Assembly: GCF_001278115.1 (NCBI RefSeq)
Contig: NZ_LIYD01000005.1
Span: 1,556,551-1,620,550 of the forward strand
Length of the DNA stretch: 64,000 nt
Direction of reading: 5' to 3'
Source: Flavobacterium akiainvivens
Lineage (GTDB): Bacteria; Bacteroidota; Bacteroidia; Flavobacteriales; Flavobacteriaceae
The position numbers and the translations under genes were made by a program. The notes beneath the pieces were generated by a model. It was given only the letters and a program-made list of their open reading frames with translations, was not told the DNA's origin and searched no databases. This document shows positions 1-64,000 of the stretch, one piece after another. How positions within the stretch are numbered: the stretch's first letter is position 1; each line of letters begins with the position of its first letter.

Positions 1-525
1 ACAAAAAACCGTGGGTTCTATACCGCAGGTTCTACTGAAGAAGTGGTACAACCTAAAAACAGTATCAAAGCCTGTGTACACGATGCCCAAACGGTCATTG
101 GCGAAATGGGAGTAAGACTGCGATTGTTAGAGCCTGCCCAAACGCCTCAGCGTACCATTCCAAAGGGAACGATTGTAACAGCCAACGCTAAATTTCAGGG
201 AGGTCGATTACAGCTAAAAGTTACCTCCATAGAACTGGAGGGTAACATCATTCCGGTAGATATTACCATTTACGATTTGGACGGACAGCAAGGCTTGTAC
301 GTTCCGTATTCGCCGGAAATGAACGCCCTTACCGAAATGGTGGGCAATATGAGCCAGACAGGTGGAACCAGTGTAATGCTCACGCAGAATGCCGGGCAGC
401 AGGTAGCCGCAGACCTAAGCCGTGGCGTGGTACAGGGAATTTCTGGCTATTTCGCCAAAAAAGTACGAACGCCAAAGGTTACGCTGAAAGCGGGCTATCA
501 GGTCTTCCTTGTATCTAAAAAATAA
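1..525 (+). CDS. traM: Conjugative transposon protein TraM, C-terminal part (5' end outside window)
   Basis: The reading frame is open to the left edge, so the apparent GTG start at 43 is internal. The visible part matches the C-terminal domain of TraM proteins of Bacteroides conjugative transposons, part of the mating-pore channel that spans the cell envelope. It includes an N-terminal FYTAG-type stretch, a beta-rich central region and a segment with GNMSQTGGT. TraN follows after 86 bases in the same direction, as in CTnDOT. The family assignment rests on sequence resemblance and gene order. Confidence 0.85.
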   Translation, partial: TKNRGFYTAGSTEEVVQPKNSIKACVHDAQTVIGEMGVRLRLLEPAQTPQRTIPKGTIVTANAKFQGGRLQLKVTSIELEGNIIPVDITIYDLDGQQGLYVPYSPEMNALTEMVGNMSQTGGTSVMLTQNAGQQVAADLSRGVVQGISGYFAKKVRTPKVTLKAGYQVFLVSKK

Positions 526-611
526 TGTTCAACTCAAATAAATAAAACAATGAAACCTGTCCCGTCCAGCGGAAGACGATTCATTACCATTTAAAATAAA
601 TATTAACGACA

Positions 612-1511
612 ATGAAAAATCATTTAAAAACCTTTTGGGCTATTGCCCTGATATTCGGCTTTGTCGCACAATCTTATGCACAGGACAGTGCAACTGCAAA
701 AACACCGCTTGCATTGGGCAAGATAGAACCGTACCGTATGGAAGTTACCTACGATAAAACGTCGCACCTGATTTTCCCGACCGCCATTCGTTACGTGGAT
801 TTGGGCAGCGAATACCTGATTGCTGGGAAAGCTGAAGATGCTGAAAACGTATTGCGTGTAAAAGCATCTGTAAGGGACTTTGAGCCTGAAACGAATTTTT
901 CCGTTATAACGAATGACGGGCGTTTTTACAGCTTTAATGTGTATTACAGTTCCTACCCGGAAGCATTGAGTTATGACCTGCTCACTATGCAAAAAGCGGT
1001 TGACAGAACCAACGGTAACGATGTGCTTTTTGAAGAACTGGGCAACAATTCGCCATCACTGGCAGGCTTGCTACTGGAAACCATTTACAAGAAAGATAAG
1101 CGCATTGTAAAGCATATCGGGGCTAAGAGTTTCGGCATTCAGTTTATCCTGAAAGGGATTTACATACACAACGGCAAATACTATTTCCATACGGAATTGA
1201 GAAACCGTACCAATGTGCCTTTCGAGATTGATTTTATTAATTTCAAAGTGGTGGATAAGAAAGTCGCCAAACGCACCGTAGTCCAGGAACGCCCTTTAAC
1301 GCCTTTAAGAACTTACAAGCCATTGGACGGCATTGCCGGAAAATCGACCGAACAAAACGTGTTCCTGTTAGACCAGTTTACCATTGCCGATGACAAGGTG
1401 TTGCTGATTGAGATTTTTGAGAAAAACGGCGGCAGGCATCAAACATTACAGGTTGAAAATTCCGATTTAATCAAAGCCCGTTTGATTAACGATATGCACC
1501 TGAAATTTTAA
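612..1511 (+). CDS. traN: Conjugative transposon protein TraN (DUF4138)
   Basis: This 299-residue protein has an N-terminal signal peptide (hydrophobic residues about 8-22, cleavage near SYAQD) and the beta-rich DUF4138 fold of TraN, a periplasmic or outer-membrane part of the conjugation apparatus. The length is normal for the family. It lies between traM and traO with short gaps, so all are probably co-transcribed. The ATG at 612 is followed at once by the signal peptide, which supports this start. A function in mating-pair formation is known for the family, not shown here. Confidence 0.88.
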   Translation: MKNHLKTFWAIALIFGFVAQSYAQDSATAKTPLALGKIEPYRMEVTYDKTSHLIFPTAIRYVDLGSEYLIAGKAEDAENVLRVKASVRDFEPETNFSVITNDGRFYSFNVYYSSYPEALSYDLLTMQKAVDRTNGNDVLFEELGNNSPSLAGLLLETIYKKDKRIVKHIGAKSFGIQFILKGIYIHNGKYYFHTELRNRTNVPFEIDFINFKVVDKKVAKRTVVQERPLTPLRTYKPLDGIAGKSTEQNVFLLDQFTIADDKVLLIEIFEKNGGRHQTLQVENSDLIKARLINDMHLKF

Positions 1512-1531
1512 TAACCCTTTAAAGCAATAAT

Positions 1532-2092
1532 ATGCAAAAGTATATCTACACCGTGATGCTCATAATCTTGGGCATCACTACCAGCCAGGCACAACGGATG
1601 TTGCCTAAACAAAAAGGATTGGAAGTAAATGTTGGTGTATTATCCGATGATAAAATCGGGAATGATTATTACATCAATATCGGTATGACCGTGAATGGCA
1701 AAAACGGAAACTACCAGCTTTGGGCGTTGGAATATTCCCATCAATACCACGATTATAAAGACCTGCGCATACCGCAGGAAACCTATTCCGCAGAGGGCGG
1801 TTACAGCTTCTTCTTGTTGGGCGATGCCCGTAAGAACATCACGCTGAATTTCGCCGTAACGGGTGTGGTCGGTTACGAAACCATTAACCGGGGCCAAGCG
1901 ATGTTGTACGATGGAGCGAGAATATTGAGTAAGGACAACTTCATCTATGGAGCTGGCGGACGGCTCACATTTGAAACCTACCTGTCCGACCGATTTGTGT
2001 TAGTCGTGCAAGGGCGGACAAAGGTTTTATGGGGGACAGACTTAGAACAGTTCCGGCCGTCCGCAGGTGTGGGATTAAGGTTTAACTTTTAA
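1532..2092 (+). CDS. traO: Conjugative transposon protein TraO
   Basis: The protein is 186 residues long with a signal peptide (cleavage near SQAQR at residue about 20). Its alternating hydrophobic strands and final aromatic residue (FNF at the C-terminus) are typical of a small outer-membrane beta-barrel. This agrees with TraO of Bacteroides conjugative transposons, a component of the transfer machinery. It starts 20 bases after traN and is followed 11 bases later by traQ, so it belongs to the same operon. Confidence 0.85.
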   Translation: MQKYIYTVMLIILGITTSQAQRMLPKQKGLEVNVGVLSDDKIGNDYYINIGMTVNGKNGNYQLWALEYSHQYHDYKDLRIPQETYSAEGGYSFFLLGDARKNITLNFAVTGVVGYETINRGQAMLYDGARILSKDNFIYGAGGRLTFETYLSDRFVLVVQGRTKVLWGTDLEQFRPSAGVGLRFNF

Positions 2093-2103
2093 AACAGAAA
2101 AAA

Positions 2104-2553
2104 ATGATAGCATTATTCAATAAATTCAGAATAGGATTACTGCCGATTTATGTATTGCTGGCAATCCTCACAGCTTCGGTTTCTTTGGTATCTTGTAGCA
2201 AATATGATGAACTCGAAATACAGAACGATTTTCCTTTCGAGGTTAACGTGATGCCAGTACCCAAAGATGTTGCCAACGGACAGACGGTAGAAATACGTAT
2301 TACCATACAGCGTACAGGCAATTACAGCAACACGCAATATTTTCTCCGTTACTTCCAGTTTGATGGACAGGGAACATTGCAATACTACAATGAACCGCCG
2401 TATCAGCCCAATGACCTGTACCAATTACCAACAGAACAGTTCCGGCTGTATTACACATCAACTTCGGCTGTATCTCAATCTTTTGAAGTTTGGGTTTCGG
2501 ACAGTTTTGGAAATGAAAAACAGTTAAGCTTTCAGTTTAACAGTCGTGATTAA
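2104..2553 (+). CDS. traQ: Conjugative transposon lipoprotein TraQ (DUF3872)
   Basis: This 149-residue protein matches the DUF3872 (TraQ) family found at the end of Bacteroidota tra operons. A hydrophobic N-terminus is followed by a lipobox-like LVSC near residue 31, so it may be a lipoprotein. The remaining domain is a small Ig-like beta-sandwich with motifs such as QYFLRYFQFDGQG. It is the last tra gene here, since traP is absent between traO and traQ, and a strong terminator follows directly. The role in conjugation is inferred from family and operon. Confidence 0.85.
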   Translation: MIALFNKFRIGLLPIYVLLAILTASVSLVSCSKYDELEIQNDFPFEVNVMPVPKDVANGQTVEIRITIQRTGNYSNTQYFLRYFQFDGQGTLQYYNEPPYQPNDLYQLPTEQFRLYYTSTSAVSQSFEVWVSDSFGNEKQLSFQFNSRD

Positions 2554-2562
2554 CTATAGTAA

Positions 2563-2590
2563 AAAGAGGTTGTAATTATTCAACCTCTTT
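2563..2590. terminator. Bidirectional terminator between traQ and marR
   Basis: A perfect 10-bp inverted repeat (AAAGAGGTTG at 2563-2572 and CAACCTCTTT at 2581-2590) has an 8-base loop and T-rich flanks on both strands. It ends the tra operon on the plus strand. On the minus strand it overlaps the last codons of marR and ends that operon. Confidence 0.85.
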
Positions 2591-3043
2591 ATTTTGTCTA
2601 ATTACATTAACCATATTCATATTGAAGACAGAAAGTTTATCCGTACCAAGGATCGAGAAAAATTCGACATCTGCATTCTCAATAGCTACTAATGCTTCTT
2701 GCAGAACTTTCGCACCTTCATCGGTCAATTTTATTACCTTGGCCCTTGTATCGGTTTTATGTTCGTGCCGGCTAATAAATTTCTTTTCCTCCAGTGTTCT
2801 CAGTACTTTGGAAACCATCATCCTGTCTGCATTTCCCTGATTAGCAATATCTACCTGTGTTACGTTATCGTTTTCTCTGTAAAGCCATCCTAATGCAGCC
2901 AAAAGAACAAATTGTGTCTGTGTCAGGTTTAATGGGTCTAAGACCTTTTTCTGTTTCCGTTGCCATAGTAAAGTTAACTGTCCTAATAGATATCCTGGGC
3001 TTTCTTCCGGGCTTTTAAACTGAAATTCTATTTTTTTTATCAT
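2576..3043 (-). CDS. MarR-family transcriptional regulator
   Basis: The protein is 155 residues long and matches the MarR winged-helix fold: a dimerisation helix at the N-terminus, a recognition region around QVDIANQGNADRMMVSKVLRTLEEKKFISR (residues about 63-92), and a basic wing with DTRAKVIKLTDEG. MarR proteins are dimers that bind inverted repeats and often release DNA on binding small aromatic or oxidising compounds. It is the last gene of a four-gene minus-strand operon (VOC, SDR, EVE, MarR), starting one base after the EVE stop. It probably regulates that operon; the ligand is unknown. Confidence 0.88.
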   Translation of the reverse strand: MIKKIEFQFKSPEESPGYLLGQLTLLWQRKQKKVLDPLNLTQTQFVLLAALGWLYRENDNVTQVDIANQGNADRMMVSKVLRTLEEKKFISRHEHKTDTRAKVIKLTDEGAKVLQEALVAIENADVEFFSILGTDKLSVFNMNMVNVIRQNKEVE

Positions 3044-3044
3044 A

Positions 3045-3476
3045 TTAATTTTGAAGCATTTTTGATGAAATTAAATCAAAATCATGTTGGTTGATTTCAA
3101 GAATTCCAAAGCGGAATGGGTATCCCCAACTTTCTTTGTTTTGTATAAAATCTAAATCATTGATTAAAGGAATAATTGAGGTGTCTTTACTTTCAAAAAA
3201 ATCAATATTGCGTCTAGATGGACAAAAATCTTCTGAAACCTGATACAGATATATTTCATTGTCTATCACTTTTCCAATTGCTGTAAACTCTTGACAGCTT
3301 TCTGGTTTTCCAAGTGTCATTTTGCCCGAATAAAATAGCAAAAAATCATCTTTTCGCATTCGCTTTAATGGAGCAAATTTTCCGTGACAGGACTGTGCAA
3401 TCCCCTGTTCCATAGCCGATTTTACGTGGTCTTTTGAAGCCACAATTATCCAATATTTTGGCTCTCTAATTGACAT
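3045..3476 (-). CDS. EVE domain protein
   Basis: This 143-residue protein has the compact EVE fold, a PUA-like domain. Typical traits are the start KYWIIVASKDHV, the LKRMRKDDFLLFYSGK segment and the C-terminal FRFGILEINQHDF. EVE proteins of this type are thought to bind modified nucleobases and are common beside defence and mobile genes. The start overlaps the stop of the SDR gene by one base (TAATG), which implies translational coupling. A binding role is inferred from the family; the target is not visible. Confidence 0.8.
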   Translation of the reverse strand: MSIREPKYWIIVASKDHVKSAMEQGIAQSCHGKFAPLKRMRKDDFLLFYSGKMTLGKPESCQEFTAIGKVIDNEIYLYQVSEDFCPSRRNIDFFESKDTSIIPLINDLDFIQNKESWGYPFRFGILEINQHDFDLISSKMLQN

Positions 3477-4360
3477 TATTGATATGTTTCTTGTAAGAAA
3501 TCTGATAATGGAGTAGTATTTCTTCTTAGGACAGTCTGCAAATCATTTGATTTTTGATCAAACTCTCCATTTGCAATAGCTACGCTAAAGGTCGTTAGGA
3601 TTTCAATTGCATGTTGCGGCACACCAAATTTACTCAGTTGAACCTTGAATTCGTCTACCTCCGGAGAAATGTATTTAATTGGTTCGTTCAAAATTCCTGA
3701 TAATTGCTCAGCTACTTCTGCAAAAGTAATTTGTTCACTACCGTTAAACGTCAGTACTTTACTGATGTAATTTATGGGATTCAAAAGTATATTTGCTGCT
3801 GCTTCTGCTAAATCATTTTTGGGTACAAAAGATGCTAATCCGTTTGCTGCAGGCAGATAAATCATTTTGGATCTTAGCAATTGATATTTATCGCCAATCA
3901 TCATTTCTATTACTTCAGCATATAAATTATGTTTCAAAATAGTGTAATTAACTCCCGAATTTTTAAGTGCTATTTCAGTCTTCAAATGAGATTCCACTAG
4001 TGCAGCCAATTGAGAAGCAGCGCCTTCGTCTTTCCACATAGAACTTGTATATACAATGTGTTTTACGCCAACTTTTGTTGCGGCATCCACTACATTTTTA
4101 TGAAGTTGGGCTCTTAGATTATCGTCTCCACCAGAAATAAAATAGATAATATCAATTCCTTTAAAGGCGTTTTCTAAACTTGCTACATCAGCATAATCGC
4201 CAACTTTTAATTCGATGCCTTCTTTTGCATATTGCTTTGCTAGTTCGGCATTCTCGTCTCTTACAAACGCAACGATATTTTCTCTTGCTGTTTTTTCTTT
4301 CAACTGGTTGATAACTTTGCTTCCTAAGCTACCTCTAGCTCCTGTTACTAATAATTTCAT
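3476..4360 (-). CDS. NmrA-like NAD(P)-binding SDR protein
   Basis: The protein is 294 residues long, an atypical short-chain dehydrogenase of the NmrA / quinone oxidoreductase (QorB-like) type. The N-terminal Rossmann motif is GARGSLG at residues 7-13. VYTSSMW and YTILKHNLYAE segments match the family, which lacks the usual Tyr-Lys catalytic pair in strict form. Substrates in the family are quinones, or it acts as a redox sensor. It follows the VOC gene by 10 bases and is translationally coupled to the EVE gene. An electrophile or quinone response under MarR control is a reasonable inference. Confidence 0.8.
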   Translation of the reverse strand: MKLLVTGARGSLGSKVINQLKEKTARENIVAFVRDENAELAKQYAKEGIELKVGDYADVASLENAFKGIDIIYFISGGDDNLRAQLHKNVVDAATKVGVKHIVYTSSMWKDEGAASQLAALVESHLKTEIALKNSGVNYTILKHNLYAEVIEMMIGDKYQLLRSKMIYLPAANGLASFVPKNDLAEAAANILLNPINYISKVLTFNGSEQITFAEVAEQLSGILNEPIKYISPEVDEFKVQLSKFGVPQHAIEILTTFSVAIANGEFDQKSNDLQTVLRRNTTPLSDFLQETYQ

Positions 4361-4370
4361 TGTTGTGATA

Positions 4371-4730
4371 TTATTTTTCGTTTAAAAAAGTAAGTTTATA
4401 GCCATCAATGTCTTTTACGTGAAATGCTCTACCAAAAGGAGTTTCAATGATAGGAAGCACATCCGTTAAACCGTTCGCAATAAGTTTTTCTCTTAGCTCG
4501 TCTACATTTTCATCTACAGCAAACCAAAGGGCAACACCAATTCCTAATTCACGGCCTTCAATCGGTTCAAGTGGTGTGCGGATCGCAAAGCTAGCCTGTC
4601 CTTTGTTATAGGTAAAAATGCAAGCTTGTGGATTAGCATTGTCTATTTCAAAGCTTAATTTTTGGGTGTAAAATTCTTTTGAAGCCTCAAGATTACTCAC
4701 TTGTAATGAGGCGAATGTTAATTGTTTCAT
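4371..4730 (-). CDS. VOC (glyoxalase/bleomycin-resistance-like) family protein
   Basis: The protein is about 119 residues when started at 4730 (MKQLTFASLQ). An in-frame upstream ATG at 4775 lies above the likely promoter at 4752-4759, so the shorter start is preferred. Two beta-alpha-beta-beta-beta modules are visible (VSNLEASKEFYTQKLSFEID and AFHVKDIDGYKLTFLNE), the fold of glyoxalase I and antibiotic-binding proteins. The conserved C-terminal metal-ligand region (DIDGYKLTF) has no clear Glu ligand, so the activity is uncertain. It is the first gene of the MarR-linked operon. Confidence 0.78.
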   Translation of the reverse strand: MKQLTFASLQVSNLEASKEFYTQKLSFEIDNANPQACIFTYNKGQASFAIRTPLEPIEGRELGIGVALWFAVDENVDELREKLIANGLTDVLPIIETPFGRAFHVKDIDGYKLTFLNEK

Positions 4731-4751
4731 TTTATTTAAATTTTGTAGTCG

Positions 4752-4759
4752 CAAATATA
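4752..4759 (-). promoter_or_regulatory. Promoter -7 box for the VOC-SDR-EVE-marR operon
   Basis: Read on the minus strand this is TATATTTG, an exact match to the Bacteroidota -7 consensus TAnnTTTG. It lies 22 bases before the VOC start codon at 4730. Flanking GTCACA and TGCGAC form an imperfect inverted repeat, a candidate MarR operator that would cover the promoter. Confidence 0.55.
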
Positions 4760-4961
4760 ATATATGTGACAACAAAATAAAAACATTTTTCCCTTTTTTT
4801 TCTAAGAAAAGCAGATATGGTAGTTTAACGTACTATAGTAATGTATTTACATATGTCACTAAACGGCCAAATACTACCTCCCAAAGCCAAACCCTGCAAC
4901 ATTCCCCAACGCAGCACTAAGCCTTTATAAATTCGACTTCCACAGCAAAATTGAGCAAACA

Positions 4962-5273
4962 ATGGAAGTAATCGCAATACAAAAGTCCATACTGGAGGGA
5001 ATGAAAAGTGAGCTAAAAGCGCTTTTGGAACTGACCGAAAATGCCACACAGAAATACACACCCATTTTTGCACAAGAGCAATGGCTCGATAACCAGGAAG
5101 TGTGTTTGATGATGAACATTACCAAGCGGACTTTGCAGACGTATAAGGACAAAGGGTTATTGCCCTATTCCCGACTGAACCGTAAGAATTATTATAAACG
5201 CTCGGATGTGCAGGCTTTGCTCGAAGCCGGACAGCCGTACAATACTGCCGAAAATGGATTTATTCACGAATGA
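4962..5273 (+). CDS. Excisionase-like helix-turn-helix protein (HTH_17), first of a pair
   Basis: This 103-residue protein has a predicted coiled N-terminal helix (residues 1-35) followed by a MerR/excisionase-type winged HTH (LDNQEVCLMMNITKRTLQTYKDKG then a wing with YYKRSDVQALLE). Small proteins of this kind sit next to regulatory genes in Bacteroidota conjugative transposons and act in excision or control of transfer genes. It overlaps the next gene, which has a similar architecture. The exact role (Xis-like or regulator) cannot be decided from sequence. Confidence 0.78.
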   Translation: MEVIAIQKSILEGMKSELKALLELTENATQKYTPIFAQEQWLDNQEVCLMMNITKRTLQTYKDKGLLPYSRLNRKNYYKRSDVQALLEAGQPYNTAENGFIHE

Positions 5274-5559
5274 CAATGACGAAATCATTGCCCATCAGGA
5301 AATGATAGAACAGCTAAGAAGCCGTATCGAAAGCATACTGAAAAACTACCGCCCTGTAATGAACGGCGAAATTTACCTTTCGGGTGAAGATGTGTGCAAG
5401 ATGCTCCATATCAGCAAACGCACTTTACAGCAATATCGTGATGATAATATCCTACCGTACATACAGATAGGGGGTAAAATAATTTACAGGGAAAGTGATA
5501 TTCTAAAAGTTCTGGAACAGAATTACGTTAAAATAAGCTCTATCAGTGGTGGTGCCTGA
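5254..5559 (+). CDS. Excisionase-like helix-turn-helix protein (HTH_17), second of a pair
   Basis: This is about 101 residues when started at the ATG at 5254 (MDLFTNDNDE); an earlier ATG at 5206 lies deep inside the preceding gene and gives unrelated residues. The architecture is the same as the preceding protein: an N-terminal helix, then an HTH with LSGEDVCKMLHISKRTLQQYRDDN and a wing ending in IIYRESDILKVLEQ. The two are paralogues and overlap by 20 bases, so they are probably co-translated. Its 3' end overlaps the convergent YoaK-like gene by 17 bases. Confidence 0.78.
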   Translation: MDLFTNDNDEIIAHQEMIEQLRSRIESILKNYRPVMNGEIYLSGEDVCKMLHISKRTLQQYRDDNILPYIQIGGKIIYRESDILKVLEQNYVKISSISGGA

Positions 5560-6280
5560 ATTTTCTCCGCAAGGAATAATACCTGAACAATAAACGGTCA
5601 TACCACAACGCAAAAAGCAATAACCCTACGGAAAGCAAAAGTGTTTTTAATTCAAAATACGGATAAACAAACCCTCCGATGATACAGCCCGCAAAGAAAC
5701 AGCCAATTATAGCCAGTTTTAAGCGGATACTTTTTCCAAGCTGTTCAGTTTCGGACTGGCCTTTATAGAAGAAAAGCTGGGATAATTCGATGCCAAGATC
5801 AGTAAATAGGCCCGTAAGATGCGTTGTTCTGACAACGGATTGCGATACACGGCTTACCAGTGCATTTTGTAATCCCATTGAAAAAAGTAGGGCAGATGAT
5901 GAAAGAATTGAGGGCAGCGTATATTCTTTACTCACAAAAAGGGATGACAGGCCGACCGCAAGCAATATCGAAATCTCAATACAGATAGGCACGATGTAGG
6001 AGGTTTGAGATTTACGCTTTGCAGCCCATTCCATCAGCAGGCTTGAAACAAAAGCACCAAATAGAAAGAACAGTATATAAAAGAGATAAGCTAGAGCCAT
6101 CCCGTATTTTTTTAAAACAAGTTCCTCAGAGAAATAAGCAAAGTGTCCTGTTACATTAGTGGTAAGCACATTCAACTTCAAAACCCCTGTTATATTTACT
6201 ATCCCTGCTACGCCTGATAAAATAGATGCTAATTTAAGATTGTGGGAATATGTTCGCCCTTTTCCCTTGTGTCTGAACAT
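5543..6280 (-). CDS. YoaK/DUF1275 family inner-membrane protein
   Basis: This 245-residue protein is very hydrophobic, with about six or seven membrane segments and short charged loops. The order of segments and motifs such as LASILSGVAGIVNITGV near the N-terminus and LGLQNA-like MGLQNALVSRVSQSVVRTTHLTGLFTDLG in the middle match DUF1275 (YoaK) proteins. The family has no assigned transport substrate. It stands alone on the minus strand within the ICE and has its own promoter-like box at 6298-6305. It is accessory cargo of unknown benefit. Confidence 0.8.
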   Translation of the reverse strand: MFRHKGKGRTYSHNLKLASILSGVAGIVNITGVLKLNVLTTNVTGHFAYFSEELVLKKYGMALAYLFYILFFLFGAFVSSLLMEWAAKRKSQTSYIVPICIEISILLAVGLSSLFVSKEYTLPSILSSSALLFSMGLQNALVSRVSQSVVRTTHLTGLFTDLGIELSQLFFYKGQSETEQLGKSIRLKLAIIGCFFAGCIIGGFVYPYFELKTLLLSVGLLLFALWYDRLLFRYYSLRRKFRHHH

Positions 6281-6297
6281 TTCATTTTCTTTTTATA

Positions 6298-6305
6298 CAA
6301 ATTTA
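6298..6305 (-). promoter_or_regulatory. Promoter -7 box for the YoaK-like gene
   Basis: The minus-strand sequence TAAATTTG fits TAnnTTTG and lies 18 bases before the start codon at 6280. No well-spaced upstream TTG is present, so support is moderate. Confidence 0.4.
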
Positions 6306-6333
6306 CAAAACCGATTTTGCCTTTTACCCACAA

Positions 6334-6364
6334 TTGGATATAACAGACAACATTTGTACATTTG
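6334..6364 (+). promoter_or_regulatory. Bacteroidota-type promoter for the response regulator gene
   Basis: A TTG at 6334-6336 is followed after 20 bases by TACATTTG (6357-6364), a full TTG-N20-TAnnTTTG promoter on the plus strand. Transcription would begin near 6371, leaving an untranslated leader of about 215 bases before the start codon at 6586. Confidence 0.55.
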
Positions 6365-6435
6365 CAATGTAAAATATTAAAAATCTTAAAGTGTTTTTGC
6401 TTTAAGTCTTGGTACTGAAAACTGGTAATTTTTAA

Positions 6436-6579
6436 GACAACAAGACGATAAGTAGGAACGCTCACGCTATAGGCGTGGGCGCTCGCTTATTCGTTGTCGG
6501 GTATACCAGTGCCTCAGTATCGGTAAGTGTAGTGGCCTGCGCCTTCTTTTTGTGCAGGGCTACATCAACACAAAAAAGG
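6436..6579 (+). promoter_or_regulatory. Folded mRNA leader that pairs the ribosome-binding region
   Basis: A first long hairpin has outer arms GACAAC (6436-6441) and GTTGTC (6493-6498), GATAAG with CTTATT inside, and a 10-bp top stem CGCTCACGCT / GGCGTGGGCG (6459-6468 / 6472-6481, two G-U pairs in RNA). A second hairpin pairs TTTTTGTG (6547-6554) with CACAAAAA (6569-6576), next to and including the purine-rich stretch just before the start codon. This resembles translational attenuation, but no ligand or leader peptide could be assigned. Confidence 0.5.
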
Positions 6580-6585
6580 TATGAT

Positions 6586-6969
6586 ATGGAAACTGGTACT
6601 GCACAAAAAACAATCTCTCTGTCTTTTATTAACGATAAAAGCCCGATAACCGATAGCATCTGTAAAGATCTCGCTGCATCTGGAATGGAAATCCTATCTC
6701 GGTCAGAAAGTATTGAGGATGGACTATCTCAATTGTCTTCATTGAATAAACTTCCCAAAATCTGTATTATTGATTTGGATTTTTACGACCGGAATGTGCT
6801 GGCGCAGCTTCACATATTAAAAACAGAATATCCTTCAATAAAACTGATTGCCCATAGTGATATTGATGACGAGAAAGTTGGGAAATCTCTTTTGGATATT
6901 GGTTTTTCAAGTTATCTGCTGCTTGGTAGCGATGTGGAGGATTTTAAGAAAGCTATCTTCAGTGCTTAA
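6586..6969 (+). CDS. Single-domain response-regulator-like protein
   Basis: This is about 128 residues from the ATG at 6586, which follows an AAAAAAGG stretch. An in-frame extension up to a GTG at 6475 lies within a strong hairpin and is not favoured. The fold is a CheY-like receiver: the phospho-acceptor is probably the Asp in CIIDLDFYD (residue about 60), and the beta-4 Ser is in IAHSD. The conserved beta-5 Lys is replaced (YLLLGSD), so phosphorylation may be altered. No DNA-binding output domain is present. The stop lies two bases from the stop of the convergent defence operon, so a C-terminal domain may have been lost on insertion. Confidence 0.62.
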   Translation: METGTAQKTISLSFINDKSPITDSICKDLAASGMEILSRSESIEDGLSQLSSLNKLPKICIIDLDFYDRNVLAQLHILKTEYPSIKLIAHSDIDDEKVGKSLLDIGFSSYLLLGSDVEDFKKAIFSA

Positions 6970-6971
6970 TA

Positions 6972-7823
6972 CTATATTTCATCCTCATCATCTCCATACC
7001 AACTTGAAGTATCCACATCGTAGTCATCAACCTCAAACTTAGTGGACGGAAAATCCTCTTCAATTTGATAGCGTATCTTCGTTTCAAAAGGAAATGTTTC
7101 TGGCAAGTCTAATCCATCACCTTCACGTCTTTCTTTATTAGAGCCATATTCAAGAATCACATGTAAATCTCCAAAGACGTCCACTACTATTTCATATTCA
7201 TTGATTTCAGAAATATGATATTTTGATACCTCAGTATATTCCAATGAATGATGCGGTGCAAGCTGATCAACATTCTCAAAAAAATTAGTTACAACGGATG
7301 ATATCATATGCTCTTCAATATGCCCATCGAGGAACTGTTTAAGATCCTCACGATAGTTTTCAATTGTTTCTACTAAACTAATAAAAGCGTTAAGTACATC
7401 TTGGCTCATACGTTCAACTTCAGCATCGCTAATATTGAACACCTCAGGATTAATATGGGTGTACTTGCTTAAGGTATTGATTGTTTCCTTTAGCTCTCTT
7501 ATCATGTCTTTGAGTTCGTCAACATCAAATCCCCAACCATCTAAAAGAGTGTCATCTATTCCACCTTGGACTGCGTATTTAATTCTTTGGTTTCTTGTAG
7601 GTTTTTCGTCTGTAGTTTCGGGGCTAAACCAAACACAATTTCTCACACGTTCTTCCGGAGCAAGGTTATGTAAAAAATGCCTTGACAATTCCCTTATAGA
7701 ATATGCAAAATTATTAAAGCGAAGTTTGTTTGTTCGATCATTTAAGCTAGCAAGTGAAGCTTCAAATAAATCCAACTCAAATTGGTTGGATAGTAATTGT
7801 TTTATTTTTTCGGCTTTTTCCAT
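6972..7823 (-). CDS. pPIWI-associating-nuclease-like protein, third gene of the Argonaute operon
   Basis: This 283-residue protein has an alpha-helical N-terminal part containing LRFNNFAYSIRELSRHFLHNL and the region NQRIKYAVQGGIDDTLLDGWG, which I associate with the predicted pPIWI-associating nuclease (pP_pnuc) group. A conserved KYTHINPEVF segment follows. The C-terminal part (residues about 190-283) is beta-rich and very acidic at its end (YGDDEDE). It starts 5 bases after the Argonaute stop, so it is almost certainly co-expressed with it. Nuclease active-site residues cannot be assigned with confidence. A partner or modulator of the short Argonaute complex is the likely role. Confidence 0.55.
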   Translation of the reverse strand: MEKAEKIKQLLSNQFELDLFEASLASLNDRTNKLRFNNFAYSIRELSRHFLHNLAPEERVRNCVWFSPETTDEKPTRNQRIKYAVQGGIDDTLLDGWGFDVDELKDMIRELKETINTLSKYTHINPEVFNISDAEVERMSQDVLNAFISLVETIENYREDLKQFLDGHIEEHMISSVVTNFFENVDQLAPHHSLEYTEVSKYHISEINEYEIVVDVFGDLHVILEYGSNKERREGDGLDLPETFPFETKIRYQIEEDFPSTKFEVDDYDVDTSSWYGDDEDEI

Positions 7824-7828
7824 AATCT

Positions 7829-9277
7829 CTACATATAAAAGCTGTATTTAAGCTGCATACTATCTTCTTGGTTCAAATATTTTAATATTTCTCCGACATT
7901 TCTCGCACATTCAATTGTAATAGGCATCTGCCTATCAAATTGAGTATTGTTCCAGTTCATTTTGGTTAATGCAAGGATTTCATTACAAATGATATTTGGA
8001 GATTCATCGTGTTGTGCTAATTTTATTTCGATGGCTCGTGGGATATATCTGCCTGGATACGTTTCGTAGTACGGTACAGATCCTCTTGTATATAATAAGT
8101 GCTGTTTATCACTCATAGCGAAATGTGTTCCCCTCATCGGCGGATAATTTCCATTCCTGTATAATCTTAAATCAGATGTTTGTATAGAAACTAAGTCAAC
8201 TTGATTTATATGCAAATCGCGAGCTGCTTGGGTAAACCCGTAAACTTCATCTTCACTGAAGTTAGAGGTCTTATGGATTACCAGTCTTTTCGGAAATATT
8301 TTTACAGCTTCATAATATTCAGTTAGGGACTGCTTTAGAAGATTGTATGCTTGTTCTTCACTAAGGTGCGGTGTCCTATCGTTTTTTTTCAAAGAAATTT
8401 CCTCACCTCTTAAAATCACTCCTTTCCCCAATTCATTAAATATTTGGGCAATACTTGTTTGCGTTGAACTTCTATCTCTACTTTTGAAGAAGCTAATACC
8501 TGCATAACAAGTAGTTTCAGCAGAGTCTTTTCTAATCAATGCCCAAGGCGTTCCTGAAGCTTTATAGTACAATGCTGTAAAAAAATTCCAAGCAACCGTT
8601 GCAGGGTCTTGCATTTCTTTAGTTGGTTTCGCAACTCTATCCCTGATGATTTGAATAGGCACATTATATTGCATTGCCTTTGCTTTAAGATTTCTCCTGA
8701 AATTCTGTTCTTTTGAAGAAACCTCATCTTCATCAAAATCACGTTCAGGAACTTCAGTATCTTCTTCATCTTCACCAGAAGCTTTTGCCTTTGCTTCGGT
8801 AATATGTTTCATTAAATTTTCAGGCAAAGCGCAAAGAATTACATCCGGTTTTTTATTCTTAGATAAGAATTTGATTTCAGCTAAATAAAGTTCTGTAATT
8901 TCCGCAATTATCATTTCCAGGGAATTGCCTTTCTTGACGATTTTCTCTAAATCAGAGTTATTTAACTTTCTTAGGTATGTATCATCGTAATTGATCTCAC
9001 ACTTAAAGCCTATATTTTTATTGAAACCACAAAAGTTTAAAAAGAGGTCGGGATGTGGGGTTTTACTTTGTTTACCATCAATATGAGTTTTGCATGATTC
9101 TATCCATTCTAAAACAGCATCAACACTATCAGATTTTCCAACTACACCGATGGTGATTTTTTCAGGTCTAACTTGATCAATATCAAATGGATTAAAATTG
9201 TAAATACCGCTTTTAGGGCAAATATGATGTCCTAAGCCAAATTGTAATGATGGTTCTTCTATATATCTTAATTTCAT
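7829..9277 (-). CDS. Short prokaryotic Argonaute (MID-PIWI), catalytically inactive
   Basis: The 482-residue length is normal for short pAgos, which lack N and PAZ domains. A MID-like region includes VILCALPENL and IQIIRDRV. Before PIWI, ATVAWNFFTALYYKASGTPWAL is a hallmark of the group. The PIWI catalytic Asp positions are replaced: AGISFF stands where active proteins have GxD, and VIHKTS where active proteins have an Asp after IH. The HKTS motif and YPPMRGTHF are typical of inactive short pAgos. An acidic linker lies near residues 170-190. It overlaps the SMEK-APAZ stop by four bases (ATGA). Family members bind guide RNA or DNA and activate a partner effector on target recognition. Confidence 0.88.
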   Translation of the reverse strand: MKLRYIEEPSLQFGLGHHICPKSGIYNFNPFDIDQVRPEKITIGVVGKSDSVDAVLEWIESCKTHIDGKQSKTPHPDLFLNFCGFNKNIGFKCEINYDDTYLRKLNNSDLEKIVKKGNSLEMIIAEITELYLAEIKFLSKNKKPDVILCALPENLMKHITEAKAKASGEDEEDTEVPERDFDEDEVSSKEQNFRRNLKAKAMQYNVPIQIIRDRVAKPTKEMQDPATVAWNFFTALYYKASGTPWALIRKDSAETTCYAGISFFKSRDRSSTQTSIAQIFNELGKGVILRGEEISLKKNDRTPHLSEEQAYNLLKQSLTEYYEAVKIFPKRLVIHKTSNFSEDEVYGFTQAARDLHINQVDLVSIQTSDLRLYRNGNYPPMRGTHFAMSDKQHLLYTRGSVPYYETYPGRYIPRAIEIKLAQHDESPNIICNEILALTKMNWNNTQFDRQMPITIECARNVGEILKYLNQEDSMQLKYSFYM

Positions 9278-10776
9278 TGATCAGAAAAAATTGAGTTGGT
9301 TAATTCGTTATCAAGGCTTATTTCCGTTGGAGTAAACTCAGATGTTTCTTCAACGATTTTAACTGGTATCCATTTTTGCTCATCTAAGCTGGGAGATAAA
9401 CTTAGTGGTTCATTTTTTGACGACTGCAGGTATGGATATTCAGTAACAAAAAGGTCTGTATAAGATAAATAGTATGCGAAGAATCTAAAGTAATTGTAAA
9501 CAGAATTATTGTTCTCAAGTCTTTTTATCCCTGCCATATATGCTGATTCAAATCGACTTTCCCTATATCCGCCCGGATTGGTGAAGCTCCATGTCGGATT
9601 TATGACCAAATACCAATCTATTTCAAAATTCAAAAAAGATGCTTTGAAAGCTAAGTGTCTATAACAGATTATGTGCCCCTCCTTCTTATTTGTCATTTCG
9701 AATATTACTGTCTTGGTAGACTCTTTTTTTCCCTTCCATCTAATTTGCTTTGCTTTAGGAGGTCTTGAATTGGCAAATCTGAAAATTCCTCTTGGGGGAA
9801 AGAATTCTATTCCTTTATAATAGCAAAGTTGAATAAGAGATTTTCTTAAAAGGTTTTTGAATACCCTGTTGCTTGCTTCATCTTGTTCGTAGAAGTCTTT
9901 ACAATCCAAAGTAGTTATTGTACCGGCATCTATAATTTTTCTCAGCGGTTCGTTGTTTTTAGATAAATCCCGAAAACTATAAATGCATTTTTCATATAAA
10001 ATCCAGTCTTCAAAATATACTTTATTCTGTTTTAAAGCCTTTTTGACCAGTGTGTTTGGCTTCAATTTTTTCACTTTCCTTTTTCCAATACTCTCCAAAT
10101 AATCGTTTAGATTTTCGAGGATAGCTTCTTCATCAATAAACAACTCTGCTTTATACAAGACCTTCGAAAATGATATTTTGACCATGTTAGGCGAGATATC
10201 TTCTGGCTCGTTATTCAAGTATCCATTTTCAAACTTAAGCTTGCGCTGTTCAATCTGTATATCCGAAAACTCATGCTCGTATAATTTAGAAATCGCTTGG
10301 ATTTTGGGGGTTGAGCTTATAGCATTTATTTTCTGAAGAATAACGTCCTTGTCTATAATATGGTCACTTGAGTCAAATCCAAAACCCTCTGGTATCGCAT
10401 CTTGCAGTTTTGCATCATTGTATTGCGGCTTCTTTTCTGTAAGAAGATATAAGTAGAGGACATCAAACTCATTTTGTAGGTCATATTTTGAGAATGTTTC
10501 GAGGGTAGTCCTAATTTTATCAAGAGAAGATGTTGACGTAATTTGAAAAGCCACCCTATTCTTAAAGTCGGCCAGATCAATTGCTGGAAAATTTTTCTTT
10601 TTTGTAGAGTTAAGATTTTCAAGCTCTAACCCGAAAACCTCATTTAATAACGGCACCAAAAAATTCTCCGCATGGATATTAATATGATAATTTCCTATTG
10701 CATTAAACCCTTCCACTTCGTAGACAAATCTCGCTGCACAAGTATTTATCTTGTTGATGTATTCAATCCTATTCAA
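9274..10776 (-). CDS. SMEK-APAZ protein, predicted effector partner of the short Argonaute
   Basis: The protein is 500 residues long. The N-terminal region (about 1-150) resembles the SMEK domain, with KNFPAIDLADFKNRVAFQITST at residues about 61-82. The spacing of Asp67 and the FQIT strand recalls PD-(D/E)XK nucleases of the Mrr type, with Gln in place of the usual acidic residue. The C-terminal region (about 200-480) matches APAZ, the domain that contacts short pAgos: CYRHLAFKASF, WYLVINPTWSFT and GIKRLENN are family traits. The start codon is TTG, and no in-frame ATG lies before the upstream stop. By analogy with TIR-, SIR2- and DREN-APAZ systems, it should form a heterodimer with the next gene product and act as effector. 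Confidence 0.78.
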   Translation of the reverse strand: MNRIEYINKINTCAARFVYEVEGFNAIGNYHINIHAENFLVPLLNEVFGLELENLNSTKKKNFPAIDLADFKNRVAFQITSTSSLDKIRTTLETFSKYDLQNEFDVLYLYLLTEKKPQYNDAKLQDAIPEGFGFDSSDHIIDKDVILQKINAISSTPKIQAISKLYEHEFSDIQIEQRKLKFENGYLNNEPEDISPNMVKISFSKVLYKAELFIDEEAILENLNDYLESIGKRKVKKLKPNTLVKKALKQNKVYFEDWILYEKCIYSFRDLSKNNEPLRKIIDAGTITTLDCKDFYEQDEASNRVFKNLLRKSLIQLCYYKGIEFFPPRGIFRFANSRPPKAKQIRWKGKKESTKTVIFEMTNKKEGHIICYRHLAFKASFLNFEIDWYLVINPTWSFTNPGGYRESRFESAYMAGIKRLENNNSVYNYFRFFAYYLSYTDLFVTEYPYLQSSKNEPLSLSPSLDEQKWIPVKIVEETSEFTPTEISLDNELTNSIFSDQ

Positions 10777-10799
10777 TTTTTGAAATATTTCGAGGTTTA

Positions 10800-11108
10800 T
10801 TATTTAGTTTTTGACATATACTTTATCTTCTTTTCGGCAACTCTAAGAGTTTTATCCGCTAACAATTCGTCTTTTAATTCAACTGCAATTTTTTCACTGA
10901 GATATTGAATAAGTAATTCTTCACGTTCTATGCCCAAAATATCTGCGAGTTTAAAAACCTGTTCCTTATTGACATTTCTTTGCCCCCGTTCAATTTTACT
11001 CAGAATTGCTATATCCATTTCTAGCAAAGCAGCAACTTGCCTTAAGAGAAGTCCTTTCTCCTCTCGTTTAGCACGTAATATTTCTCCAACTGTTTTTTTA
11101 TAATCCAT
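10800..11108 (-). CDS. XRE/Cro-CI family regulator of the Argonaute operon
   Basis: The protein is about 102 residues from the ATG at 11108 (MDYKKTVGEI). An upstream ATG at 11138 falls inside the operator and -7 region, so the shorter start is preferred. A five-helix XRE domain occupies residues about 6-62 with LLLRQVAALLEMDIAILSKIERGQRNVNKEQVFKLADILG; the C-terminal helix is long and basic. It is the first gene of the operon and ends 23 bases before the SMEK-APAZ start. A perfect palindrome overlaps its promoter, which points to autoregulation and control of the defence genes. Confidence 0.85.
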   Translation of the reverse strand: MDYKKTVGEILRAKREEKGLLLRQVAALLEMDIAILSKIERGQRNVNKEQVFKLADILGIEREELLIQYLSEKIAVELKDELLADKTLRVAEKKIKYMSKTK

Positions 11109-11131
11109 TTTTTGTATTTGAAATATTCGAC

Positions 11132-11153
11132 TTGACATATAATGTCAAATATA
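11132..11153 (-). promoter_or_regulatory. Promoter and palindromic operator of the Argonaute operon
   Basis: Positions 11132-11148 read TTGACAT-ATA-ATGTCAA, a perfect palindrome with 7-bp arms. Overlapping it on the minus strand is TATATTTG (11153 to 11146), an exact -7 box. Transcription should start near 11140, inside the palindrome. A repressor bound here would block the promoter. The first gene of the operon encodes an XRE protein, the obvious candidate. Confidence 0.7.
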
Positions 11154-11159
11154 CATTAT

Positions 11160-11442
11160 TTATTTGATTGTTAATTCGTTTGAGAAATCAATATACCAGC
11201 CGTTTGTTAGTGTAATTTCACAAGAAGATAATCTAATAGAATTAAAAACTCTGTATTAATAAAAGATGACGTTCTTTTCCTTCTTTTCTTAGTCGCCAAT
11301 GTGATAAGAAAAGAAGTTTCCTAAAACAACGAAAGGGATAATGAATATCCCACAAATAATGTCGCAACCTATTTGGTAAAATGTGTCGGAAGGAATGGGG
11401 CGTTGTTATCCCATTTTGACAAAGGGGTTGCACCGCTTCGAT
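11160..11442. other. Non-coding junction between the Argonaute operon and the PRTRC cassette
   Basis: I see no convincing gene here. A perfect 12-bp inverted repeat lies at 11280-11291 (CTTCTTTTCTTA) and 11305-11316 (TAAGAAAAGAAG) with a 13-base loop. Composition changes from AT-rich to mixed across this stretch, so one edge of the inserted defence cassette may lie within it. Confidence 0.5.
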
Positions 11443-11487
11443 GCAAAAAAGACTGCCCCGAACATCGGGCGGGAGTGTCTTTTTTGC
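11443..11487 (-). terminator. Terminator of the PRTRC operon
   Basis: A perfect 11-bp inverted repeat (GCAAAAAAGAC at 11443-11453 and GTCTTTTTTGC at 11477-11487) encloses a CCCG/CGGG inner stem. On the minus strand it has an A-tract before and a T-tract after, 16 bases past the stop of the ThiF gene at 11503. It would also stop plus-strand transcription. Confidence 0.8.
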
Positions 11488-11502
11488 CGCCCGATTTTCT
11501 AA

Positions 11503-12309
11503 TCAGGCGACTTTTAAAGGGTGAGTACGAAAATCCTTCAGGTTGTGAAAAAATCCCCGGTATGGTGTCAGTCCGTTACGGAACAAACCCCATAACAGGG
11601 AGCAACCCATCTGCACCAAAGATGAATTAATAAACAAATCCTGCTTTTCCAACGCTTCTGCAAGCGAACAGCTTGGCGTATCATCTTCCAGTTCCGACTG
11701 TTTGAGCAACTCGCCAAATTCATCCGTAACCATTGGCAGGCTTGCCACCGTTTCGTATTTCTCGGACTTGGGTTGCAGTATAGTTCCTATTGTTGATAGT
11801 ATAGCTTGGCCTGTATGCCTGCTGTTGCCAAAATCCAGCCAATAGCGTGGGCGGTTGGAATAGGCTTTGCCGCCCGTCAATCCTTTTAATATGTCCGCAA
11901 TCTCAAACCTTGCTTTTACGCTGTCCACACAAGAAATATAAATATTGGCGAATGCGTTTTCGGGTAACCTTTCCTTACTGTCTTTTTCAAATTTCCTTGC
12001 TTCGGCTTTCCAGTTCGTACCTGCCCAACGATTGATCCGGTTAACAATGGCAACGGACTTGTACAACCCGACCTCGCATTCAGCGAAACGCTGTCTGCCT
12101 AAATTGGCTTGGGTAATAACATCGTCATCCCAAAGACGTACAAATAATCCTGCGTGTCCTAACTCGATTAGGCTATGGTTCATTTCAAGCAAAGCGGTCA
12201 TTACTTTTGAGCCTGTGCCACCTGCCCCGATTACGTTTACCGTTATCGGGTTGGTTGGATTTATCAAATAGTTGTCAGTAAAATGGACTTTTAAAATTTC
12301 TGTGTTCAT
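11503..12309 (-). CDS. PRTRC system ThiF family protein
   Basis: This 268-residue protein has a ThiF/E1-like Rossmann fold, with the nucleotide-binding motif GAGGTGS at residues about 28-34, the RLWDDDVITQANLGRQRF segment and YISCVDSVKARFEI. ThiF proteins adenylate C-terminal carboxylates; in the PRTRC cassette (ParB-related, ThiF-related) the target is unknown. It is the last gene of the operon, directly joined to protein B: the ThiF start and the B stop share position 12309. The C-terminus YRGFFHNLKDFRTHPLKV is typical of the group. Confidence 0.88.
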   Translation of the reverse strand: MNTEILKVHFTDNYLINPTNPITVNVIGAGGTGSKVMTALLEMNHSLIELGHAGLFVRLWDDDVITQANLGRQRFAECEVGLYKSVAIVNRINRWAGTNWKAEARKFEKDSKERLPENAFANIYISCVDSVKARFEIADILKGLTGGKAYSNRPRYWLDFGNSRHTGQAILSTIGTILQPKSEKYETVASLPMVTDEFGELLKQSELEDDTPSCSLAEALEKQDLFINSSLVQMGCSLLWGLFRNGLTPYRGFFHNLKDFRTHPLKVA

Positions 12310-13022
12310 TACAATATCGTTTTTATGGTCTTGTTTGTCTTTTTCAGTACTTCTGTAGGAAAGGCTTTACCTGTGCTGATAAGGTCTTTCCAAAGGCTTA
12401 CACAATTTCCTTTTATGGGGTTGTGTTCGTTTACCAAGTGGCTGAAATAGCTGTTAAAAAAATAGCTTTGCCACGCCTGTATAAATTCTTCCACCGAAGC
12501 CGAATTTTTGATGTTCACATCTACATTTCCCATACATACGTGTCCATCCTCATACACATTGAAAAACGGAGCGTGAAACAATGCGGTTTTCTCGGTAGGT
12601 CTGCGGTCTTTATCAAGGGCAAAAACAACTACACTCTGCTTGCTTGCATACCAAAGCATTGCGGGTACTTGTGCAGTGCCGTTTGGTATTTCAAGGCTTT
12701 CCGTAAAGTACATTTTGGCTTTTCGTGCTTTGGTGTACCAAAGTACCGTACCGTTTTCACTCGGATTAATGTGCAGGACGTTGGTAGGCAGAATGCCGTT
12801 AGATTTTAAAAATGCCTTGCTCTTTTCCTTTTCCGTATTAAGTGCTTTTGCCAATACTTTGGCTTCTCGTTCTGTCAAAGGATGGGCATTGATAGGATTA
12901 CCGTTCTTATCCATATCAAAGTGCTCTACATAGGTGGTTTTACTACTTCCTTTGCTTTGGTAGAAAACCAAGGCCGATAAGGGGTGGTAAAGTGTTCCAA
13001 AGTCTTGTGTTATATCTTTCAT
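12309..13022 (-). CDS. PRTRC system protein B
   Basis: The 237-residue protein matches PRTRC protein B of Bacteroidota. Typical traits are the LYHPLSALVFYQ start, the PAMLWYASKQSVVVFALDKD core, LFHAPFFNVYEDGHVCMGNV and SYFFNSYFSHLVNEHNPIKGN. No enzyme motif is visible; the fold has some likeness to ubiquitin-conjugation accessory proteins, but this is only suggestive. It is coupled to the ThiF gene at its 3' end and follows the F-position gene by 12 bases. Confidence 0.85.
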   Translation of the reverse strand: MKDITQDFGTLYHPLSALVFYQSKGSSKTTYVEHFDMDKNGNPINAHPLTEREAKVLAKALNTEKEKSKAFLKSNGILPTNVLHINPSENGTVLWYTKARKAKMYFTESLEIPNGTAQVPAMLWYASKQSVVVFALDKDRRPTEKTALFHAPFFNVYEDGHVCMGNVDVNIKNSASVEEFIQAWQSYFFNSYFSHLVNEHNPIKGNCVSLWKDLISTGKAFPTEVLKKTNKTIKTIL

Positions 13023-13034
13023 TGCTTGGCGTAT

Positions 13035-14177
13035 CTAATAGTTATTCAGTATGTATATCAATTCCTCAATTAAGGCAAAAACACGGTTTTCAAATTCAAG
13101 GGTATTGGCGGTAATATCACTACCATCAAACCGTTTCACAATGGCCGGTTCTTCCATCTGTCCGTATTCCTGCAACTCAGTGTTAACGCTGTCGAATAGT
13201 GTTTGAAACAAGGTGCCCTTTGCATCGGCACAAAAGGAAACGTATTTGTCCATCCCTATACCATTTTCCATATCTTCTCCGTTTGGCAGGGCATTGCGGT
13301 TTATGGTGGCAGTCGGGAATTTTCCATACAGGTCAAAGGCTTCGCTTGCCAGTTTGTAACAATCTTGGTCAAAGCTGTCTTTGATTTTAAAGGCATTTAA
13401 ACATTTTTTAAATCGGCTCAAATTCTGCCCGTTGTAAATCTTCTGCTCCATACGTTCGCCTATCTGTTCTGCTTGCCTAATCTCGTTTAAATAGGTTGGT
13501 GTGTCCTCGTTCTCATCATCGCATACAATCCACTCTGTTACCATTTCATACATCCAATACAGATAACTGCTTTCCTGCCGATAATAGGGAACATCTGCAA
13601 TATGGTACAGGTAGGCACACACGGACTGCAATAGCTGTACGGCTTGCTTACGGTTGGGATTCTTGGATAGTCGGTACAACGGCACTACAGGAATGTAATA
13701 CAGGGTCGCACCTGTACTGTACCGTTCCTCGCTCACGAAATAAGTTTTCTTACTATCCTGTATCAAACGTATTTCTTCCCAATCACGAAACTTCTTCCTT
13801 AACTGTTCTTCTGCATCATCCAAAGCCAAAGCGATATTATAGGGATAGCCATATTGCCTGGACTGCATAGGTTGTATGCCGTAATGTCCTGCAAGTTTGG
13901 AAAGGGACTGGTAAAAATCCCTCTCCGTTTTTTCAGATTTCTTACAAGCCTGTGCCGTTTCCGCTTCTTGCAGTTTCGGGAGGAATGAACATCTTAGAAA
14001 ACCATTGGTAGCATGGCTATCGGTACGGCTTTCAATTTGTCTTTCCGTATCTCGTTTGCGTCCTTTGGTCTTTGCATCCAGTCTGCGAACTCGCCCAACT
14101 GTTTGTGCAAAGTCCGCTGTTTGGGTTGCTGTGGGGTCTTGATAGTACCCGATATGATGTTGCGTTGCATAGTTCAT
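13035..14177 (-). CDS. PRTRC cassette protein at the F position (uncharacterised)
   Basis: The 380-residue protein lies between PRTRC B and C, the place usually held by PRTRC protein F. I do not recognise clear F-family motifs, so the name rests on position. The first 100 residues are basic and poorly ordered (RRLDAKTKGRKRDTERQIESR). The rest is helical with many Tyr and acidic residues and no membrane segments. It starts 18 bases after PRTRC C and ends 12 bases before B, so it is part of the operon. Confidence 0.6.
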   Translation of the reverse strand: MNYATQHHIGYYQDPTATQTADFAQTVGRVRRLDAKTKGRKRDTERQIESRTDSHATNGFLRCSFLPKLQEAETAQACKKSEKTERDFYQSLSKLAGHYGIQPMQSRQYGYPYNIALALDDAEEQLRKKFRDWEEIRLIQDSKKTYFVSEERYSTGATLYYIPVVPLYRLSKNPNRKQAVQLLQSVCAYLYHIADVPYYRQESSYLYWMYEMVTEWIVCDDENEDTPTYLNEIRQAEQIGERMEQKIYNGQNLSRFKKCLNAFKIKDSFDQDCYKLASEAFDLYGKFPTATINRNALPNGEDMENGIGMDKYVSFCADAKGTLFQTLFDSVNTELQEYGQMEEPAIVKRFDGSDITANTLEFENRVFALIEELIYILNNY

Positions 14178-14194
14178 CGTTTTTTCTTTTCGGT

Positions 14195-14413
14195 TTAACC
14201 TTTCGTTCCCATTACACTCTCAAATCGGTACTGTACTGTATCGTCACGGATAACAGGGGCAGATACTTTGGCAGTGGTCAGTATCGGATAAGAATTTGCA
14301 TAGAAATTCATCACAGCTTCCACACTCCATTTTGGTTCGGGGTCGGTCAGTTTAATTTGTTGTCCTTTATCGTTGAGTATAAATACCCTTTCTAATTGCG
14401 TTGCTAATAACAT
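14195..14413 (-). CDS. PRTRC system protein C
   Basis: This 72-residue protein matches PRTRC protein C: an N-terminal RVFILNDKGQQIKLTDP, central SVEAVMNFYANSYPILTTA and C-terminal YRFESVMGTKG. It is a small ubiquitin-like-fold candidate by analogy with ThiS-type partners of ThiF, which is an inference. It sits between the E gene and the F-position gene with gaps of 30 and 17 bases. Confidence 0.85.
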   Translation of the reverse strand: MLLATQLERVFILNDKGQQIKLTDPEPKWSVEAVMNFYANSYPILTTAKVSAPVIRDDTVQYRFESVMGTKG

Positions 14414-14443
14414 GATGCTCGTTTTAAGTGTTAAACAATTGGT

Positions 14444-14968
14444 TTACTCTGCTCCGAAAAGGCTCGGTGTTGAAAACTTCTCCGATAATTCCGATTTGCG
14501 TTTACGGATTTCGTCCGCTTTTTCGGGGAACTCCGTTATATCGGGTACTTTCATCCACGCATCACGGAATTTGCCATCTTTCTCCAGTTCGTCAGCCTTT
14601 GCCATTCCATCTTTGATTTTTTTGTCTTTGGCTTCCTGCTCTTTCTTATGCTTATCAGCTTTCTCTTTCTCCATTGCGGAATTTTTTTTGGCTTCCTCCA
14701 ATTGTTTCATAAATGCTTCCATATCCACCATTAAGCCCGAAGCCTTTTGTACAGGCGTGATTATCTGCTCAAAAAATCCCTCGTCAAACTCCTGCGGAGT
14801 GGCGTTAAAGGTCAAAGGGGGGATAAGGTTTTTGGCGTTATCTCTGCACCCTTCGTTATTGAGCAAAACCGATACAATAAGGTTACTGTCATTGCCTTTT
14901 GCTATGGTCAGTTGCAGATTACCTGTAAAATCCAACTGTGCTATCTGATTGAAAAAATTTGCGTTCAT
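14444..14968 (-). CDS. PRTRC system protein E
   Basis: This 174-residue protein matches PRTRC protein E. The N-terminal part (MNANFFNQIAQLDFTGNLQLTIAKG, then LIPPLTFNATPQEFDEGFF) is the conserved module. A Lys/Glu-rich coiled coil covers residues about 95-140, and the end has ITEFPEKADEIRKRKSELSEKF. It is the first clearly assignable PRTRC gene in the transcript after two small hypothetical genes. The function is unknown; the charged helix suggests a structural or DNA-partner role. Confidence 0.85.
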   Translation of the reverse strand: MNANFFNQIAQLDFTGNLQLTIAKGNDSNLIVSVLLNNEGCRDNAKNLIPPLTFNATPQEFDEGFFEQIITPVQKASGLMVDMEAFMKQLEEAKKNSAMEKEKADKHKKEQEAKDKKIKDGMAKADELEKDGKFRDAWMKVPDITEFPEKADEIRKRKSELSEKFSTPSLFGAE

Positions 14969-14980
14969 CGTTCTTAAATT

Positions 14981-15178
14981 TTAATTGTCGTCTAATCTTT
15001 TTTTGATTGCTGTCAGTTTCTCGTACATATCCGTCCAGTAGGCTTTTTGCCGTTTGTCAAACTCTGAGAAACTCTTATCCTCGTGTCGGTATTCTTTATA
15101 TTGCCTTGCCATTTTTATGGCTTCTCTTAGGTTTGTTACCTCAATAGGGCAACCGTTCAAATCTGTTACTGGCATCAT
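14981..15178 (-). CDS. Small hypothetical protein of the ICE (65 aa)
   Basis: This 65-residue protein contains DLNGCPIEVTNLREAIKMARQYKEY followed by a basic amphipathic helix. It resembles small conserved proteins that precede PRTRC E in other elements, but no function is known. It lies 12 bases upstream of PRTRC E on the same strand, and tight packing on both sides supports it as real. Confidence 0.65.
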   Translation of the reverse strand: MMPVTDLNGCPIEVTNLREAIKMARQYKEYRHEDKSFSEFDKRQKAYWTDMYEKLTAIKKRLDDN

Positions 15179-15187
15179 ATTATGAGG

Positions 15188-15391
15188 TTATTTTTCAGCG
15201 GTATAAACTCCATTTTTATAGTAGCCTATCAGCCGTTCCCAAAGCCGTATTAAGCTGTCCGTATCTACATAGAAATACTCGCTTCTACTGCAATAAATGA
15301 TGTATGTGGCTTCATTCTTATGCCCAGTTTCAAGGCTTTTATCTTTAGCCATACTTTTCGCTTCGTCTATTGATTTTGATTTCATCACCAT
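15188..15391 (-). CDS. Small hypothetical protein of the ICE (67 aa)
   Basis: This 67-residue protein has a basic N-terminal helix (KSKSIDEAKSMAKDKSLETG) followed by a beta segment (ATYIIYCSRSEYFYVDTDS) and a short C-terminal helix. No family is recognised beyond resemblance to small ICE proteins. It ends 9 bases before the next gene start and belongs to the same minus-strand unit. Confidence 0.6.
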   Translation of the reverse strand: MVMKSKSIDEAKSMAKDKSLETGHKNEATYIIYCSRSEYFYVDTDSLIRLWERLIGYYKNGVYTAEK

Positions 15392-15437
15392 ATTTTTTAG
15401 TAGGCTACCACCGTTTAAGGCGGTAGCCTTTAGTTAT

Positions 15438-16445
15438 TTAATTAAGGTTTAGAATTTCTGCTCCGTCTGTTGCAAATGAGGTGCATAGTTCAAAAGCCTT
15501 TTGGGTTTTTAACTGTGCAGTACCACCCATTACAATACTTTGCAACTTGGCCTCATCATTCTTATAATTGCGTACATTCTGATAGTAGCCTGTAACAGCG
15601 TTGTAAGCCCCGAACAATGTGCCTTTAGTGGTGTCCATTTGCTGTGTATCACTTATCATTGCGTATGCAAAGGCATCCTCTACGGTATTTTTGAACAGGG
15701 TGGAAACTTCATCTTCCGCACCTTTTTTCAGCAAATCAAATGTTTCCTTATTCGGGCAAAGTGCCAATTGGATTAGTTTTCTTACTTCCCTGTCTGTTAC
15801 TTTTACCTTCGCCCACTTATTGAAAATGCTTTCTAACTGGTTGCTTAGTGTGTTCGCCAAGCCCATAACCTTGTGAGCGTTTTCCAAACGTTGTTTTGCT
15901 CCCGAAGTGTGCTTGATGCGTACAACATTGCTCATGTTGCGAAGCGAAGCGTTAAGTGTATTTTGGCATACAATCCTGATAGGTGTAAATGCTGCGGTAA
16001 TGCTTCCGCTACCATCGTGCGAAGTCGTGAGGAAGATATATTTCTCAGTTACGTCATCGCCATTGCCTACACGGATATAGTCAGGAAGTTTTGCGGTTAT
16101 GAATATGCGTTCTCCGTTGCCTAATGCTCCTGCGGTTTCGTACAGAATACCCTCGCCACCGCCTACAATAGCATCGAAGAAATTGAAGGCTTCACGGTTT
16201 TGTACAATGTGATAGTCTTTGCCCACAACACCCAATACAGCATTGTTGTCGGTGCGTACGTTGGCGAAATAGTTGGGTACTTCAAGTTCACTACTGCCTA
16301 TCTCTATGCCGTTTGCAGTTTCGATTATGCCCGAACCTTTGGTAAAAAGTGGGGATTTTACGACTTCATAATCTAACCCTGCGTATTTGATAGCTCCCTC
16401 GCTTGTGGGGTATTGCTCTACGATTTGCCCCAAACCGCGTGCCAT
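15438..16445 (-). CDS. DUF932 domain protein (phage/plasmid-like)
   Basis: This 335-residue protein matches DUF932 (TIGR03299-like), found in phages, plasmids and ICEs. Visible traits are VLGVVGKDYHIVQNREAFNFFDAIVG, the central FLTTSHDGSGSITAAFTPIRIVCQNTLNASL and the C-terminal GTLFGAYNAVTGYYQN. The biochemical role is unknown; association with DNA metabolism genes such as the neighbouring ssb is usual. The start is followed by ARGLGQIVEQYP. A 113-base gap separates it from ssb. Confidence 0.88.
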   Translation of the reverse strand: MARGLGQIVEQYPTSEGAIKYAGLDYEVVKSPLFTKGSGIIETANGIEIGSSELEVPNYFANVRTDNNAVLGVVGKDYHIVQNREAFNFFDAIVGGGEGILYETAGALGNGERIFITAKLPDYIRVGNGDDVTEKYIFLTTSHDGSGSITAAFTPIRIVCQNTLNASLRNMSNVVRIKHTSGAKQRLENAHKVMGLANTLSNQLESIFNKWAKVKVTDREVRKLIQLALCPNKETFDLLKKGAEDEVSTLFKNTVEDAFAYAMISDTQQMDTTKGTLFGAYNAVTGYYQNVRNYKNDEAKLQSIVMGGTAQLKTQKAFELCTSFATDGAEILNLN

Positions 16446-16558
16446 GCTTTTTGTTGTACGCTAAAGAATGAATAACATCCTGTTCTCTCGTTGAAATTGA
16501 TATTATGTGCCATGATATTGATATTTAAAATGTTTGAAATTTGAATGAATAGTTGTTG

Positions 16559-16951
16559 TCAAAATGGTAGGTCATCTTCTATTGGCTGTGGCACTACCTT
16601 GTTACTTTCTACCTTTGCAGTAGCTTGTACGGTTTCTGCTCTTTTGCCACCTCCGTGCAGTTTGATGTTTGAGGTATGGAAATTCAGCCCTGCGTGTGCT
16701 TCTCCGTCATTGCCAGTCCACGCCCTTGCACTTACCCTGCCTGTCAGCTCTACCAATGTGCCTTTGGTGAGTATCTTCGCTACTTTGGGGCTCATCCAGT
16801 ATGAGCAGTCGAAGTAGGTTGTTTGCTCTATGCGTTCGCCCTGTTTTTTACGGTAGCTGTCGTTGGTCGCTATCGAAAAGTTTACTACTTGTTTGTCCTG
16901 TGACGTTGTGCGTACTTCCGCATCCCTTGTCAGTCTTCCTGTGATGTTCAT
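16559..16951 (-). CDS. ssb: Single-stranded DNA-binding protein of the ICE
   Basis: This 130-residue OB-fold protein starts MNITGRLTRDAEVRTT and has QVVNFSIATNDSYRKK and TYFDCSYWMSPKVAKILTKGTLVELTGRV, all SSB traits. The C-terminus ends DDLPF, the acidic tip used by SSB proteins to bind partner enzymes. It probably protects the transferred strand or helps element replication. It is the most upstream gene of the PRTRC-side unit, and the following 675 bases up to the integrase hold no gene. Confidence 0.9.
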   Translation of the reverse strand: MNITGRLTRDAEVRTTSQDKQVVNFSIATNDSYRKKQGERIEQTTYFDCSYWMSPKVAKILTKGTLVELTGRVSARAWTGNDGEAHAGLNFHTSNIKLHGGGKRAETVQATAKVESNKVVPQPIEDDLPF

Positions 16952-17577
16952 GTTTTCTATTTTTTTGCGTTATGAAATTTGTTCTGATTTGATTTTTTTT
17001 AGATTTATTCGGTAATGAGAGGAGGTGCTGAAGTTTCGTTTCACTCTGTTACCGTTTCCAATGCTGTATTTTTCCATTACTGACATTTTTTTTATTCGTC
17101 TAAAGAGCCGGAGTATGCTTTGTTTCGTTTCACGAGCATAAAAGGTTAGTGTTTAGCAGGAACAAGGTTTTGCCAAACAAATACGACCCGCATGGGTGGA
17201 GATTTTTTGGCAAACCCAAGGGGCATGACCTTGTTCCTGGGTTAAGAACACGATCATACCTTTGCTCTTGAAATGGAACAAAAGCGGCATACTGGCTCTT
17301 GAATAAAAACTATGTGGAAGCAGGTGGAAAAGGCATTAGGAAACGGCCCCGTGTGATTACAAAATCTGCATTCAGTTGTAACAGAATTTTTTAAAGACCT
17401 TATATTGTTTCAAAGTATCGTGGCCTGGGAAGCCACGTAAACGATACTGAAAATTTAGTTGAGCAGCAGAAGGGAAGATTTTTTGTATGGTTTATCAGTA
17501 CATCCTGTTAAAGCTCTTTTATGGTAGAGGGTGTGTGCAGGAGAAATAAATGTGCTTTAAGGATTAGGTATGGGCAT
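16952..17577. other. Palindrome-rich non-coding region between ssb and the integrase
   Basis: No gene is seen. A long hairpin spans 17157-17239: outer arms CAGGAACAAGGT / ACCTTGTTCCTG (12 bp, perfect), inner arms TTTGCCAAA / TTTGGCAAA (17169-17177 / 17206-17214), and a top ACCC/GGGT. A second hairpin at 17414-17448 has CGTGGC/GCCACG and AGTAT/ATACT arms. A 12-base direct repeat GTTTCGTTTCAC occurs at 17033-17044 and 17122-17133. These may be binding sites for recombination or transfer proteins, or a structured RNA. Confidence 0.6.
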
Positions 17578-17603
17578 AAAAAAAGCAGGACTTAATCCTG
17601 CTT
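17578..17603 (-). terminator. Terminator of the integrase gene
   Basis: The perfect 8-bp inverted repeat AAGCAGGA / TCCTGCTT (17583-17590 / 17596-17603) has a 5-base loop. On the minus strand it is followed by seven T. It lies 24 bases past the integrase stop. Confidence 0.85.
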
Positions 17604-17626
17604 CGATTTGTAAGTAAATAATAATT

Positions 17627-18892
17627 TTACACAATAACCTCTTCTTCCATTTCAATAAATGCAGCTTCCATTCCGGCGAATTTATGTGATACTAAATCCA
17701 TGTCCTTACTAATTTTCTGACTTGTGATCTTGGCATAAATCTGTGTGGTGGAAATATTTTTATGCCCCATCATTTTGCTAAGGCTTTCAAGTGGCACACC
17801 TTCAGTGAGGAACATGGTAGCAAATGTGTGACGTGCAGTATGGAAAGTTACTTTCTGTTCTGTAATAATTTCCGCTTCCTCTATTAGTTTCTTTACGTGG
17901 CTATTGCAAGTAGCATTGGAAGGAACCGGAAAAACATACTCATTACGGGTAACGCCCCTGTATTTCTCAATAATACGTTTTGGAATTTCCAATAGGCGGA
18001 CGTTTGAAGCAACATCTGATTTTTTCCTTCTGCTAATGATCCATTGGTGGCCATCAAAGAAGGACTGTATATTGCTCCATTTCAGCTTTTGAATATCAAT
18101 ATAGGAAAGCCCTGTAAAGCAACTGAAAATAAAGAGGTCTTTTACAAGTTCGTATTTGGATTTGCACGGTTTGAGAAGCATTAACTTTTCTGCATCCTCT
18201 TTTAAAAGATAGCTGCGATCAGTTTCCTCCATGCTGATTTCATAATCTTCAAAAGGGTTTTGTCGAATCAAGCCTTTTTTAATTGCCAGTTCCGCCAAAG
18301 CAATAACCGGCATGGTATAAACCCAAACCGTGTTATGTGTACATTCCTTATCTATGCGCAGAAAGAAATCGAACTCCCGGATAAAGTCTGAGGTAAGTTC
18401 CCGAAACGCCATATCCTCCCTATGATAGCGTTCCCTGATAAATTCGGATAGATGATTGTAAACGGTCTTGTATTTATAGTAGGTGTTTTGAGAACGTTTG
18501 CCTTTACTGACCATTCTTTCAAAATCCTCATTCTGGTCTTTAAACACTTTAAGGATGGCATCATCCATAACACCAACTCCCAAAAAGGATAGCTTTACTT
18601 TTTGTGCGGTTGCAAAGCCTTCGTCTTTGAGCATATCATCGTAAATCTTATTGATACGCACCCGTATATTGTCCAATTTAAGATTGGTATTCAGCGCCTG
18701 GGCACTTTTACCCAAAACCCTTCCATGCTTTAAGTCCCAATTGTTGGGGTTGATGTCCAGTTTGGTACTAAAGGATTTTGGTGTTCCGTCAATAGTGATA
18801 CGCCCCATAACAGGGACATTCCCGTTCTTCTTAGGTTCATTTTTCTTCAGGTAGAAAAGCAGCTTGAACGTGGATCTTTTCTCTTGTTCCAT
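17627..18892 (-). CDS. Tyrosine site-specific integrase, IntDOT-like
   Basis: The protein is 421 residues long, with an N-terminal arm-binding domain (STFKLLFYLKKNEPKKNG...), a SAM-like core-binding domain (residues about 110-210) and a C-terminal catalytic domain. Catalytic traits are HTARHTF (His-x-x-Arg near 350), GHKN (near 375) and the Tyr in TQIYAKI (near 385). The first conserved Arg is replaced by Ser in CFTGLSYID (near 260); I recall the same exchange in IntDOT. It moves the element in and out of short attachment sites. The inverted repeat TAACTCAAT / ATTGAGTTA (18892-18900 / 18926-18934) frames its promoter region and may bind a regulator. Confidence 0.92.
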   Translation of the reverse strand: MEQEKRSTFKLLFYLKKNEPKKNGNVPVMGRITIDGTPKSFSTKLDINPNNWDLKHGRVLGKSAQALNTNLKLDNIRVRINKIYDDMLKDEGFATAQKVKLSFLGVGVMDDAILKVFKDQNEDFERMVSKGKRSQNTYYKYKTVYNHLSEFIRERYHREDMAFRELTSDFIREFDFFLRIDKECTHNTVWVYTMPVIALAELAIKKGLIRQNPFEDYEISMEETDRSYLLKEDAEKLMLLKPCKSKYELVKDLFIFSCFTGLSYIDIQKLKWSNIQSFFDGHQWIISRRKKSDVASNVRLLEIPKRIIEKYRGVTRNEYVFPVPSNATCNSHVKKLIEEAEIITEQKVTFHTARHTFATMFLTEGVPLESLSKMMGHKNISTTQIYAKITSQKISKDMDLVSHKFAGMEAAFIEMEEEVIV

Positions 18893-19219
18893 AACTCAAT
18901 TGTTTAACGTTTAAAATTAACTTTTATTGAGTTACAAGGGAATATGAAAAGTGGCGCAAATAACTGAAATGTAAACTGTTATATTATCATTCGGTTGGTT
19001 CTATTCAGTAACGATTTAGTAACCTAACCTTGTCATTTTAAGCCCAAAACCTGTCGGACACCTACTTCCAAATTCTTCCCCACGTTTTATAAACCACTGT
19101 ATATGAACGGTCTTAACCGTTTTGCTTACTTTTGCTTTCTTCTAATATTTTTTTAAAAAAATTCCAAAAAACAAATCACAAATCACAAAATCCTAAAAAC
19201 AATCATCAATCTTAAATCA
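18893..19219. other. Non-coding end of the ICE and junction to the chromosome
   Basis: No gene is seen. This stretch holds the integrase promoter region, with a 9-bp inverted repeat at 18892-18900 / 18926-18934, and the attachment-like core at 19126-19135. The last 60 bases before 19219 are A-rich and repetitive (CAAATCACAAATCAC), like flavobacterial intergenic DNA rather than element DNA. Confidence 0.5.
19126..19135 (+). other. Attachment-site-like core (CTnDOT type)
   Basis: TTACTTTTGC matches the CTnDOT-family target consensus GTAnnTTTGC at all fixed positions except the first base. It lies 234 bases beyond the integrase start, a usual place for an att site. The same bases contain TACTTTTG, a -7 promoter box, but no plus-strand gene follows, so an attachment remnant is the more likely reading. 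The copy at the other end is not in the window. Confidence 0.4.
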
Positions 19220-22200
19220 TCAATCAACAATCTCCACGGTAAGCCCGTTGTTCCAGTTTTTGTGTTCGTTGTTATAATACAGGTAGGCCGATGAGGCTAC
19301 ACCGGTATACTGCCCGGGTATCTGCGCCTTGAGGTCGATGTTTATTTTGCGGGTTTCTTTAGCATCTATAGCCCTGAAATATAATACCAGTTCACTGCCG
19401 AAAATTTCATAATAATCTACCACTTCTTTCTCTACCAGCTCCTTTAGCTGCCACGGCTCGGGCGATGTACCGCCCGGCAGGCCTATGCGCACTATGGGGT
19501 TAAATACCACCTCGTTAGTACGGTTGGTTACCTGTGCCTGTATGCGTGTGGTTTCGCTAACCTTAATTTTAGTTTGCGTAAGGCTTGTTTTAAGCTCCAT
19601 CTGGCAATGTGGCGAATTTTCGGGCTTTATGCTCTGGTAGTTAATGTACAGCAGGTAAGGCGCCGCTGTATTGGTAAAGTGTATGGCAAATTCGTTACTA
19701 CCCTCTTTTAGGGCGGGTGCCGTGTTTATGGCTATATTACCGCCGTTATCATACGTATTAGTAAGGGTAACGCCATTTACTGATGCTGTCAGATCTGCCT
19801 TACCGGGGCCGTACTGTGCCATTTTAGAGTATGTAGTTATAACCTTTAGCGCAAGCGCCGTAGCCTGTGTTGAACCAAACCCATAAGCGTTTTTAGCCGA
19901 CTGTATGTGGTCAATAGCGCCCATTAATTCGCGGCTGGTGGTTTGCTCTTTCATAAGCGCCAGTGCATAAAGCGCCTGCCATTCTACCGTTTTAGAAGTG
20001 CCATAGCTGTGCACCACTGTTTCCTCAATTTTAATTTCATCAGGTTTTTTACCCTCTGTGCCTTCCTTAATATATTGCAGCAGTTTTTTGTATGACGGTA
20101 TATCGCCCAGGTTAAAGGCAGCGTTTGCCATTAGCGCCATGCGGTATACATCGCGGCTTTTAAGTGCCTCATTAAGTGTGGCGTCATATTCTTTCCGGAA
20201 GTCTTTCGCACCAATTTCAGAAAGCACATATACAATATAAGCGTTGTTTACCGCTGCCGGGATGCCGCTGAAACCATACCTGCCCGAGTGCTGCCTGAAA
20301 CCGCCATTGCCGTTTTTACGGCTGTACAGCCATTTGGTGGCACGCTTAACCATTTCGGCATCAACGTTTACAAAATCTTTCATTTCATGAAACTGAAGCA
20401 AACCATAAGCCGTGAGTGCCTCGTGGCCGGGGTTGCCACCATACCACTCAAAACCGCCGCCTTTGCTCTCGTAGTTTTTAAGCTTGTTATAGCCGTTTTG
20501 CAGAAAGCCGAGCGCTTTTTGCTTAAAGGCATCATCCATGCCGCCTTTTGCAGCCAGTAATTGCAGTGCCATAATGTTAGGATAATTGCTGGACGACACC
20601 TGCTCAAAACAGCCATAAGGTTCGCGCAGCATGGCCTCAAGGTTTTTGGTAAGCTCGGTAAAGGGGTTAACAATGCAGCGCAGTTCAGATTCAATGGTGT
20701 TGGGTACTACATTAGCCAGGTTAAAGCTGCCCGTTGCCGACCTCATGCCTGAAAAACTTACGCTTACCGGGAAGCCCTTGGCGTTTATGTCCATCTGCTT
20801 TTTAATGGATGTGGTAAAGCCGTTTGCCTTAACAGTTATGTGTACCGGCACTTTACTGCCTGTTTTTATGGCCTTTACGGCGAAGTATACCGTTTTGGCC
20901 TCGTTGGCGGCAAGCTTTACATCATGGGTTGGGGTGTTTACGGTAAAATACGGTGTGGGCTGTAGTTCTGCCGTAACGGTAATGGTTTCACCGGTGTTGT
21001 TTTTAACCCACAGCGGCAGGTTGATAACGTCTTTCTGGGTGGAGTATAACGGCAGCTTTACATCGGTTTGCAGGGGGGCTTTAACCGTGTAGCTCAGCTT
21101 GCCCATGCCCAAATCGCCTTTGTATGAAGTGCCTTCTGCAAGGATGCTGAACGTGCCCGTATCATCTGAATTATAAAACTCAAAGTGTGCCGTGCCCTGT
21201 GCATTGGTTTGCACCGTACCGTTCCAGTAGAGGCAGTTCCTGAAGTCGGTTTTTTCATCAGTCAGGGTGGTTGTATACACCGGGGTGTAAAATGCGGCGG
21301 CGGTGTTTAATTTGCGGCCGCCGTTTTGGTGCACCTGCTCGTAGGTATAATGGTTGGTTTTGCCCAGGTAAATGCCGTGTGCATCGGTGCCGTTTTTAGT
21401 GGTAATAAGTATAACCCCGTTAGCCCCGCGCGAACCATAAACCGCAGTGGCATTGGCATCTTTAAGTACGGTGATGCTTTGTATCATGTGGGGTGAAACT
21501 GTATTAAGCACCGACCTGTTTTCGTTATTAACCATAGGGATACCATCTACAACAAACAGCGGGTCGCCGCTGTAAACAGACCTTGCACCCCTTATACTTA
21601 TTGCAGCATTGGCGCCCGGTTGGCCGGTGCCGGTTTGCACATCTACACCCGCTACCCTCCCTGCCAGGTTTTGCAACGGTACGCCCTCTACGCGCACCGT
21701 GGTTACCGTAGCATTAGAAAGGTTACGGCTAACCGTGCCATAGCCTACCACCACAACCTCTTCAAGCCGGTTGCTGTCTTCGCCCAGCGATATCTTTTCG
21801 CCCTGCACTTCCTGTTTGGCTTCGGTAGTAGTAACAATGCCCTGTTTGGCAGGCATGGCCGGGGTGTTGTATTCTATACCCGTTACCTTAAGGGAATCTT
21901 TCAGGGCCACCACATTGTTATAATTTGATATGGAGTTAATTATCTTGTGTTGGCGGTTGCGGCGGCTTTCGGCAACAAGCCAGGCAATGTTGCCAAAATT
22001 CATACGCGGAAATTTAAAATACCCCTTGTTGTTGGCCTTTGTTTCATACACCTTACCGTCTTCAGTAAGCAGGTATACTTTTAACGATGCCGGTTTGCCC
22101 GTAAGGGTTTGTACAAAGCCTTCCACATCGCCCGATCTTTCGGGGCTTACTACCGGTGCTGAGCCTGTAAAACCGTTAACATCCTGTTGTGTGTAGCGCC

Positions 22201-23734
22201 TCCACCCATGGGTATTGAGCAGCAGGTCGAGCGCCTGCATGCGTTTTTCAAGCGGTTCTTTGGCATCAAAATAAAAGCGGGGCTCGTGCACGGTACCTTT
22301 TAGCTCCTGCCCAAAATACATCCAGGTAAGCAGGTTGTGCTGCTTGTCGTCAATATAGCTCAACAGCTTTTCATCTACTACAGATATGCTTAGAGCCGAT
22401 GGCACAGGGTTGCCGTCAATATCTTTTGTTATAATCGTGGCCTGTACTTTTTCGCGCGGTTTGTATTCGGGCTTATCGGTTTGGAGGGTAATGTTGAGCC
22501 CGTCCTGATAATTGAGGAATACCAGGCGCTCGGCCACTATCTGTCCGTCTACCACCATAGATACGGCATATGCGCCTATAGGATATTTTGTGGTGGGGAG
22601 AATATATTTTGGTGTACGATTAAGGTCTACGGTAAAAGAACCGTGCACCTTATCCTGGTTGCGGATGAGCAGCCCGCAACTGCTTTTGCCCGGTGCGGTA
22701 AAGCTAATTTCAACAGCCTTGTCCTTGTTTTCTACCATGAGGCTATAGCCGCTTTTTAATGGTGCAGGCAGTGCATATTTTTGCCTTCCGGCGAAGGGGG
22801 CCGTGAGCACCGCCTCATAACTTTTGCCGGCCTGCGGGGTAAAGGCCACCTTGCCCATACCATCGTAAAAGCTCATAAAATCAGCTACCTTATTGCCCTG
22901 GGCATCCTGTATGTAGCCCGAAACATCGAGCGGTTTGCCAAACTCGTTCTTCGCAATAAAAAACACATTGGCGGGCTGGCCCACAATGTACTGCCCCCCT
23001 TCAGGTAAAAACTGTAAATCGGCATAGTTAAGGCTTATGGGTATGGAGCGCGTAACCGACTCCTGCATGCCTTCATAGCTTACCTTTACATTTACAATAC
23101 CATCGTTAACCTTAATATCACGGGGCAGCGTAATGCGCACTACGGCCTTGCCCTCATCATTAGTAACACCGGTAAGGGTGCCCAACGCTTTGCCCTCTAC
23201 ATAGGCATCATATTCAAACGGCTGGCACGCCAGGGGCTGGTTATCGTTGCTTTTCAGGGTAAAATCGGCTTCAGCCACCTCGCCCGGCCCATAGCCTTTT
23301 TTCTTGAAGTCGAGTGTCATGAGCAGCCTTGCAGCCGATACCTTCTGCACAAAAAAGCTCTTTTCAAAACCGGGTTCGCCCAGTAACTGCTGCATTTTTG
23401 TGTAGGCTTTTATGCGGTAGAGCCCGCCCGGCAGCTCTTTGCCAAGCGTAAAAGAACCCTGTGCCCTACCCTGCGACAACAGGTAGCACTGCCGGGCAAT
23501 AGGCTTGCCTGCACCATCATACACATCGGCATACACATAATCGCTTTGTGTAGTGGGGGTATTATTGGCATTGGTTGCATACAGTGTAAAATACACGGTT
23601 TCTTCGGGCAGGTACAGCACATTGTTAAGGTGGGCATATACTTTTTCCTGCTGCCGGGCTTTGTAAAAAGCATCGGGCGACTGCGCCTGTACAACCGCGT
23701 TTATAAGGAGGATTATGGTGAGTATTTTTTTCAT
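19220..23734 (-). CDS. Alpha-2-macroglobulin-like protein with an embedded TonB-receptor plug domain
   Basis: This very large secreted protein has 1504 residues and a signal peptide (residues 1-17). MG-type beta-sandwich domains fill the N-terminal half (EKVYAHLNNVLYLPEETVYFTLYA is an MG2-like start). Residues about 655-785 form a complete SusC-type plug: LEEVVVVGYG, SIRGARSVYSGDPLFVVDGIP and ITVLKDANATAVYGSRGANGVILITTKNG. The A2M domain follows (DFRNCLYWNGTVQT), then a thioester domain with GCFEQ near residue 1040, the CxEQ motif of bacterial macroglobulins, and an alpha-helical toroid. No beta-barrel is present. It starts 9 bases after the barrel gene stop, so both are made together. Protease trapping is the known family role; the plug is the odd part. 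Confidence 0.85.
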   Translation of the reverse strand: MKKILTIILLINAVVQAQSPDAFYKARQQEKVYAHLNNVLYLPEETVYFTLYATNANNTPTTQSDYVYADVYDGAGKPIARQCYLLSQGRAQGSFTLGKELPGGLYRIKAYTKMQQLLGEPGFEKSFFVQKVSAARLLMTLDFKKKGYGPGEVAEADFTLKSNDNQPLACQPFEYDAYVEGKALGTLTGVTNDEGKAVVRITLPRDIKVNDGIVNVKVSYEGMQESVTRSIPISLNYADLQFLPEGGQYIVGQPANVFFIAKNEFGKPLDVSGYIQDAQGNKVADFMSFYDGMGKVAFTPQAGKSYEAVLTAPFAGRQKYALPAPLKSGYSLMVENKDKAVEISFTAPGKSSCGLLIRNQDKVHGSFTVDLNRTPKYILPTTKYPIGAYAVSMVVDGQIVAERLVFLNYQDGLNITLQTDKPEYKPREKVQATIITKDIDGNPVPSALSISVVDEKLLSYIDDKQHNLLTWMYFGQELKGTVHEPRFYFDAKEPLEKRMQALDLLLNTHGWRRYTQQDVNGFTGSAPVVSPERSGDVEGFVQTLTGKPASLKVYLLTEDGKVYETKANNKGYFKFPRMNFGNIAWLVAESRRNRQHKIINSISNYNNVVALKDSLKVTGIEYNTPAMPAKQGIVTTTEAKQEVQGEKISLGEDSNRLEEVVVVGYGTVSRNLSNATVTTVRVEGVPLQNLAGRVAGVDVQTGTGQPGANAAISIRGARSVYSGDPLFVVDGIPMVNNENRSVLNTVSPHMIQSITVLKDANATAVYGSRGANGVILITTKNGTDAHGIYLGKTNHYTYEQVHQNGGRKLNTAAAFYTPVYTTTLTDEKTDFRNCLYWNGTVQTNAQGTAHFEFYNSDDTGTFSILAEGTSYKGDLGMGKLSYTVKAPLQTDVKLPLYSTQKDVINLPLWVKNNTGETITVTAELQPTPYFTVNTPTHDVKLAANEAKTVYFAVKAIKTGSKVPVHITVKANGFTTSIKKQMDINAKGFPVSVSFSGMRSATGSFNLANVVPNTIESELRCIVNPFTELTKNLEAMLREPYGCFEQVSSSNYPNIMALQLLAAKGGMDDAFKQKALGFLQNGYNKLKNYESKGGGFEWYGGNPGHEALTAYGLLQFHEMKDFVNVDAEMVKRATKWLYSRKNGNGGFRQHSGRYGFSGIPAAVNNAYIVYVLSEIGAKDFRKEYDATLNEALKSRDVYRMALMANAAFNLGDIPSYKKLLQYIKEGTEGKKPDEIKIEETVVHSYGTSKTVEWQALYALALMKEQTTSRELMGAIDHIQSAKNAYGFGSTQATALALKVITTYSKMAQYGPGKADLTASVNGVTLTNTYDNGGNIAINTAPALKEGSNEFAIHFTNTAAPYLLYINYQSIKPENSPHCQMELKTSLTQTKIKVSETTRIQAQVTNRTNEVVFNPIVRIGLPGGTSPEPWQLKELVEKEVVDYYEIFGSELVLYFRAIDAKETRKINIDLKAQIPGQYTGVASSAYLYYNNEHKNWNNGLTVEIVD

Positions 23735-23743
23735 GATGTCGGG

Positions 23744-26509
23744 TTAAAATTTAATGCCTACCGAAAGGCCGTACATGCGTTGCAGGGGTGAGTTAAAATA
23801 GTCGAGTCCTGATGTTTCGGGTGCATTAAACATGGTGTTTGCACTAAAGGCCGTTTTGCTTTTAGCTACCACAAACACATTGTTTATAAATACCGAAACC
23901 GTATAGCGCGGCGCATGGCTGTAGTTATACCTGTATTCGTTAGAATAGCTTAGCGACAGGTTATTAAAGCGGAAGTAGGTGGCGCTCTCTATAGCGCTTT
24001 CGGCTACGCCTGCCGCACCGTAGCGCTGCCAGCGGTTTTGGGTAACGGGCTGGGTAACATCATAAAAGCTAACAGGCTGTGTGTTGGGCTGACCGCTTTG
24101 GGTAACGCCGTTAAACACATAATTGGTAACGTTGCGCTGCTGCCCGGAAAGCCCCGAAACACCATAATAATCAAGCGTTTGCCCGGTGCCGTTCCATAGC
24201 TGGCCGCCCCTGCTCCAGTCAAAACCCAGGTTAAGGCTAAAGCGGTGCACGCGCAGGGTGGTGTTAATACCCAGTACAAAATCAGGGTTTGGGTCGCCTA
24301 TAACCTTTGGTTCTGCCGCCACGAGCGGAAAACCGTCGCTGCCCACCACAATATTGTTATACGCATCGCGCTCATAAGCGCTGCCCACAATGGCGCCCAA
24401 CGGCTGGCCTACCATATAGTTTTTATTTACATCGGCAAAACCGGCAATGGCTATGCGGCTGCCCCCGCCGCGCACGGCAGTTACCTTGTTTTTATAGGTA
24501 CTGAAGCTAAGTGTGTGGCTAAACATTACATCGTCGCCATTTATATAATGATCGTACGATGCCGAAACCTCCAGCCCGCGCTGGGTGTAGTCTGCAGCAG
24601 GCATCCAGGCAAAAGTGCCACCTTGGTTAACGGGGGCATACAGGTTGCTGATGTCTTTTTTGTACAGCTCCAGCCTTGCCGATACCGGCCATTTGTATTC
24701 GGCACCCACACTGTAGTTGGTTTCCCGCGTAAGCAGGGTGGTATTTGGGGCAAAAAGTTCCTGGGTGGCGCTCATTTGCTTAAAATCTGAAACCCGATAC
24801 AACAGGCTGTTAAAAGCAAGGTTGTTGTATTGCAGCACAGGCTCATACTGCTTAACTGCCACATTGCCAAACAAGGCAAAGCGCTCTATAACATCATCCC
24901 AGTCAAAACCGGCATAGCCGCCAAAGTATATATTGTTTTTATAGGTTGACGAATAGCCTGCATCGGCAGCGGCATTAAGTAAAAGGTCATCATAATAACC
25001 CAGCAGGCTGTTTACGCGGTATTTTGCATTGAGGTTAAGGTTAGCCGATGCCCTGCTTTGCCTGCGTGAAATACTGAATTGGTCATCGGCCACAGCCGGA
25101 TAAGCATCAAGGCCGGTAAAGCCTTCTAAGTAATCGCGCTGCAAATCACGCTCCTGGTAGTTAAGCAACAGGCGGGCACCCAGGCTAAGGCCATTATGCC
25201 CCTGATAGGTAAAATTATTTTCAGCCAAAATACTGTTGTACATCTCTTTGCGCTGGGTATAATCTCCCCCTGCCACCTGTGCGGCAAAAGGCACGTTGCC
25301 CCCGGTGTTCTCTATATTGCTAAACTGTGCGGTAACCGTTGCTGTGTTATTAATGCGGTCATAATGGTATTCATCGCTAACCTTAAAAGTGTACAGGTTG
25401 CTCAGGTTTTCGTCAAGGTTGTAATCCAGCAGGTAGTAGGGGTTGTTTTCAAGGTTGCTGTAGCTGCGGGGCAGGCCGCCGGGCAACACGCTGCCCAGGC
25501 CGTTATTAAAGTGCGTCGGGGTAACGGCATTGGCAAAAATGGCCTTGTTGTATATAAAGTTAAAGTTGCTCAGGTTGTTGTTAAACCGGTTGTAACCCGC
25601 CGTGGCAGTAAGGTTGTGCTTTGTGAGCGGTATAAAGTAGGTAAAGGTAGTATTAACCTCATTGCTTGTTGCCGTGGGCAGTATGCCGTTGCCGCTTTTG
25701 TAGCTCATGCCCAGCTTGAGGTAATCGCGCTTTGGCATGAGCAATTTAGCCGAAAGGGTGGTTTTTTGCTCATAGCTGTTGCGAAACAAGCCATTGCGGT
25801 TGTAGGTTGCCACAGGGCTGCCCACACCGGGGGTTATGTCTCCGCCGGGGTAGTATGGGGTGGCATTTGCAGTGGTTTGCAGGGTGCTTATGGCAGGGCC
25901 CCAGCTAAAGGGTTCGCCGGTTTCGGGGCTTTGATAAGTAGCAGCGCCATTAAGGCTCCTGCCCTGTGCATATGTGTTTTGATAGCCGTGCAGCCTAATG
26001 GGTGTGCCAATGGTAAAATCGTGGTACAGCTCCAGGAACAGCTTGTGGTAGTCCCTTGCCGTGACAAACGTATACTCATTATCCTTATCCTTTTTAACCA
26101 GCACTACATTGTTATAAGAATATTGATCCTTAAAATAGGTACGGGTTGTACCCGATGGTTCGGGCACCCGGGTATCATTACCCTCTTTAATAAGGGCGTT
26201 GGCAAAATCATCGCTCAGTATGGGTTTTACCTCGCCGGTGCCGGTAGCAATAACGCTGCCTGTGGCGGTAATAGTAAACTCACGCGTTACCATGCCTATG
26301 TAGTTAACCTGTATAATATCGCCGGGCTTAACCTGCAGGGTATAGTTGCCCTCAATATCGGCCGTGGTGCAGTTAGTCGTGTTCTTAACACAAACGTTGG
26401 CACCGGGCAGCGGCATACCGTCAGCATCGCTCACTATGCCCTTGTAGGTAAAAAACTGGCCATAGCCAAAAATGGGAAAAAAGAGGAACAGGAGTAAAAA
26501 GTATCTCAT
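23744..26509 (-). CDS. SusC-like outer-membrane barrel lacking a plug domain
   Basis: About 921 residues when started at the ATG at 26509, where the signal peptide begins (MRYFLLLFLFFPIFGYGQ); an in-frame ATG lies 36 bases upstream. A CarboxypepD_reg-like domain follows (residues about 20-95, with two Cys). Where a SusC protein would have its plug (EVVVVGYG, IRG, VDG, LKDASA, ANGVI motifs), only a short linker of about 60 residues is found. The sequence then goes straight into barrel strands (YQNTYAQG, FSWGP). The C-terminus LQRMYGLSVGIKF is a normal barrel end. The missing plug is present in the next gene. The barrel should serve import or display at the outer membrane; substrate unknown. 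Confidence 0.85.
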   Translation of the reverse strand: MRYFLLLFLFFPIFGYGQFFTYKGIVSDADGMPLPGANVCVKNTTNCTTADIEGNYTLQVKPGDIIQVNYIGMVTREFTITATGSVIATGTGEVKPILSDDFANALIKEGNDTRVPEPSGTTRTYFKDQYSYNNVVLVKKDKDNEYTFVTARDYHKLFLELYHDFTIGTPIRLHGYQNTYAQGRSLNGAATYQSPETGEPFSWGPAISTLQTTANATPYYPGGDITPGVGSPVATYNRNGLFRNSYEQKTTLSAKLLMPKRDYLKLGMSYKSGNGILPTATSNEVNTTFTYFIPLTKHNLTATAGYNRFNNNLSNFNFIYNKAIFANAVTPTHFNNGLGSVLPGGLPRSYSNLENNPYYLLDYNLDENLSNLYTFKVSDEYHYDRINNTATVTAQFSNIENTGGNVPFAAQVAGGDYTQRKEMYNSILAENNFTYQGHNGLSLGARLLLNYQERDLQRDYLEGFTGLDAYPAVADDQFSISRRQSRASANLNLNAKYRVNSLLGYYDDLLLNAAADAGYSSTYKNNIYFGGYAGFDWDDVIERFALFGNVAVKQYEPVLQYNNLAFNSLLYRVSDFKQMSATQELFAPNTTLLTRETNYSVGAEYKWPVSARLELYKKDISNLYAPVNQGGTFAWMPAADYTQRGLEVSASYDHYINGDDVMFSHTLSFSTYKNKVTAVRGGGSRIAIAGFADVNKNYMVGQPLGAIVGSAYERDAYNNIVVGSDGFPLVAAEPKVIGDPNPDFVLGINTTLRVHRFSLNLGFDWSRGGQLWNGTGQTLDYYGVSGLSGQQRNVTNYVFNGVTQSGQPNTQPVSFYDVTQPVTQNRWQRYGAAGVAESAIESATYFRFNNLSLSYSNEYRYNYSHAPRYTVSVFINNVFVVAKSKTAFSANTMFNAPETSGLDYFNSPLQRMYGLSVGIKF

Positions 26510-26645
26510 GAGGTTGGCTTTTATAATAAGGATATCCTTTAACAAAAAAAGGTTGGGACAGGGTGCGAAATAAATTTTCTTTTTTACCGAAAATGTATTG
26601 CCCTCTTTTTAGAAATCCTGTTTTGCGGAAGCCAAACTGCATTTT

Positions 26646-26698
26646 AATATTTCACACCGTGAAAATGAATTCCGAAAGTGAAATATTAAGCACTTTTT
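26646..26698 (+). repeat. Intergenic repeat, copy 1 (hairpin element)
   Basis: The perfect 10-bp inverted repeat AATATTTCAC / GTGAAATATT (26646-26655 / 26678-26687) is followed by TTAAGCACTTTTTG. Most of this unit occurs again in inverted orientation at 59377-59428, including ATATTTCACACCG, CCGAAAGTGAAA and TTAAGCACTTTTTG. It lies upstream of the barrel-macroglobulin operon. Confidence 0.7.
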
Positions 26699-26723
26699 GA
26701 AGTGGTTTTGTAAGAAAAATAAG

Positions 26724-26753
26724 AAAGGGCCGCCATGTATCGGGCAGCCCTTT
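26724..26753 (-). terminator. Terminator of the minus-strand glycan operon
   Basis: Arms AAAGGGC / GCCCTTT (26724-26730 / 26747-26753) with GCC/GGC inside form a hairpin, followed on the minus strand by a T-rich run. It lies 26 bases past the stop of the last enzyme gene at 26779. Confidence 0.75.
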
Positions 26754-26778
26754 CCGCTTTAGTAAAAATTAACCCAAA

Positions 26779-27714
26779 CTATAAACTTAACCAAACTATA
26801 GTTTTTCCTTTTTGTATTGTTAACTTACCCTTTTTCAAAGAGATAGGCACCACGGCAGTCTTGCGCGGGGCTACTTCTGTATCGCTAAAATGGGTATGGA
26901 ACACATAATACATATTTCCTTTCTTGTCATAGAACACGTCGCCGTGCCCTGAACCCGGATAGCCTACCGTATGGCGGCTGATAAATGGGGTACTGACCTT
27001 CTTCCACGGACCGTAAGGTGTTGATGCTGTGGCATATCCCACGGCATAATCCTTATTCCTGAAGTCATTTGCCGAATAAATCAGGTAGTAGGTACCGTCT
27101 TTTTTAAGCACCGTAGGGCCCTCAGTTACAGTCCATTTCACTTTTTCGGTGTCCTCCCATTGCTCTGTAGCCGTAATACACTCTTTTAAGGTATTGGTTT
27201 TCAGGGCGGTGAAATCAGGCTCCATCTCGGCTACGAAAATACGGTTGCCGTTATCAAGCCTAACGTGGTACATATAGACCTTGCCGTCCTCAAAATAGAT
27301 GTAGGGGTCAATTTGCCTAACATCTGATTTTATGGCATTTCCATCGTTTTTAAACGGACCTAACGGGCTGTCGGCCACAGCGATAGCAATGTTTTCATCG
27401 GCTGTATAGGCCATGTAAAACTTGCCGTTATGCTGAAAAACCTGTGGCGCCCAGAAGCCCCATGTGCCAAAACCGTCGCCTTTTTTAAAGGCATAACCGT
27501 CGTGCGCACCGGCAGGGCCGCTCCAGGTCTTGAGGTCGGTACTGGTATACACCAGAAATCCCTCACCCTCAATGGCTTTGCTGCCCTTGGTACCATACAG
27601 GTAGTAGGTACCGTTGTGCTCAAAAATGGTAGGGTCGGCCAGCAGCGGGTTGTTGTCCTGCGCGTAAATCACCACAGAAAACAACATGATATACAAATAC
27701 TTAACTAACTTCAT
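26779..27714 (-). CDS. Secreted GH43 family glycosidase
   Basis: This 311-residue protein has a signal peptide (residues 1-18) and the five-bladed propeller of GH43. The catalytic triad is visible: Asp in LADPTIF (base), Asp in QIDPYIYFEDGK (pKa modulator) and Glu in VTEGPTVLKKDG (acid). GH43 enzymes are inverting arabinofuranosidases, arabinanases or xylosidases; the exact linkage cannot be read from sequence. It is the last gene of the minus-strand PUL arm, 3 bases after the epimerase gene. Confidence 0.85.
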   Translation of the reverse strand: MKLVKYLYIMLFSVVIYAQDNNPLLADPTIFEHNGTYYLYGTKGSKAIEGEGFLVYTSTDLKTWSGPAGAHDGYAFKKGDGFGTWGFWAPQVFQHNGKFYMAYTADENIAIAVADSPLGPFKNDGNAIKSDVRQIDPYIYFEDGKVYMYHVRLDNGNRIFVAEMEPDFTALKTNTLKECITATEQWEDTEKVKWTVTEGPTVLKKDGTYYLIYSANDFRNKDYAVGYATASTPYGPWKKVSTPFISRHTVGYPGSGHGDVFYDKKGNMYYVFHTHFSDTEVAPRKTAVVPISLKKGKLTIQKGKTIVWLSL

Positions 27715-27717
27715 ACC

Positions 27718-28890
27718 TTATTTTTTTACGCTAAAGCGGTACTCCGATACCGTGTGGTATGCTGCGCCCGGTTCAAGGGTTATGGGTGCAAATGCAGGCT
27801 GGTTTATAGCATCAGGGAAATGCTGTGTTTCCATGGCAAATGCCGTCCTGAAATCATCCTTAGCACCTGATTTAAAGGTGTTTTGGCCTTTCATAAAGTT
27901 ACCGCTATAGAACTGTAAACCAGGCTCTACCGTGTAAACATCCATCTGTATTCCGCTCTTATCACCCACTACAGTAGCCGCTTTTTCAAGGCCTTTGCCT
28001 GTAGTGTTAAGCGCATAGTTGTGGTCATAACCTGCACCATTTTTAAGTTGCTGGTTTTCAGCCTCTACACGTTCTCCAATGGTATGGAATGTGGTAAAAT
28101 CAAACGGGGTGCCGGCAACAGCCTCAAGCTTGCCAAACGGTATAAGCCCCTCATCTACAGGAGTGTATTTGTTTGCATTAATCATAACCTGGTGGTTAAG
28201 AATGGTGCCGCTACCCTCTCCGTTAAGGTTAAAGAAGGCGTGGTTCGTAAGGTTTACCGGTGTTTTGGCATCGGTAGTGGCCTTATAATCCATTTTAAGG
28301 GTTTGGTTGTCGTCTACCGAATAGGTAACCGTAACCTTAAGGTTGCCCGGGAATCCCTGCTCCCCATCAGGCGACAGGTAACTGAATACAAGTGTTTTAG
28401 CATCGGTTTGCTTTACATCCCAAACTACATCCTGAAAGCCTTTTTTGCCACCGTGCAGGCTGTTAACGCCGTTGTTTAGCGGCACATGGTATTCTTTGCC
28501 GTCTACCTTAAAAGTACCCTTGGCAATGCGGTTGCCCACACGGCCTATGGTAGCGCCAAAGTATGGTTCGCTCGAGTTTTTAAAGTCTGACACACTGCCG
28601 TGGCCTACCACAACATCGGTCATAACACCCTTGCTGTCAGGCACCCAAAGACCCACAATGCGTGCGCCGTAGTTGGTAAAGGCAATTTTAATGTCCTTGG
28701 CTTCAATAAAATAAAGACCGGTAGCCTTACCATCTATAGTACTCTCAAAATCAGCTTTTTTCAGTTCGGCAACCTGCTTTTCAGTGGTTGGTTTTTCGGT
28801 ATTGCCGTTATTGGCAGGGGTTTCGTTTTTGCATGAAACAATTACTAAAACCCCTGCTAAACAGCAAATTATACTTTTATACTTCTTCAT
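27718..28890 (-). CDS. galM: Aldose 1-epimerase (mutarotase), lipoprotein
   Basis: This 390-residue protein has a lipoprotein signal (IVSC near residue 20), so it is probably tethered in the envelope. GalM traits are NNGVNSLHGGKKGFQ (His), NLTNHAFFNLNGEG (catalytic His) and FAMETQHFPDAINQP (catalytic Glu). It interconverts the alpha and beta anomers of released aldoses, feeding uptake or catabolism. It lies between the GH-A enzyme and the last GH43 with gaps of 3 bases on each side. Confidence 0.92.
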   Translation of the reverse strand: MKKYKSIICCLAGVLVIVSCKNETPANNGNTEKPTTEKQVAELKKADFESTIDGKATGLYFIEAKDIKIAFTNYGARIVGLWVPDSKGVMTDVVVGHGSVSDFKNSSEPYFGATIGRVGNRIAKGTFKVDGKEYHVPLNNGVNSLHGGKKGFQDVVWDVKQTDAKTLVFSYLSPDGEQGFPGNLKVTVTYSVDDNQTLKMDYKATTDAKTPVNLTNHAFFNLNGEGSGTILNHQVMINANKYTPVDEGLIPFGKLEAVAGTPFDFTTFHTIGERVEAENQQLKNGAGYDHNYALNTTGKGLEKAATVVGDKSGIQMDVYTVEPGLQFYSGNFMKGQNTFKSGAKDDFRTAFAMETQHFPDAINQPAFAPITLEPGAAYHTVSEYRFSVKK

Positions 28891-28893
28891 AAA

Positions 28894-29988
28894 TTACTTT
28901 ACTCCGTTAAGTTTCTTGATAATATTAACCTCGTCCTGGCGGTATGGCGTACCATCCTGGCGGAACACATCGTGGAACCAAATATCAGGCTCATCACCAC
29001 TTGGCACCGGGGTACTCCATGCATAAATGGTATTACTCTTACCGGCAACAAGGCCCCAGTTTATAGCGCCAATGTTTTGCTCTTTAAGCAGCGCCATGTG
29101 GTTGTAAAAGCTGTTGTTTTTTGTACGGGCCATATACTCAGTACATATCATTGGCCTGTCGTGCGTTTTTAGCAGGTTAATTATGCGCTTGTGGCCGTCC
29201 ATATCCTCATAGAAGTGATAGGTTACAATATCTGAGTTTTGTGCCTGTAAGGTATTTAGCTCTGGCAGGTTCCAGTTCCATAAACCGGCTGAAATAGGCT
29301 GGCTTGGGTTTGCCTCGCGTGCCCATTTAAACACATTTTTTAGTAGCGGAAGGCTCTTAGCGCCTTTGTTGCTGTTGCCGGGTTCATTATATAAGTCCCA
29401 CAGTAATATCCTTTTATCGGTACCAAACGTTTTAAGGATATCTTTTACATAGGCCTCAAGCTCTTTATCATCGGCATGTTCTACATCCGGGTAACCGGGA
29501 TCCTGCATCCAGCCCGAGTTGTGTATTCCCGGCTTTGGCTCCGGTTGCTTGCCCACTGCGGGATTCGGGTTCCAGCAGTCGTCAAAAAACACAAACATGG
29601 TAGATATGCCGTGTTTGTCAGAAATTTTAAGGTATTCCTCCATGCGCTTTTTAAAGCCTTTTGGGTCAGCCTTATAGGCCACACTGTGCAAAAACACACG
29701 CATGGTGTTAAAGCCAACTCCCTGTGCATAACCCAGTTCGCGGTCTATGGTTTTAGGGTCAAAAGTGCTTTCCTGCCACATTTCAAGCTGGTTAATGGCA
29801 TTGCTTGGTATAAAGTTAGCGCCCGATATCCACTTGTGTTCGGCATACCATTTATCGGCTTTTTCCTTGCTCCATTTCTGGCCTTCAAGGGTTATTGTTT
29901 TTTCAGTTGTAGCTGTACCTGATGTAAGGTTAAACACCGAAACGCCTAAACTTGCCACAAGTGCGAGTGATACAATAGCTTTTCTCAT
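28894..29988 (-). CDS. Secreted clan GH-A (GH5-like) glycosidase, copy 1
   Basis: This 364-residue protein has a signal peptide and a (beta/alpha)8 barrel of the GH5/cellulase kind. The acid/base Glu is in LLWDLYNEPGN and the nucleophile Glu in MICTEYMAR; FNTMRVFLHS is the strand with the conserved Arg. Similar proteins are often named 1,4-beta-xylanase, but the substrate is not established and I cannot place it in a subfamily. It is a paralogue of the gene at 31101. Eleven bases separate it from the GH43 gene upstream. Confidence 0.8.
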   Translation of the reverse strand: MRKAIVSLALVASLGVSVFNLTSGTATTEKTITLEGQKWSKEKADKWYAEHKWISGANFIPSNAINQLEMWQESTFDPKTIDRELGYAQGVGFNTMRVFLHSVAYKADPKGFKKRMEEYLKISDKHGISTMFVFFDDCWNPNPAVGKQPEPKPGIHNSGWMQDPGYPDVEHADDKELEAYVKDILKTFGTDKRILLWDLYNEPGNSNKGAKSLPLLKNVFKWAREANPSQPISAGLWNWNLPELNTLQAQNSDIVTYHFYEDMDGHKRIINLLKTHDRPMICTEYMARTKNNSFYNHMALLKEQNIGAINWGLVAGKSNTIYAWSTPVPSGDEPDIWFHDVFRQDGTPYRQDEVNIIKKLNGVK

Positions 29989-29999
29989 TGCTTAGTTGT

Positions 30000-31025
30000 T
30001 TATTCAGATGGAATTTGTAATGTTTGTTTGTTAGATACCGGAGTGCCCAGGTTTGGGGTACCATCGGCGTTCCAGCTTATTTTTTGCATGCGTGGCGAAC
30101 GTTTGTTGCCACAGCCTTCGCCGGGATTGTCATTTGCATGGAAAAGTATCCAGTCTTCCTTGCCATCTGCCGATTTAAAGAATGAGTTATGGCCTGGTGC
30201 ATACACGCCGTTTTCTTCGCTTTTAGCAAAAACAGGTTTTTCGCTCTTAGTCCAGTTTTGCGGCACCATAGGGTCGGTTCCCGTTAGGCGCAGCATACCC
30301 AGTGCATAAAAATCGGTCCAGCAGCCACTTGCAGAATATATAATAAATACATCTTTACCGTGCTGAAGGAACTGCGGGCCTTCGTTCACGTTAACGTGTG
30401 GCGGGTTAACAGCGTCATCAAGGTCGCCCTGTTTTTCCCAGTTGTGTGTAGGCTGAGACAGCAGCACCCTGTTGCCTTCAATAGTCCACGGATTAGACAT
30501 TTTGGCTATATAGATGTTTTGCTGGGTGTTGGTATCGCCTTCCCACCCACTCCATATCATGTAGAGCTGGTTGTTTAGTGTAAACACGTTACCATCTATA
30601 GCCCAGCGGTCTATGGGTGCTGCAATCTTGCCTTTAAACTCCCATTTGCCTTTAAACGGGTCTTCTGAGGTATTCTCCAGCACATACATGCGGTGGTTGT
30701 TGTTATTACCATCATCGGCAGCAAAATAAGCATACCATTTGTTGTTTATAAAATGAAATTCCGGCGCCCATATTTCTTTAGACCAGGCAGTTCCGGCTGG
30801 CGGAGTCCATACCAGGGTACTTTCGGCATTTTTAAGGTCGGCCAGGTTTTTGGTTTTCCACAACATAAGCTTATCGCCCAGGGTGTGGGTGTAATAGTAA
30901 TAACCGTTGTGGTAGGTGCTGTATGGGTCGGCACCGCCGGGCAGCAACGGGTTGTTAAAGGTTTTTTTCTGGGCATACAGGCCGCTAACAGCAAGTAGCG
31001 AGAGTAAAACTAACTTCTTCTTCAT
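30000..31025 (-). CDS. Secreted GH43 family glycosidase, exo-arabinanase-like
   Basis: This 341-residue protein has a signal peptide (cleavage near GLYAQ). GH43 catalytic positions are visible: Asp in LPGGADPYSTYHNGYYYY, Asp in WAIDGNVFTLNNQLYMIWSG, Glu in VNVNEGPQFLQHG. The GADPY start and WSGWEGD segment fit the subgroup that includes exo-acting alpha-1,5-L-arabinofuranosidases (GH43_26 type), which is a moderate-confidence placement. A terminator-like hairpin lies just upstream at 31040-31071, so its level may differ from that of earlier genes. Confidence 0.83.
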   Translation of the reverse strand: MKKKLVLLSLLAVSGLYAQKKTFNNPLLPGGADPYSTYHNGYYYYTHTLGDKLMLWKTKNLADLKNAESTLVWTPPAGTAWSKEIWAPEFHFINNKWYAYFAADDGNNNNHRMYVLENTSEDPFKGKWEFKGKIAAPIDRWAIDGNVFTLNNQLYMIWSGWEGDTNTQQNIYIAKMSNPWTIEGNRVLLSQPTHNWEKQGDLDDAVNPPHVNVNEGPQFLQHGKDVFIIYSASGCWTDFYALGMLRLTGTDPMVPQNWTKSEKPVFAKSEENGVYAPGHNSFFKSADGKEDWILFHANDNPGEGCGNKRSPRMQKISWNADGTPNLGTPVSNKQTLQIPSE

Positions 31026-31039
31026 TGGGATGTGTTTTG

Positions 31040-31071
31040 AAAAAGCCGGGATAACAGTGCCATCCCGGCTT
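31040..31071 (-). terminator. Intercistronic terminator-like hairpin within the glycan operon
   Basis: The perfect 10-bp inverted repeat AAGCCGGGAT / ATCCCGGCTT (31043-31052 / 31062-31071) is followed on the minus strand by T residues. It sits between two enzyme genes of the same operon, so it may attenuate transcription of the downstream genes. Confidence 0.65.
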
Positions 31072-31100
31072 AATCCTTTCTACATAATATTAACTCAAAT

Positions 31101-32285
31101 CTATTTCTTATTCACTTCAGAAGTAATCTTCTTAATGAAATCAGTTTCAGCTTTAATGTAAGGTGTTCCGTCTGTGTGGAATACATCGTGGAACCATACC
31201 GGCGGCTCGGCAGTATAGGTTTTAGTCCAGCTGTCCCAAGGGTACTTGGTTTGCATTTTACCGTCTACAAGGCCCCAGTTTATCATGCCTACATTGTATT
31301 TTTTAGCTACCGGAAGGAAGCCCTCAAAGGTACTGCCATTTGGCCTTGCCATATATTCTGTACAAATCATTGGTTTGCCAAAACGCTCCAGCTGCTTAAT
31401 CCTGTTTTCAAAATCCTGCGGCTTGTCATAGCAATGGAAAGTAATAATATCTGACTGCTCAAGCTGCATTTTGTGGAAATCGTTGATTTTGCCTTCAGAC
31501 CAGTCTCCTTGCCATACGCCCGATGTTACAGGCTGGCTTGGATTAGCCGAACGCGCCCAGTCAAAAACTTGTGGAAGCAACTTGCCAATAAGCTCAACTT
31601 TGTTTTTTATCTCTACTTTTTCGTAAGAAGGGCCTGTCATGTTATCGGGCTCATTCCATACATCCCAGCCCAAAACGCGCTTGTCATCTTTAAAACGGGC
31701 TACGGTTTCTTTTACATATTTTTCAAGGCGTGGGTACTGGGTTGAGTCCAGTAGCGCTTTTTGGCCCGGGGCCTGTGCCGAACCTGAGTTGTGCACGTGT
31801 GGCTTAGGTGCACGCTGCTTGCCCAGTACCGGGAACGGATCCCAGCAAGAATCAAACAATACAAACAGGGTTTTAATATGGTGTTTATCTGCAATGGCAA
31901 GATACTCCTCTACACGCTTATAAAAACCTTCAGGGTCTTGCTGGTGCAACAGGTCGTGCAGGTACACACGCATACAGTTCATACCAATGCTTTCGGCCCA
32001 GCCCAGTTCTTTATCAATAGCAGCGGGATCAAAAGTATCGGCCTGGAACATTTCAAGCGTGTTGATGGCATTAGAGTTTGTAAAGTTAGCACCCACATAC
32101 CATGGCTGCTGTGCATACCACTGATTGGCTTCTTCTTTAGTCCATATTTTTCGTTCAACTACTTCAGTTGTAGCTTTTTCGTCTTTTTTCTCTGCTTCTT
32201 TGTTGTCTTTGCACGAAAAAAGCATTAGCCCGGCCGCAAGTGCAAGGGCAAAAGGAGTGTTTTTTAATACTTTAACTGTGTTCAT
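31101..32285 (-). CDS. Lipoprotein clan GH-A (GH5-like) glycosidase, copy 2
   Basis: This 394-residue paralogue of the protein at 28894 has a lipoprotein signal (LFSC near residue 25) in place of a plain signal peptide, so it is likely surface- or envelope-bound. Acid/base Glu is in VLGWDVWNEPDN and nucleophile Glu in MICTEYMARPNG. The shared WYAQQPWYVGANFTNSNAIN start is typical of this group. The two copies differ by lipidation, which suggests one free and one anchored enzyme acting on the same glycan class. Confidence 0.8.
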   Translation of the reverse strand: MNTVKVLKNTPFALALAAGLMLFSCKDNKEAEKKDEKATTEVVERKIWTKEEANQWYAQQPWYVGANFTNSNAINTLEMFQADTFDPAAIDKELGWAESIGMNCMRVYLHDLLHQQDPEGFYKRVEEYLAIADKHHIKTLFVLFDSCWDPFPVLGKQRAPKPHVHNSGSAQAPGQKALLDSTQYPRLEKYVKETVARFKDDKRVLGWDVWNEPDNMTGPSYEKVEIKNKVELIGKLLPQVFDWARSANPSQPVTSGVWQGDWSEGKINDFHKMQLEQSDIITFHCYDKPQDFENRIKQLERFGKPMICTEYMARPNGSTFEGFLPVAKKYNVGMINWGLVDGKMQTKYPWDSWTKTYTAEPPVWFHDVFHTDGTPYIKAETDFIKKITSEVNKK

Positions 32286-32388
32286 AATTGTTTAGTATAA
32301 TACTGCTTAAGTGCAGATTTAGTAAGGTTTTGCCGCCATACACGGCTATTTTTTAAACAAACTTCTTTTTCCTGGGATGGAATTCTTC

Positions 32389-33426
32389 TTATTTCTTCTC
32401 TTCTTTTTCTATACCAAATTTTTTAACCAGTGCATCATATTCTTTTTGCGAAATGGTAATCATGCAGCCATGCCTCACGTGTTGCGGTAAGCTGTATTTG
32501 TCCCAGTCACTAAAAAAGGTATAGCCAGATGCCTGATACCACGGCCCGTTTAGGTTATCGGCTATTGAAAGCCCGTATGAAACGCCCGGGTATTGCTCAT
32601 AATACATATACCATGCTTTTCCGTTTGGCGATGGTATAAGTGTTGGTGCTTCCCTGAAATTGGGGCTAATGGATTCCTGCGGCAGCGAATATGGCCCTGT
32701 TAATGATGCCGATTTTGCTATCCTTATGGTTTTGCCCGTTGTCCAGTACAGCGTGGGGTACGACTCGTCTTTTAATATTGCATAATAGCTATCGCCCACT
32801 TTCCTTATGCTTACATCTATGGTGCCGAAGCTCCACTCAAATAGTTTTTGCGGAACACCTTCAAATGTCTTAAGGTCTTTGCTCAGCACATAAAGTGTGC
32901 GCTGGCTGGCCCAGTAGCGCTCAGGGTCTTCTTTTGTACCATCCTTATGCGGTGTGTGCCACGTCATGATAAACTTACCCGAAGGCGCATCATAATACAG
33001 CTTTGGCGCACCTATGCGCTGCATAGCATCAGCATAATCAGGTATTTTAGAAAGGTCCGGAGTATAGGTGCTGTGCTTTTTCCAGGTAATAAGGTCTTCT
33101 GACACCCATATATTAATATCCGGCGAGGCATCGCTGTCATTACCGACTATATAGTATTTGTTATCTGGCCCTTTTACAATATCCGGATGGCCTTTATAGT
33201 CTTCAAAAACACGCTTTTTATTGTTAAGCGGATACCAGTGTAAACCATCGGTACTAACAGAATAGTAAAGCCTGCCGTAATCCTGATGGGTCATGTGGGC
33301 AAACAGATAGGCCTGATTAACGGCTTTATCGCCATCTTTTACCTGCCCGGCCGGGTCTGGCTGCTGGGCCATTGCGGCAGTGCCTGCAAGCGCCATAACA
33401 GCTGCTTTAAGCCTGTTGTTTAGCAT
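32389..33426 (-). CDS. GH43-like five-bladed propeller glycosidase
   Basis: This 345-residue protein has a signal peptide (cleavage near AMAQQ). Blades with WHWYP-type repeats are visible (GRLYYSVSTDGLHWYPLN, INIWVSEDLITWKKH). Candidate catalytic residues are Asp in GHPDIVKGPDNKYYIVG, Asp in GTIDVSIRKVGDSYYAIL and Glu in FREAPTLIPSPNG. This fits GH43 or a neighbouring propeller family. It is the first enzyme gene after susD in the minus-strand arm. The Lys/Glu tail at the C-terminus is unusual but short. Confidence 0.72.
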   Translation of the reverse strand: MLNNRLKAAVMALAGTAAMAQQPDPAGQVKDGDKAVNQAYLFAHMTHQDYGRLYYSVSTDGLHWYPLNNKKRVFEDYKGHPDIVKGPDNKYYIVGNDSDASPDINIWVSEDLITWKKHSTYTPDLSKIPDYADAMQRIGAPKLYYDAPSGKFIMTWHTPHKDGTKEDPERYWASQRTLYVLSKDLKTFEGVPQKLFEWSFGTIDVSIRKVGDSYYAILKDESYPTLYWTTGKTIRIAKSASLTGPYSLPQESISPNFREAPTLIPSPNGKAWYMYYEQYPGVSYGLSIADNLNGPWYQASGYTFFSDWDKYSLPQHVRHGCMITISQKEYDALVKKFGIEKEEKK

Positions 33427-33445
33427 AATGTTGTTTTGAAAAATA

Positions 33446-33478
33446 TTCCCGGGGTAGTTTTACAAACCACCCCGGGAA
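33446..33478 (-). promoter_or_regulatory. GC-rich hairpin directly after susD (minus-strand arm)
   Basis: TTCCCGGGGT / ACCCCGGGAA (33446-33455 / 33469-33478) is a perfect 10-bp stem, extended by GTTT/AAAC around a TACA loop. On the minus strand it lies 11 bases past the susD stop. It is followed by TTTTTC with an interrupted T-run. It may stabilise the susCD message or reduce readthrough into the enzyme genes. Confidence 0.65.
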
Positions 33479-33488
33479 GTATTATTTA

Positions 33489-35018
33489 TTAATAACCAGG
33501 GTTTTGGGTCATGTTAGGGTTGTTGTCAACCTCTTGTTGTGGCAATGGTAAACGAATGTTTTTACCTACAACAAAGTTGTTAAAGTCAGCATCCCTTGTT
33601 TTTATAACATCTACACCGGCCTGAGATTCCAGGTCGCCCCAACGCTTAAGGTCTAACCAGCGTACGCTTTCGCCACATAGTTCAAGTACCCTTTCGTTTT
33701 TAAGGCGTGCCAGGAACAGTGCCTGGTTGTTGCCTATTTCGGGGTGGGCTGTAGCAAGCGGAGCCATATTGGCACGTGCCCTTACCATATCTACATATTG
33801 ATATGCTTCGGCAGTCTGGCCAAGCTGGTTAAGCGCTTCAGCATACATTAGCAGTATATCTGCATAACGTATAAGCCTGTAGTTAACCTGGCAGTAGTAG
33901 TCTTCGTTATTACGGTAGTAATCCCTGTGGCCTTTGCGGAAGAACGCTTCATCTGCATCCCACTCCCAATTACGGCCATAAGTTGTTTCACCAAAGTCAG
34001 CGCCCTGGTCAGGGTAAAATAATGTATGGCGCAAACGCTCATCTATACCACCGCTAAGTGTAGCTTCTTCCTTAAACAGGCCAACTACCCAAAAACGTGC
34101 CTGTCCGTCTGACCATCCAATGCCACGTGGGGCAAAGAACTGAGGCCTGTTAGTAGATACAGCCGCGTTAGCGTCTTCTCCTGTACCACCAAGGCGCTGG
34201 TCTCCAAACTGGATTTCAAAAACCGACTCAGAGTTGTTTTCAGTATTATGGGTAAAGTTATCCTCATAGTTAGCGGTAAGGCTGTATGTAGCACCAGGAC
34301 CGGTAATAAGGTAATCCATAGCTGTTTTGGCATCTGCCCAACGGCGTTGCTGCATATATAGCTTTGCAAGCATGGCTTTTGCAGCACCTTTATCTGGCCT
34401 GCCGGTATTAAACTCATCCCATGAAGCAGGTAGTGCGTTAAATGCCTCGTTAAGGTCTGTCTCTATCTGTGCAAATACCTCTTCTTTAGTGTTTTGCTCA
34501 GGAGTATCGTTAGGCTGTAGCGGCGTAAGTACTAACGGAATGTTTTCCCATAGTTCAGCAGCATAGAAATAATGCAGTGCCCTTAAAAACTTAGCCTCGG
34601 CAAGAATTTGCTGCTTTTGGTTTTCATCTTCAAACGCAATGTCCGGAACGTAAGCAAGTACCTGGTTACAACGGAAAATAGCTTTATAAGAATCCCTGAA
34701 TGTAACAACGTTACCTTCCCAAAACTTATAGTCTACATATATAAAGCGTGTCCAGTCTGCAAGGTCAGTCCACGGGCTTTTACTAAAGCCCTCGTCAGAC
34801 GTAAGGTCAAGGCGGAAATACATCCACCTGGCCCAAAGACCATCTTTATAAAACATGGCATAAATAGAGTTTACACCTTTTTGTGCATCCTCCGGGGTCT
34901 TCCAAAACTGGTCAACAGTCAGGGTATTAGGGTTTTTAAGGTCAAGTTCTTCCTCGTTGCACGAGTTTAAAGCAAAGAGCGAGACCATTAATGTACTGTA
35001 TAATAATATTTTTTTCAT
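33489..35018 (-). CDS. SusD/RagB family surface glycan-binding lipoprotein
   Basis: This 509-residue protein has a lipobox (LNSC near residue 20) and the SusD fold of tetratricopeptide-like helices. Typical motifs are QILAEAKFLRALHYFYAAELW near residue 135 and the C-terminal ERVLELCGESVRWLDLKRWG and PLPQQEVDNNPNMTQNPGY. It sits as a lid on the SusC barrel at the cell surface and binds oligosaccharides. It follows susC by 19 bases. The ligand is probably the glycan attacked by the GH43 and GH5-like enzymes downstream. Confidence 0.93.
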   Translation of the reverse strand: MKKILLYSTLMVSLFALNSCNEEELDLKNPNTLTVDQFWKTPEDAQKGVNSIYAMFYKDGLWARWMYFRLDLTSDEGFSKSPWTDLADWTRFIYVDYKFWEGNVVTFRDSYKAIFRCNQVLAYVPDIAFEDENQKQQILAEAKFLRALHYFYAAELWENIPLVLTPLQPNDTPEQNTKEEVFAQIETDLNEAFNALPASWDEFNTGRPDKGAAKAMLAKLYMQQRRWADAKTAMDYLITGPGATYSLTANYEDNFTHNTENNSESVFEIQFGDQRLGGTGEDANAAVSTNRPQFFAPRGIGWSDGQARFWVVGLFKEEATLSGGIDERLRHTLFYPDQGADFGETTYGRNWEWDADEAFFRKGHRDYYRNNEDYYCQVNYRLIRYADILLMYAEALNQLGQTAEAYQYVDMVRARANMAPLATAHPEIGNNQALFLARLKNERVLELCGESVRWLDLKRWGDLESQAGVDVIKTRDADFNNFVVGKNIRLPLPQQEVDNNPNMTQNPGY

Positions 35019-35037
35019 GGTTGCAATTTATATCTGA

Positions 35038-38000
35038 TTAGAAACCAATTTCTACACCTACTGTGTAAGTGCGTACGTTAGGGAATGCTCCAAAGTCTAC
35101 GCCCCTTTCAAAAATGTTGTTGTTAACAAACTCAGGGTCAAGGCCTCCATATTTTGTAATGGTAATTACGTTTTGTGCAGAAACGCTTAAACGTGCACTG
35201 TCAAAACCTATTTGTTTCATCCATTCTTTAGGGAAGTTGTAGCCAACACCAATGTATTTAAGCCTTGCAAAGCTGCCGCTTTCAAGGAAACGGTCTGTAT
35301 CGCCACGGTTTGTAAGCGATGTGCCGTAGTAAGCCCTTGGTGTAGTTGTGCTTGGGTTTTCCGGTGTCCATGGTTGTGTACCGGCTGCATAGTTGTGGTC
35401 TCCGTTAAGAACATTTACTATACTGCTGTAACCGTTATATACTGTAGCGCCAAAAGAGCCTATCCAGTTCATTGAGAAGTCAAAACCTTTGTAGTCAAAA
35501 CCGGCGTTAAAGCCCATTTCAAACTTAGGCCAAGGGCTGCCGTCTACAATTTTATCTTCATTTGTAATCTGTCCGTCATCGTTAATGTCTTTGTAACGGA
35601 TATCGCCCGGTACTGCCTGTGGCTGTATAACAGCTCCCTGAGAGTTAACGTGGGCATCAATTTCTGCCTGGTTTTGGAATATACCATCTGTTTGCAGTAC
35701 AAACCACATACCTACCGGCTGGCCTTCGCGTGTTACTGTATTACCAGAGAACGATTCGTTTTGGCCGTTGCCCAGTTTTACAAGCTTGTTGTTAAGCGTT
35801 GTAAGGTTTACGTTAGCATTCCAATGGAAGTCTTCACCTATCTGGTCATTCCATCCTACGTTAACTTCAAAACCTTTGTTTTCTACAGTTGCAGCGTTAG
35901 ATATTGGGTTACCACCGTCGTTACCGGTAACTAAAAGTATTGGGAAACCAAATAGTACATCTTCTGTACGGGCAACAAAGTAATCTGCATTTACAGTAAG
36001 TTTATTGTTTAGCATAGCAAGGTCAAAACCAACGTTAGTTTGCTTAAGGGTTTCCCACCTTAGCCTTTCGTTAGCAAGCCTTACCTGTATAGCTGCGTTT
36101 TGCAGGTCCTGGTTGTTACCAAATACGGCTGCACCCATAGTGTTTATAAAGGCCCTGTATTCATAGTCGCCAATGTTACCACTACCAAGCTCACCATAAC
36201 TTACACGTAGTTTAAGGTCGTTTATTTGTGGTACTTTAAAGAATGATTCGTTGCTTATCCTCCAACCTGCAGATACTGATGGGAATGTTGACCATTTGTT
36301 AGCATCGCTAAATTTAGAAGAACCGTCACGGCGTAGTACTGCGTTAAGCAGGTAACGGTTATCATAGTTATACTCTAACCTTCCAAGGTAAGAAAGTAGT
36401 GCAGATTCTGACCTGTAACCCCTTACTACCGGGTTATCACCCTGGTCTAATACGTCAAAATACTGGCCTGTAGTTGGGTTAATAAGCAGGTTTCTTTTAT
36501 TACCGCTAATCTGGCCAAATTTAAAGTCCTGGTATGTAGTACCGGCAAGGGCGGTAACACTGTGCTTGCCAAACTCTTTAGAGAATGTAAGTGTATGTTC
36601 TACAAGTTTACTTTCCCAACGGCCCCTGTTTTGTTCTGTTATAGCAGGGTCTACAGGCTGGTTAAGTGTCCAGCTACCCCTGTTGCGCAGGTACTTATAG
36701 TTGTCAAAGCTGGCTTCATAACCAAAGTTAAAACGGTATTTAAGGAAATCCCAAGGCTTAAGCTCAGCCCATACGTTACCCCTTATACGGAAGTTTTCTA
36801 CTTTTTGGTCTATAAGGTTTGCAATAGCAACCGGGTTAGCAGCAAATGTATTTGCAACACCCTGCTCACCATAGCCAAAACCACCCGGGTTACGAGAATC
36901 ATATACCGGTATTGTAGGGAACATCCTTATGGCATCAATAAACGGGTTACCCCTCATAGCTTCAGGGCCACCAGTTTCGTTAGCAACCGAGTTGCTTAGT
37001 GCAAGGTTTTCACCTACAGTAAGTATACCTTTTTTACCACTGGTGTTAACACGGAATGAAATCCTGTCAAAATCAGTATCTATAACAGTACCCTTGTTAC
37101 CAAAATAGTTGGCAGACATAAAGAAGCTTGAGTTCTCTCCACCGCCGGCAAAGCTAATGTTCTGGTCCTGTATCATACCTGTACGGAACACTTCTTTCTG
37201 CCAGTCTGTATTAACATCCATGTTAAAGTTTTGCCTTGGTGCACCGGCATTGTCATATGCCATATTGGTAATGGCAATAAACTCATCGCGGCTAACAAGG
37301 TCATAAGTAGGCACGTTAGTGATACTCATTTTAGAGCTTGCCTCAATTTTTAGGGGGCCGCCTTTACCTTTTTTAGTGGTAATGATAATTACACCGTTAG
37401 CCGCACGCGAACCGTAGATAGCAGCAGCAGCAGCATCTTTAAGTATTTGTATCGACTCAATATCGTTAGGGTTAAAATCACGGTTAGCTGTACTAATGTT
37501 ACCGTCTATTACATAAAGCGGGTTAGCACTTTGCAGGTTTTTAAGGCCACGGATTTCAATCTTGGCCTCGCTGCCCGGCTGTCCGCCACCACGTACAGTA
37601 ACACCGGTTGCCTGGCCCTGTAGGCTTTCTGCAACGGTTGTAGCCTGGCGCTTTTGTATTTGCTTGGCATCTACTACTGATATGGCGCTGGTAAGGTCGG
37701 CTTTTTTCTGGCTACCATAACCCACAATAACCACCTCTTCAAGCTGAGATGATTCTGCCTGTACAGTAATATTAATTACTGATTTGCCTGCCACAGCTAC
37801 TTCCTGTGTAGCATAGCCCATACCACTTACTTCGAGCGTGGCGTTAGATGGAACTGTAATGGTATAATTACCCGAGTCATCTGCCGATACCCCGTTAGTA
37901 GTACCTTTCTGGATGATGCTGACAAATGCAGCCGGCAACCCATCTGAGCCTGTAATTGTACCCGATACCTGTATAGGATCTTGCGCAAAAATGAGCTGAA

Positions 38001-38064
38001 CGCTCATAAGCGCAAAAAAGAGCAGGGTTTTAACGTTAAAAATTAGTTTTGGAATGATTTTCAT
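35038..38064 (-). CDS. SusC/RagA family TonB-dependent glycan importer
   Basis: This 1008-residue protein has a signal peptide, a CarboxypepD_reg-like domain (about 30-115), LEEVVIVGYG, a full plug (IEIRGLKNLQSANPLYVIDG, IQILKDAAAAAIYGSRAANGVIIITTKKG) and a 22-strand barrel ending VGVEIGF. It imports oligosaccharides across the outer membrane with SusD, powered by TonB. It is the first gene of the minus-strand arm and divergent from the hybrid regulator gene, with a 365-base shared control region. Confidence 0.95.
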   Translation of the reverse strand: MKIIPKLIFNVKTLLFFALMSVQLIFAQDPIQVSGTITGSDGLPAAFVSIIQKGTTNGVSADDSGNYTITVPSNATLEVSGMGYATQEVAVAGKSVINITVQAESSQLEEVVIVGYGSQKKADLTSAISVVDAKQIQKRQATTVAESLQGQATGVTVRGGGQPGSEAKIEIRGLKNLQSANPLYVIDGNISTANRDFNPNDIESIQILKDAAAAAIYGSRAANGVIIITTKKGKGGPLKIEASSKMSITNVPTYDLVSRDEFIAITNMAYDNAGAPRQNFNMDVNTDWQKEVFRTGMIQDQNISFAGGGENSSFFMSANYFGNKGTVIDTDFDRISFRVNTSGKKGILTVGENLALSNSVANETGGPEAMRGNPFIDAIRMFPTIPVYDSRNPGGFGYGEQGVANTFAANPVAIANLIDQKVENFRIRGNVWAELKPWDFLKYRFNFGYEASFDNYKYLRNRGSWTLNQPVDPAITEQNRGRWESKLVEHTLTFSKEFGKHSVTALAGTTYQDFKFGQISGNKRNLLINPTTGQYFDVLDQGDNPVVRGYRSESALLSYLGRLEYNYDNRYLLNAVLRRDGSSKFSDANKWSTFPSVSAGWRISNESFFKVPQINDLKLRVSYGELGSGNIGDYEYRAFINTMGAAVFGNNQDLQNAAIQVRLANERLRWETLKQTNVGFDLAMLNNKLTVNADYFVARTEDVLFGFPILLVTGNDGGNPISNAATVENKGFEVNVGWNDQIGEDFHWNANVNLTTLNNKLVKLGNGQNESFSGNTVTREGQPVGMWFVLQTDGIFQNQAEIDAHVNSQGAVIQPQAVPGDIRYKDINDDGQITNEDKIVDGSPWPKFEMGFNAGFDYKGFDFSMNWIGSFGATVYNGYSSIVNVLNGDHNYAAGTQPWTPENPSTTTPRAYYGTSLTNRGDTDRFLESGSFARLKYIGVGYNFPKEWMKQIGFDSARLSVSAQNVITITKYGGLDPEFVNNNIFERGVDFGAFPNVRTYTVGVEIGF

Positions 38065-38429
38065 AAAGCTTCATTTAAGAAATTTGTTTTAATTGGGTTG
38101 AGTGAAACGATTTGATGAAAGAATTGTTTGTTTTTTATCATTTATTCATAAAGGTTAGGTTAGTTTACAAAATACAAATTGACAATGAAACACTTTATTA
38201 TAGTCTTTTTTATAAAATGTAAAATTCAGGCCTGAAATTTTTACAACTATAACGTTTTCAAATGTAGCCAGTTTTGTGTGCTGAGGGCTGTATGGAAATG
38301 TTTCAATTTTTATACAAAACGTGTCATTGTTAAATTTGTGCAAACATAAAAACGCCTGATGAACAGATTTGTTGAAAAATGAGACGTTATGAATGTTCGC
38401 GAAAACGTTTACTTGACTTACTTTGTAGA
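38065..38429. promoter_or_regulatory. Divergent control region between susC and the first hybrid regulator
   Basis: No gene is seen. The 9-mer AACGTTTTC occurs at 38251-38259 and, inverted, at 38401-38409. The 12-mer AACTATAACGTT at 38245-38256 recurs at 42415-42426 before the second regulator, and AACGTTTTC recurs at 46774-46782 before the plus-strand susC. These are candidate binding sites for the hybrid regulators. Clear promoters could not be assigned with confidence. Confidence 0.45.
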
Positions 38430-41400
38430 ATGAAATTTTTAAGCCAATATCTGTTCATTTTATTAGTTACGGCCACCACAATGGCTCAAAATTTTTCGTT
38501 TAAGCACCTTCAGGTTGAAGACGGCCTGTCTCATAATTCTGTTATATGTATGCTACAGGATAACAAAGGCTTTATGTGGTTTGGTACTAAAGACGGCTTA
38601 AACAGGTATGACGGCTACAGCTTTAAAATTTTTCAGCACGAGCCCGGCAACCCGCAAAGCATAGGCAGCAATTTTGTAAGGTGCCTGTATGAATACCAGG
38701 ATTATTTATGGGTGGGTACAGATACCGGCCTTTTTAAGTATGACGAAAAAACCGAATCATTCTCATTAATTGAAGTTACCCGAAACCTTCCAATACTTGA
38801 CGTTAAAAGTAATGTTGACGGTAGCCTGTGGTTTAGTGCAGCCGGAAGCCTGTACAAAGTAGCCCCAAACCAGGCTAAGCCGGAGAAATTCAGCTCATTT
38901 TTCGCAAACTATATCTGCCATAATAAAAAAGGTGAAGTATTTGCAGCCTCGCCAAACGAACTCTTTAAATATGAGCCCGAAAACAATTCGTTTAAAAAAC
39001 TGCAATTAAACTTTACAGGCGGGATACAGCCGGTTATTACTACAATTGCTGCAATAGATAATAAAAGTGTACTTATTGGCACCAAAGACCACGGTGCTTT
39101 TATGTACCTGTTAGCCGGTCATCAGGTACAAACTTTACTCCCGGCAAAAGATGCTCCCCTGTTTGTGCGTAATTTCCTTAAAAAGGGTAACCAAATATGG
39201 ATAGGCAGCGAACTGGGCATTTTTGTGTATAACTTAAAAACTAAAACCTACCAGAACCTTAAAAAAAATTACGGTAACCCCTACTCCCTTTCAGATAATG
39301 CCATCTACACACAGGTTTTAGATAAAGAAGGCGGCGTGTGGGCCGGCACATACTTTGGTGGGGTTAACTACTACCCTAACCCTTACACCCCCATTACACG
39401 CTACTTTCCGCAAATAGGTGAAAACTCTATAAGCGGCAACGCTGTGCGTGAAATTAAAAAAGACAACTTTGGCAATATATGGATAGGTACCGAAGATGCC
39501 GCCCTAAACAAGCTGGACCTTTCTACCGGCAGGTTTACAAACTATACGGCCGGTTTTGCGCATTACAACATACACGGGCTTTTACCTCGCGGTAATGAGC
39601 TGTGGCTGGGTACTTTTGAGCATGGGCTTGATGTTATGGATATAAAATCAGGCAAAATTATAAGGCATTATGGTACTGATAAAGGAGGGCTTAGGAGCGA
39701 CTTTATCTTCTACATACACGAAACCCGCAACCAAGATGTTTATGTGCTAACCTCATCAGGCATACACATTTACATACCCGAAACTGATTCTTTTAAAGTT
39801 GTGGAAGGCTTTCCTGAAACCTACCATTATACCTATATAATTGAAGACCATACCGGTACACTATGGGCCGGTACCTACTGGGATGGGCTTTATTATTACA
39901 ATCCCAAAACAAAAAAGAAAGGCTTTTTCCGTTATGAGTACAACAAGAGCGGCAGCCTGAGCAGTAATGTTATTAACGGTATTTTTGAAGACAGCAAACA
40001 CCGCCTTTGGGTAACTACCGAGAATGGCCTGAACCTGTTTAACCCTAAAAACCAAACGTTCACCAAGTATACAAAGTCAGCCGGGTTGCCTGCCAATGTA
40101 ATTTATTCTATTCTGGAAGACAAAAAGCAGGAGTTATGGATTAGCACCTCAAACGGGCTTGTAAACTTTAACCCTGAAACCAAGAACATTCGCGTTTACA
40201 CAAAATCAGACGGCTTATTAAGCGACCAGTTTAACTATTGTTCTGCTTTTCAGGATACTAACGGACAAATGTATTTTGGCAGCGTTAAGGGCATGATAAG
40301 CTTTAACCCTGCTGCCTTTATAAAAAACACTTTTGACCCGCCCCTGTTTATAACCGATATTTTTATCAATAACCAGGAAGTACAGGTAAATAAAAAAGAC
40401 TCCCCACTTGAAAAATCCATTATTTTTTCTGATGCTATAACACTGAAAAACAACCAGTCTACCTTCAGGCTTGAGTTTTCGTCCTTAAGCTATGCCTCTG
40501 CTGGCATGACGCGCTATTGGTACAAAATGGAAGGCCTTAATGATAACTGGATTCCATTGGGTAAAAACCGCGAAGTAAACTTTACCGAACTACCTGCCGG
40601 TAACTATACTTTTAAGGTAAAAGCCCTTAATAATGATGGTGTTTGGAGCAAAGAACACGGTATGCTTGCGGTAAAGGTACTGCCTCCGTTTTATGCCAGT
40701 AAACTGGCTTATTTTATTTATTTTCTGATACTTATAACAGGTGGGTATTATTCTTTAAGGTATTACCACCGATACACACGCAACAAGAATGACCTGCGCA
40801 TAGCTCACCTTGAAAATGAGAAGGATAAGGAAATCTACCACGCTAAAATAGAGTTTTTCACTAATGTGGCACACGAAATCCGCACACCCCTTACCCTGAT
40901 TAAAAGCCCGCTGGAAAAACTCCTTAAGCAAAAGCATAAAGCTCCGGATGTATCTAAAAATCTGGAAATTATGGATAAAAATACTTCAAGGCTGCTTAAC
41001 CTGATCAACGAGCTCCTTGATTTCAGGAAAGCCGAGATGAAAAACGTCAAGCTAAGCTTTGTAGAAGTTAACGTAACCGAAATTTTAGAAGAAACGGCCT
41101 TACGCTTTAGCCAGCTGGTTCAAAATAAAGGCATTAAGTTTGACATGACACTGCCCGGCGAGGAAATACCGGCTTTTATAGATGAAGAGGCTTTCAGGAA
41201 AATACTGAGCAACCTGTTTAGCAATGCTATTAAATATTCTAAAAGTACTGTTGAAGTAGTACTAAACAGCACCGAATCTGACTTTAGCATTATCATAAAA
41301 AATGATGGCGAACTGATACCGGCGGCCTTAAGGCAAAAGATTTTTGAACCGTTTTTCCGCCTGCCGGCCGATACCCAAAGTACCGGTACAGGCATAGGCC

Positions 41401-42380
41401 TTTCATTAGCACATTCGCTTGCCGAACTGCACAGCGGCACCCTTGCCATTGATGAATCGGAGGCTGAAATGAATGCTTTTGTGCTGCAGTTACCCCTGCA
41501 CCAAAGCGAAGAGTTTAAAGCCTTTAAAACGGCTGTATCGGGCAAAAGGGCAGAACAAAATGTACCGGCAAAATTTGACAGGCATGCCCCGGTAATACTT
41601 GTTGTTGAGGATAATAAAGAACTGGCCGATTTTATATACTCAGAACTATCTGAACATTATAACATTATACTGGCAGGCAATGGAGAAGAGGCACTAAAAG
41701 TAATTGCCCAGCACGAAGTGCACCTGGTGCTGAGCGATGTGATGATGCCGGTTAAAAACGGTATAGAATTGTGTAAAGAAATTAAAAAGGAAGAAAAAAC
41801 CAGCCATATACCTGTCATTCTCCTTACGGCTAAAAGCGCGCTTAATGCCAAGATTGAAGGCCTTGAAAGCGGTGCCGATGCTTATGTTACAAAGCCGTTT
41901 TCTATTGATTACCTCATGGTTCAGATTTCTAACCTACTGGAAAACAGGAAGAACATACTGGGGCATTTTTCAAGCTCGCCCCTTGCACACCTTAAGTCGC
42001 TAACGTCTGACAGCAATGAGAAGAATTTCCTGAGCAAGCTGGATAAGATTATTGAAGAAAACCTGAAAGACCAAAACCTGAGTGTAGACAAGCTGGCTGA
42101 TTATATGAACATGAGCCGCTCTACCCTATACCGCAACATTAGCGAGATTTCAAACCTTTCGCCTAATGAGCTTATTAACCTGAGCAGGCTTAAAAAGGCA
42201 GCCCACCTGATTAAAACCACTAATATGAAAATTTATGAGGTGGCAGAGATGGTAGGCTACCGCTCGCAAACCAGTTTTGGGCGCAACTTCCAGAAACACT
42301 TTGGTATGTCTCCCACAGAATTTGAAAAAAGCAGCGACAGTAACGAAAAACCAGAGAAAAAGGCCGCGAAGGAAAACTAA
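38430..42380 (+). CDS. Hybrid two-component system regulator (HTCS) 1
   Basis: About 1316 residues from the ATG at 38430, where the signal peptide begins (MKFLSQYLFILLVTA); a longer in-frame start at 38379 gives a non-signal leader. The periplasmic sensor has two sets of Reg_prop propeller repeats (DNKGFMWFGTKDGLNRYDGY is typical) and a Y_Y_Y domain, then a membrane helix. Cytoplasmic domains are a histidine kinase (His in VAHEIRTPL near 815), an ATPase domain, a receiver (Asp in LVLSDVMMP near 1101) and an AraC-type DNA-binding domain at the C-terminus. It senses a glycan fragment and activates the neighbouring PUL arm or arms. Confidence 0.93.
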   Translation: MKFLSQYLFILLVTATTMAQNFSFKHLQVEDGLSHNSVICMLQDNKGFMWFGTKDGLNRYDGYSFKIFQHEPGNPQSIGSNFVRCLYEYQDYLWVGTDTGLFKYDEKTESFSLIEVTRNLPILDVKSNVDGSLWFSAAGSLYKVAPNQAKPEKFSSFFANYICHNKKGEVFAASPNELFKYEPENNSFKKLQLNFTGGIQPVITTIAAIDNKSVLIGTKDHGAFMYLLAGHQVQTLLPAKDAPLFVRNFLKKGNQIWIGSELGIFVYNLKTKTYQNLKKNYGNPYSLSDNAIYTQVLDKEGGVWAGTYFGGVNYYPNPYTPITRYFPQIGENSISGNAVREIKKDNFGNIWIGTEDAALNKLDLSTGRFTNYTAGFAHYNIHGLLPRGNELWLGTFEHGLDVMDIKSGKIIRHYGTDKGGLRSDFIFYIHETRNQDVYVLTSSGIHIYIPETDSFKVVEGFPETYHYTYIIEDHTGTLWAGTYWDGLYYYNPKTKKKGFFRYEYNKSGSLSSNVINGIFEDSKHRLWVTTENGLNLFNPKNQTFTKYTKSAGLPANVIYSILEDKKQELWISTSNGLVNFNPETKNIRVYTKSDGLLSDQFNYCSAFQDTNGQMYFGSVKGMISFNPAAFIKNTFDPPLFITDIFINNQEVQVNKKDSPLEKSIIFSDAITLKNNQSTFRLEFSSLSYASAGMTRYWYKMEGLNDNWIPLGKNREVNFTELPAGNYTFKVKALNNDGVWSKEHGMLAVKVLPPFYASKLAYFIYFLILITGGYYSLRYYHRYTRNKNDLRIAHLENEKDKEIYHAKIEFFTNVAHEIRTPLTLIKSPLEKLLKQKHKAPDVSKNLEIMDKNTSRLLNLINELLDFRKAEMKNVKLSFVEVNVTEILEETALRFSQLVQNKGIKFDMTLPGEEIPAFIDEEAFRKILSNLFSNAIKYSKSTVEVVLNSTESDFSIIIKNDGELIPAALRQKIFEPFFRLPADTQSTGTGIGLSLAHSLAELHSGTLAIDESEAEMNAFVLQLPLHQSEEFKAFKTAVSGKRAEQNVPAKFDRHAPVILVVEDNKELADFIYSELSEHYNIILAGNGEEALKVIAQHEVHLVLSDVMMPVKNGIELCKEIKKEEKTSHIPVILLTAKSALNAKIEGLESGADAYVTKPFSIDYLMVQISNLLENRKNILGHFSSSPLAHLKSLTSDSNEKNFLSKLDKIIEENLKDQNLSVDKLADYMNMSRSTLYRNISEISNLSPNELINLSRLKKAAHLIKTTNMKIYEVAEMVGYRSQTSFGRNFQKHFGMSPTEFEKSSDSNEKPEKKAAKEN

Positions 42381-42414
42381 GGCACAGTAAAATTTGATAG
42401 GTATTTTAAAATAT

Positions 42415-42457
42415 AACTATAACGTTATATAATAAATATTGCCTATATTTAATTTTG
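42415..42457 (+). promoter_or_regulatory. Promoter and palindrome before the second hybrid regulator
   Basis: TAATTTTG at 42450-42457 fits the TAnnTTTG -7 box. Upstream, TATAACGTTATA (42418-42429) is a perfect 12-bp palindrome that overlaps the 12-mer shared with the 38245 region. No well-spaced -33 TTG was found, which suggests activator-dependent or weak basal expression. Confidence 0.45.
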
Positions 42458-42471
42458 CTATGCTGCCCACT

Positions 42472-45400
42472 ATGTATTGTTTTCTAAAAGCTAAAGCTGT
42501 TTACACTAAAACGGTAAAAAAATGCACTAAACCTGTTGCTGCTATTTTATATAGCTTATTGCTTTTGTGCTTTTTAGCTTCGTGTAACAAAGAAAACAAA
42601 ACAAATGGCGCTGTACTTGCACAGGCAACCAGACAGGATAGGAAACCGGCAAGTAACGACCAAAAATATACCCTTGAAGAGCTGGATAACTCGGCGGGGC
42701 TGTCTAACAGTTCTGTTAACTGCATTTTTCAGGATTCGCAAAACCTCATCTGGATAGGCACCTGGGATGGGCTTAACCGTTATGACGGCAGCAGCTTTAA
42801 AATTTTCAGGCCGGAGCCCGATAATACAAACTCACTCAGTAACCAGGTAGTATTAAAAGTGGCTGAAGATGCAAAGGGGCAAATTTGGGTGCTTACCATG
42901 CACGGCATTAACCGTTATGATAAGGCCTCCGACAAATTTTACAACTACTTTTTTTCTTCAGATGCTACTGCCCCATTATCAGAATCGCAGTTCAATATAG
43001 CCCTTAACAACAAGAGAGAGGTGTTTTGTGCCGTGAAAGATTGGGGTATTGGCTATTTTGACAGTTCGGCTTTCAAAAAACTCAATATACCCAAGCTACA
43101 GGGCAAAACAATACGCAGGATTGAGTTTTTAGACAATTCATTACTCGCACTTACAGAAGAAAACAGCCTTTACAAGCTTGATATTTCCTTTGATGGAGAG
43201 AAGTCCAATACATCAATAGAAAAAGCGGTTGATGATGTAAAGGCGTTTGAAATACTACCCAATAAAACCATTTGCCTGCTTACAGTTAATGGCAGTGCCT
43301 CTATAGTTCAGCAAAACTTTACTGAGAAGAGCCAGATTGCCAAAAACATTGAAGCAATCATCAGCCATACAAATGAAGAAATTATCCTGTCGGGCAAAAA
43401 CGGCTATATAACAGCCGATATTCATAGCAAAGTTGTACAACGTACGTGGACGGGGTTTCTATCAAAACACAAGGTTACATCAGTCTTAAAAGGCAGCGAA
43501 GGTATAGTATGGATAGGTACAGATGGTGATGGTTTGCTTAAGGCATCGCCACAGGAACGCCTTTTTAAAACCATCTCAAAAACACAGATACCGGATATGG
43601 ACGGCGGTATAACCCGTTCTTTCTTAAAAGATGGCAGCTCACTATGGGTAGGTACAAAGGGAAAGGGATTATTCCACATTACATCCGGACTCAATACAGC
43701 CGTTCCTACCCCTTTAAAATATACTAACTATAGCGAAGATAACAGCCCTATAGATAATGCCGTATATGCCCTGTATAAAGGCCGTGACAGCCTTGTTTTT
43801 ATTGGCACTGATGACGCCGGGCTAACGGTATTTGACAGCAACACTTCACGGCCTGTAAGCTGGAAAAACATATTAGGCAGCAACAGTGTTGATTACTTTA
43901 AATCGGTTTATGCCATATATCAGGACAGCGCTAAAAACATATGGCTGGGCACAAACGGTTACGGTATGATAAAGCTAAGGCTTGAGCGCGAAGGGAGCCA
44001 GTTAAAAATTACTGATTTTAAAAGGTATATAGCTAAAAGTGACAGTCAAAATGCCCTGAACAGCAACATTATATTTTCAATTATCCCTAAAGGAAATGAT
44101 GAGCTGTGGATAGGTACCCGCCTTGGCGGACTGAGCCTCTTTAATACAAAAACCGAGGCAATCCAGACCTTTAAAAACAAACCGGGCGATGGTAAAAGCC
44201 TTTCTAATAACGACATACTTTGCCTTGCCCACAGTAACGGAAATCTATATATAGGCACCAGCTACGGGCTTAATGTAATGGAAAGCTTTACGGGTGGTAA
44301 AGCCACTTTTAAAAACTATACGGTTAAAGATGGCCTGCCCAATAATACCATTCACGGTATTGTGCCTTACAAAAACCAAAATGTATGGCTAAGCACAAAC
44401 TTTGGCCTTTCAGATTTTAGCATCAGGCAAAATAAATTTACCAACTACATAAAAACAGATGGCCTGCAAAACAATGAATTTGCCGATGGCGCTTTTTACA
44501 GCGACCCGCAATCAGGCAACATATTTATGGGAGGTATAAAAGGTTTTAATTACTTTGCCCCACAGGCCATTAGCGAATCGCCCATTTTGCCCGACCTGTT
44601 TATAGACCGCATTAGCGGCCACAACCAGCCTGTGCCCTATTACCAGGGATTGCTCATAGCCCCAAACTCTAAAAACGCCCCTTCAATAAAACTAAAGCAC
44701 AATCAGAATTTCTTTGATATTTATCTTACTGCATTAACCTTTACCAATAACGAGAAATGCCACTATGCCTACCAGCTAAAAGGTTTTGATAAAGGTTGGA
44801 ACACTATAGACAACCGTAAGCTTATATCGTTTACAAACGTGCCGCCGGGCAATTACACGCTATACATGAAATGGTCTAATGCCGATGGCGTATGGACAGA
44901 GCCTGTGCATACGGCAGACATAAGGATTAAACCCGTATGGTGGCAGTCTAACCTTGCACTTGTTATATACGCGGGGCTTACCCTTTGCCTTATCTGGTTT
45001 GTAAGGAGTTACAATTTAAAACAGCAATCGCTAAAGCAAAACATACTTTTCCGCCAGCGTGAGGAAGAGCTGCATGAAAACAGGCTTACATTTTTTACCA
45101 ATATTGCACACGAGTTCCTTACCCCGCTTACGCTGATTGCAGGGCCTGTGCAAAAGCTTTTTGAGGCCGATAACCTTGACGACCGCAGCCGCAAGTTTAT
45201 TAAAATGATACAGCGCAATGCATCACGCCTTTCATTCCTCACACAACAACTTCTGGAGTTTAGGAAAGCCGAGCACGACCACCTTGAAATACGAGTGCGC
45301 CGGTTTGACCTGGTAAGCATACTGGAGCAGATAGCCGAATTGTTTGACGACTGGGCGCTCGATAAAAACATAAGCTATTCGCTGGATATGCCTAACAGTA

Positions 45401-46695
45401 TTGAAGGCTGGTTTGATAAAGAAAAGGTAGAAAAAATACTCTTTAACCTGCTGTCTAATGCATTTAAGTATACACCTGCGGGCGGCAAAGTAGGTTTTAG
45501 CTGCTGCATAGAGCACGGCAATACAGATACCCTTAAGATTGTAGTAACCAACAACGGCAAAGGCATACCAAAAGAAAAGCTGGAATCATTATTTGACCGT
45601 TTTTTCCTTTCAGACCCTAACCAGGTATCTGACACAGAGATGTTCCGTACCGGTATTGGCCTGGCATATGTAAAAAGGCTGGTAACCGTATTAAGGGGCG
45701 AAATACTGGTATCGAGCATACCGGACGAGGAAACAAGCTTTACCATACTTATACCGTGTAAAAAGGAGGCTTTTACCGAAAAAGAAATAGATAATAGTGG
45801 CACATCAGGCCTTATATCGCGCCACCTTAAAGATATTCTTGAAGAGCCGGTACAACAACAGGAAACGGTACACAACAAGCTATTGGCAATTGACAAAGCA
45901 CAGGAAAACCGTAAAAAGATTCTCCTGGTAGAAGACGAAAAAGAAATACACACTTACCTGCAGGACCTTTTAGGTGAAAAATACAATCTTGCATTTGCTT
46001 TTAACGGTGCAGAAGCCCTGCAATTAATGGAAGCAGAAATTCCTGACCTGATTATAAGCGATGTAATGATGCCTGTTATGGACGGTGTTGAGTTGTGCCG
46101 CCTTGTAAAGACCAATGTGCATACCTGCCATATACCGTTTATTATGCTCACGGCAAAAAGCTCGGTAGAACACCGCATTGAAGGGCTTGAGAGTGGCGCA
46201 AATTCTTATATCCCGAAACCGTTTTACCCGGACCACCTTATGGTAAGGGTGCAAAAGCTGCTGGAGGAAAAAGACCTTATCCTGAAACATTTTGCACAGG
46301 ATACCCTTGTGGAAAGCCTGCCGGAAATGCCCATCACAAACGATGAGAAAGCTTTTATAAAGCAGGTAATAGACATCATCCGAAAAAATGTAGAAAGCGA
46401 AAACCTGGACAGCGCCTTTATAGAAAAGGCACTGGGTATTTCTAACTCACAACTGTACCGCAAGACCAAAGAAATTTTTGATCTCTCCCCCGGCGACCTC
46501 ATCCGAACCATAAGGTTAAAATACGCCGCTGAGCTGCTGCGCAAAAATATACTTACCGTGTCTGAAGTATGCTACAAATCGGGCTTTAACAACCGCTCAT
46601 ACTTTTACAGGGAGTTTAAAAAAATATACAACACCACACCTAAAAATTACCAGCTACAGTTTAAGGCTAAGAAGGCAGCCTTTCAACCACACTGA
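42472..46695 (+). CDS. Hybrid two-component system regulator (HTCS) 2
   Basis: About 1407 residues. The frame is open from an ATG at 42439, but the -7 box at 42450-42457 makes the ATG at 42472 (MYCFLKAKAV) more likely. The N-terminus ends in a lipobox-like LASC, unusual next to the plain signal peptide of HTCS 1. Propeller repeats (DSQNLIWIGTWDGLNRYDGS), Y_Y_Y, a membrane helix, kinase (His in IAHEFLTPL near 879), ATPase, receiver (Asp in LIISDVMMP near 1195) and AraC domain follow. It is a diverged paralogue of HTCS 1 and lies directly upstream of the plus-strand susC arm, its likely target. Confidence 0.92.
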   Translation: MYCFLKAKAVYTKTVKKCTKPVAAILYSLLLLCFLASCNKENKTNGAVLAQATRQDRKPASNDQKYTLEELDNSAGLSNSSVNCIFQDSQNLIWIGTWDGLNRYDGSSFKIFRPEPDNTNSLSNQVVLKVAEDAKGQIWVLTMHGINRYDKASDKFYNYFFSSDATAPLSESQFNIALNNKREVFCAVKDWGIGYFDSSAFKKLNIPKLQGKTIRRIEFLDNSLLALTEENSLYKLDISFDGEKSNTSIEKAVDDVKAFEILPNKTICLLTVNGSASIVQQNFTEKSQIAKNIEAIISHTNEEIILSGKNGYITADIHSKVVQRTWTGFLSKHKVTSVLKGSEGIVWIGTDGDGLLKASPQERLFKTISKTQIPDMDGGITRSFLKDGSSLWVGTKGKGLFHITSGLNTAVPTPLKYTNYSEDNSPIDNAVYALYKGRDSLVFIGTDDAGLTVFDSNTSRPVSWKNILGSNSVDYFKSVYAIYQDSAKNIWLGTNGYGMIKLRLEREGSQLKITDFKRYIAKSDSQNALNSNIIFSIIPKGNDELWIGTRLGGLSLFNTKTEAIQTFKNKPGDGKSLSNNDILCLAHSNGNLYIGTSYGLNVMESFTGGKATFKNYTVKDGLPNNTIHGIVPYKNQNVWLSTNFGLSDFSIRQNKFTNYIKTDGLQNNEFADGAFYSDPQSGNIFMGGIKGFNYFAPQAISESPILPDLFIDRISGHNQPVPYYQGLLIAPNSKNAPSIKLKHNQNFFDIYLTALTFTNNEKCHYAYQLKGFDKGWNTIDNRKLISFTNVPPGNYTLYMKWSNADGVWTEPVHTADIRIKPVWWQSNLALVIYAGLTLCLIWFVRSYNLKQQSLKQNILFRQREEELHENRLTFFTNIAHEFLTPLTLIAGPVQKLFEADNLDDRSRKFIKMIQRNASRLSFLTQQLLEFRKAEHDHLEIRVRRFDLVSILEQIAELFDDWALDKNISYSLDMPNSIEGWFDKEKVEKILFNLLSNAFKYTPAGGKVGFSCCIEHGNTDTLKIVVTNNGKGIPKEKLESLFDRFFLSDPNQVSDTEMFRTGIGLAYVKRLVTVLRGEILVSSIPDEETSFTILIPCKKEAFTEKEIDNSGTSGLISRHLKDILEEPVQQQETVHNKLLAIDKAQENRKKILLVEDEKEIHTYLQDLLGEKYNLAFAFNGAEALQLMEAEIPDLIISDVMMPVMDGVELCRLVKTNVHTCHIPFIMLTAKSSVEHRIEGLESGANSYIPKPFYPDHLMVRVQKLLEEKDLILKHFAQDTLVESLPEMPITNDEKAFIKQVIDIIRKNVESENLDSAFIEKALGISNSQLYRKTKEIFDLSPGDLIRTIRLKYAAELLRKNILTVSEVCYKSGFNNRSYFYREFKKIYNTTPKNYQLQFKAKKAAFQPH

Positions 46696-46714
46696 TAATT
46701 AGAGTTTTAACCAG

Positions 46715-46754
46715 CAGTGTACACTTTTGAAGAAATAGTGTACACTGTTTTTTT
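46715..46754 (+). terminator. Terminator after the second hybrid regulator
   Basis: CAGTGTACACT (46715-46725) pairs with AGTGTACACTG (46737-46747), an 11-bp perfect stem followed by seven T. Each arm is itself a palindrome (AGTGTACACT), and the two are spaced 21 bases apart, two helical turns, so a dimeric binding site is also possible. Confidence 0.8.
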
Positions 46755-46834
46755 ATGCGTTATCTACATTTACAACGTTTTCGTAACTCAATAAATTAAC
46801 CATAACCCATTTTAAAACTAACCTTATTACGAAC

Positions 46835-46882
46835 ATGGAAAAATTTACTTTATCCATTAACAAAACAACATTAGCTATATGA
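46835..46882 (+). CDS. Possible 15-residue leader peptide overlapping the susC start
   Basis: An ATG at 46835 opens a frame of 15 codons (MEKFTLSINKTTLAI) whose TGA stop at 46880-46882 overlaps the susC ATG at 46879 (ATGA). Termination there could feed ribosomes to susC. It may instead be a remnant of an older susC N-terminus. No similar peptide is known to me with certainty. Confidence 0.35.
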   Translation: MEKFTLSINKTTLAI

Positions 46883-49800
46883 GCAGGAAAATTATTTACA
46901 GGTTGCTCTTTGTGTGGGCAATGTTAACCGGGGCTACACTTTTTGCCCAAACTGTATCAGGAACCGTAACTGATAAAGATGGCGGCCTGCCATCTGTAAG
47001 CGTAGTGATAAAAGGCACTACCACAAGCACTACTACCGACCTTGACGGTAACTATACCATTACTGCCGGCCCAACTGATGTTTTGGTATTTAGCTATGTA
47101 GGCTATGCCACACAGGAAGTTGCCAACAACGGCACAGGTACCGTTAATGTAATACTGGCTGAAGATACCCAGCAACTAAACGAAGTAGTTATAACCGGTT
47201 ATACCGGCCAGCGCAAAAGCTCAATATCGGGCGCGGTGGCGCAGGTAAACATGGATAATATGGCTAAAACCCGTATTCCTGATGTGGCACAAGCCCTACA
47301 GGGACAGGTAGCCGGTGTATTTGTAGCGGCTAATACCGGTGCCCCCGGCGATGGTATAAAGCTACGCATTCGTGGCGAAGGCACATTAGGCAATAATGAT
47401 GTATTGTATGTTGTAGACGGCGTGCCCACCCGCGATATTACTTGGCTAAACCAAAACGATGTAAAGTCTATGACCGTGCTTAAAGATGCGGCATCGGCGG
47501 CTATATATGGTTCAAGGGCAGCAGGTGGTGTGGTTGTAATTACCACAAAACAAGGTGCCGAAGGCAAGTCAAGCTTTGATGTAGATGTATTTACGGGCAT
47601 ACACAATGCCACAAACCTTCCTAACCTGCTAAATGCTGACCAGTACCTTACGGTAAAAGACCGTGCATGGCACAACACCCTGGGTAACGACCCTAATGCC
47701 GAAAGTCCTTATGCTTTTGACCGCAGAACAAGGACAGATCTTGCTGATACCGATTGGCTTGACCAGCTTTTTACTACAGGTATCTCTCAAAACGTACAGG
47801 TAACCGCCAGCGGTGGTACAGATAAAGTAAGATACCTTATTTCAGGTGGGTACTACTACATGAACGGTATTGTAACCGATGATAATGACGGCTACAGGCG
47901 TGTAAACTTCCGTAGTAACATAAGCGCCGATCTTACCGACAGGATTACCGTAGGTACTAACATACAAATAGGCTACCAGCGCCAGGACAAGCTTTCTTCA
48001 AGCGGAGATGCCCCGGGTGTAATTCGTCATGCGCTTATTCGCCCACCGGTACTATCGGTTTATAAAGACCCTAATGACCCAACCTATTCAGCACGCGACC
48101 CGTATACCGACCTTCCGTTTTACACAGGCCCGGACGGCGGCTGGAGCAGGAACTATGAGTATAGCTCTAACCCGCTAGCCATTGTGCACTTTACAAACGA
48201 TAAGAGAAATACGTTCCAAACATTTGGCAACATATATGGCGAATATGCCATACTGGCCGATAAATCGCTTAAATTCAGGAGTAACCTGGGTGCTGATATC
48301 CGTTTTAGCCACAACAAGAATTTTGCAGAAAACTATGGCGACCCTAACATTGCCGATGTTAATGCTGTTTACTATGGCCTTGGCCGCAACAACAGGCCTA
48401 ACAGCCTGAATGAAAACCGCGGGCAGGATGTAACCTTTACATGGTCTAACACATTTAATTATCAAAAGCTTGTAAACGATACCCATGACCTGAATTTCCT
48501 TTTAGGTTCAGAAATCATTAAGAATAAAGTTGATGCCATTGGCGGTGCAAGGTCTAACTATGGCGATACATCGCCAAACTTCCAATACCTTGATTACGGA
48601 GGGCTTGGAAGCCCAGATACCCCCTACCCATACAGCAGCGGTACTGCTACAGAGTGGACGCTTATTTCATTCTTCGGTTCAGGAACCTATGGCTATAAAG
48701 ACAAGTATTATGCTACTGCTACACTAAGGGCAGACGGCTCTTCAAGGTTTGGCCCTAACAACAAATGGGGGTATTTCCCTTCAGTTGCCGGTAACTGGAT
48801 TATATCTAACGAAAACTTTATGAAAGAAGCAAGCTGGCTGTCTTATGCCAAGTTAAGGGCAAGCTGGGGCCAGGCCGGTAACCAGGAAATTGCAAATAAT
48901 GCTTACCAAACGCTTGTATCAAGCTCTGCCGGGGCTGTAAATATAGTGCGCTATGGCAACCCTGACCTTAAGTGGGAAACCACTACCCAAACTAACTTTG
49001 GTGTTGATTTAGCCTTTATAAATGATAAGCTAACCTTTTCAGCCGATTATTTTAACAAAACTACCGACGATATTCTTCTAACCGTGGGCCTTCCTGCTGT
49101 AGCAGTGGGTGTTATAGGCAGGACGTATGTAAACGCCGGTGAGGTTGAAAACAAAGGTTTTGAATTTAACCTGGGCTGGAAAGATAACGACAACGAGTTT
49201 AAATACAGCATTAATGCCAACATGGCTACCCTTGATAACAAGGTAAACAAGTTGCAGGAATATGTACAGAATATCCCCAACGATGCCACGCATACAAGGA
49301 CTGAGGTAGGCCAGCCGATAAGCGCATACTACGGCTATATTTTTGATGGCATATACCAAAACCAGGCAGAAATAGACAACTACCTGTACAACAATGCAAA
49401 CGGCGCTTTGCCGGGCGACATGAAATTCAGGGATATTAACGGCGACGGGCAGATAAATGCCGATGACCGCACGTTTATAGGCAACCCTATACCAAAAATT
49501 ACATACGGTGTAAACTTTAATGCATCATACAAAAACTTCGACATATCATTCCTTTTCCAGGGGGTAAACAATGTAGATGTATATAATGATATGATACAGA
49601 TCCTGGATTATGACACACGTCCGTTTAACTCTACTACAGATGTGCTGAACAGCTGGAATGGCGAAGGTACCAGCAACACCACACCACGCCTTACCTTTAA
49701 CAACAACGGCGGCAGCCAGGTATCGAGCAAGTTTGTAGAAGACGCTTCATACCTAAGGCTTAAAAACGTAGAAATAGGCTACACTTTTAGCAACCTGGTA

Positions 49801-49956
49801 AAAGGGCTGAACAACATGAGGATTTATGTTTCGGGCCAAAACCTGCTTACCATTACTGATTACAAAGGCCTTGACCCGGAATCTACATCGCTTATAGATA
49901 AGGGTACCTATCCGCAATCAAGGGCTGTGATTTTTGGTGCACGAATCAATCTTTAA
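46879..49956 (+). CDS. SusC/RagA family TonB-dependent glycan importer
   Basis: This 1025-residue protein has a signal peptide (cleavage near LFAQT), a CarboxypepD_reg-like domain, LNEVVITGYTG, a plug (RIRGEGTLGNNDVLYVVDG, MTVLKDAASAAIYGSRAAGGVVVITTKQG) and a barrel ending IFGARINL. It is the first gene of the plus-strand PUL arm, with the AACGTTTTC motif 97 bases upstream. It works with the SusD protein that starts 12 bases after its stop. Confidence 0.95.
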   Translation: MSRKIIYRLLFVWAMLTGATLFAQTVSGTVTDKDGGLPSVSVVIKGTTTSTTTDLDGNYTITAGPTDVLVFSYVGYATQEVANNGTGTVNVILAEDTQQLNEVVITGYTGQRKSSISGAVAQVNMDNMAKTRIPDVAQALQGQVAGVFVAANTGAPGDGIKLRIRGEGTLGNNDVLYVVDGVPTRDITWLNQNDVKSMTVLKDAASAAIYGSRAAGGVVVITTKQGAEGKSSFDVDVFTGIHNATNLPNLLNADQYLTVKDRAWHNTLGNDPNAESPYAFDRRTRTDLADTDWLDQLFTTGISQNVQVTASGGTDKVRYLISGGYYYMNGIVTDDNDGYRRVNFRSNISADLTDRITVGTNIQIGYQRQDKLSSSGDAPGVIRHALIRPPVLSVYKDPNDPTYSARDPYTDLPFYTGPDGGWSRNYEYSSNPLAIVHFTNDKRNTFQTFGNIYGEYAILADKSLKFRSNLGADIRFSHNKNFAENYGDPNIADVNAVYYGLGRNNRPNSLNENRGQDVTFTWSNTFNYQKLVNDTHDLNFLLGSEIIKNKVDAIGGARSNYGDTSPNFQYLDYGGLGSPDTPYPYSSGTATEWTLISFFGSGTYGYKDKYYATATLRADGSSRFGPNNKWGYFPSVAGNWIISNENFMKEASWLSYAKLRASWGQAGNQEIANNAYQTLVSSSAGAVNIVRYGNPDLKWETTTQTNFGVDLAFINDKLTFSADYFNKTTDDILLTVGLPAVAVGVIGRTYVNAGEVENKGFEFNLGWKDNDNEFKYSINANMATLDNKVNKLQEYVQNIPNDATHTRTEVGQPISAYYGYIFDGIYQNQAEIDNYLYNNANGALPGDMKFRDINGDGQINADDRTFIGNPIPKITYGVNFNASYKNFDISFLFQGVNNVDVYNDMIQILDYDTRPFNSTTDVLNSWNGEGTSNTTPRLTFNNNGGSQVSSKFVEDASYLRLKNVEIGYTFSNLVKGLNNMRIYVSGQNLLTITDYKGLDPESTSLIDKGTYPQSRAVIFGARINL

Positions 49957-49968
49957 AAAAAAGCTATC

Positions 49969-51441
49969 ATGAAAAATTATATAAAGACCGGAATACTAAT
50001 AAGTATACTATCATTAACCGCGTGTGAAGACGAGCTTACCAAAGACCCTATAGGCCTTGTAACGCAGGACCAGGTAAATACCACCCCTACCGTGGGCACT
50101 GTAGAAACGGCAGTAAGGTCATCTTATGAAATGTTGTCTAACAGGCTTAACATACTGGCCGACTGGGACTGGGGCGGTGGCCTTGTTTTCCAGAACGACT
50201 ATGTAATGCAGGATATAGCATCTGACGACATGGAAAAAAAATGGGTTATAGACGGCGACCAGCCATGGATGGACGACCTGAACAATTTTACCTTTACATC
50301 TACTAACGGGGGGCCAAACGGCCTGTGGAAGTACAACTACGAGGGTATAAAAAGGATTAACATAGCCATGAATATCCTTACCAACCCGGATGTGGAAGTG
50401 CCGGGGCTTAGCGCCGAAAGAAAAAACCAGCTGTTAGGGGAAGGCTACTTTTTAAGGTCATACTACTACTTTTCGCTGGTTACAAATTTTGGCGATGTAC
50501 CGCTGATATTAAGGCCGGTAGAAAGCTACCAGGAAGCCTTTGATGTAGCCGTGCGTGTACCTGCCGCCGATATCTGGGCACAGATAAAAGGCGACCTTAC
50601 CCTTGCCATGGGGCTACTGCCTAACAGCAAATATTCATCTGAAAGCGAAAAATGGCGTGCATCTAAAGGTGCTGCAATAGCGCTGCTTGCCAAAGCAGAG
50701 CTGTATACAGAAAACTGGAATGCAGTTCCGGGCCTTGTAGACCAGCTTGCTGGCCTTGGCTTTAGCCTTAACAGCAACTATTTTCAAAGCTTTACAGCCG
50801 AATATAATGATAATGAGGTTATCTTCTCGTTTGACCACCAGACTAATGCTACACCGCGCCGCGGTAACGGTATTTGTGCACCGCTGGGCTGGGGTTTCTT
50901 TGCGCCAAGCACTGATTTCCTGAATGCTTTTGAAACAAATGACCCAAGGTTGCTGTATACCGTAGACGCGCCAAACCAAAATGTAAACAAAATGCTGGGC
51001 AGCCTTAACGGCGCTAACGAGGGTAATGATGACGCCCCTAACAACAAAGTATACATACGTTATGCTGATGCCATACTGTGGAAAGCCGAAGCACTTCTTG
51101 AAACAGGCGATACTGCCGGTGCCGTTGCCATTATAAACCAGGTAAGGCAAAGAGCCAGGAATGGCGTAGATGCCAACGGAAATGCCGTGCCTGCCGGTAC
51201 ACTGCCCGACAGGGCTACCGGGGCTGATGCCGCTACCGTTAAAGAGTGGCTTATACATGAGCGAAGGGTAGAACTGGGCTTTGAAAACCAGCGTATGCTC
51301 GACCTTAAGCGCTGGGGCATAGCACAAGAGGTAATGCAGGCACATGGCAAAAACTTCCTGCCAAGGCACATGCTATACCCTATTCCGCAAAGCGAAGTAG
51401 ATGCTTCTGCCGGACTGTTAACACAAAACGAAGGTTACTAA
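49969..51441 (+). CDS. SusD/RagB family surface glycan-binding lipoprotein
   Basis: This 490-residue protein has a lipobox (LTAC near residue 19) and SusD motifs NQLLGEGYFLRSYYYFSLVTNFGDVPLIL near 160 and the C-terminal HERRVELGFENQRMLDLKRWG and PIPQSEVDASAGLLTQNEGY. It pairs with the upstream SusC. A very stable GC-rich hairpin follows before the GH130 gene. Confidence 0.93.
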   Translation: MKNYIKTGILISILSLTACEDELTKDPIGLVTQDQVNTTPTVGTVETAVRSSYEMLSNRLNILADWDWGGGLVFQNDYVMQDIASDDMEKKWVIDGDQPWMDDLNNFTFTSTNGGPNGLWKYNYEGIKRINIAMNILTNPDVEVPGLSAERKNQLLGEGYFLRSYYYFSLVTNFGDVPLILRPVESYQEAFDVAVRVPAADIWAQIKGDLTLAMGLLPNSKYSSESEKWRASKGAAIALLAKAELYTENWNAVPGLVDQLAGLGFSLNSNYFQSFTAEYNDNEVIFSFDHQTNATPRRGNGICAPLGWGFFAPSTDFLNAFETNDPRLLYTVDAPNQNVNKMLGSLNGANEGNDDAPNNKVYIRYADAILWKAEALLETGDTAGAVAIINQVRQRARNGVDANGNAVPAGTLPDRATGADAATVKEWLIHERRVELGFENQRMLDLKRWGIAQEVMQAHGKNFLPRHMLYPIPQSEVDASAGLLTQNEGY

Positions 51442-51457
51442 TTACTTGTTTGGGTTA

Positions 51458-51493
51458 GTGCCCGGGCGCCGGCTGTAACCGGCACCGGGCCAC
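51458..51493 (+). promoter_or_regulatory. GC-rich hairpin directly after susD (plus-strand arm)
   Basis: GCCGG / CCGGC (51468-51472 / 51479-51483) and GCCCGG / CCGGGC (51460-51465 / 51485-51490) form a strong stem with a small internal loop, extended by GT/AC. No T-run follows, so it is more likely an RNA-stability or processing element than a terminator. The same arrangement occurs after susD in the other arm. Confidence 0.6.
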
Positions 51494-51518
51494 CCGGATA
51501 AGACAACAATATTCCCAA

Positions 51519-52577
51519 ATGAAAGACATTGCCAAACGCTTTACACAAAACCCTTTATTATCGCCATCTAACCTGCAACCAAGCCGCGAAGGGCTTGAAA
51601 TTACCTGCCTTTTAAACCCCGGTGCTTTTGAGTTTGACGGCAAAACCTGGCTTATTGTGCGGGTAGCCGAAAGGCCTGAGCAACAGGATGATGTTATATC
51701 ATTCCCCGTACTAACGGAAACCGGCGGCATAGAAATTATTGAGATTGAAAAACATCACCCGGAGCTTGATGCCAGCGATGCGCGTGTAATAAACTATAAA
51801 GGGGCTGATTACCTTACCACCCTGTCTCACCTGCGCCTTGTGTGCAGCGAAGACGGTATTAATTTTTACGAGCCCGAAGGTTACCCAAGGCTTGTGGGCG
51901 AAGGCATACAGGAAACCTTTGGCATAGAAGACTGTCGTGTAACCAAAATTGATGGCACGTACTACCTTACGTTTACATCGGTATCGCCTACGGGTGTGGG
52001 TGTGGGCTTAAGGACTACAACCGACTGGAAAACCTTTGAAAAGCATGGGCTTATCTTCCCGGCGCACAATAAAGACTGCGCCATTTTTGAAGAAAAGGTA
52101 AACGGCCTGTTTTATGCCCTGCACCGCCCAAGTAGCGTAGACATAGGCGGCAATTATATATGGATAGCCTCATCGCCGGACGGTGTGCATTGGGGCAACC
52201 ACAAATGCATAGCCACCACCCGTAAAGATATGTGGGATAGCAAGCGCATTGGCGCAGGTGCCGCCCCTATTAAAACCGAAAAAGGCTGGCTGGAAATTTA
52301 TCACGGGGCTAATGCACAGCACCAATACTGCCTGGGCGCGCTACTGCTGGACCTTAACGACCCTTCTAAAGTGCTGGCAAGGACTGAAGAACCTATTATG
52401 GTGCCCTCTGCCGAATATGAGCTTACAGGCTTCTTTGGCCACGTGGTGTTTACAAACGGGCATATTCTGGACAAAGACGGCGATACGCTAACCCTATACT
52501 ATGGCGCAGCCGATGAATTTGTGTGTGGTGCTACATTCTCTGTAAAAGAGATACTCTCACTTTTAAAATATAACTAA
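51519..52577 (+). CDS. GH130 family glycoside phosphorylase
   Basis: This 352-residue protein has no signal peptide, so it is cytoplasmic. The GH130 propeller is visible: NPLLSPSNLQPSREGLEITCLLNPGAF at the N-terminus, Asp in FGIEDCRVT near residue 137 (general acid), and GAGAAPIKTEKGWLEIYHGAN later. Known members split beta-mannosidic bonds with phosphate, giving mannose 1-phosphate; some act on other linkages. Its stop is coupled to the MFS gene (TAATG), which suggests that the transporter brings the phosphorylase its oligosaccharide. Confidence 0.88.
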   Translation: MKDIAKRFTQNPLLSPSNLQPSREGLEITCLLNPGAFEFDGKTWLIVRVAERPEQQDDVISFPVLTETGGIEIIEIEKHHPELDASDARVINYKGADYLTTLSHLRLVCSEDGINFYEPEGYPRLVGEGIQETFGIEDCRVTKIDGTYYLTFTSVSPTGVGVGLRTTTDWKTFEKHGLIFPAHNKDCAIFEEKVNGLFYALHRPSSVDIGGNYIWIASSPDGVHWGNHKCIATTRKDMWDSKRIGAGAAPIKTEKGWLEIYHGANAQHQYCLGALLLDLNDPSKVLARTEEPIMVPSAEYELTGFFGHVVFTNGHILDKDGDTLTLYYGAADEFVCGATFSVKEILSLLKYN

Positions 52578-53869
52578 TGCTGAAGAAACTAATAAAAGAG
52601 GTTGACCATTTTAAAAGCCAGTCGCACAACTTTAAGATATTGGTTTTAACCAACCTGGTGTATGCGCTTGTACAGCCCGTTATAGACATTTTTGTGGCGG
52701 CTTACATAATGCGCAATTCAGATGACACCAGTAAAGTGGTTATTTACCAGCTGGCTATTTATACAGGCATACCCCTTACCTTCCTCATAAACGGTTTCCT
52801 GCTAAAATACGTGAACATTAGGAAACTGTACTCTATAGGCATGATGCTTAGCGGCGTGTCGATGATTATCATGATGTCGCTCAAGTCGCTTAGCCTTACC
52901 GGCATAGGCGTGGCGGGCATTACCATGGGGCTGTCGTTTGGCCTGTACTGGTCTAACCGCGATTACCTGGCCATATCTACCACTAACGATGATAACCGTA
53001 ACTACTACTACGGCCTCGAAACGTTTTTTTATACCCTAATTGCCATTATAATACCGGTTGCCATAGGCTGGTTTATACAATCTAAAACCGGTGAGGAAGG
53101 CAAGCACGATGCCTATGTTATCATCACAGGCGTAGTGTTTGTAATTACCATGTGTGCATCGGCTGTGTGCTACAGGGGCAGGTTTAAAAACCCGACAGAG
53201 AAGAAATATATTTACTTTAAGTTCCACCCGCTATGGTACAAGCTGTTGTCGCTTGCTATGTTTAAGGGGTTGGCACAGGGCTTTTTGGTTACTGCACCGG
53301 CTATGCTTATCTTCAAGATTTTAGGCGAAGAAGGCGCACTGGGCAATGCTCAGTCTATTGGCGCTGTGCTGGCTGCGATTATTATTTACTTTATAGGGCG
53401 CTTTTCCAAGCCGTCTGACAGGGTTAAAACCTTCTCGGTAGGCCTTGTGCTGTTTGCCGTGGGTGCATGCCTTAACGGGGCGCTGTTTAACCAGACAAGC
53501 GTTATTGTGTTCCTGCTGCTGCTGCTTATTGCCAAACCGCTTATGGACCTCGCCTACTACCCTATTCAGTTGCGTGTTATAGACATTGTTTCTAAAATTG
53601 AAAAGCGTGGCGAATTTGTGTACATCCTTAACCACGAAGCCGGGCTGTATGCAGGCAGGCTAATGGGCGCTGCTACATTCCTGCTGCTGTTTTACTTTGT
53701 TTCAGAAGACTTTGCGCTACGTTATGCGGTGGGCATTATTGCATTGTTGCAGTTATGTTCTATCTTCATAAGCAAAAACATTATTAAGCAGGGCAACAAA
53801 ATTGCCACAGAACCCGATGGTGTTGAACCGGAACAGGCAATGCAGGAAGCCGCTTCTAACCTGATTTAA
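52577..53869 (+). CDS. MFS sugar transporter
   Basis: This 430-residue protein has about twelve membrane helices and short loops. The architecture agrees with the major facilitator superfamily; the first helix region (ILVLTNLVYALVQPVIDIFVAAYI) lacks a signal peptide, and the start shares bases with the GH130 stop. It should carry the PUL-derived oligosaccharide across the inner membrane to the cytoplasmic GH130 enzyme. Substrate is inferred from context only. Confidence 0.85.
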   Translation: MLKKLIKEVDHFKSQSHNFKILVLTNLVYALVQPVIDIFVAAYIMRNSDDTSKVVIYQLAIYTGIPLTFLINGFLLKYVNIRKLYSIGMMLSGVSMIIMMSLKSLSLTGIGVAGITMGLSFGLYWSNRDYLAISTTNDDNRNYYYGLETFFYTLIAIIIPVAIGWFIQSKTGEEGKHDAYVIITGVVFVITMCASAVCYRGRFKNPTEKKYIYFKFHPLWYKLLSLAMFKGLAQGFLVTAPAMLIFKILGEEGALGNAQSIGAVLAAIIIYFIGRFSKPSDRVKTFSVGLVLFAVGACLNGALFNQTSVIVFLLLLLIAKPLMDLAYYPIQLRVIDIVSKIEKRGEFVYILNHEAGLYAGRLMGAATFLLLFYFVSEDFALRYAVGIIALLQLCSIFISKNIIKQGNKIATEPDGVEPEQAMQEAASNLI

Positions 53870-53882
53870 AAACCAAACACAA

Positions 53883-55595
53883 ATGAAATTGACCTCTAAA
53901 GCCTTATACTTATTTTTACTATCTGCCTACAGCCTTTCGGCACAGGTAACCCAAACACACATTCCGCGTGTTGACCAAATGCCTGATATGCCTTCGCATT
54001 TTGAAATTATAGACTACAATACCCTGGCGCACAACTTCAATACAACTGTGTTCGATTTTAACGCCAAAGGCAAATTCTGGCCGCTGGTGTGGATAGACAA
54101 ATCGCACAAAAACTACCCGCAGGATGTTGTGGGCATGTATACCGCTATAGGAGACGTAAGGCAGGGGCCTGCAAACAATAAGGGGATGTTTCATGAAGCG
54201 CTGGCGAACATGGGCGCAACCCTGGGCGCCACGCTTGTAGGCATAGACAAAACCAACGACCGCGGGCATAACTATGTGGCCATGCTTAAAAACTACTTTA
54301 ACAGCGAAACCGGGTGGAACATCATGATGAACAACACCTGCCCTGAAGTGGCACTCCTGGGCGGTGGCTACGGCCGCGACTGGTGGTATGACGTGTACCC
54401 CAACCTGCTGTTTTATGCCATTTATGAAAAGTACCCCAACGAGGCCGGATTGGAACAAATGGCAAGGACAATTGCCGATAAATTTTACGAGGCCGATGTT
54501 ATCCTGAAAGGGAATTATGACTACTCGTTTTTTGATTATGGCAAAATGCAGCCCATGAAAAACAACATCTGTGCCCAGCCTGACACGGCTGCGGGGCACG
54601 CGTGGGTACTGTATTCGGCTTATAAAAAATTTGGCGATAAAAAGTATTTAGATGGCGCGCTTTCAGCACTTAATGCGTTGCAGTCGCAACCCATAAACCC
54701 TACATATGAGCTGCTTATGCCATTTGGCGCCTACCTTGCCGCACGCATAAACGCCGAGGAAGGTAAAACATACGACATTGATAAAATGCTGGCCTGGAGT
54801 TTTGACGGCACTGCCATTTGCCGCGAAGGCTGGGGCGTGCTGGTGGGCAACTGGAACGGTTATGACATTTCGGGTACGGTGGGCAGCACGGTAGACCGCG
54901 GTGGCTATGGCTTTTTAATGAATACCTATGATATGGCCTGGCCTATAGTGCCTATGGTGCGCTACAATCAGTCGTATGCCAATGCCGTGGGTAAATGGAT
55001 GCTTAATGCCGCCAATGCCTCTAAATTCTTTTACCCTCAATATATGCCCGATGAGCACGAAACCATTCCGCAACTGGCAGATGTTAGCAAAGGCGTGATA
55101 GCGTATGAGGGCATCATCAAAAAATCAAACATGGACCAGTATCAAAACGTACAAGCCCCTGTAGCACAGGGCGACGGGCCACTATGGGTATTGGGCCAAA
55201 ACCCTGCCGAAAGCCAGCTGAGCGTGTACGGCAGCGGCCATGTGGGCATCTTTGGCAGCATCATACAAAAAACAAACGTAGAGGGCATTTTGCAGCTTGA
55301 CCTGCTGGCTACTGATTTTTTCCGAAACGAAGCCTACCCTACTTATCTGTACTACAACCCTCATAACGAGGCTAAAACCATTACTGTTTCGCCACCAAAA
55401 GGCCAAAAGGTAGACTTTTATGATACCGTTACCGGCACATTTGTAGCCAAAAAAGTTAAGGGTTCTGCCAAAGTTACCATTCCGGCTAAAAGCTCGACGG
55501 TTATTGTAATGGCTCCTGCCAAGGGTAAAATAACCCATAACGGAAGTAAAATGCTGGTTAATAATGTAGTGGTAGACTATAACGCTAAGAAATAA
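53883..55595 (+). CDS. Secreted PUL protein of unknown family, probable alpha-helical toroid
   Basis: This 570-residue protein has a signal peptide (cleavage near SLSAQ). I do not recognise the family. Residues about 95-420 have repeated helix pairs with aromatic and acidic loops (GYGRDWWYDVYPNLLFYAIYEKY, PDTAAGHAWVLYSAYKKFGDKKYL, WGVLVGNWNGYD), as in six-hairpin glycosidases and lyases. The last 100 residues form a small beta-sandwich (EAKTITVSPPKGQKVDFYDT). It lies between MFS and GH13 genes and its stop is coupled to the GH13 start, so a glycan-degrading role is likely. Confidence 0.7.
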   Translation: MKLTSKALYLFLLSAYSLSAQVTQTHIPRVDQMPDMPSHFEIIDYNTLAHNFNTTVFDFNAKGKFWPLVWIDKSHKNYPQDVVGMYTAIGDVRQGPANNKGMFHEALANMGATLGATLVGIDKTNDRGHNYVAMLKNYFNSETGWNIMMNNTCPEVALLGGGYGRDWWYDVYPNLLFYAIYEKYPNEAGLEQMARTIADKFYEADVILKGNYDYSFFDYGKMQPMKNNICAQPDTAAGHAWVLYSAYKKFGDKKYLDGALSALNALQSQPINPTYELLMPFGAYLAARINAEEGKTYDIDKMLAWSFDGTAICREGWGVLVGNWNGYDISGTVGSTVDRGGYGFLMNTYDMAWPIVPMVRYNQSYANAVGKWMLNAANASKFFYPQYMPDEHETIPQLADVSKGVIAYEGIIKKSNMDQYQNVQAPVAQGDGPLWVLGQNPAESQLSVYGSGHVGIFGSIIQKTNVEGILQLDLLATDFFRNEAYPTYLYYNPHNEAKTITVSPPKGQKVDFYDTVTGTFVAKKVKGSAKVTIPAKSSTVIVMAPAKGKITHNGSKMLVNNVVVDYNAKK

Positions 55596-57202
55596 TGAAT
55601 AGGTTTCTTGTTTCACTAATGATTTTCAGCGCATTACATACAGTAGCACAAGAAAACACCTGGTGGAAAGAAACCGTATTTTACCAGATATACATGCCCA
55701 GTTATGCCGACAGCCAAGGGGATGGTTACGGCGACTTTAACGGTATTACCGGCAAACTCGATTATCTTAAAGAACTGGGCATTACTGGTATCTGGCTTAC
55801 TCCCTTCCTCAGATCACCAAAGGTAGATAACGGCTATGATGTAGCTGATTACTATGCCGTTGACCCTACTTATGGAACCCTTGATGACTTTAAAAACTTT
55901 TTGCATGAAGCCCATAAACGGGATATAAAAGTAATTATGGACATGGTGGTAAACCATACCTCTACTGAATGTGAGTGGTTTAAGGAAGCACAAAAATCTA
56001 AAGACAACCCCTACCGCGATTACTACATCTGGCAAGACAAGCCCAACAACTGGGAGTCATTTTTTGGCGGAACAGCCTGGCAATTAGATGAAACGACCAA
56101 CCAATACTATTACCATAAGTTTGATGTAACGATGGCCGACCTGAACTGGTCTAACCCCAAAGTGGTAGCCGAAGTGGAAAAGGTACTGCGTTTTTGGCTC
56201 AGCTTAGGGGTAGACGGATTCAGGTTTGACGTCATCAATTTCCTGACTACCAATGGTATTTTACAAGATAACCCCATTAAAAACGGCAGTCAGGAGCATT
56301 TGTATGATATTAACCAACCGGGTGTAAAAGCCGCGTTAAAGCAGCTTAAAGCCGTTGTAAACAGCTACCCTAACCGTTTTACCGTGGGTGAAATAGGAAG
56401 CGATAAGGTAGAAGTACTAAAGCAATACCAGTCGCCCGAAATGATGGATGTGGTGTTTAATTTTAACTTTGGCAGCATAGCTGAGTTTTCGGCACAAAAG
56501 ATATTCAGTGAGTTGCATAGCATGGAGCAGCAAATGGAAAGCTACCCAACCCTGTTCTTTGGCAGCCACGATATGCCCCGCATGATGAACAGGCTGGCCA
56601 ACGGTAACCCGGATAAAGCCATGGCGCTGGCAGCTTTGATGCTTACCGCACGCGGCGTACCGTTTGTATACTATGGCGAAGAGATAGGTATGCACAACAT
56701 ACTGGCAAACTCTTATGATGAAATTGTAGACATACAAGGCAAAACCCATTACAAGCTAGCTATTGCCGAAGAAAAAACTGAAAATGAAGCCCTTACCATT
56801 GCCAACAGCCACAACCGCGATAAATCACGAAGCCCCATGCAGTGGAATGGTTCAGCAAGTGCGGGCTTTACAACCGGTAGACCGTGGATATCAGTAAATA
56901 AAGGATATTCATCCAATAACGTAGCGCTGCAGGAGCAGGATAAAAACAGTATGCTGGCACGCTACAAAGCCCTTATAGCCCTGCGCAACAGCCAGCCGGT
57001 TTTACAGTATGGCAGTTACAAAAACCTTGATTTTAAAGATGATAGGATTACATTTACCCGCAGCTACAACGGCAGGGATATAACCGTTATTATTAATTTT
57101 GGTAACGATTATAAAGTTACGCTTCCGGCTAAAAGCAAAATACTCTCCGGCAGCATAAACCTAAAACCAAATAGTTTTATATTATACACTACGGGAGAGT
57201 AA
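55595..57202 (+). CDS. GH13 alpha-glucosidase-like enzyme, secreted
   Basis: This 535-residue protein has a signal peptide (cleavage near TVAQE). GH13 conserved regions are clear: DMVVNHTS (region I), GFRFDVINF with the nucleophile Asp near 211, VGEIGSD with the acid/base Glu near 266, and FFGSHDMPRM with Asp near 324. The start WWKETVFYQIYMPSYADSQGDGYGDFNGI is typical of oligo-1,6-glucosidase and related exo-acting enzymes. It is the last gene of the plus-strand arm. The arm therefore combines an alpha-glucoside enzyme with a GH130 phosphorylase, which suggests a mixed-linkage substrate. Confidence 0.9.
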   Translation: MNRFLVSLMIFSALHTVAQENTWWKETVFYQIYMPSYADSQGDGYGDFNGITGKLDYLKELGITGIWLTPFLRSPKVDNGYDVADYYAVDPTYGTLDDFKNFLHEAHKRDIKVIMDMVVNHTSTECEWFKEAQKSKDNPYRDYYIWQDKPNNWESFFGGTAWQLDETTNQYYYHKFDVTMADLNWSNPKVVAEVEKVLRFWLSLGVDGFRFDVINFLTTNGILQDNPIKNGSQEHLYDINQPGVKAALKQLKAVVNSYPNRFTVGEIGSDKVEVLKQYQSPEMMDVVFNFNFGSIAEFSAQKIFSELHSMEQQMESYPTLFFGSHDMPRMMNRLANGNPDKAMALAALMLTARGVPFVYYGEEIGMHNILANSYDEIVDIQGKTHYKLAIAEEKTENEALTIANSHNRDKSRSPMQWNGSASAGFTTGRPWISVNKGYSSNNVALQEQDKNSMLARYKALIALRNSQPVLQYGSYKNLDFKDDRITFTRSYNGRDITVIINFGNDYKVTLPAKSKILSGSINLKPNSFILYTTGE

Positions 57203-57218
57203 ATCTCTTATTTACAAG

Positions 57219-57245
57219 CGGAAAGGAAATTATTCTACCTTTCCG
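57219..57245. terminator. Bidirectional terminator between GH13 and acs
   Basis: The perfect 8-bp inverted repeat CGGAAAGG / CCTTTCCG (57219-57226 / 57238-57245) is followed by TTTTT on the plus strand. It lies 17 bases past the GH13 stop and overlaps the last codons of acs on the other strand. Confidence 0.75.
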
Positions 57246-59140
57246 TTTTTAATTTCTTCAACTATTTCAGGGTTCAACAGGGTACTTGTATCGCCAAAAT
57301 TACTAAAGTCGCCCTCAGCAATTTTGCGCAGTATACGCCTCATGATTTTACCCGAACGCGTTTTAGGCAAGCCCGATACAAACTGTATCTTGTCAAGCTT
57401 GGCAATAGGCCCTATGTGGCTGGAAATATGTTCGTTTATCTCCTTAACAAGGTTATCCTGGTTACGCCATGAGCCTGCCTCTTTAAGCGTTATAAAGCCA
57501 TACAGCGCGTTGCCCTTAACATCGTGCGGGAAGCCTACAATGGCTGATTCTGCCACCGATGGGTGTTCGTTAATGGCATCTTCAATAGGCGCTGTGCCCA
57601 GGTTGTGCCCGCTTACAATAACAACATCGTCTACCCTACCCGTAATACGGTAGTAACCTACTTCATCGCGCAGGGCACCGTCTCCGGTAAAGTATTTACC
57701 CGGGAACGTGCTGAAATACGTATCTTTAAACCTTTGGTGGTCACCCCAAATGGTGCGCGCTATACCCGGCCACGGGAATTTTATACACAGGCTGCCTACT
57801 ACCTGGTTACCTTCTATTTCGTTGCGAAGCTCATCCATAAGCACCGGCTGTACGCCTGGTAATGGTAATGTGGCATAGGTTGGTTTTGTGGGCGTTACAA
57901 ACGGAATTGGCGATATCATGATGCCTCCTGTTTCGGTTTGCCACCAAGTATCTACCACCGGCGACTTCTTTTTACCCACGTGGTCGTTATACCAGTGCCA
58001 GGCCTCCTCATTAATTGGCTCTCCTACAGAGCCTATCACTTTAAGTGAAGAAAGATCGTGCCCATCTACCCATTTCCAGTCCTGCTTGGCAAGGCTGCGG
58101 ATGGCTGTAGGCGCGGTATAAAACTGCGTAACTTTATGCTTGTCAATTACTTCCCAAAAACGTCCAAAGTCAGGATATGACGGAACCCCTTCAAAAAGCA
58201 CTGTAGTAGCGCCATTTAAAAGTGGCCCGTAAAGTATGTAAGAATGGCCTGTAATCCAGCCTATATCAGCCGTACACCAGTAAATATCGTTCTCCTCATA
58301 GGCAAAGATATTCTTGAAGGTGTAGGCAGAATATACCATGTAACCGGCTGTGGTATGCAGCATGCCTTTAGGCTTACCGGTTGAACCTGAAGTATATAGA
58401 ATAAACAGCGGATCTTCGGCATCCATAATTTCGGCAACACTGTTTGCCATAGCCTCATCAAGAAGCGGCTGTAGCCACTGGTCGCGGCCTTCTTTCATGT
58501 TTATATTGGCATTGGTACGTTTTACCACCAGTACCTTTTCTACCGATGGGCAGTTTTTAAGTGCCTCATCTACAATACCTTTAAGGTCTATTGTTTTGCT
58601 GCCACGGTAACCACCGTCTGATGTTATTACCATTTTGCATTCGCTGTCGTTTATCCTTGCAGCCACGGCAGATGCCGAAAACCCTGCAAAAACAACCGAG
58701 TGTATGGCGCCTATCCTGGCGCAGGCCAGTACTGCAAAGGCAAGTTCAGGTATCATGGGCAGGTAAATACACACCCTGTCGCCTTTCTTAATGCCCTGAT
58801 CCCTAAGCACATTAGCCATTTTAGAGACTTCGGCATACAGCTCGTTATAGCTTATATGACGGGCTTCCTCTCCGGGGTTGTTGGGTTCAAAAAGTATGGC
58901 GGTTTTTTCTCCCCTGCGGGCAAGGTGGCGGTCTATACAGTTTTTGGTAATGTTAACCTTGGCATTTATAAACCACTTGATATCAGCCTCCTGCATATCA
59001 AATTCAACCACTTTATCCCATTTTTGGTACCAGGTAAAATTTTCGTCGGCTATTTTATCCCAAAATTTGCGGGGTTCGCGTATTGATTTATTGTAGTGCT
59101 TAAAGTATTGCTCAAGGCTCTGTACCTGGTAATAGCTCAT
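57230..59140 (-). CDS. acs: Acetyl-CoA synthetase (acetate-CoA ligase)
   Basis: This 636-residue protein has normal length for Acs. Traits include the ATP-binding LYTSGSTGKPKGM, VDTWWQTETGG, the A8 hinge GRVDDVVIVSGHNLGT and the C-terminal PKTRSGKIMRRILRKIA, whose Lys is the usual acetylation site. It activates acetate to acetyl-CoA with ATP in the cytoplasm. The hinge has GHNLG where most Acs have GHRLG, a modest change. It is a single gene, convergent with the PUL arm, and probably unrelated to glycan use except through general carbon metabolism. Confidence 0.95.
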   Translation of the reverse strand: MSYYQVQSLEQYFKHYNKSIREPRKFWDKIADENFTWYQKWDKVVEFDMQEADIKWFINAKVNITKNCIDRHLARRGEKTAILFEPNNPGEEARHISYNELYAEVSKMANVLRDQGIKKGDRVCIYLPMIPELAFAVLACARIGAIHSVVFAGFSASAVAARINDSECKMVITSDGGYRGSKTIDLKGIVDEALKNCPSVEKVLVVKRTNANINMKEGRDQWLQPLLDEAMANSVAEIMDAEDPLFILYTSGSTGKPKGMLHTTAGYMVYSAYTFKNIFAYEENDIYWCTADIGWITGHSYILYGPLLNGATTVLFEGVPSYPDFGRFWEVIDKHKVTQFYTAPTAIRSLAKQDWKWVDGHDLSSLKVIGSVGEPINEEAWHWYNDHVGKKKSPVVDTWWQTETGGIMISPIPFVTPTKPTYATLPLPGVQPVLMDELRNEIEGNQVVGSLCIKFPWPGIARTIWGDHQRFKDTYFSTFPGKYFTGDGALRDEVGYYRITGRVDDVVIVSGHNLGTAPIEDAINEHPSVAESAIVGFPHDVKGNALYGFITLKEAGSWRNQDNLVKEINEHISSHIGPIAKLDKIQFVSGLPKTRSGKIMRRILRKIAEGDFSNFGDTSTLLNPEIVEEIKNGKVE

Positions 59141-59376
59141 TTTGTATGGATTTAATATAAACTGTATGTAAAGATATCAAGGATTTTTCTTTATAGTATA
59201 ATTTTTCGTGAAATTATATGTGATATTTACATTTTTAAGTCGCTATTTTTTTGTAAGCCATTCTAAAATAGCCATTTCGGGTTTTGCTGAAATAAAAAAC
59301 CGGCAGTTTTTTGGCGGGAAAATTTATGCACAGCAAAAAACCATTTTAAGTGCAGAAAATCCTACAGCCAACACCC

Positions 59377-59428
59377 AAAAAGTGCTTAATTTTTCACTTT
59401 CGGATTTTGTATTTACGGTGTGAAATAT
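59377..59428 (-). repeat. Intergenic repeat, copy 2
   Basis: Read on the minus strand this matches the unit at 26646-26698 over about 50 bases, with shared blocks ATATTTCACACCG, TCCGAAAGTGAAA and TTAAGCACTTTTTG and a few changes in between. The inverted repeat is less perfect than in copy 1. It lies 236 bases upstream of acs. Confidence 0.7.
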
Positions 59429-59446
59429 CAAATCAGGCAAAAAAAT

Positions 59447-59476
59447 AAAGCCTCCCGCTTTTTAGCGGAAGGCTTT
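59447..59476 (-). terminator. Terminator of the third susC-susD pair
   Basis: AAAGCCTCCCGC / GCGGAAGGCTTT (59447-59458 / 59465-59476) forms a stem with one mismatch. On the minus strand it is followed by TTATTTTTTTG. It ends the susCD transcript about 180 bases past the susD stop. Confidence 0.75.
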
Positions 59477-59654
59477 ACCCAAATCGAAACGTGTGCCAAA
59501 TTTTTCAGGTGGCTTCAGTATACAAAATGCTCGCAAATTTTGCACCGTGGCCAGGCTGTTTTGGCAATAACCCAAACTGTAACTAACTCAACGTTATCCC
59601 GGGCGGTGCTGTGGGCACGGCCCAGGAGTATGAAAAAATGAAAAAACTCAGTTT

Positions 59655-61184
59655 TTAGTAACCCGGGTTTTGGTCCTCAGGGTTAATTTCGTCATTCTGG
59701 CTCATTTCGCTTAGAGGTATAGGGTACCTGTTGTGAAAATCAGCTATAGTACCGTTTTGCTGTGCCCACTTGTTGCGTGTGCCTACAAGCTGAACCAGTT
59801 TGCCGGTGCGCAGCAGGTCTATCCTTCTCCAGCCTTCAAAAGCCAGTTCGCGCATGCGCTCATCCAGTATCTGGTCGCGGAACTGCTGTGCAGATAAACC
59901 GCTCCATGCCATACCGGCCGGTAGCGTGCCACCAAAAGCACGGGTGCGCACCTGGTTTACAAAGCCTTCGGCCTGGCCGGTTTGCCCAAGCTCATTAAGG
60001 CACTCTGCATAGCTAAGCAGCACATCGGCATACCTTAAGAAAGGCTTGTTCTTGCCTGAGTTCCAGAAAGACTGGGAACCCTGTGTGCGAACGTCTTCAT
60101 ATTTTTTAATGTGCGGGTCTACCTCGTCTCCGCCAAAACCGGCAGGAGGGTTAGGTGTTTGCCCCTGATAGGTAAAATCATAACGGATGCTCTCGTTTTT
60201 ACGGGTATCGCCGGTTTCCCAGATACCGCCGTTTGCTTTATCCCTGTAGCAGTACTGTGTAGGCAGTATAAGGTCGTACCCGCCAAAGTAAGCATACTGG
60301 TCAAGGTTTGCCACCGCGCGCGAGCCGGTTTGCCACTGAATCTGGTTGTTATCAGGCCATGTGTTGTTAAACTGCCATTCATAAATAGACTCGGTAGTAT
60401 TAGGCGTGTTAGGGTTAAACAGTGCCGAATAAGAGCTGGTTAGGCTAAACTGGCCTGAGTTTATAACCGCCTGGAAAGCCTCGGCAGCAAGGTTATAATT
60501 GCGGTAGCCTGATTCTTCCTGGGCGCTCATGTATACTTTACCCAGCATGGCCTGTGCAGCCCATTTTGTAGGCAGCGAACGGTTTTCCTGTGTGGCAGGA
60601 AGCAGCTCGGCAGCACGCTGAAGGTCGGTAACAATTTGCTCATACACTACATCAAGCGGCTGGCGGCCAAAGCCCAGTTCCAGTGTGCGCGCCTTGTCGT
60701 TAACCGGCACTTCGCCCCAATAGCGGGCAAGCTCATACATAAGTACTGCCCTTATAAAGCTGGCTTCACCGAGTAGTACATCGCGGCGTGCTGTGTCTTC
60801 TTCAGTATTGCTTTCCAGGTAAAAAATAGCAAGTGCTGCTACGTTTACAATAGGCCAGCGGCCATTCCACTGCCCGGCAAGAGCATTGTTTTCCTGGCTT
60901 AAAAAGCCGTTATAAAGGTCAATACCTGCCTGGTTGGCATCGGTAATAATCTGGTATGTGCCTTGTTGTGCCTCATCAGTACCCAGGTTAAAATAAAGCC
61001 CCGGGCGGTCTTTTTGCAGGTTGCGCCAAGAGGTAATACTACCCAGCAAAAGCGGCTCAATGTAGTCCATCTTCGAAAACGCGTCTGCTTCGGCAAGGGC
61101 CGTTGTAGGGTCTTCGTCCAGAAAATCCGAACAAGACGTAAACAGTATAGCGAATGCCATAAAGGCTAAAATCTTTGTTTTCAT
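59655..61184 (-). CDS. SusD/RagB family surface glycan-binding lipoprotein
   Basis: This 509-residue protein has a lipobox (FTSC near residue 19) and SusD motifs: DVLLGEASFIRAVLMYELARYWGEVPV near 135, the NKPFLRYADVLLSYAECLNELG segment, and C-terminal DERMRELAFEGWRRIDLLRTG and PIPLSEMSQNDEINPEDQNPGY. It follows its susC by 18 bases. No enzyme gene is linked to this pair within the window, so the ligand cannot be inferred. Confidence 0.93.
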   Translation of the reverse strand: MKTKILAFMAFAILFTSCSDFLDEDPTTALAEADAFSKMDYIEPLLLGSITSWRNLQKDRPGLYFNLGTDEAQQGTYQIITDANQAGIDLYNGFLSQENNALAGQWNGRWPIVNVAALAIFYLESNTEEDTARRDVLLGEASFIRAVLMYELARYWGEVPVNDKARTLELGFGRQPLDVVYEQIVTDLQRAAELLPATQENRSLPTKWAAQAMLGKVYMSAQEESGYRNYNLAAEAFQAVINSGQFSLTSSYSALFNPNTPNTTESIYEWQFNNTWPDNNQIQWQTGSRAVANLDQYAYFGGYDLILPTQYCYRDKANGGIWETGDTRKNESIRYDFTYQGQTPNPPAGFGGDEVDPHIKKYEDVRTQGSQSFWNSGKNKPFLRYADVLLSYAECLNELGQTGQAEGFVNQVRTRAFGGTLPAGMAWSGLSAQQFRDQILDERMRELAFEGWRRIDLLRTGKLVQLVGTRNKWAQQNGTIADFHNRYPIPLSEMSQNDEINPEDQNPGY

Positions 61185-61202
61185 AACTATTACTATATTT
61201 TT

Positions 61203-64000
61203 TTAGAAAGAAATATTTACACCCGTTACAAACATTCTCGACATAGGGTAAGAGTCGCCACCTTCAGGGTCATACCCTTTGTACTTGGTAGCAGTAAACA
61301 GGTTAGAGCCTGTAACATATACTTTAACACCTTTCAGGTAAATTTTCTCTGCAACATCATTTGGCAATGAGTAAGACAGTGTAAGGGTATTAAGCCTTAA
61401 GAACGATGCGTTTTGTATAGCGTGGTCTGTTTCGCCCAGGCTAAACCTGCCGCCACCGTTGTAAGCCCTTGGTATATCAGTATCGGTATTATCCGGGGTC
61501 CAGCGGTTAAGCAGGTCAGTGTGTGCTGCGCTCATACCGCCGCTGCCCATGTAGCTTTCATAAATCCAGCTTGTCCTGCGGCCGCCAATTGAATAGGCAA
61601 ACACGGCATTAAGGCCAAATCCTTTGTAGTTAAAATCAGTTGAGAAACCACCAAAATAATCAGGGTCTACGTTGCCCACCACATAACGGTCGCTGTCGTT
61701 AATAACACCGTCGCCGTTGCGGTCTTTGATTTTTATGTCGCCCGGAGACACTGTGCGCCCGCCGTAGTCTATACCGCTAAGGTCTTCACCTTCCTGTGCT
61801 ATACCGTCATATTCAAACACATAGATTGAGTTAACGCTCTGGCCCACAATAAGGTTGCCGGTACGCTGAATTTCAGTGCCTGTAAAGCCGCCAAATGAGT
61901 AGATGGGTGAGTTATCGCCCGAAAGCTTGGTAATTTTGTTTTTTGCAGAAGATATGTTTGCCGATACATCCCAACGGAAATCTTCGTTATCAATGATGTT
62001 GGCGTTTACCGTAAATTCTATACCCTTGTTGTTTAGCGCTGCTACGTTTTCTATCATCCTTGAGAAACCAAGTGACGGAGAAATGTTGCGCGATAGTAAA
62101 AGGTCTTCGTTATCTATATTAAAGTAGTTGGCACTAACCGATAGCCTGTTGTTAAAGAATGCAGCATCAAGGCCTACGTTAAACTGCTTTTGCTTTTCCC
62201 ACCTAATGTCAGGGTTACCCATAAGGCCGCCATTCTGGTAAATTACCTGGCCGTTAGAAACCGTTGGGCGGTATAGTGTAAGGTAGCCGTAGTTTGGTAT
62301 GTTCTGGTTACCCACAACACCATAGCCTGCACGCAGCTTAAGCTGGTTGATTTTTTGAGATTCTGCAAGGAAATCTTCCTTAGCAATATCCCAGCTTGCC
62401 GAAACCGATGGGAATGTACCCCACTTGTTGTTAGGGCCAAATTTAGATGAACCGTCTCGGCGGATGGTACCGGTAATTGAATACTTGCCATCTAATGTAT
62501 AGTTAGCACGGGCAAAGTATGAAAGCATGGTTTGTGTAACAAAATCAGAACCCAGCTGGAAGTTTTCCCTTTGAGAAGCCCCGTTAAGGTACTGGTAGTT
62601 AAAGTCGTCGCTGGCAAAACCACGCGCCCTTACATCAGTATAGTCGTTGTAGTTTTTCATAAGGGTAGAACCTAAAAGAAGGCTTACATCATGCCTGTCG
62701 GCAAATACCTTATTGTAGCTAATGGTGTTATCCCACTGATAGTTAAGTTCGCTGTACCTCCAGTGGTGTGCTTCGCCATCCATACTGTTCCTTAAAGACT
62801 GGCCTGTGCCCATTGGGGTATAGTCAAAGTTTTTCTGCTCTGTTATATCAGCATTAAACGTAGACCTGATGTTCAGGCCGGCTATTGGCTTAATGTTTAC
62901 ATAATTGCTGCTTGTTAACCTGTTGCGCTTACTGTCGTTTTTAATGGTAAGGCTCTTTATAGGGTTGTACAGGTTTTGGTCTGGCGCTTCGCCGTAACGC
63001 AGGTAAACATCGTCTCCGTTTATAGGCAATAGCGGGTTACCGCCAAGTGCTACGCCAAAGGCGCTGCCCTCCTGGTAGCTTGATGCACTGTGAGAAAACG
63101 TGGTGTTACTACCTATTTGCAACCATGGCTTAACATCCTGCACAAGGTTAACCTTGGCATTATACCTTTTAAAATCAGAGTTTTTAAGAAGTCCCTCGTT
63201 ATCTACATAGTTAAAGCTGGCATAGTAGCTGCCTTTTTCGCCACCACCGCTAAACGCAATGTTGTGGTTGGTTTGCACACCGGTGCGCACCACTTCGTCA
63301 AGCCACTTGTAGCTGTTGCCACTCCTGTAGGTATCAAGCTCATACTGTGCAAAAACAGTAGAACCGTCAGCCGTTATCTGGTTAATGTAAGCCTGGCGGT
63401 CTGCACCCGGGTTTTCCTGAATGTAGCGGTTTGCAAAAGCATCTACCCTAAGGTCAAACAATTGCTGGGCATTCATAAGCGGGATTTGCTTGGTAAATTC
63501 AGATATACCTACCCAGGTATCATATTCTACCCTGCCCTCGCCGCTGCGCGAACCTTTTTTAGTGGTAATTACAACCACACCGTTTGCACCGCGCGAACCG
63601 TATATTGCTGTAGCAGAAGCATCTTTAAGCACGTCTATGCTGGCAATATCGTTAGGGTTAATGTTTTCAAAGTTACCTTCCATAATAAGGCCGTCTACCA
63701 CAAAAATAGGGTTGGCGCCTGCTGTAATAGAGTTTGTACCCCTGATTTTGATAGAGGCGCTACCGGCCGGGTTGGCATTTTGCTGAATGTAAACACCCGC
63801 CATACGGCCCTGCATGGCGCTAACCACGTTAGGTGTAGGTATTTCCTTCAGCTTTTCGCCACTAAGGCTTGAAGTTGCACCGGTTATGTCGCCACGTTTT
63901 ACCACGGCACCTACCACCACAATTTCGTCAAGCTCCTGGCTGTCTTCTACAAGGGTAACATTTGCCACAGTTGTGTTTGGGCCAACCTCAATCGATTGCG
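61203..64000 (-). CDS. SusC/RagA family TonB-dependent receptor (5' end outside window)
   Basis: The frame is open to the right edge; the GTG at 63968 is internal, since codons for SIEVGPNTTV precede it. Visible are the end of the CarboxypepD_reg-like domain, LDEIVVVGAVV, a full plug (IKIRGTNSITAGANPIFVVDG, IDVLKDASATAIYGSRGANGVVVITTKKG) and the complete barrel ending VTGVNISF. It pairs with the SusD gene downstream. The signal peptide lies outside the window. Confidence 0.93.
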   Translation of the reverse strand, partial: QSIEVGPNTTVANVTLVEDSQELDEIVVVGAVVKRGDITGATSSLSGEKLKEIPTPNVVSAMQGRMAGVYIQQNANPAGSASIKIRGTNSITAGANPIFVVDGLIMEGNFENINPNDIASIDVLKDASATAIYGSRGANGVVVITTKKGSRSGEGRVEYDTWVGISEFTKQIPLMNAQQLFDLRVDAFANRYIQENPGADRQAYINQITADGSTVFAQYELDTYRSGNSYKWLDEVVRTGVQTNHNIAFSGGGEKGSYYASFNYVDNEGLLKNSDFKRYNAKVNLVQDVKPWLQIGSNTTFSHSASSYQEGSAFGVALGGNPLLPINGDDVYLRYGEAPDQNLYNPIKSLTIKNDSKRNRLTSSNYVNIKPIAGLNIRSTFNADITEQKNFDYTPMGTGQSLRNSMDGEAHHWRYSELNYQWDNTISYNKVFADRHDVSLLLGSTLMKNYNDYTDVRARGFASDDFNYQYLNGASQRENFQLGSDFVTQTMLSYFARANYTLDGKYSITGTIRRDGSSKFGPNNKWGTFPSVSASWDIAKEDFLAESQKINQLKLRAGYGVVGNQNIPNYGYLTLYRPTVSNGQVIYQNGGLMGNPDIRWEKQKQFNVGLDAAFFNNRLSVSANYFNIDNEDLLLSRNISPSLGFSRMIENVAALNNKGIEFTVNANIIDNEDFRWDVSANISSAKNKITKLSGDNSPIYSFGGFTGTEIQRTGNLIVGQSVNSIYVFEYDGIAQEGEDLSGIDYGGRTVSPGDIKIKDRNGDGVINDSDRYVVGNVDPDYFGGFSTDFNYKGFGLNAVFAYSIGGRRTSWIYESYMGSGGMSAAHTDLLNRWTPDNTDTDIPRAYNGGGRFSLGETDHAIQNASFLRLNTLTLSYSLPNDVAEKIYLKGVKVYVTGSNLFTATKYKGYDPEGGDSYPMSRMFVTGVNISF

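Follow-up and report, generated by a model that had tools for sequence, protein, structure and literature searches.

A probable natural split of a TonB-dependent receptor in Flavobacterium akiainvivens, with the plug carried by a thioester macroglobulin

Two adjacent minus-strand genes of Flavobacterium akiainvivens probably encode a TonB-dependent receptor that is split by nature, with its plug acting in trans, a reading to which, judging from sequence, we assign a probability of about 0.8. They lie in a stretch of 64,000 nucleotides (contig NZ_LIYD01000005.1, positions 1,556,551 to 1,620,550), the whole of which was analysed and is referred to here as the window. The first gene (23744-26509) encodes a SusC-family barrel protein and the second (19220-23734), spaced from it by 9 bases, a macroglobulin (MG) with an inserted plug; frame positions and spacing agreed with the initial annotation of this DNA. 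The barrel protein comprises 921 aa with an ATG start and 933 aa with a TTG start at 26545. The features of the pair are given below in window coordinates.

23744..26509, minus strand: plugless SusC-family outer-membrane barrel gene (921 aa, stop included; TIGR04056 positions 217-981, no PF07715)
26258..26443, minus strand: N-terminal CarboxypepD_reg-like domain (NTE) of the barrel protein, residues 23-84 (PF13715, 44.7 bits)
26117..26245, minus strand: residues 89-131 of the barrel protein, modelled with low confidence, where TonB box and plug would be expected from ordinary SusC (pLDDT < 50 in 89-99 and 105-131; no plug match)
23747..26047, minus strand: predicted 22-strand barrel, residues 155-921 (VIA-align on BT2264 SusC, 5fq6_B)
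23735..23743, no strand: gap of 9 bases between barrel gene and MG gene (open reading frame coordinates)
19220..23734, minus strand: MG gene with inserted plug (1504 aa, stop included; PF01835, PF07715, PF00207, PF07678, PF07677)
21917..23734, minus strand: N-terminal macroglobulin half including MG2, residues 1-606 (PF01835 at 39-116; homologue alignment)
21785..21937, minus strand: hypervariable tether ahead of the plug, residues 600-650 (mean pairwise identity 13%; low pLDDT)
21737..21766, minus strand: TonB-box-like motif LEEVVVVGYG, residues 657-666 (L657, E659 and V661 conserved in at least 90% of 53 proteins)
21389..21781, minus strand: SusC-type plug domain, residues 652-782 (PF07715, TIGR04056 positions 65-209, HMM bounds, profile match to solved SusC plugs)
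20969..21229, minus strand: A2M-family (MG7-like) domain, residues 836-922 (PF00207)
19829..20653, minus strand: thioester-containing domain (TED), residues 1028-1302 (PF07678, 71.7 bits)
20600..20614, minus strand: thioester motif GCFEQ (CxEQ), residues 1041-1045 (place checked)
19259..19495, minus strand: C-terminal receptor-binding (MG10-like) domain, residues 1414-1492 (PF07677, 21.9 bits, barely over the cut-off of 21.7)

The SusC/RagA model TIGR04056, which spans 981 positions, was cleanly divided between the two proteins in a complementary manner, matching the MG solely at positions 65-209 (residues 644-785), while the best stretch on the barrel protein covered positions 217-981 (residues 163-921). 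Pfam placed a Plug domain (PF07715) at MG residues 687-774 with 51.5 bits (cut-off 23.9), and in the barrel protein it detected CarbopepD_reg_2 and no Plug, which bore out the earlier claim of a SusC-like protein whose plug resides on the neighbouring macroglobulin. Of the parts that lie ahead of the barrel in ordinary SusC proteins, the N-terminal domain in front of the TonB box has stayed on the barrel protein, and only the TonB box and the plug are found on the MG. With an HMM of 47 cis SusC plugs, no match at E ≤ 0.1 was obtained in the window barrel or in 53 homologous barrels (54 in total). The remaining SusC proteins of the window (35038-38064, 46879-49956 and 61203-63968, the last one cut by the window end) carry plug and barrel on a single chain according to Pfam and TIGR04056, as had also been claimed. 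Across the whole genome, all 18 other open frames with a C-terminal SusC barrel region also hold a plug (frames compared by eye), so the window barrel is the one of 19 without it.

An AlphaFold2 model of the barrel protein, computed from 50 aligned sequences, reached a mean pLDDT of 89.1 and a pTM of 0.81 and showed 22 long strands between residues 156 and 920 (hand count from the DSSP line), so that a complete 22-strand barrel is predicted without a plug. Its best PDB matches were SusC proteins (Foldseek, VIA-align): residues 155-921 superposed on residues 170-984 of BT2264 (5fq6_B; Z 24.0, rmsd 3.8, 702 aligned) and residues 154-921 on residues 234-1017 of RagA (6slj_A; Z 23.1, rmsd 4.4, 634 aligned), and on SusC chains that include the plug the match starts behind it. 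The top structural match, BT1763 (5t4y_C, Z 26.0), is uninformative about the plug, since this chain consists of 807 residues starting at 210. The C-terminal residue of the 53 barrels from the scan described below was F in 28, I in 21 and L in 4, an observation that we counted against a plug working in trans.

In the MG, the plug and its tethers sit between the MG domains and the A2M/TED domains, about where the protease-sensitive bait region would lie in other A2Ms. A profile of residues 310-1504 matched human A2M, CD109, TEP1 and C3, with separate matches to plug domains in SusC proteins of known structure; the sequence behind the insert (profile position 520, approximately residue 829) starts aligning at human A2M residue 728, which we take to be the end of the bait region. 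The tether that lies at about this place and holds the plug is hypervariable, with a mean pairwise identity of 13% versus 42% for the plug and 50% for residues 830-920, and its pLDDT is 29-52 in blocks from residue 610 on. The AlphaFold2 model of residues 310-1504 (pLDDT 76.8, pTM 0.54) resembles A2ML1, CD109, TEP1 and A2M by Foldseek. Its plug region is of low confidence (block means 26-65), which decides nothing: the plug may fold only inside a barrel, or the alignment may simply be too thin. By its motif, a TonB box appears to precede the MG plug as in SusC/RagA transporters. The thioester motif GCFEQ was kept in 52 of the 53 uncut plug-bearing scan loci, the remaining one (L118, in which the gene order is also reversed) having GSLEQ, a Cys-to-Ser change. 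Residues 1-45 of the window MG contain no cysteine that could serve as a lipoprotein anchor, and a loose lipobox pattern occurred in two of the 75 uncut loci (L085 and L093, both plug-bearing).

We then turned to the distribution of the pair. The scan used MG residues 796-1504 as query, that is, the C-terminal part with the plug excluded, so the search was unbiased by the plug, and the best 80 of 568 relatives were kept and scored with HMMs for plug, barrel and MG parts, with 50 bits as the threshold for a SusC-type plug. After five loci cut by contig edges were set aside (L074, L086, L111 and L112 with a plug, L119 without), a plugless barrel was adjacent in 53/53 loci with a SusC-type plug versus 0/22 without one. 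When scan loci, further fetched loci and the window were combined, a plugless barrel lay near 91/91 MGs with a SusC-type plug (87 of them distinct, differing by more than 2% in the last 400 residues) versus 0/22 relatives without; the first set of 22 includes L098, which has a broken frame, and the later one drops it and adds G133, while L137, counted among the 22, gave a plug match of 29.9 bits, which falls under the threshold. The two genes were separated by at most 195 bases in all 91 pairs and by 0-10 bases in 71 of them (mechanically called starts). The initial annotation had expected a survey of genomes to reveal no MG-plug gene apart from a plugless barrel; this held for full-length MGs with a SusC-type plug (0 of 91 lacked the barrel) and failed for other architectures, namely a 2205-aa A2M, short MG2-plug proteins and a full-length MG with a diverged plug (L137), to which we return below.

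The association was also found in the opposite direction. In 299 genomes of the source family, all 11 matches of a barrel-first search adjoin an MG-plug gene (the set includes the window and G470, where a short contig truncates both genes). Among 395 genomes from the source order, the same was true of 25/25 plugless-type matches, defined by an alignment from the first eight profile positions and frames of 923-958 aa; the sets of 11 and 25 overlap each other and the 91. The other 23 barrel matches in the order had frames of 827-1089 aa, and the six that were fetched (L271-L276) all had a plug in cis. One of these, L272, had been considered as a second natural split and proved to be an ordinary SusC with a frameshift. 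A search of 395 genomes from the source class yielded one further plugless-type match (G1497:C70, L270), also with an MG-plug gene. The same architecture occurs in many genera of families that include Flavobacteriaceae, Chitinophagaceae, Cesiribacteraceae, Fulvivirgaceae, Sphingobacteriaceae and Dysgonomonadaceae, and the MG was present in 7 of 199 Flavobacterium genomes at E ≤ 1e-40. With the open frames intact and the architecture conserved so widely, the idea of a broken SusC gene plus a chance domain insertion in one genome, suggested by the unusual architecture alone and by the frameshifted SusC seen elsewhere (L272), is refuted for practical purposes.

Besides MG and barrel, no family was common to more than 8 of 74 loci. 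A sigma-like gene lay within 9 kb in 38/91 plugged and 5/22 unplugged loci, mostly in two lineages, so conserved regulation by an ECF sigma factor was rejected and the gene is no constant part of the system. A conserved third gene was likewise not found outside one family, and a PADLOC search with MG, barrel and recombinase gave nothing at E ≤ 0.001 that would place the pair in a defence-system family. A SusD HMM built from three window proteins (confirmed SusD) matched only at L087 among the 80 scan loci, beside an ordinary SusC there, and no SusD partner was among the recurrent neighbours of the pair.

On a tree of 86 macroglobulins, plug status changes once. Fisher's exact test on 53/53 versus 0/22 gave P = 2e-19, a value that overstates the association and is no independent evidence, because the single change implies shared descent. 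The tree indicates that the pairing is old, one event long kept over many Bacteroidota families with no repeated gains. Within the clade that lacks a SusC-type plug, LNEVVV-like remnants are present in several members (by eye), L120 contains half a plug, and L137 and L138 have a diverged plug and no plugless barrel, the plug of L137 scoring 41.6 bits in Pfam and occurring with TonB_C; the plug seems to have been lost or to have decayed in loci that have no barrel, although the root of the tree is not fixed. A barrel beside the unplugged MG in L137 or L141 was sought among the large upstream frames, which are no receptors by Pfam. With MG distances corrected for, plug distances tracked those of the barrels (partial r = 0.235; P = 0.001 in 2000 permutations), a weak sign of a plug in trans; the corresponding values with the MG halves were +0.046 and -0.147 (n = 51; L116, L117 and L132 were left out for irregular frames).

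On the tree of barrels, all 26 trans barrels included (from 24 of the 53 scan loci, the window and L280) formed one clade (100) against 76 cis barrels. It was joined (98) by L269, a single-chain NTE-VIT-vWA-plug-barrel protein, which is sister to the clade if the root lies among the cis barrels. This single sequence resembles the pair in having a large extra module ahead of TonB box and plug and differs from it in being one chain and in the module being VIT-vWA, not MG/TED. VIT-vWA relatives of L269 were considered as an additional trans-plug system and rejected, as 13 fetched loci had neither plug nor barrel by HMM. The plug tree, built to look for shared descent of plug and barrel, was mostly unresolved and does not establish one origin of the trans plugs, the plug of L116 falling among cis plugs (97).

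Plug domains also occur in other proteins, so a plug alone is no proof of docking. The source genome encodes two such proteins, neither with a plugless barrel beside it: L063, a 2205-aa A2M that combines CarboxypepD_reg and plug, and L065, which contains half a plug and was judged M56-like by eye. A small protein of 156 aa also carries a plug or half-plug module. In 12 genomes of the source class we found 15 MG2-plug proteins, mostly of 824-913 aa, with no adjacent plugless barrel; two of the loci, L047 and L050, lie near ordinary SusC genes. As for plugless barrels elsewhere in such genomes, 12 of 13 of which were searched, none was apparent by length among the 43 matches listed (frames of at least 1009 aa; plugs partly checked, candidates partly scored in most). 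Scored on the HMM of 47 cis plugs, the plugs of paired MGs had a median of 119.9 bits (72.3-153.3, 54/54) and those of the MG2-plug proteins a median of 46.1 bits (23.1-73.3, n = 15). The pattern G..G....IRG, which covers the loop before IRG, was present in 35/54 paired, 36/47 cis and 1/15 short proteins, and a TonB-box-like motif in 51/54, 39/47 and 12/15, respectively. Most loose plug motifs are retained in paired and short MG2-plug proteins alike, the latter having VDG-like, LK-like, YG and NGV-like motifs in 15/15 each and IRG in 10/15. On these sequence scores, the plugs in paired MGs appear to be of receptor quality.

These observations bear on whether the MG plug enters the barrel at all. 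It might be a mere recruited adaptor that binds, for example, TonB or a periplasmic partner, with the barrel either open or occluded by loops or the N-terminal domain of its own chain, an improbable alternative that draws on the plug or half-plug modules in the 2205-aa A2M, the M56-like and 156-aa proteins, the short MG2-plug proteins, L137 (with TonB_C) and vWA proteins, as well as on the low confidence with which the MG plug was modelled. Within the full-length MG family, however, the barrel gene occurs only with a receptor-quality plug (91/91 versus 0/22), the plugs of short MGs without a plugless barrel score far lower, and a 22-strand pore left open would presumably do harm. It is still less probable, and we consider it very unlikely, that a different plug protein closes the barrel in trans and that the MG plug is a competitor or relic. 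Such a protein would be available in one other family of the order, where a second plug-type protein was present in the cluster at all 20 fetched loci (at least 68 bits in 18 of them); the four that were scanned all combine plug and vWA, in L280 with Por_Secre_tail and in L282, L283 and L294 with vWF_A and YfbK_C. No second plug-type protein lies beside the window pair, however; beyond that one family, only scattered plug-type matches were present in the fetched stretches (L039, L077, L083, L087, L093 and L105), and the MG is the constant partner.

To our knowledge, all TonB-dependent receptors carry the plug in the barrel chain, and no description of a barrel/MG-plug pair was found in the open-licence PMC literature (preprints outside the scope). 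The pair shares with SusC/RagA TonB-dependent transporters (TIGR04056; BT1763, RagA, BT2264) the barrel sequence and fold, the CarboxypepD_reg-like domain, the TonB-box motif and the plug; unlike these transporters, it has TonB box and plug on a second polypeptide and lacks a SusD partner among its recurrent neighbours. The MG shares MG domains, A2M domain, TED with CxEQ and receptor-binding domain with A2M/complement-type thioester proteins (human A2M, A2ML1, C3, TEP1; Escherichia coli ECAM/YfhM), and unlike them it has a receptor plug with two tethers between the MG domains and the A2M domain; unlike ECAM/YfhM, the window MG has no N-terminal lipoprotein cysteine. A published precedent is the FpvAI receptor, in which barrel and plug were likewise made separately: a soluble FpvAI plug supplied in trans restored pyocin import through the FpvAI barrel in vivo at a reduced level (PMC10994204). 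That split was made in the laboratory, and its plug was attached to no other protein. The Ton box of BT1763 is DEVVVTG; growth defects like those of SusD loss were reported when it was deleted or replaced, and the plug proved displaceable from the barrel in vitro (PMC7782687). The proposal in the initial annotation that the plug works in trans thus gains support from the complementary split, the two-way pairing, the retained TonB-box and plug motifs, the complete model of the plugless barrel and the FpvAI precedent (PMC10994204); taken with the BT1763 data on TonB box and plug (PMC7782687), these lines lead us to hold a plug in trans at a probability of about 0.8.

If the receptor is split in this way, the first gene would provide a SusC-family pore of 22 strands without a stopper, and the second an exported-looking MG with an intact thioester motif and with TonB box and plug inserted on flexible tethers. 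The plug of a TonB-dependent transporter has both ends on the periplasmic side of the barrel. The MG plug would enter the pore from the periplasmic side, close it and dock the MG, whose body would lie under the pore because both ends of a receptor plug are periplasmic; the arrangement suggests an MG trap that sits under the pore as a removable stopper. TonB may then pull the plug via the TonB box on the MG, and a pull on the plug segment, or a cut in it, would be expected both to open the pore and to upset the fold by which the thioester is shielded. As the likeliest role of the MG we tentatively propose that of a trap or escort, located at the pore and capturing an entering protein, peptide or protease. 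In ECAM, activation consists of the bait region becoming untethered upon cleavage (PMC4498604). With the stopper in place of the MG bait region, pulling or cutting the plug might both open the pore and fire the thioester, and a TonB-linked, complement-like trap that covalently catches an incoming protein in this manner is a possible but rather doubtful elaboration. Candidates for the catch of such a trap include a protease, a bacteriocin or a nutrient protein entering the periplasm.

If true, a receptor plug on a separate thioester protein of the A2M/complement superfamily would represent a new way of gating an outer-membrane pore. Because such a plug could be supplied, taken away or labelled while the barrel is left unchanged, the debated plug movement could then be tested directly. 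The pair would also give bacterial macroglobulins a defined docking place and link protein capture of the A2M type to TonB energy.

The pair, a plugless SusC-family barrel gene and a macroglobulin gene with an inserted plug, is adjoined in the window by two tracts:

window 15438-18892: genes for a DUF932 protein, an SSB and a tyrosine recombinase
window 26779-46695: sugar-use locus

The first three genes, next to the pair, hint that a mobile element has its border here. The sugar-use locus carries two GH43 genes and an aldose epimerase gene, together with one SusC-SusD pair and two sensors of the hybrid two-component type. The pair was also present on contig L070, which bears the label of the proteobacterium Limnohabitans; its sequence was placed among Flavobacterium sequences, and L070 is probably a mis-binned MAG contig.

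Plug-bearing proteins of other architectures were found at further loci:

L269:7408-12279, minus strand: 1623-aa single chain, N-terminal CarboxypepD_reg-like domain-VIT-vWA-TonB box-plug-barrel
L039:5623-6093: 156-aa protein of two half-plugs
L042-L051 and L060-L062: MG2-plug proteins, mostly 824-913 aa
L063:3684-10301: 2205-aa alpha-2-macroglobulin with CarboxypepD_reg and plug, from the same F. akiainvivens genome as the window
L137:6944-12094: macroglobulin carrying CarboxypepD_reg and TonB_C domains as well as a diverged plug

In the barrel tree, the L269 barrel grouped with the trans barrels, those adjoining a macroglobulin-plug gene; upstream of this chain lie genes that, by eye, look ECF-sigma-like and FecR-like. 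The half-plug gene of L039 lies immediately upstream of a plugless barrel gene, and its product has an N-terminus that appears signal-like by eye. The MG2-plug proteins were without a thioester-containing domain and their plugs scored low, with tandem genes at some loci (L044, L046). By Pfam, the L063 plug spans residues 1319-1411, ahead of the A2M domain; in L137 the TonB_C domain and diverged plug occupy the plug position; no adjoining barrel gene was found at the L063 locus and no adjoining SusC barrel at L137.

A set of 20 loci from another family of the same order comprised L280 and 19 similar loci (L040, L279, L281-L297):

L280:4384-14585: cluster with an ECF-sigma gene and a second plug-type protein

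An ECF-sigma gene lay within 9 kb in 19 of the 20 clusters (confirmed by Pfam in L280), and clusters of this type encode the second plug-type protein, which contained vWA at all four loci scanned and was of two kinds there, with either Por_Secre_tail or vWF_A and YfbK_C. One barrel with two different plug proteins would constitute a second odd feature.
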